This document shows, piece after piece, positions 1 to 22,125 of a DNA stretch of 22,125 bases; within the stretch, counting starts at the first letter, position 1; every line of letters begins with the position of its first letter. The stretch lies in IMG/VR virus record IMGVR_UViG_3300037961_002044, positions 1 to 22,125 of that record. One strand, 5' to 3'. The position numbers and the translations under genes are program-made. Origin of the DNA: a virus. Under the pieces are notes generated by a model that saw nothing but the letters and a program-made list of their open reading frames with translations, had not been told where the DNA came from and made no database searches.

Positions 1-174
1 CCTGTAAAACAGACTAGTATCAATGCAGTAATGAGAGGCATCACTCAGTTGATTAAGGCGTATGAAGATAAGCACAATGGGGGAGAACAATTCCCTACGA
101 AGTATTACTTTAAGACCTGTCAACATTGTAGTTTTATGCCTATATGTGATGCGGCACAATCAGAGGTATGGTGA
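1..174 (+). CDS. Cas4/RecB-like PD-(D/E)XK nuclease, C-terminal end only
   Basis: The frame is open from the first base and stops at a TGA at 172-174, giving the last 57 residues of a protein whose start lies to the left of the window. The tail reads KTCQHCSFMPIC, a C-x2-C-x5-C cluster close to the C-terminus. In Cas4 and AddB/RecB-like nucleases such a C-terminal cysteine trio, together with one distant N-terminal cysteine, holds a 4Fe-4S cluster. The catalytic motifs are outside the window, so the family call rests on this cluster and on the neighbouring replication and repair genes. Such nucleases trim DNA ends during recombination or genome processing. The next gene begins only four bases after this stop. 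A different Fe-S or zinc protein cannot be excluded. Confidence 0.6.
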   Translation, partial: PVKQTSINAVMRGITQLIKAYEDKHNGGEQFPTKYYFKTCQHCSFMPICDAAQSEVW

Positions 175-178
175 TAAT

Positions 179-538
179 ATGTTAAGTGATAAGATAAAAG
201 AATATTTGAGAGATAAGACTTGGAGTTTTAATGAGATAACAAACATAACGGAAGTTATTGATGAGTTAGCAGATACAACCTATGGAGACTTAGATGCGAA
301 ATCTAAGGTAGATTTACTATGGGATGTTGATATAGAAGAGGGACTAACCTTTGGGCAATTTTTCCAAGCGTTAGTTAAGAAAACACTAAAATCAGAAATA
401 GCAATAATAGTGAAAGCAGAATTAGATTCTGCCATAATAGAATTTAAGGTGAATAAAAATGAAGTTTCCGAGAGAAGTGTGGGCGGGGAGTCACATAAAG
501 AACGCTCCACAGATGAAAAGAGTAAAGATAAACAATAA
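179..538 (+). CDS. Hypothetical acidic protein, 119 aa
   Basis: I do not recognise this protein. A longer reading from 62 is open in the same frame, but it would overlap the end of the preceding nuclease by more than 100 bases. The ATG at 179 has a good GGTGA four bases upstream (170-174) and sits just after the preceding stop, so I chose it. The protein begins MLSDKIKEYL, is rich in Asp and Glu through about residue 60, has a hydrophobic/helical middle, and ends in a charged low-complexity Lys/Glu/Ser tail. No metal-binding cysteines, Walker motif or membrane segment is visible. Its last 80 bases overlap the primase gene in another frame, so the charged tail may partly reflect constraint from the primase. 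The operon context suggests a replication accessory factor, but this is only inference. Confidence 0.6.
   Translation: MLSDKIKEYLRDKTWSFNEITNITEVIDELADTTYGDLDAKSKVDLLWDVDIEEGLTFGQFFQALVKKTLKSEIAIIVKAELDSAIIEFKVNKNEVSERSVGGESHKERSTDEKSKDKQ
449..454 (+). promoter_or_regulatory. Ribosome-binding site fixing the primase start
   Basis: GGTGAA lies four bases before the ATG at 459, inside the preceding gene. The alternative Met at 513 has no purine-rich site upstream. This supports the earlier start and the 80-base overlap with the preceding gene. Confidence 0.6.
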
Positions 539-1454
539 AGATGAATTTGTAGTATGGGTTAATGCATTCAATGGTAAGATGAATTGTTATACATCTGTAT
601 ATGATTTTGGTAAGTATGCTGAAGATGCAGCCATTGACTCTACTTGTATCAAAGACAGAATGTTTTTAGATTTTGATGCACACGATGAGCCATTAGAAAA
701 TGCCTACTACGATTGTATTAGAGTATGTGATGTTTTATTAGAACAAGATGTATTCTTCAATATGTATTTTAGTGGTAAGGGTTTTCATATGATAGTTTAT
801 GGAGAACAGGCTGATGATATCAGAAGCATTCAGTCGTATTTCACCACGCTTACTCCTATTGCTCCGACTTTGGATAGGAGTGGAATTCAGGTTAAGAGGC
901 TTCGTAGGATTCCTAACACGGTCAATCTCAGTAGCAAAGGCCCGTACTTCTGTATTCCTATTACAAGAGAAGATTTAGAATCTGGATTGGATGTTATATT
1001 AGACAAAGCAATGACTGGTAATCATCCTCAAGTTAGGTATGGAAACAAGTTAGTCAAATGGCCTAATGTAAAGCCAATCGAAATGAGCGATATTGAAATT
1101 AATGCACCAAAGCCTGTTGGTGAATTACCGATACTACCATGTTTGCACAATGCAATTATGGTAGAAAACCCCGGACATTATGCAAGAGTGTATCTAACAC
1201 AATGGTATAGAGATATACTTACGATGAGAGAAAGACACATTAGCGAAGAAAAGAAAGCGGAAGTGATTGAGATAATAATAAATGAATTTAAGGCGATAGC
1301 AGACAAAGAAGATATATGGTTGGATTGGGATGAAAAGACCACTAGGCATCATGTTAAGTTTGTAGTTGATGGTGGATATCATGCTCCTAGTTGTAAAGAG
1401 AAATTGATTCCGCAGGGTTATTGTCCGGGTAAGTGTTGGAGGTATTGCGAGTGA
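459..1454 (+). CDS. Single-chain archaeo-eukaryotic primase: PriS-like catalytic domain fused to PriL-C-like Fe-S domain
   Basis: This 331-aa protein should make primers for DNA replication. The N-terminal part carries the archaeo-eukaryotic primase signature: motif I MFLDFDAHD with D71 and D73, motif II SGKGFH at 105-110 with H110, a probable motif III Asp at D139, and the RIPNTVN segment at 150-156. The region from about 223 resembles the C-terminal domain of the primase large subunit: LPCLHNAI (C228), a helical HYARVYLTQWYRDI stretch, then APSC (C312), GYC (C322) and GKC (C326), with a fifth cysteine C330. In PriL four cysteines so arranged ligate a 4Fe-4S cluster needed for primer initiation. 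Archaeal cells usually encode PriS and PriL separately, so a fused form is notable. The gene overlaps its neighbour by 80 bases upstream, and the downstream start codon overlaps its stop. The AEP call is firm; the PriL-C call is from motif spacing only. Confidence 0.9.
   Translation: MKFPREVWAGSHIKNAPQMKRVKINNKDEFVVWVNAFNGKMNCYTSVYDFGKYAEDAAIDSTCIKDRMFLDFDAHDEPLENAYYDCIRVCDVLLEQDVFFNMYFSGKGFHMIVYGEQADDIRSIQSYFTTLTPIAPTLDRSGIQVKRLRRIPNTVNLSSKGPYFCIPITREDLESGLDVILDKAMTGNHPQVRYGNKLVKWPNVKPIEMSDIEINAPKPVGELPILPCLHNAIMVENPGHYARVYLTQWYRDILTMRERHISEEKKAEVIEIIINEFKAIADKEDIWLDWDEKTTRHHVKFVVDGGYHAPSCKEKLIPQGYCPGKCWRYCE
1438..1443 (+). promoter_or_regulatory. Strong Shine-Dalgarno for a GTG-started mini-gene
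   Basis: GGAGGT lies seven bases before the GTG at 1451, within the last codons of the primase. It decides the GTG start of the 44-aa ORF over the later in-frame ATG. Confidence 0.6.
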
Positions 1455-1585
1455 TATGCGAGCCTTTAGAACATGAATGGGAAGTAGAAGAAGTATCAGG
1501 TAACAAAGATATATACAAAGGAATAGTGATGAAATTGAGATGTAGTAAATGTAATGCAAGTTTGAAAGGAGAGATAAACACATGA
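1451..1585 (+). CDS. Small putative zinc-binding protein, 44 aa
   Basis: The GTG at 1451 overlaps the primase stop (GTGA) and is preceded by GGAGGT at ideal spacing. The frame runs 44 codons to TGA at 1583-1585. The protein starts with ICEPLEHEWEV and ends with LRCSKCNASL. Cys3, possibly His8, and Cys31/Cys34 (CxxC) suggest a single small zinc site with a basic CxxC knuckle, as in mini zinc ribbons common in viral genomes. The next ORF starts on the ATGA that overlaps this stop. Coding status is supported by start and stop coupling at both ends and by a good ribosome-binding site. Function is unknown; a nucleic-acid or protein-binding adaptor is a guess. Confidence 0.55.
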   Translation: MICEPLEHEWEVEEVSGNKDIYKGIVMKLRCSKCNASLKGEINT

Positions 1586-1680
1586 TTGATGCACATGATA
1601 TAATGTATCTAGCGAGGTTGATGTTTTATTTGTCTATAACCGCATATATTACAAATGAGTTATTGTTGGTGATGCTATGA
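1582..1680 (+). CDS. Tiny hydrophobic ORF, 32 aa
   Basis: The ATG at 1582 overlaps the stop of the preceding mini-gene (ATGA). AAGGAGA lies eight bases upstream at 1567-1573. The product, MIDAHDIMYLARLMFYLSITAYIT followed by NELLLVML, is mostly hydrophobic from about residue 8 and could form one short membrane helix. Its stop codon overlaps the ATG of the nuclease gene at 1677, so it may serve mainly as a coupling leader that keeps ribosomes moving into that gene. It is too short for family assignment. The evidence is positional only. Confidence 0.4.
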   Translation: MIDAHDIMYLARLMFYLSITAYITNELLLVML

Positions 1681-2357
1681 ATAAATTGATAATAGATAGT
1701 AGAGAAAAATCTAATCTTTCTGAATTCATCATTTCAGAAGCAAGTAGAATGAATATACTTACTGAGAAACAATGGATAGAGATAGGTGATTATGTTTACC
1801 AAGATGTATGCTTTGAAGCAAAATCTACTATTGACTTCCTACAATCAGTATTGAATGGAAGACTATGGAATCAAGTAGATAACATGGATAGGCACTATGA
1901 ATATAGTATAGTCATAATACATGGTTCACTACATCAAGTAATGGCTTATCCAAAATATGTTAATATGGAAATAAATGAACAATTACTCAAACACAAATTC
2001 TATGGTGCAATTGGTAGGCTAACATTAGATACTGATTGTAAAGTGTTTTGGGTAGAAAGTCCTCAGAAGGCAGCCAAGATAATTACAACAATATGTAAGA
2101 TGAGGCCAGTTAAAAGAAGTGTAATTCAACCAACATTGTTGAAAAGGATTACAACTGATGACTTGAGATTAGATATGCTATGTACCATTAAAGGAGTTAG
2201 TAAATCTAAAGCAAAGAAAATTATAGAAAAATATGGTTCTGTTATGGAAGTAGGAGAATCTAATGTAAATGAATTATCCTCTATTGATGGCATAGGCCCA
2301 ACGATAGCAAAGAGGATAATAGACACACTAAATAGTGAAGAAAAAGTGGTAGTATGA
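1677..2357 (+). CDS. XPF/ERCC4-family structure-specific endonuclease with C-terminal HhH domain
   Basis: This 226-aa protein has the two-domain plan of archaeal XPF nucleases without a helicase part. The N-terminal ERCC4 nuclease domain shows IDSRE (D7, R9, E10), IGDY (G37, D38) and EAKSTID (E48, K50, D53), a variant of the family's GDx(n)ERKxxxD active site in which the Arg of ERK is Ala. The C-terminal part, about residues 167-218, has two helix-hairpin-helix units (CTIKGVSKSKAKKII and SSIDGIGPTIAKRII) that bind DNA. Proteins of this family cut branched or flap DNA near single/double-strand junctions during repair, recombination or fork restart. The ATG overlaps the preceding stop and has GGTGAT at 1668-1673. 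The stop overlaps the start of the ATPase gene, so the two are probably coupled. Confidence 0.9.
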   Translation: MNKLIIDSREKSNLSEFIISEASRMNILTEKQWIEIGDYVYQDVCFEAKSTIDFLQSVLNGRLWNQVDNMDRHYEYSIVIIHGSLHQVMAYPKYVNMEINEQLLKHKFYGAIGRLTLDTDCKVFWVESPQKAAKIITTICKMRPVKRSVIQPTLLKRITTDDLRLDMLCTIKGVSKSKAKKIIEKYGSVMEVGESNVNELSSIDGIGPTIAKRIIDTLNSEEKVVV

Positions 2358-3835
2358 ATTGGACTGAAACTAATTATAATGAATATGAAGACGAACTGTA
2401 TTACAGTTTCGTAGATGATAATACAACGACAGAAAGCAATAAATTGACATTGCCAAAGATTGTAGAAAAGTGGACTGCTGATGCGGTGTTGGCATCTAAT
2501 TACAACGATGTACCCGCAGCCTTAGCCTTCTTTTCTGTATTGGGTCAATTGTGTAAAGATATGATTGCTATTCCTAGTAACCTGAATGTTGATGATACTC
2601 GCATTCAGTTCCTTTGGATGCAAACATCAGGAACAGGGAAGTCAACATTGACTAATTGGTTCCTACCAGTATTGAGATTAACATTCGATACTATCAATGA
2701 AAAGCATGGTACTCATTTTGATATCTTTGATATTACAGATTATACTGATGCTGCGTTGATTGGTTCTTATGAAAAGAGAAGAGAAGAAGTAGAAGATGAT
2801 AACGGACAAATGAGAAGGATGGAAATTGATGTTCAAGTTCCCGGCCAGTTAGAAGGTGAAGGAATGGCTATGTGGGATGAGTTTGAGTATTCAGGTATAT
2901 TCAAGCAAAGCCAACATAAAGAACAAGCAATCGTATATCTAAATACATTCATGAATACTCTATGGGGAGAAACATGGGTTATCAGTAAGAAACTAAAACA
3001 GGGAGAAGACCCTATCATTTGTAAGTGTAGGCGTTCTGTATATGCTACTACATATATTCCAAAGGAATTGACTACTGTAATTACTGAGAAAGGTGTGCTT
3101 CAAAGGATTCTGATATTTATCTATGAAGTACCCCAACATCAGCAGAAGCAAATGAGAAGACAGTTAATCAAAGATTGGGGTGTAGTTGGTAATAGAGCAT
3201 TGCCTAAAACAACTTACGCCAAAAACTTCTTGACGTTATATGATACTCTAAAAGAAAGATTTGATGATGTAGGTCAAGACCCTCTAAAGACTATGAGGTT
3301 TAGTAAGAATGCAAATGACGCTTTAGAGAGAGAATGTGTATTGATGGAGAAATACATTGAAAGCAGTAGAATAGAAGTGTTTCAATCTGTTGAAACTTTC
3401 ATCAACAGAATGCTTAAACACATTCAAAAGATGGCTATATTGTGTGCAGTAGCAGAAGCCCCAAGTATATCTGATAAAGATAAAAGGTTCATTGTTACGC
3501 AAAAAAATGTACTTCAAGCATCCTCTCTAATTAGGAAGTGCTATAAGTCCCTCGTATCTTGGCTTGATGAAAGCCTACGGGAAGAGAAGAAGGGTCTGGA
3601 AGAAAGAGCCAATATAAGTGTCTTTAAAACGGTTTATCGTGAATTGAAATCTAAAGACGGATGGGTTAACAAGAACGTGCTATTCCAAAAGGTTAGGGAG
3701 AAGACAAAGAAAGGCCAATCAACCTTATACAAATGGTGGTCTAAGATTGAAGAATACTTTGAAGAAGATAAAATAAACCGAGTAGTTTATGTAAGATTAT
3801 TGGAGGACAAGAAAGATGGTGAAGTGGGAGAATAA
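2354..3835 (+). CDS. P-loop ATPase, probable replicative helicase
   Basis: This 493-aa protein has a clear Walker A, TSGTGKST at 91-98, directly after the strand IQFLWMQ. Walker B is probably GMAMWDE (D175, E176). A later segment, SVYATTYIPKELT to KGVLQRILIFIYEV (about 228-259), has the pattern of a sensor strand followed by a possible arginine finger R251, as in phage and viral DUF3987-like or AAA+/SF3-type helicases. The last 80 residues look like a winged helix, which is common in DNA-binding helicase tails. Placement between the XPF nuclease and the exonuclease, in an operon with a primase, argues for the helicase that works with the primase at the fork. It lacks recognisable MCM or DnaB signatures, so the exact family is uncertain. 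The start ATG overlaps the preceding stop (ATGA). Confidence 0.75.
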   Translation: MNWTETNYNEYEDELYYSFVDDNTTTESNKLTLPKIVEKWTADAVLASNYNDVPAALAFFSVLGQLCKDMIAIPSNLNVDDTRIQFLWMQTSGTGKSTLTNWFLPVLRLTFDTINEKHGTHFDIFDITDYTDAALIGSYEKRREEVEDDNGQMRRMEIDVQVPGQLEGEGMAMWDEFEYSGIFKQSQHKEQAIVYLNTFMNTLWGETWVISKKLKQGEDPIICKCRRSVYATTYIPKELTTVITEKGVLQRILIFIYEVPQHQQKQMRRQLIKDWGVVGNRALPKTTYAKNFLTLYDTLKERFDDVGQDPLKTMRFSKNANDALERECVLMEKYIESSRIEVFQSVETFINRMLKHIQKMAILCAVAEAPSISDKDKRFIVTQKNVLQASSLIRKCYKSLVSWLDESLREEKKGLEERANISVFKTVYRELKSKDGWVNKNVLFQKVREKTKKGQSTLYKWWSKIEEYFEEDKINRVVYVRLLEDKKDGEVGE

Positions 3836-4049
3836 ATTTATGGTGTTTGATGCGGCCAATGGCCCTAAGAACGTTATAGATAACCTAAATACAGAAGGAG
3901 AGCAAGGTTGGGAGTTATGTTCGATTGTATCTGTTGGTGGAGGCGACCATATGATTGCCTTCCTAAAGAGAGCAAAGGACATTAAAATGCCTGACCCTGA
4001 AGAAGATAAGAAAGCAAATATCGCTAGACTGTGGGGAGGCGGAGAGTAA
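3816..4049 (+). CDS. DUF4177-like small protein, 77 aa
   Basis: The pattern NGPKNVIDNLNTEGEQGWEL followed by a short strand, a Gly-rich turn and HMIAFLKRAKD matches the compact alpha/beta fold of DUF4177-type proteins, in which an N-x3-GxxGWEL motif is typical. No catalytic role is established for that family. The tail is charged and ends in WGGGE. The start ATG lies 20 bases inside the ATPase gene with GGAGG nine bases upstream (3802-3806). The stop shares one base with the next start. Its association with replication genes suggests an accessory factor, but this is inference. Confidence 0.7.
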   Translation: MVKWENKFMVFDAANGPKNVIDNLNTEGEQGWELCSIVSVGGGDHMIAFLKRAKDIKMPDPEEDKKANIARLWGGGE

Positions 4050-4144
4050 TGGCTAAAGGAATTAATACTAGATTTTGGAGAAAGGCATTTGGTGTAAGCC
4101 GTTGGTCTTTCCTATTCGGTAAAGGCGATGATTTTGCGGAGTGA
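4049..4144 (+). CDS. Tiny basic/aromatic ORF, 31 aa
   Basis: The ATG at 4049 shares its A with the preceding TAA stop. Purine-rich GGGGAGGCGGAG is just upstream. The product, MAKGINTRFWRKAFGVSRWS then FLFGKGDDFAE, is basic and aromatic at the front and acidic at the end. No family is recognisable. The stop TGA at 4142-4144 forms part of the likely ribosome-binding site of the exonuclease gene. It may be a real micro-protein or a translational relay. Only position and start signals support it. Confidence 0.4.
   Translation: MAKGINTRFWRKAFGVSRWSFLFGKGDDFAE
4138..4144 (+). promoter_or_regulatory. Ribosome-binding site fixing the exonuclease start
   Basis: GGAGTGA lies five bases before the ATG at 4150. 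A GTG at 4141 in the same frame is possible but falls inside this motif and has only weak purine sequence before it, so the ATG is preferred. Confidence 0.5.
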
Positions 4145-4149
4145 ACTGT

Positions 4150-4746
4150 ATGTCTGATGTATTAGCAATAGACCTTGAAACTAAGAATTACTCCTATGAT
4201 ATAGGAGGATGGGGTAATACCCATATGTTTCAAGTATCTACTGTATGCACATGGGATGGGGACAAAGGAACAATATACATTGATAAAGCAGTAGATGATT
4301 TGAAGAAATCTAATGTGGAAGTCAAGCCTATATCCCAATTGAAGTTTGACTTAGATGACCATTTGCAGAAAGGGGGTCTGCTTCTTGGTCACAACATAGC
4401 AGGTTTTGATTTACCTGTTTTGAGGGATTCACTAGATATATTCTGTATTCAGAAGTATATCAACAAGAAAGCCTATATTGACACAAGCCGTGAAGTAAGT
4501 AGCGTTATGGGTGAAAGGTATAGTCTGAATAATCTAGTGACACATACTTTAGAAGATGCTAAGATAATGCATAGCGAAGATGCGCCTAAAGTTTGGAAAG
4601 CAGGTGGCTATGCAGAAGTAGCAGAATACTGTTTGAAGGACTGCGAGTTAGTATTTGACTTGTGGAAGTATGGAATAGATAACGGAGTTGTAAAAGGCTT
4701 CGATATGAATGAAGAAGAAATGAAAGAGATTGAGGTGAACTGGTGA
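4150..4746 (+). CDS. DEDDy 3'-5' exonuclease (DnaQ/RNase H-like fold)
   Basis: This 198-aa protein carries all three exonuclease motifs of the DEDDy class. Exo I is LAIDLETKN with D8 and E10, exo II is GHNIAGFDLPVL with D87, and exo III is YCLKD with Y160 and D164 (Y-x3-D). These four acidic residues bind the two metal ions that cleave nucleotides from a 3' end. The protein has no polymerase part, so it is a stand-alone exonuclease, for proofreading in trans, trimming of primers or RNA, or recombination. The layout resembles the exonuclease domain of family B polymerases, but no polymerase is in this window. It lies within the replication operon and its stop overlaps the start of the next gene. 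Confidence 0.9.
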   Translation: MSDVLAIDLETKNYSYDIGGWGNTHMFQVSTVCTWDGDKGTIYIDKAVDDLKKSNVEVKPISQLKFDLDDHLQKGGLLLGHNIAGFDLPVLRDSLDIFCIQKYINKKAYIDTSREVSSVMGERYSLNNLVTHTLEDAKIMHSEDAPKVWKAGGYAEVAEYCLKDCELVFDLWKYGIDNGVVKGFDMNEEEMKEIEVNW

Positions 4747-4913
4747 GTACAATAGAATGGATAGTATGGATATTGTTTCTAATGGCAGTATGTCTGTTAT
4801 TCTTTGCAGCGTTTAGTGGAGATAGGGTTTCCAATCAAACGATTGAAGAATACATGGATAATCTAATGGCAGAAGAACAACAAGACTGGGGCGGAAATAA
4901 TCGTGGCTCTTAG
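4743..4913 (+). CDS. Small single-pass membrane protein, 56 aa
   Basis: A GTG start at 4743 overlaps the exonuclease stop (GTGA) and follows an excellent GAGGTGA at 4732-4738. Residues 5-24, EWIVWILFLMAVCLLFFAAF, form one clear membrane helix. The following 32 residues are polar and acidic (EEYMDNL, EEQQDWGG) and probably face the cytoplasm or the cell surface. The end overlaps the zinc-ribbon gene by 11 bases. Possible roles include lysis or egress, membrane anchoring of replication, or host interference. Nothing in the sequence discriminates between them. Confidence 0.6.
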   Translation: MSTIEWIVWILFLMAVCLLFFAAFSGDRVSNQTIEEYMDNLMAEEQQDWGGNNRGS

Positions 4914-5091
4914 AGAAACGTGTTCCGCTTGCGGGCAAGATACGATACCTAGAAGAATTCTAGGTTTTTATGTAGGTTCTCCGCAAAGGGTCAAGATTTG
5001 GGAATGTAGAGAGTGTTACTTTCTATGGTCTGAAAAGGTCTTGCCCTTTGTGGAGGCCAACTCTAAAAAATTTGGCAAAATTCAAAATTGA
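4903..5091 (+). CDS. Zinc-ribbon protein, 62 aa
   Basis: The protein has two CxxC knuckles, CSAC (C7, C10) and CREC (C35, C38), separated by 24 residues with a basic beta-hairpin-like insert (RRILGFYV, QRVKIWE). This is a classical four-Cys zinc ribbon able to bind DNA, RNA or a transcription component. The start is a GTG at 4903; the frame is closed upstream by a TAA at 4864 and no ATG is available, so GTG is the best start, after a weak GGGGCGG. Such small ribbons in archaeal viruses may be transcription regulators, but this one lacks a helix-turn-helix. It is the last gene of the + block and is followed by a T-rich tract. Confidence 0.75.
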   Translation: MALRETCSACGQDTIPRRILGFYVGSPQRVKIWECRECYFLWSEKVLPFVEANSKKFGKIQN

Positions 5092-5100
5092 CAAATTACG

Positions 5101-5110
5101 TTTTTATTTT
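5101..5110 (+). terminator. Oligo-T terminator of the early (+) operon
   Basis: TTTTTATTTT begins nine bases after the zinc-ribbon stop. Archaeal RNA polymerase terminates at short T-runs without needing a hairpin. Position and composition are the only evidence. Confidence 0.45.
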
Positions 5111-5136
5111 GGGCTAAAAAACGGATTTGGCTCAAA

Positions 5137-5177
5137 TTGATTTATTCATCGGTTCTAACCCTAGCATGAATAATCAA
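5137..5177. repeat. Long inverted repeat (hairpin) between converging gene blocks
   Basis: The arm TTGATTTATTCAT at 5137-5149 pairs with ATGAATAATCAA at 5166-5177: 12 base pairs with one bulged T (5143). The 16-base loop at 5150-5165 contains CGGTTC, which matches GAACCG at 5271-5276. It could be a bidirectional termination or stability element, or the first helix of a structured RNA. Confidence 0.6.
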
Positions 5178-5305
5178 ACGTCTGATTCTAGGCTACTAGA
5201 GTGCGTTCTGAGGGCGTTCCTTTAGTCGGATGTTAATTAGCCCTGCTTCACCAGAACATCGCCTGTATCGGAACCGTCAAGTCTAACTTTTTAGTCCTAA
5301 TTTTT
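5137..5305 (+). ncRNA. Candidate structured RNA in the convergent intergenic region
   Basis: After the hairpin at 5137-5177 come further complementary segments. TCTAG/CTAGA forms a 4-base-loop hairpin at 5187-5200. GTTCTG at 5205-5210 pairs with CAGAAC at 5252-5257. Directly inside it, AGGGC at 5211-5215 pairs with GCCCT at 5240-5244, leaving a 7-base bulge. The loop CGGTTC (5150-5155) can pair with GAACCG (5271-5276), which would close a pseudoknot next to the first stem. Composition rises to 44 G/C in 90 bases at 5181-5270, while the surrounding genes are AT-rich. T5 runs at 5288-5292 and 5301-5305 follow and could end a + strand transcript. No protein start with a ribosome-binding site is seen here. 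Strand and existence of the transcript are unproven. The segment does not fold as a tRNA. Confidence 0.35.
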
Positions 5306-5359
5306 GCGCACTTCAAATACTCTCGACTTTCCATATTAACAATAAACCATTTATCGTTT

Positions 5360-5366
5360 AAAAAAA
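5360..5366 (-). terminator. Oligo-T terminator of the late (-) operon
   Basis: Read on the - strand, seven consecutive T follow the chaperone stop codon (5369-5371) within three bases. This suits archaeal-type termination of the long tail-gene transcript. Confidence 0.5.
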
Positions 5367-5368
5367 TA

Positions 5369-5692
5369 TTAACCACTATAAGGAGGGTCTGGAAACATCC
5401 TTCCTTTTGGGTGATTAACCATAAACGATGGTTGTTGTGGTTGATATTTAGCATATGAATTAGGCGGTGTATCGCCATATATCTCTTGAAGTGTTTCAGG
5501 CCAATTAAGCAATGCTGCCCTGTAATCTGCTAATTCTTGTTGTTCTGTTTGTGTTAATGCATTATACAACAAAGGTTTAGATTGATAAAAATCTACATAT
5601 GTTTCTAGCATCCAATTCCTAGAATATCTAACCTTTGCCATTGCCTCCTCCATGCTAATCGTTATCTCTTCTCCATGTTCTCCTATTGCCAT
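5369..5692 (-). CDS. Tail-fibre assembly chaperone-like protein, 107 aa
   Basis: The central part, RYSRNWMLETYVDFYQSKPL followed by LADYRAALLNWPETL, matches the plan of phage tail-fibre assembly chaperones: an Arg-Asn-x2-Leu helix start (R25, N26), a short linker, and a YRxALxxxP segment (Y57, R58). These proteins help a long fibre fold and trimerise and are usually encoded directly after the fibre, as here. The C-terminus is Pro/Tyr rich. An upstream in-frame GTG at 5701 is possible, but the ATG at 5692 has GAGGTGA five bases before it, so I chose the ATG. It is the last gene of the late operon and is followed by a T-run. Confidence 0.72.
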   Translation of the reverse strand: MAIGEHGEEITISMEEAMAKVRYSRNWMLETYVDFYQSKPLLYNALTQTEQQELADYRAALLNWPETLQEIYGDTPPNSYAKYQPQQPSFMVNHPKGRMFPDPPYSG

Positions 5693-5697
5693 TTTAT

Positions 5698-5704
5698 TCA
5701 CCTC
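5698..5704 (-). promoter_or_regulatory. Ribosome-binding site fixing the chaperone start
   Basis: GAGGTGA on the - strand overlaps the fibre stop codon and lies five bases before the ATG at 5692. It argues for that ATG over the GTG at 5701 and for translational coupling to the fibre. Confidence 0.6.
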
Positions 5705-8700
5705 ATGCTACCGTAAAGTATGCCGTCATTCTTGCAGGGCCAACCTGTGTATTAGTATATCCCTGCATTCCTGTTGTTCTTAAATTGAAAGTATCTCCTG
5801 CTGCGTAAGATACACCAGTTCCACTTAATGATGTGAATGACCTAACAAACGCATTACCACCAGTTCCACTAGCATTAAATTGCATTGTAGTTGTACTGGC
5901 TGACCTATTCTTGAAAACTGTCATTGTCTGATTACTGGAATTTGTTTCACTACCATTATTACCGAATGCTATGTCTATTCTTGACAATGTGCAAGCAACA
6001 GGTAAAGCAACACCAAAGTCTGTTCCTGTTGAAGAATTAGTTGTATTTCTTGCTCCATTACCAAAAGACATTTGAAAACCATTTGCACCACCCGCAGCCG
6101 CCGTACTAGCGATATGAACATCAGACTCTTCACCAACAATAACGAATGTATTGGTATCTGTACCGCCACCACCACCGCTAACTGTTGTGAATGTTAACGC
6201 TCCACTACCATTGGTAGTTAGAACCTGTCCATTACTACCATCTGTAAGTGGGAATGTGTATTCATCGTTAAATCTAATCTTTCTATCAGGGCCGATTCTT
6301 AACGCTTCTACTGCATTTTCATGTCCTGCTGATTCTCCTGTTTTGAATACTATTCCTGAACCTGAATCATTGGTTGCGACTGAGTTAGCGATAATTAATG
6401 TGTTATTGTCTGTATTGTCATTATGGAATACATCAGATGAATGCCCAATAGATGAGTGTGTTGTACCTCCATCTAATACGAACTCCATATATGGTTGGTC
6501 TAATTCACCTGAATTGTCTGAATCTGCCCTTAATGATAATACTGCATCTCCGGCATGACCATCTACTATTAGTGTAGTACCATCCCAAGTAAGACCTGAT
6601 TCTGCATTCATGGCATCTGTGCCTGTTGCAGTTACAATTCTGTTGTCTGCACCATTAGTCATAAAGTCAGATACATCTACTGAAATTGCATCGGCCGCTA
6701 CATCAATACCAGTTCCCGCACCAATGTTTAGTGTTGCAGAACCAGAAGTCGCTCCACCAGTTAAACCATTACCTGCTACAACTGCGGTAATATCACCAGA
6801 AGCGGTTGTAAATCCACTATCATTATCAAACGCTGAAAGTGGTATTTCAGATATTAATTTCCTACGTTCTGCTCCATTGTCTAATAAAATCAATTCATCT
6901 TGGCTTGAGTTAATCGCAGCCGTCATGTCTGTAAATTCAGATAAATCAAGACTGATAGTTGGAGTAGTAGTTGCATTTGTTACATCTAAACCTGTACCTA
7001 CTGATATTTGTGTTACTGTACCTGCATTAGTTGTAAAACCTGCTCCGTTTGTTAATTGGTTATTGTTTGTTGGAATATCGCTTATGTATGCAAGAGTAGA
7101 AGCAGTTCCCCAATTAGTATCATCTTGGTCTGCTCGGTAGTGATATATTCTTTTTGTGCTATTCTTGGCGAATGCCAATATGTTTGCATCTCCACCTGTA
7201 TGTCCTGTGAATGTGTCTAATACTAAAACATCAACATAATCAGAAGCGGTAGTGGTTGAACCATCCTCTAATCCTGTTTTTGTTGAGAACCTTCCTGATA
7301 GTTCTCTAATGTTATTTGCCAAGTCATCAGGAGCAAAGTCCCTATCATCGTCTGTCCTTAGACGAGGAGCGAATATTGTTCTGAAATCCAAATCAAATGG
7401 GTCTGCATCTGAACCCGGAGATATATCAGAATAATTGATGTCTATACTTGTGTTACCACTATGGAACTTAACTTCTTCAGCGTTTGATATTGATACCTCA
7501 GTACCATCATCATCTTCTAGAACGAAACTCATTTGACTTGTAATAAATCCTGCATCGTTATTGAAACCTGATAGATTGATATTACCCTTAGTTAGTTTCT
7601 TCATAGCATTGTTAGTATCTACTACCGCAAAGAAATCACCATCCCCATCTGATGTAGACGTAGTTAATTCTGATAAATCAAGGTTTACTGCATTGGAAGT
7701 TACTGATATACCTGTACCATTTCCTACTGCTAGTGAAACACCGCCAGAATCTCCACCTCCTGTTAAACCTGCACCTGCGGTTACACCAGTTATATCTCCT
7801 GTATTAGCGTCAACATAACTAAACGAACCATCACCATCTGATTGAAGTAATTGCCCGGAAGTTCCATTACCACTAATATTCAATTGGGTAGCAGTAACCG
7901 AATTGTCTTTCAATGCGAAAGTTAAATCATATGGGTCGCCATCTGAACCATGACTTGTATCAGTCCAGTTAATATCAATACCAGTACCTTCAACAAATTT
8001 TATTTCTTTACCATGACTAATTGTAACTTCTGTTCCATCACCGTCTTCTAATTGGAATGTGGTTAATTGATTGGTGTTGGTGTTTGTATCAGTAGAAGCA
8101 ATGGTTATGTTATTAGCATCAGTATGTGTTAGTGTAATATTAGAACCTGCTACAAACTTAATGTCTTGTGTACCTGAACCTGCTCCACCCTCAGTTAGCC
8201 TAAGTATTATATCATTAGTAGAATCAACAAACGAAGATGTGTATGTATTCTGCGTGTTTGTATTTGGTGTTGTAACTGAGCCTCCTAGTGATATAGCAGA
8301 ACCGTTGATTGTTATACTGCTATTAGCCAAAGAACTGTTAGCAATATTAGTTATAGTGTTATTACTTGCATTAATTGTCTTATTAGTTAATGCTTGACTT
8401 CCTGCAAGTGTAGCGACTGTGGCATCAATAGCAACAGTTATGTTTCCACTTGAACCGCTATTAGCACCACTAATACCTGTACCTGTTGTTATGGTCTGAT
8501 TGTTCTCTCCTCCGGCTGCGCCACTAACTAATGTAAAATTGTCATCTGCATGATTGTATGTTACTACCATGTTATCTAGGTCAGAAGTAAGAGAAGCATT
8601 TGTGAACTTAAGATGACTAGCAAGTATTTGTGCATCACCTATCTTAGCATCTGTAATTGCATCATTGGCTATTCTTGCGGTTGTAATAGCACTTGTTCCT

Positions 8701-11700
8701 ATTCTTGCTGCGGGTATAGTACCTGTTGTTAATTTACTAGCAGAAATTCCTGATGCTAATTTATCATTAGAAATAGAACCTGCTAATTGTGCATTAGTTA
8801 TTGTTGAATTACTAATTTGACCTGCAATTGTATCTGCGGTAATAGAGCCACCTAATGATGTAGAAGAACCTGCAATTGTTATTGCGCTATTTGATAGTTT
8901 AGAATTAGCAATTGAACCTGCTAATTGAGAGTTAGAAATACCTGATGACTTTACTGTAACTAATCCAGAAGATACTGAGAAATCATCTTGACTAAATGAT
9001 GCTACTCCTTTATTGATAGCACTAGCATCTTCAGCACTAAATGTAACTGTACCAGAACTTTCAGCAACATCAATACCTTCACCTGCTGCGAATGTTATTG
9101 TTCCACCTAATGCAGTAGCAGTCGAGTTTGAACCATCACTTACAGTAATAGTTGAATTAGTTAATTTAGAGTTAGCAATAGAACCTGCAAGTTTAGCATT
9201 TGTAATAGCACTATCAGCGATTCTAGCAGTTGCGAATGTACCAGCATTAATTTTACTCGCATTAAGACTTGGTATTCTATCAGCACCTAATGTTCCTGCA
9301 TTAATCTTAGAAGCATCTAAGTTTGGTATATCGCTTGCTGCTAAATTAGCAAATACTACACCTGTCCCTGATAATGACAGACCAGTTCCGGCCGCTACTG
9401 CTACTGTTCCATCTCTATCTGGTAATGTTATTGTTCTATCTGTACTAGCGTCTTGAGCAGTAAGTTTGATTTCATGAGAATTACCATCACCTGCTCTAAA
9501 TGCTAGAGTGTTGTCTTCAACGATTTGTACTGTTTCACTACTATACTTCGTATCTCCTTTAACAGTTAAGTTTCCTTTGATTACAACGTTAGTATCTTCA
9601 CCTGAATCTCCTATGTTTAGTGTGTCATTTTCATTCATTGTTGCTAATGATGATATTATGTTAGCCTTATCAGTTACATCAGCAGATGTTTCAATTCCAT
9701 CCAATTTATTCTTTAGTGCGGTTGTAAAGTTACGCTGAGTAAGTCCACCATCTCCGACAGAATATTGAGTATCATTATCAGTCCAAGGTACATTGACATA
9801 CATTTGTCCACTTGATAGTTCAACAGGATAGTTCTTGTTATTCTCGGTATAACCAATCTTAACTAATCCTAGTGTGCTACTTGTAGCAGTTGAATAAGTT
9901 GTGTTATTATCTGTTGAAGTAATAGTTATTGTATCAGTTGATGTATTTGCTGATATTGTTGTAGCACCTGCTCCCACTAAGGTTAGAGTGTCAGTTTTTT
10001 GGTCTGCCTGTACTGTATCTGAACCAACTGCTACATTACTAAATGCGTTTTGATTTGTTTCTCCACTTGAACCGGATAGTGCGAACCTTCCATCTAAATC
10101 AACGGTAACATCAGAAAGACCACCGCTTCTACTTAGTGTCAATACACCATTGCCAGTATTGAATGTAGCGTCATCAACTTGTCTATCTGTATTTGCTGAT
10201 ACGCTGTTTTCTACAAATGCTTTGATAGATGCTTGTGATGCAGGTTTGTCAGTAGCATTAGAACTCATGTCGTTTTCGTTAAGTATATCAGAAGTTATAG
10301 AATAATTATTTGCAGTAGTGGTAATTGCACCTGTACTTGAATCATAGGATATTAATCCTGAGCCAGATATTTTACTTCTCACTTGTGCATCAGACAACTG
10401 AGTGTTATTATCAGCAGACCATGTTAATACACCATTGCCATCTGTTTTTAGGAATTGACCGCTATCACCATCATTAGGTGGTAGTGTTAATGTATAATCA
10501 GAACCAACATTAAGAGGAGTCTGTAAAACTATTTTGTTAGAGTTATCATTATCGAAGAACCTTAGAGTTGAGTTACTTCTAATGTCTAATGGTTTGAATA
10601 CTTTAACTACTGAGTCTATTGTTAAAACATCTACATTAGAACCATTTACTTTAGGTGTAAAAATTATTTTACCATCTTCTGAGCCATCAGAAATATCAAG
10701 CATTTGTGAACTGATAGCAGTATAACCAATTAATTCACTAGCATCATTTTTTCCGTGAAATGTAAACTTACCTAGAAAATCATTATCAGCAGGGCTAGAT
10801 GAATCTCGATGTATGTTGATGTTTGGCCCAGAGAATGCATCATTGTCTTTTGTAACTATTTGTAATGCAGGGCCACCTTCTCCGCCTGTTTGGTCATGAA
10901 TGATTGTTAATCTACCTTGGTTTCCAGCAGGGCTGATTGTCCCATCACCTACTATTACTCTTGAATCTCCGGCAGTAGCAAGAATAAGGTCATTGTCGCC
11001 AGTAGGGTCAATTGTCATATCTCCACTAGCGTTTGTAATAGTACCAGTTAATATTGGAGCAGTTAGCGTTTTGTTGCTTAATGTCTGCGCACCTGTTAGA
11101 GTTACATCAGCAGGTAAGTTAGTTAGATTCGCACCGCTTATGGCAGGTAATACTGCCGGGAACCTTGCATCAGGTATTGTTCCTGAAGTTAGATTTGATG
11201 CGTTTAATGCAGTAGCAACAGCGTAACCTGCACCATTAGTTAATTGATTATTATTGGTTGGTATTGTAGGTTTATTTTTAATGAATGCATCTGAAGAATC
11301 ACTTGTTTCATTGAAGTCTGCTTGAACGTTGACTTCTGCTCCATCAGCAGGTAAAGTATTAGGGAATACCTTTCCTGTACCTACTAATTCTGATGAAGTA
11401 ATCTTTGCTAATACATTTGCTATTGAAGCACTCTTGAGAGAACCGTTATCAAATACATACAAGAAGTCTTGTGCAGTATCTATACCACTTCCTAAGTCTG
11501 ATAAATCACTAAATGTAGAAGAGGCAGCGTGTTGTATAACAGAAGACTTTGATAATTGGGCATCTGCAAAAGTACCTGCATTAATTTTAGATGCGTTTAG
11601 GTTTGGAATGTCACTAGCAGTTATTTCTCCTATGATAGTGGCAGCAGATTTATTTTCTACATTTCCTAATCCTACATCTGCTTTTGTTGTTCCTACATCT

Positions 11701-13361
11701 GAATGAGTAACACCTGCTCTCATGGTAGCAGTTGTGATATTGTCTACGTTGCTTAATCCTACATCAGCCTTTACTAGTCCTAATGCTCCTTTACCAAGTG
11801 TAACTGCTACCCAATTTGCAGAGCCTACTGCTGATGCTCTATACATCTTATTATTATCATTTGAGTCTATCCATATATCACCAATCGCAGTAGCAGTAGG
11901 AGCGTTATCAGAAACAAATGTAGTTACTTGTGCTTGATTCAAAACATTGCTAAGTCCAACATTTGCCTTGGTAGTACCTGCTCTTATTGTCGCAGTAGAA
12001 TTGTTATCTACATTACCAAGGCCAACATCACCCTTTGTGACTGTAACATTGCTTGATAGAGCATGACCGTTAACTGTTGTACTAGTAGATACCTTACCTG
12101 CTAATGATTGAACCAATCCACCCGATACAGTATTATCCAATAGATAGTCTTCTAATTGTGCTAATGTGTCAATAGCGTTAGAGTCTGCTCCGAGTAGTGC
12201 ATCTATTTTAGCGGCTGCCTTTCCTTCAATGTATGCATCTGTTAATGTATCTGTTCTATTCTTTGCAGATGTTATATCACTAGCCTGTTGTGTAGTAATT
12301 CCTACTTTTTGAGTGTTAGCACTCACCGCACTCTCTAAGTCGCTGATATTTGGTATTGCTATTGTGCCACTAAATGTAGGATTGCTTAGGTTTGCTTTTA
12401 GGTTCAAAGCATTTTGTTGTGCAGTAGAAACAGGTTTAGCAGAATCAGCAGTATTGTCTACATTGCCTAGCCCAACATCTCCTTTAACCAATCCTAGTTG
12501 TGTCTTTACTTCTGATATACTTCTACCTTCTAAACCAGTATTAGTGAATCTAGCAAAGTCACCACTTTGAACAGAATTGTTATCTATCTTTACTGCATTG
12601 GTGTTTGATATCCCAAATGTAAGTGAACCTTGTACTCCTGTTGTCTTAGCAAGTGTGACTGCGTTATCTGCAATCATATTAGTAGCGACAGTTTGTGAAT
12701 CTGCTGTTGTAATTAATGTCCCTGTTATACTTGGAACAGTTACAGTTTTGCTTGAACTTGATGCATCTGTAAATGCTAATTTAGTATGGTAAGCGTTTGA
12801 TGTGTTATATGAATATATATCTCCATCAGTTTTTACCTCGAATCTCTTTCTGAAATCACCGCTATTTTCATCACCTGCGGTTAAAGTGTTAGTAGTTTTC
12901 TTTATTCCAACATACTGTATTTTTCTTTGAACTGCCGTTCCTGTTCCTTTTGCTATCTGAACAACACATATTGGAATATCACCATCTGTAAGGTCGGCAG
13001 TTTTAGCGGCTGAAGAACCTAAAGCATTCGTTCCTCTAAATGCTATTGCTCCACTTGCGTTTATTACAATAAAACCATACCAATCATAAGCGGTAGCACC
13101 TGTGAAGTTTGTACTGCTTTTATCGCTTTGCGCACCTAATGTTTTATACTCTCCTTTATCGAAGTAACCTCCGGGAGTTATATCGAATGTTCCATCTGAT
13201 TGAGATGTAACTTGGAATCCGTGTGCAATGAACGAACCTGCATCAGCAGTATTCAATGCTTTGATAATACCACTATGTAGATTATCAATACCATCTTCCA
13301 ACTGGTCGCTAGTTGTAGGTGCAACCTTCAATGTACTAATAAAGCCTGAAAATTCCGTCAT
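5703..13361 (-). CDS. Giant tail fibre protein, 2552 aa
   Basis: This is a long, beta-rich, Asn/Thr/Ser/Gly-rich virion protein, expected to bind the host surface. Residues 1-230 form a non-repetitive virion-attachment part. Next come several copies of the fibre repeat DVGLGNVDN (about 294-570), ASKINAGT and NAKLAGSIANSKL repeats (about 584-596 and 1345-1570), SNKTLTAPILTG and TNKTINASN elements, and duplicated blocks near 1764-1814 and 1942-1992. The last roughly 170 residues, after a Gly-rich SGGGGG hinge, are non-repetitive and are the likely receptor-binding head. Such repeats are typical of bacteriophage side and tail fibres that assemble as trimers. The start ATG overlaps the preceding stop and has GGTGAT six bases upstream (13368-13373). 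It is one of the longest single fibre chains I would expect from a virus. Fibre identity is firm; host specificity is unknown. Confidence 0.9.
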   Translation of the reverse strand: MTEFSGFISTLKVAPTTSDQLEDGIDNLHSGIIKALNTADAGSFIAHGFQVTSQSDGTFDITPGGYFDKGEYKTLGAQSDKSSTNFTGATAYDWYGFIVINASGAIAFRGTNALGSSAAKTADLTDGDIPICVVQIAKGTGTAVQRKIQYVGIKKTTNTLTAGDENSGDFRKRFEVKTDGDIYSYNTSNAYHTKLAFTDASSSSKTVTVPSITGTLITTADSQTVATNMIADNAVTLAKTTGVQGSLTFGISNTNAVKIDNNSVQSGDFARFTNTGLEGRSISEVKTQLGLVKGDVGLGNVDNTADSAKPVSTAQQNALNLKANLSNPTFSGTIAIPNISDLESAVSANTQKVGITTQQASDITSAKNRTDTLTDAYIEGKAAAKIDALLGADSNAIDTLAQLEDYLLDNTVSGGLVQSLAGKVSTSTTVNGHALSSNVTVTKGDVGLGNVDNNSTATIRAGTTKANVGLSNVLNQAQVTTFVSDNAPTATAIGDIWIDSNDNNKMYRASAVGSANWVAVTLGKGALGLVKADVGLSNVDNITTATMRAGVTHSDVGTTKADVGLGNVENKSAATIIGEITASDIPNLNASKINAGTFADAQLSKSSVIQHAASSTFSDLSDLGSGIDTAQDFLYVFDNGSLKSASIANVLAKITSSELVGTGKVFPNTLPADGAEVNVQADFNETSDSSDAFIKNKPTIPTNNNQLTNGAGYAVATALNASNLTSGTIPDARFPAVLPAISGANLTNLPADVTLTGAQTLSNKTLTAPILTGTITNASGDMTIDPTGDNDLILATAGDSRVIVGDGTISPAGNQGRLTIIHDQTGGEGGPALQIVTKDNDAFSGPNINIHRDSSSPADNDFLGKFTFHGKNDASELIGYTAISSQMLDISDGSEDGKIIFTPKVNGSNVDVLTIDSVVKVFKPLDIRSNSTLRFFDNDNSNKIVLQTPLNVGSDYTLTLPPNDGDSGQFLKTDGNGVLTWSADNNTQLSDAQVRSKISGSGLISYDSSTGAITTTANNYSITSDILNENDMSSNATDKPASQASIKAFVENSVSANTDRQVDDATFNTGNGVLTLSRSGGLSDVTVDLDGRFALSGSSGETNQNAFSNVAVGSDTVQADQKTDTLTLVGAGATTISANTSTDTITITSTDNNTTYSTATSSTLGLVKIGYTENNKNYPVELSSGQMYVNVPWTDNDTQYSVGDGGLTQRNFTTALKNKLDGIETSADVTDKANIISSLATMNENDTLNIGDSGEDTNVVIKGNLTVKGDTKYSSETVQIVEDNTLAFRAGDGNSHEIKLTAQDASTDRTITLPDRDGTVAVAAGTGLSLSGTGVVFANLAASDIPNLDASKINAGTLGADRIPSLNASKINAGTFATARIADSAITNAKLAGSIANSKLTNSTITVSDGSNSTATALGGTITFAAGEGIDVAESSGTVTFSAEDASAINKGVASFSQDDFSVSSGLVTVKSSGISNSQLAGSIANSKLSNSAITIAGSSTSLGGSITADTIAGQISNSTITNAQLAGSISNDKLASGISASKLTTGTIPAARIGTSAITTARIANDAITDAKIGDAQILASHLKFTNASLTSDLDNMVVTYNHADDNFTLVSGAAGGENNQTITTGTGISGANSGSSGNITVAIDATVATLAGSQALTNKTINASNNTITNIANSSLANSSITINGSAISLGGSVTTPNTNTQNTYTSSFVDSTNDIILRLTEGGAGSGTQDIKFVAGSNITLTHTDANNITIASTDTNTNTNQLTTFQLEDGDGTEVTISHGKEIKFVEGTGIDINWTDTSHGSDGDPYDLTFALKDNSVTATQLNISGNGTSGQLLQSDGDGSFSYVDANTGDITGVTAGAGLTGGGDSGGVSLAVGNGTGISVTSNAVNLDLSELTTSTSDGDGDFFAVVDTNNAMKKLTKGNINLSGFNNDAGFITSQMSFVLEDDDGTEVSISNAEEVKFHSGNTSIDINYSDISPGSDADPFDLDFRTIFAPRLRTDDDRDFAPDDLANNIRELSGRFSTKTGLEDGSTTTASDYVDVLVLDTFTGHTGGDANILAFAKNSTKRIYHYRADQDDTNWGTASTLAYISDIPTNNNQLTNGAGFTTNAGTVTQISVGTGLDVTNATTTPTISLDLSEFTDMTAAINSSQDELILLDNGAERRKLISEIPLSAFDNDSGFTTASGDITAVVAGNGLTGGATSGSATLNIGAGTGIDVAADAISVDVSDFMTNGADNRIVTATGTDAMNAESGLTWDGTTLIVDGHAGDAVLSLRADSDNSGELDQPYMEFVLDGGTTHSSIGHSSDVFHNDNTDNNTLIIANSVATNDSGSGIVFKTGESAGHENAVEALRIGPDRKIRFNDEYTFPLTDGSNGQVLTTNGSGALTFTTVSGGGGGTDTNTFVIVGEESDVHIASTAAAGGANGFQMSFGNGARNTTNSSTGTDFGVALPVACTLSRIDIAFGNNGSETNSSNQTMTVFKNRSASTTTMQFNASGTGGNAFVRSFTSLSGTGVSYAAGDTFNLRTTGMQGYTNTQVGPARMTAYFTVA
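7384..8070 (-). repeat. Duplicated ~50-residue fibre module
   Basis: Two copies lie at about 7918-8070 and 7384-7535. Both contain LED(G/D)DGTEV, then a stretch ending in (E)IKF or EVKF, then SIDINYSD or GIDINWTD, then GSDADPFDL or GSDGDPYDL. They are diverged but clearly homologous, showing a segmental duplication about 180 residues apart within the shaft. Confidence 0.75.
8640..9330 (-). repeat. Fibre repeat region with SxxxNxKLAGSIANSKL and ASKINAGT units
   Basis: At about residues 1345-1570 the fibre repeats short elements: IPNLDASKINAGT, IPSLNASKINAGT, ITNAKLAGSIANSKL, ISNSQLAGSIANSKL, ITNAQLAGSISNDKL, ARIGTSAIT, ARIANDAIT. A further copy, IPNLNASKINAGT, lies near 11575-11615. The pattern suggests a beta-helical shaft grown by slippage or unequal recombination. 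Confidence 0.75.
11650..12485 (-). repeat. Fibre repeat array with KxDVGLxNVxN units
   Basis: Five units occur in the fibre: KGDVGLGNVDN twice, KANVGLSNVLN, KADVGLSNVDN and KADVGLGNVEN. Three are followed by a variant of (S/T)ATxRAG or SAATIIG. The same DNA motif recurs on the + strand as a CTACATTxCCTAxxCCxACATC-like string. Spacing is irregular (about 20 to 140 residues), so these are protein modules and not a simple tandem repeat. Confidence 0.75.
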
Positions 13362-13708
13362 TAAGGAATCACCACCCTAAAAGTGAAACTTAATGTCTCA
13401 CTTGATGCTAATGGGCCTATGCTCTTAAAGTTGACTCGGCTCAACATATTACCTCCACTAGAGGCATCAAAAACACCCATTTCTGATATTACATTGGATA
13501 ACAGTTCTGCACCTGTAAAGGTGACTGTATAGACAATTGTATTACCAACTACTTGTTTTGAGTCTGCGGCTTTTCTAAAGATTTCATGGTCTAATGTATT
13601 TTGGCTTGTTGAAGTATCATCACCACCATCTCCCACGGCAATATGACCAAAACCATTTGTTCCAATCAATAAATCTGCTGTTTTGTTTTTACCTGCATCT
13701 GTTATCAT
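13361..13708 (-). CDS. Small tail protein upstream of the fibre, 115 aa
   Basis: The protein begins MITDAGKNKTADLLIGTNGF, then GHIAVGDGGD, and continues with NTIVYTVTFTGAELLSNVIS and EMGVFDASSGGNMLSRVNF, ending in a strand-rich SFTFRVVIP. This plan is found in small phage tail proteins encoded beside fibres: an N-terminal helix on a free end, then the GxG(D/S) turn, then a beta-sandwich with an E(M/V)G(V/L)F motif. The role may be to cap the baseplate or dock the fibre. The ATG overlaps the hub gene stop (ATGA), with GGAGG ten bases upstream. The stop overlaps the fibre start (TAATG). No catalytic residues are apparent. Assignment to a specific family is from pattern only. Confidence 0.65.
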   Translation of the reverse strand: MITDAGKNKTADLLIGTNGFGHIAVGDGGDDTSTSQNTLDHEIFRKAADSKQVVGNTIVYTVTFTGAELLSNVISEMGVFDASSGGNMLSRVNFKSIGPLASSETLSFTFRVVIP

Positions 13709-16700
13709 AATTCTATTTCCTCCGTTGTAACAACATCACTCCCTGCATTCATTGTTGTTGTCCAACCTATTAAGGTTCCCCAACCTAATGATGTTCCTGT
13801 GGGAGTGGTTCTTTGTGATATTAATGAAACTTCATCTATACCAATCTCTTCAAACAAGGATTTACTGGTTACTTCAGCAGTAACATCCTTTGTTAATAAT
13901 GTAGAAAATCCTCCTTTTCTTTCTATATTCATTTCAGCGAGTCTTTCTGCTATTGTCTTATTAAACGTACCAACAGTTATTTTACTGATAGCAGACATAG
14001 CATTCTCTATTTCATATACAATATAGTCATCGGGGGGAATGTTGTGATTAGGGAAGTTAAGTGTGATTAAATCACCGGGTTTCATTAATTTCATTTCATC
14101 CTTTCTTTCAATCTCAATAGTTACTTTTGTTGTCTTAGCATTGTGCAATGCCAGAAGTTGTTCTGCCTTTACTTGGGCTTCTTTAGAATATTTGATGTTA
14201 GAATCAATATGCGTCAAAGTCCTAGTATTTTTATCGGTAGGCATTTCTGTTGTGGCTTTTACATTATCTCCTATCACAACTACCTTGTTGGCTCTATCAA
14301 AGAGAGATGTGTTGTTTTCTGCACTTATCAGATTTTGACCATCCCTGTATCTAAGTGAAAATATTCTTCTCGATGAGTAATCATCAATATCTCTAATCTG
14401 AATTTTCTCTCCTTTGAATACATACTCTAGTCCTTTCTTTGATGCTAAGAAATTGACTGCGGTAAAGACATCATTCTCAGCAAACCTTGTGTTGATTATA
14501 AATGGCCTTCTTGTGTATTTTACTAGTTCCTCGTATTGTTGTGGAGTATAGAATGTATCAACTGTGCTATCGCTATCATAGTCAACATCATCTAATGTTA
14601 GTGTAGTAGTGCCTTGACCTGATGCTACTAAACCAATTAGTTTGCCATCTTGATTGTATAGTGTATCTCCATTTGCTATTACATCAGTTGCTACTGCTGA
14701 TTGTAAAGTAATGTTATTTCCAGAAGTACCGCTAACAATAGCACCTGTAAACGTTAGGTTTCTCTCGCTATCATCCACTTCTATATCGTTCTCATTTAGG
14801 ATTTCGTTAATGGCAGTTTCAGCATCCAATCCTATTGCCATAGTAGTTCCTATGTATGCTCTTTCCACGCCATTTTGTAGCGGTGTGTTTGTTGTGATTG
14901 TGAATGTCTTACCAAAGGAAACAACACCATTTCCTGATAGTGTTCCTTCATAGTCAAATCTTAGGCTTTGTCTGCCAGTAGTAATATCTTTGGTAACAGT
15001 AATGTTCTTTCTAGTCGTAGTACGCCCATCAGTTATACAACAATCAATAACTTCTCCGTCATCAAATAGTTCAAGGCTTTGCTCTACCAAGTCTATATTC
15101 TCTACCATTTTATTATTAGAATCTAAATCATCATCAACATCGAGTAAGACATACATTGAGACTATTCCTTCTCCTGTAAAGTTGGTTGTGGTTGCTCCCA
15201 TCGTTGCAGGTTCTCCTGTATCTAATCTAGTTGCAGTATCATTGTATTGAAGTCCTGTATGTATCTCCTTGTTGAATTCGATAAAGCCCGGAGTTTCATC
15301 AAACGTAGTTTCTGATACTCTCATCAATCTATATCGTTGGCTTGCAGTTAAATCAGCATTCAATGTCAAAGTATGAACTGCGTGTGTACCGCTATCATTT
15401 ACAGTATGTGAAATTATTTTCAATGTGTCTTTACCATCACCTAGTCGAACCAAATAATATCCAGTTAGATTAGGAGCATAGTGAATCCAATTATGTGTAT
15501 TGCTTGCATTCATTGTAATTGTGATTGTGCTTCCTGACATCCCATCTGTTCTGATTGTAGGTTTGATTATCATCTGTGTTTGATATAATTCACCAGTTGT
15601 ACTTGAAACGTCATTATGATGTATTTGACCTACTTGGGCAACAGCATCATCTTCACTAATAAAAGGTGCTTGTTTAGTCTTAGTTCCTATGTATGCAACG
15701 TCTGGGCTACCCAACTGGTCTATTCTCATATTACGGCTATGTTGTTGTCTATCGGTTGATGGACTTGCATTTTCTTCATAGTTATTGTAATTAGTTTGAG
15801 TATCTAATTCTAATAGAGATGAGGTTGTAATGATATCCCTTTGATTACTACCCTGTGATTCTTTTATTGCTCCTCTAAAATGCTTGAATACTCCTATGCA
15901 ATTATCATACAGATGCGTACTTCTGGCTGCTTTGTATTGGTCTGGACTAGGATAATCATCAGCAGTATTACCATCGTTATCAAATGTTGTGAATGTCTGC
16001 ATTTGTAATGCGTTTATTATTCTAGAGTAATGCCAATATTTGATTGCATAGTCTTGTTCATCTTGACTGGTAGTGCTATCACCATCGAAGTCTAATGCCC
16101 AATCTCCTTCTGAATGATATGGAGAACGTCTAAAGTTATCATTGTCGCCAGAACTACCTCCATTATGATGAAATATTTCAGGTATAATTGGTAGGAAAAT
16201 ATTGTTAGGAATAAACGGATTTACTGAAGCACCGTTGACCAACGCTGTATGTAATTTATCACTATGTTCAAAATAGTCATTTTTGTTTATATGACCATAA
16301 GTAAGATAGACTGCAAGATGTCTCATATCGTTAGCATTGCTTAGTGAGTCTAAACCAAAACCATCATCTGTCAACATATCGAATACTCTTACATTTGCCT
16401 TGAATACAGAAGTAGACGTAGTGTTTTGGAATACAGTTACGTTTGAGCCTGTTATTATACCAGAACCATTAGTGGATATAGTCGCATATCCAGTACCGTT
16501 TATTCTAGCAACAAGACTGCCATCTGATGTTTTGAAGAACATATCTCCTTCCTTGAAGTTTCTTACTACTGCCCCACTACAATTGATTGAATTAGTAGAA
16601 GCATTTCCGGCGTTACTTGCTACCATTGTAAATCCTAATGATTCTGGTGTCTTCCATCTTGGATATGAGAAGTTACTTATCTTAGGTACTGTATCTATAT

Positions 16701-19700
16701 CTTGTAAAGACTCAGCATCAATAGGAGTAAAGTGCCAATCAAATGTAGCCTCTACTAATCTCATTACTCCAAACCTTTTGATGTTCGTAGGTGTAGTAGA
16801 GGAGGAATTTATTTTATGAATATTATAGTTAGATTCGCTTGCTAATGATTGGAAACTACCGCCTGTATAATTAGCGTGACTAATACTAGAAGTGTCTTTC
16901 TGTCCTATCTTTTCGGTCAACAAACCATAGTTAGTAAAAGCACTCGACTGAAATAGGCTATTGTATCTTAGTTTAGATTCTGGATATAAATCTCCAACAC
17001 TTAACAATTCATATTTTTTGGTTCTAAAGTCCTTTTGTTCTACATCTCTAATTGATGTTGTTGCTACTGATGTTCCTGTTCTTGTTTCAGGAAACTGCTT
17101 TGGTAATAGAGTGAGTTTGTCGCTACCTGTATAGTTATCATCATGGAAGTTACTACCCAGAATAGGCTTGTTGCTAATGGTCACATAATCTGTACTGTTG
17201 ATTGAGCCATCAGCGTTTATTCTATATGCAGGTGCATACCCCATAATCTTTTGATTTCTAGGAGAGTCATTCAAAACGGATGTGAAAGTCTCTTTCAGTT
17301 CGCCCGGATTCACTCTTTGTATTGGATTGTATTTGAATGACTTACTTGAAACATATTCTGATGTGTTATCGCTCTTGAGAGTATGAATGAATCCCGACTT
17401 TGGTATGTTTCTATTAACCATATACAGATTGCTATTTGCAGATGTAAATGTATTATCAGAACTATTATTCTCTATACTACCCAAAACAATTGGAAATGTA
17501 GGAGCAAGTGTGATTGTAGTTAATCCGTCTTGTGAAACGCTATCTAACACATTGAAGTATGTAGATGTAGAAAGGCTATGTATAGAACTCAATGTTGTAG
17601 ATACTTCGCTTTCTAATCCTATCTTGAATGCAAACTTGGAATCCTTTGCTCCTATGCTGTTTGTATCTATGATATCAAAACCAAGAGAATTGTCTGTATT
17701 GTAACTTCCAGATGCAGAAGCATATGCTAAATCTGCATAGGTAATATTAGTTGTTATTGGGCCAGTACCACTATCATTAAATTTGACTTTCTCTCCATCT
17801 ACAAAGACTACTCCTTTATCTCCTGTTGAAGTGAAGTCGGTAGGTGAAGTAGTAAGCGTTGGGTTTGCTGAAAGGGCTTTTATTCCTGTGATGTATGTGC
17901 CTGTATCTCTTCTGTATAACTTAACAGTAGCCCCGCTATTTACTTGGGTTTCTGATATGTTCGGGCTTCTGAGTGTAATAGTATAATCTCTATAACCAGT
18001 ACCAATAGCAACATTACCTACCGCACTTATTTCACCAAGCAAATTACCGCTACTATCCATCAGAACATCAAATGGTTTAGGTATTATTCCCAAAGCATAT
18101 TGAGCATCAGTTATTCTAATTTCTGTTCCTGTTCCTGTGGCAGTTAAGTTACCATCAATTGTTACATTGACAGTATTATCTAACATAGGTGAAAGAGTCG
18201 AATGAATAATATCATTGGTATGGTTCAAGTTTTTATTAGTGGTGTTACCAAGCAGTTTGGATAGTTTGTCCCTACCTGTTATCTCATAAGTGACCATACC
18301 ATTCTTGTTCTGTGAATTGATATCTTCAACACTACCGTTGAACACTTCTTCATCAATAGCGTAGTTACCTGATAGATAATACAACATTGATATTGGGGTT
18401 GTCTGATAATATTTCTTACTTGTAAAATCAGATGATAATTTAATTTGCTTATGTACCGAATCACCATAATCAATATCTATTTGATGGTTAACAAATTCTG
18501 GACTGAGCAACACTAGTTTGTTATCATTCAAAGAAGCATTTGTTTTGCTGATTGTGCTTCCATTGATAGTGAGTCTTTGGAAGGTATTGCTACCATATAC
18601 TGCTTCTGTATCTATCGGGAATGTACCTTTGAGAGAACCATTCCATGCTCTAATGTATGCTATTTCATTAGTGAAGGAAGGCATTGATGATATGTTATTC
18701 CATGTTGCTTCACTATCAGTCTTTATCTTATTTACAGTTATATCCTGTACTCTAACTCCATCTACAACCGCAGGTGCAGTAAAGGCTGAAATAACGTAGT
18801 AATTCTTTCCTACTCTTATCAAATCATTTACCTTTAAGAAATTGTCATTTCTTACATCAAAGAGTTCTGTGATTGCATTCAATCTAATTTTGTTTCCTGT
18901 TACACTAGTTACAGTAAAGGGTAGTTTGTATGTGTTAAGTGCAGATGAATGTAATGTATTTCTTACTGTAAAGGAATGGTCTTCTTTGAGTTTCAGATGT
19001 TGTATTCCTGACATATCGAATACTTTTGCTCTTGCTATCTGGCTCATTTTGTTTCGAGGGAAATTAACTGATGCTTCTAATACAGGGTCTACTATGTTGT
19101 TCTTTAGGTTAGAAGACTTGTAGTATAGGTATCTACTTGGCCCTGTAAAATTACCATGATTGAATCTATATGTTCCTGTTGCGAATGTATCTGAATGTGC
19201 AGAAGTTTTGTCTTCTGTGCTTCTGCTATAATTCCTAAATGCATATCCCCATCTATCAGGAGTAAATGTGTATGTGCTTGCAGTATCGAAATCGGTTGCA
19301 CTATCTGTTCCTACTTCTGTAATATCTTTACTTCTTTGATTGTCTACTAAAACTGCGTTGTGTTTTATTGTCCCCAAATCAGTAATGTTAACTCCATATT
19401 CTTGTTCCGTTAGGAATATTGTTTGTTGAATATCCCTACCAACGAAGTATAAATCTGCTGCGTTGATTAAACTTTGAGTTGAAAGAGATAGGGGTCTTCT
19501 AGGATAATCCAAAGTAATTGTACTATTTGCACTATCATACGATGCTATATTGCCTATCCATTGAACATTACCTGCGTTGATTCCTTTGTATAAACTTCTA
19601 CCAATATCTGCATCAGTAAAACTTCCTGTATGTTCTGCTACAACGTATGTTGATTGGTATGCAGTAACTTGATTTGTAGTGCTTGACCTTATTCTGCCTT

Positions 19701-20529
19701 TCTGAACCCAATCACTATACCATCTACAAGTGGTCAATTGATACTTCGTATTGTAATCTAGTTGATTTTTGTGTTGTAGTCTATCCTCATAGAAGTACCA
19801 AGTTGGCCTACTTACTGTACTGCTAACATCGTATTTATTGAATAGGAATGTTCTACCAGAAGTAGTGTCTGTCTTCCCCCTTAACCCATATGATACTGCA
19901 ACTACGCTAGTATCTGTTTTTGCCGGGCCTTCGTAAATTTCAAAGTTAGTGTCTTTAGGTATAGGTTTTGGATAACGTGGCTCAAACTCAAAACCATCAC
20001 CATAGTAATCATAAGTAGTTAGACGCTTTATCTTGGCAAAGTGCGGTCTGTTTGCTATTGCTCCATCATCTCCTCTTATTTCTGGATTGATTAAAACGAA
20101 GTAGTCTTTTGTTTCTAAATCCATACCCGGCCCTGTTGAACCTGCTAATAGTTGACCAGTAGTAGATGCATTCTCATCATATATTCTTATCTTGTAAGAT
20201 GAAGTTTCTTGCTTGTTTGTTGCATAATTAGCAAGGGTCGTCTGGTTATTTGCAGAAGGTATTATTCTATTAACAAGCCTAGCCTTTTCATGACCTGATA
20301 TTATTGGCTCACTTGTTTCACCCAAACTTGTAGGTGCATTTCTTATCTCAAAGAAGTTAGCAGAATCTTGGTCATTGGTATTTAGACCGGGGTTCTTGAG
20401 TACAGGGTTTACAGATGTATCTGCAAATGCAAAACCCGGAAAAGCATCGTTTCTATTAGCATAGGTATGGTTTAGAGTAAGTTCTTGAGTACGAGTTTGA
20501 TTGAGTACATATGTATAGTTATCAGCCAT
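13705..20529 (-). CDS. Giant baseplate hub / tail-tip-like protein, 2274 aa
   Basis: This virion protein probably forms the tail-tip or baseplate hub. Around residues 735-770 the segment GSVEDINSQNKNGMVTYEIT, then GRDKLSKLLGN, resembles the first domains of tail-hub proteins. From about residue 1999 the C-terminus has the classical hub ending: FTAVNFLASKKGLEYVFKGE, FDRANKVVVIGDN, a KAEQLLALHN helix, KPGDLITLNFPN and DDYIVYEIENAMS. Between them lie about 1200 residues of Asn/Ser/Thr-rich beta structure with no clear match, many times the size of an ordinary hub insert. The start ATG overlaps the preceding stop (TAATG) with GGTGAT five bases upstream. No peptidase or lysozyme motif was recognised. 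A very large tail adhesin is an alternative reading. Confidence 0.68.
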   Translation of the reverse strand: MADNYTYVLNQTRTQELTLNHTYANRNDAFPGFAFADTSVNPVLKNPGLNTNDQDSANFFEIRNAPTSLGETSEPIISGHEKARLVNRIIPSANNQTTLANYATNKQETSSYKIRIYDENASTTGQLLAGSTGPGMDLETKDYFVLINPEIRGDDGAIANRPHFAKIKRLTTYDYYGDGFEFEPRYPKPIPKDTNFEIYEGPAKTDTSVVAVSYGLRGKTDTTSGRTFLFNKYDVSSTVSRPTWYFYEDRLQHKNQLDYNTKYQLTTCRWYSDWVQKGRIRSSTTNQVTAYQSTYVVAEHTGSFTDADIGRSLYKGINAGNVQWIGNIASYDSANSTITLDYPRRPLSLSTQSLINAADLYFVGRDIQQTIFLTEQEYGVNITDLGTIKHNAVLVDNQRSKDITEVGTDSATDFDTASTYTFTPDRWGYAFRNYSRSTEDKTSAHSDTFATGTYRFNHGNFTGPSRYLYYKSSNLKNNIVDPVLEASVNFPRNKMSQIARAKVFDMSGIQHLKLKEDHSFTVRNTLHSSALNTYKLPFTVTSVTGNKIRLNAITELFDVRNDNFLKVNDLIRVGKNYYVISAFTAPAVVDGVRVQDITVNKIKTDSEATWNNISSMPSFTNEIAYIRAWNGSLKGTFPIDTEAVYGSNTFQRLTINGSTISKTNASLNDNKLVLLSPEFVNHQIDIDYGDSVHKQIKLSSDFTSKKYYQTTPISMLYYLSGNYAIDEEVFNGSVEDINSQNKNGMVTYEITGRDKLSKLLGNTTNKNLNHTNDIIHSTLSPMLDNTVNVTIDGNLTATGTGTEIRITDAQYALGIIPKPFDVLMDSSGNLLGEISAVGNVAIGTGYRDYTITLRSPNISETQVNSGATVKLYRRDTGTYITGIKALSANPTLTTSPTDFTSTGDKGVVFVDGEKVKFNDSGTGPITTNITYADLAYASASGSYNTDNSLGFDIIDTNSIGAKDSKFAFKIGLESEVSTTLSSIHSLSTSTYFNVLDSVSQDGLTTITLAPTFPIVLGSIENNSSDNTFTSANSNLYMVNRNIPKSGFIHTLKSDNTSEYVSSKSFKYNPIQRVNPGELKETFTSVLNDSPRNQKIMGYAPAYRINADGSINSTDYVTISNKPILGSNFHDDNYTGSDKLTLLPKQFPETRTGTSVATTSIRDVEQKDFRTKKYELLSVGDLYPESKLRYNSLFQSSAFTNYGLLTEKIGQKDTSSISHANYTGGSFQSLASESNYNIHKINSSSTTPTNIKRFGVMRLVEATFDWHFTPIDAESLQDIDTVPKISNFSYPRWKTPESLGFTMVASNAGNASTNSINCSGAVVRNFKEGDMFFKTSDGSLVARINGTGYATISTNGSGIITGSNVTVFQNTTSTSVFKANVRVFDMLTDDGFGLDSLSNANDMRHLAVYLTYGHINKNDYFEHSDKLHTALVNGASVNPFIPNNIFLPIIPEIFHHNGGSSGDNDNFRRSPYHSEGDWALDFDGDSTTSQDEQDYAIKYWHYSRIINALQMQTFTTFDNDGNTADDYPSPDQYKAARSTHLYDNCIGVFKHFRGAIKESQGSNQRDIITTSSLLELDTQTNYNNYEENASPSTDRQQHSRNMRIDQLGSPDVAYIGTKTKQAPFISEDDAVAQVGQIHHNDVSSTTGELYQTQMIIKPTIRTDGMSGSTITITMNASNTHNWIHYAPNLTGYYLVRLGDGKDTLKIISHTVNDSGTHAVHTLTLNADLTASQRYRLMRVSETTFDETPGFIEFNKEIHTGLQYNDTATRLDTGEPATMGATTTNFTGEGIVSMYVLLDVDDDLDSNNKMVENIDLVEQSLELFDDGEVIDCCITDGRTTTRKNITVTKDITTGRQSLRFDYEGTLSGNGVVSFGKTFTITTNTPLQNGVERAYIGTTMAIGLDAETAINEILNENDIEVDDSERNLTFTGAIVSGTSGNNITLQSAVATDVIANGDTLYNQDGKLIGLVASGQGTTTLTLDDVDYDSDSTVDTFYTPQQYEELVKYTRRPFIINTRFAENDVFTAVNFLASKKGLEYVFKGEKIQIRDIDDYSSRRIFSLRYRDGQNLISAENNTSLFDRANKVVVIGDNVKATTEMPTDKNTRTLTHIDSNIKYSKEAQVKAEQLLALHNAKTTKVTIEIERKDEMKLMKPGDLITLNFPNHNIPPDDYIVYEIENAMSAISKITVGTFNKTIAERLAEMNIERKGGFSTLLTKDVTAEVTSKSLFEEIGIDEVSLISQRTTPTGTSLGWGTLIGWTTTMNAGSDVVTTEEIEL

Positions 20530-22125
20530 TACTCATCACCAAACCTATAATAGAATATGATATCATTTAATCCAACGGATAGAGTGCTGTTTCTAGGACT
20601 TGGTTCTGCTCTTGAATGCATACACATCTCAAATAACTCTCCCATGAATTGATTCTTCCTATCTTCATTATATGTACTAGAACCTTCACTCGCTCTTGTT
20701 AGCCCCTGTCCTATTCTACAATCACTAGGGTCAAAGAAGAAACCGTTTGGTAGTATTGTCGTTGTTATATCTTGAGATGCAACCTCTGTGCCATTAACGT
20801 ATATTTTCAAAGCATTAGTAGTATAAGAACAAGATATCCTATATGTTGATTCAACATACAATGCCTCTCTTGGTTGAGAAGCGTATAGTGTAGTAGTTAC
20901 TGGCACTAAAGGAGATGCATCTAATGTTAGAACATTACCAACTACATTGGAAGTAGTGCCTATTAGTTGAGCAGTAGCATCATATATTTTTTCACCTGCC
21001 CCTATTAAATCAGCCTCATTATTACCTAATGTAATGTTTAAGTCGCCACTAGTATCAAAATTATTATTGTTACCCGCTAATGTTATACTTGCTGAGTTTT
21101 CAGAAATAGCATATGCATTTCCAGCAGTAGCCATTACTATTTTTACTACATTAGAATTACCGGGTGTTGTTGCTGTTACATCTCCACCGTGAGCAGAATT
21201 TATTGCTGATGCTAAGTTTGTAGCAGTTGCATTTGCATTTGCACCCTTTTGAAAGAATGTAAATGTAGAATCTGATGTTCCAGTAGATTCATTTACAGAA
21301 GGCTTGTATTTGATTAGAGTTCCATCTGCATCTGTAATATTAATTGAGATGTTTGGATTTGATGCAGTTACTCCACCTGTAAAGTTAACTGCGGTTACGT
21401 TGCTTACGTTTTCAGTAATTGTTGTATTACCACTAGAACCTGCGGTTCCCTGTGTTAGATTTACTTTGTTTTGATTACTACCGTCATTTGCTGCCGTTAT
21501 ATCAAGAGCAGATACACCATTTACTACCGATGCAAAATTAGCCCTATTAGAACCTGATAATGGTAATCTGTATATGACGTAAACTACGCTACTAAGAGTT
21601 ATAGTAGAACCATTAGCATTACTTGATTTGGTTGGATGGGCTGCCAAAAACTTAGTTGTTGTGCCATCACTATCTACAAGTTGTATATGTTGTGTTGGTT
21701 CACTAGCGGATTCTCCACCCGAAAAATTTGATGTGGTTGCATGAGACATATTTGTGCTACTAACTGTAAATGAGTTACCACCAGTACCACCAGTATCAGC
21801 AGTTAATGTAACACCAGTATTACTAAATGTAGAAGCAGTAACTTGTGTGTTTCCATTATTACTGTTAATAGCATTTCTTAATGCAATCATTGTATTAGGG
21901 AGCGTACTTCCTTTTTGGAAAGCAATAAAGTTAGTTCCTCCTCTATTAGTTATTGAGCCATTTGAAATACCACTACCGCTAGGAACAGGATGGTATTTCT
22001 TATCTCCACCACCTGTATTTATTGTTAGGAAATTGTTAGTAACAACGCTTTCATCTACTCCACCTGCTATCTGTACTCTACTAATACCAGATAAACCAGA
22101 ACCAATGGTTATACTACCACCTGAA
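20529..22125 (-). CDS. Repeat virion protein ending in LamG-like domain, 5' end outside window
   Basis: The frame is open to the right edge, so the true start lies outside; an internal ATG at 21890 is not the start. About 531 residues are visible. The first part holds about three copies of a ~100-residue module: a strand with a DxDG turn, a helix like LRNAINSNNG or LASAINSAHG, then VTAxxxxN, a TGGTGGN-type turn and a closing FxGG. The last ~115 residues, from YVESTYRISCSYTTNALKIY through GTEVASQ, RIGQGL and FMGELFEMCMHS to FYYRFGDE, look like a concanavalin/LamG-type jelly roll, which often binds glycans. Similar modules occur in marine phage structural proteins. It lies first in this visible part of the late operon, before the hub, and is probably a tail or adhesin component. 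Confidence 0.75.
   Translation of the reverse strand, partial: SGGSITIGSGLSGISRVQIAGGVDESVVTNNFLTINTGGGDKKYHPVPSGSGISNGSITNRGGTNFIAFQKGSTLPNTMIALRNAINSNNGNTQVTASTFSNTGVTLTADTGGTGGNSFTVSSTNMSHATTSNFSGGESASEPTQHIQLVDSDGTTTKFLAAHPTKSSNANGSTITLSSVVYVIYRLPLSGSNRANFASVVNGVSALDITAANDGSNQNKVNLTQGTAGSSGNTTITENVSNVTAVNFTGGVTASNPNISINITDADGTLIKYKPSVNESTGTSDSTFTFFQKGANANATATNLASAINSAHGGDVTATTPGNSNVVKIVMATAGNAYAISENSASITLAGNNNNFDTSGDLNITLGNNEADLIGAGEKIYDATAQLIGTTSNVVGNVLTLDASPLVPVTTTLYASQPREALYVESTYRISCSYTTNALKIYVNGTEVASQDITTTILPNGFFFDPSDCRIGQGLTRASEGSSTYNEDRKNQFMGELFEMCMHSRAEPSPRNSTLSVGLNDIIFYYRFGDE

Follow-up and report, generated by a model that had tools for sequence, protein, structure and literature searches.

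In most cells, the catalytic subunit of the primase and the iron-sulphur initiation domain are two separate proteins. The locus described here raises the question whether one viral open reading frame of 331 amino acids provides both. The window, i.e. the whole stretch of DNA that was analysed, comprises 22,125 nucleotides (positions 1 to 22,125 of IMG/VR virus record IMGVR_UViG_3300037961_002044). The genes around the primase are as follows.

1..174, + strand: Cas4/RecB-like PD-(D/E)XK nuclease, C-terminal end, cut by the contig end (frame read from the sequence)
179..538, + strand: small conserved protein, 119 aa from the ATG at 179 (homologue upstream of the primase in 60/60 loci)
459..1454, + strand: fused archaeo-eukaryotic primase, 331 aa (ORF list; 133 distinct relatives; full-length halovirus homologues)
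1677..2357, + strand: ERCC4 (XPF-type) nuclease with helix-hairpin-helix (PF02732, E 2e-17; PF14520, E 3e-10)
2354..3835, + strand: P-loop ATPase (TSGTGKST), DUF3987-like (PF13148, E 2e-4, below the gathering score; synteny in 60/60 loci)
4153..4746, + strand: 3'-5' exonuclease, kin of DNA polymerase exonuclease subunits (phrog_403, E 1e-6)

For the small protein, which overlaps the primase start by 80 bases, no family match was obtained. The Cas4-like nuclease has an intact orthologue in the relative L007, which matches PF12705 with E 3e-14. The DUF3987-like ATPase is a candidate for the replicative helicase partner. Between the primase and ERCC4 genes (window 1452-1676) small ORFs are found, one of them with CxxC; in L007, with a primase 88% identical, the two genes overlap directly.

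In one IMG/VR scan 385 relatives were confirmed. Relatives were taken from viral contigs, and 133 distinct full-length sequences with 49-100% identity were aligned. The gene order was compared in the 60 loci with enough flank. On one strand, the order PolB N-part, PolB C-part, Cas4-like nuclease, small protein, primase, ERCC4-HHH nuclease, P-loop ATPase and 3'-5' exonuclease was present in 60/60 loci, one of which has its Cas4-like match at the front instead. In 47/60 loci PolB follows a possible clamp, whose match is weak (phrog_947, E 1e-3). A large marine clade with this fixed replication block is what the present analysis adds. Most of the 13 large relatives have PolB divided between two ORFs. 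These ORFs are adjacent and lie just upstream of the primase block (e.g. G002:C1:60970-62209); in a few relatives PolB seems to be a single long ORF (e.g. 987 aa in G007).

The N-terminal catalytic half

459..1073, + strand: PriS/AEP catalytic domain, ~residues 1-205 (hhalign to the P74-26-like N-terminal domain; Foldseek; TIGR00335 match of L040)
669..677, + strand: motif I, D71-F72-D73, putative metal ligands (D71 and D73 in 133/133)
771..788, + strand: motif II, S105-G-K-G-F-H110 (all but K107 invariant)
873..926, + strand: motif III, D139 to N156, LDRSGIQVKRLRRIPNTVN (D139, R147, R150 and N153 in 133/133)

Reading of the ORF gave D71, D73, SGKGFH for S105-H110, RIPNTVN for R150-N156, and C228, C312, C322, C326 and C330. 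The motifs of the AEP superfamily are all present: DxD as motif I, sG-G-H as motif II and an acidic D with the R-P signature as motif III. The AEP active site described in the earlier note (D71/D73, SGKGFH, RIPNTVN) was found as stated there, with its key residues invariant in 133/133 relatives; the acidic residue of motif III, D139, was absent from its list. This residue stands in TLDRSGIQVKRLRRIPN. The order in LD139RSGIQVKRLRRIPN is presumably that of the third acidic motif of PriS, an acidic residue with an RL-R-PN signature, and H110 we take to be the AEP catalytic histidine. Over the whole protein, D71, D73, S105, G106, G108, H110, D139, R147, R150, N153, C228, H240 and R243 were invariant in the 133 aligned relatives. 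The conservation of residues in this set is far beyond chance expectation.

For the window primase itself no Pfam match was obtained, and direct PriS matches of marine relatives were marginal (PF01896, 0.03; TIGR00335, E 0.015 for L040). The comparison of profiles by hhalign was controlled by 60 column shuffles each. Between the N-terminal domains of the marine and the P74-26-like phage primases the match had E 7e-15 (0/60 shuffles), and 6/6 of these phage primases match PF01896, the Pfam PriS family (best 9e-11). Thus, the marine domain is linked to the PriS profile through the phage proteins.

A structure model calculated from 76 sequences including druskaviruses reached pLDDT 87 and pTM 0.82; an earlier model from 29 close relatives had pLDDT 66 and an unfolded tail. 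In a Foldseek search with the pLDDT 87 model, the best 35 PDB matches were AEP catalytic domains throughout, and each of the 17 matches at E<=1e-3 was an AEP domain. LigD polymerase domains, archaeal PriS and Prim-PolC were leading, with E 7e-5 to 1e-3. Searches of the PDB sequences by phmmer and hmmsearch gave chance matches only. By profile and by predicted fold, the N-terminal half of the marine primase is an AEP domain.

The C-terminal half and its cysteines

1110..1451, + strand: PriL-CTD-like domain, residues 218-331 (hhalign to the druskavirus CTD; druskavirus protein matches PriL NF002589, E 8e-4)
1140..1142, + strand: C228, predicted 4Fe-4S ligand 1 (133/133; aligned with the haloviral Cys)
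1176..1187, + strand: H240-x-x-R243, predicted initiating-NTP binding residues (133/133; start of helix 240-255 in the model)
1392..1394, + strand: C312, predicted ligand 2 (132/133, one gap)
1422..1424, + strand: C322, predicted ligand 3 (131/133, two gaps)
1434..1436, + strand: C326, predicted ligand 4 (131/133, two gaps)
1446..1448, + strand: C330, not a family ligand (Cys in 20/133)

Residues 218-331 are predicted as a helical domain in the pLDDT 87 model. Among the best 50 PDB matches of the whole chain in Foldseek no PriL-CTD structure occurred; in a viral structure library, the match A0A1S5Y2Y2, which has this fold, bears the name archaeal/eukaryotic primase large subunit.

The relationship to PriL was followed by hhalign through a chain of intermediates. 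The marine CTD matched the druskavirus CTD (E 2.6e-8), the CTD of druskaviruses and hafunaviruses matched the P74-like CTD (E 4e-4), and the latter matched PriL of Sulfolobus solfataricus (Sso; E 1.5e-6) as well as human/yeast PriL (E 6e-5), each with 0/60 shuffles. Furthermore, over its Cys region the primase of the druskavirus HCTV-16 matches three NCBIfam models of archaeal PriL (best 8e-4), and 5/6 P74-like primases match PF04104 (best 4e-4). Compared directly, the marine CTD gave a weak score with Sso PriL (E 0.017, z 2.7), no score above the shuffles with human/yeast PriL and no significant score with the P74-like CTD. A direct Pfam PriL match was obtained neither for the window primase nor for its relatives. 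Through the druskavirus and P74-like intermediates, the assignment of the C-terminal half to the PriL-CTD type is established at the level of sequence comparison. The presence of PriS and PriL Fe-S domains in one chain, as claimed before, therefore stands for both domain homologies by way of intermediates, while the direct PriL comparison is weak. The profile searches that had been proposed as a check gave the same picture, reaching PriS and PriL via intermediates, with direct matches marginal for PriS (0.015-0.03) and weak for PriL. A separate PF04104 gene was not found in the 13 large relatives; the same search also misses the fused protein, so that this is weak evidence for the absence of a separate PriL.

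The cysteine layout of the PriL-CTD was found, with four cysteines in order, the first on the first helix and the last three near the C-terminus. C312, C322 and C326 are Cys in all ungapped sequences among the 133 relatives. The spacing in the marine clade is C-x82..84-C-x8..9-C-x3-C, compared with x63/x8/x3 in Sso PriL, x73/x8/x3 in P74-26, x65/x8/x8 in druskaviruses and x79/x16/x39 in human PriL. In sequence, it resembles Sulfolobus PriL. The PriL-CTD order attributed to C228, C312, C322 and C326 in the earlier note is thus borne out by conservation in essentially all 133 relatives and by a spacing like that of Sso PriL. Its suggestion of C330 as an alternative ligand has to be dropped, as has C330 as a fifth one, since Cys occurs there in only 20/133 relatives; the others mostly have P, H or Y. 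Two further cysteines were considered as ligands and rejected, C43 because it is variable (93 C, 40 V) and C165 because the aligned haloviral primases have another residue. C165 (window 953-955) is invariant in the 133 marine relatives.

Of the eukaryotic PriL-CTD, the second half is almost missing in archaea (PMC2852410), and the short archaeal-type tail of the marine CTD is consistent with this. R243, the Arg at position +15 from the first Cys, does not vary within the marine clade; druskaviruses and P74-26 have an Arg there too. In human PriL R302 sits at this position, and the H-x-x-R pattern would instead fit H303/R306. Initiation requires R306 of human PriL, which is R355 in yeast (PMC5700102).

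Coordination of a structural zinc by the four cysteines, in a PriL-like or helical domain that is redox-inert, is regarded as improbable. CxxxC together with a distant Cys is able to bind zinc, and AEPs often carry zinc modules, as P74-26 does at its N-terminus. However, the order and spacing of the cysteines follow PriL, whose cluster is of the 4Fe-4S type (PMC2852410). Moreover, purified PolpTN2 is brown and its truncation without the cysteines is not (PMC3973330).

Proposed mechanism

We regard the protein as a replicative primase, in which a PriS-type AEP domain (1-205), a short linker and a PriL-CTD-type helical domain (218-331) form one chain. The probability of this reading is estimated at about 0.87. 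C228, C312, C322 and C326 would hold a 4Fe-4S cluster, which would staple the C-terminal tail and the first helix of the CTD together. H240 and R243, where helix 240-255 begins, would grip the initiating nucleotide by its triphosphate and present it to the AEP site (D71, D73, D139, H110), where the first dinucleotide would be made. The N-terminal domain by which cellular PriL docks on PriS is absent in the marine primase, and the covalent linker would substitute for it. The primers would then pass to the PolB of the virus, a product of the gene block that also holds the primase. The role of the predicted cluster may lie in structure and not in catalysis, because the primase of S. solfataricus initiates without its cluster, which is dispensable for priming there (PMC5700102).

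A function in repair or lesion bypass, as a primase-polymerase and not as a replicative primase, is rated slightly lower even than zinc binding. LigD polymerase domains and Prim-PolC are the best PDB fold matches, and the genes of the Cas4-like and ERCC4 nucleases adjoin the primase gene. The high rank of LigD is, however, attributed to the small AEP domain, and LigD is without the PriL-CTD initiation module which the marine primase has. In addition, in 60/60 loci the primase shares its block with PolB and the DUF3987-like ATPase. No second primase was seen within the window, and magroviruses are described with one archaeal-type primase (PMC10768690, PMC12999244).

Least probable, and given hardly any weight, is an unrelated helical extension or PriCT-1-type bundle with a few cysteines converged on the PriL-CTD: the direct hhalign comparison with cellular PriL is weak and PriCT_1 matches 4/6 P74-like primases, but a significant, shuffle-controlled chain leads through druskaviruses and phages, PriL NCBIfam models are matched, and PriCT and PriL Fe-S_N are regarded as homologous (PMC5862659), so that the PriCT match is compatible with PriL.

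With the fused replicative primase as the preferred reading, an abundant marine virus clade that goes undetected by Pfam and NCBIfam is now seen to have a complete one-chain primase. A protein of 331 aa with both initiation modules is a practical subject for studying the role of the PriL-CTD and its Fe-S cluster under covalent docking. The architecture is already on record in haloviruses; hence, the gain lies in annotation and in a compact test system, and no new principle is involved.

Relation to known primases and identity of the virus

Fused primases were known before. The primases of druskaviruses and hafunaviruses (HCTV-16 gp99, HVTV-2 gp100, HRTV-2 gp64; phrog_9660) are full-length homologues of the marine primase, with the same order of PriS and PriL-CTD and the four cysteines in register. 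In hhalign both halves of the marine primase align to the corresponding halovirus halves, phrog_9660 is matched by 24/29 marine members (best 6e-9), and the relative L040 matches a halovirus primase in tblastn with E 1e-7 over 93%. The window primase as tblastn query against phages gave no match. Differences are the low identity (~25%), the length of 382-420 aa, the druskavirus spacing of x65/x8/x8, the hypersaline hosts, and PCNA and RFC among the primase neighbours. The GenBank entries of these viruses annotate the primase as small subunit N-terminal, large subunit C-terminal.

The marine-like two-domain architecture is also present in the primase of the Thermus phages P74-26/P23-45 and its kin in Bacillus and Moorella phages (phrog_16345). 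The P74-26/P23-45 primase is similar in size (338 aa), has x73/x8/x3 spacing and carries the Arg at Cys+15. This group differs in its bacterial hosts and in being annotated as small subunit only, and the P74-26 primase has an N-terminal Cys-rich module. Six P74-26-like primases named small subunit only (L110, L250-L254, from Thermus, Bacillus and Moorella phages) carry a C-terminal PriL-CTD-like Fe-S region (PF04104 in 5/6).

PolpTN2 of the Thermococcus nautili plasmid pTN2 (ORF 10248-13013) is likewise a fusion of PriS and PriL with a predicted 4Fe-4S cluster, and its primase and polymerase activity was demonstrated (PMC3973330). It is larger (~920 aa), with additional PriCT-1 and winged-helix parts, and its catalytic His is replaced, whereas the marine primase retains H110. 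A cellular priS-priL gene fusion, likened here by description, is reported for DPANN cluster 2 and Undinarchaeota (PMC7414124). The cellular archaeal PriSL shares the active-site motifs and the Cys pattern of the PriL-CTD, especially C-x8-C-x3-C of Sso; it differs in its two genes and in the N-terminal docking domain of PriL.

The novelty first attributed to the fusion was therefore overstated, as fused forms are annotated in haloviruses and known from pTN2 (PMC3973330) and DPANN (PMC7414124). With the P74-26-like phages as a further example, the architecture is already known; since fused homologues are annotated in haloviruses, the marine clade is a new branch and not a new architecture. The minimal primases of marine and halophilic archaeal viruses and thermophile phages, consisting of PriS and PriL-CTD with a linker replacing the docking, might form a single ancient viral lineage that preserves the state before the split into two subunits. 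We consider this unlikely and mention it as speculation.

Published descriptions of magroviruses (PMC10768690, PMC10160649) give genomes of ~90-110 kb that encode an ERCC4 nuclease and a DNA ligase besides a split PolB, and in which the replication and structural modules are opposed. The marine viruses agree with these descriptions in split PolB, ERCC4 nuclease, ligase and opposed modules; the ligase (ATP-dependent), an SU10-type capsid protein and tail proteins are encoded by a 96-kb relative. The families PCNA_N and Cpn60 were not found in the 13 large relatives. On the basis of the published descriptions, the marine clade likely corresponds to the magroviruses (Magrovirales). The source virus of the window is a tailed marine virus, probably of archaea. 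An identical primase is encoded on the 24-kb contig L082 (NZMJ01000151.1), binned in a bacterial Maricaulis MAG. This is most likely a mis-binned virus contig, and it gives no evidence for Maricaulis as host.

On the opposite strand of the window two very large ORFs of 2552 and 2274 aa (5703-13361 and 13705-20529, - strand) are likely virion adhesion or tail proteins. Between them, a small tail-fibre-like protein is encoded.
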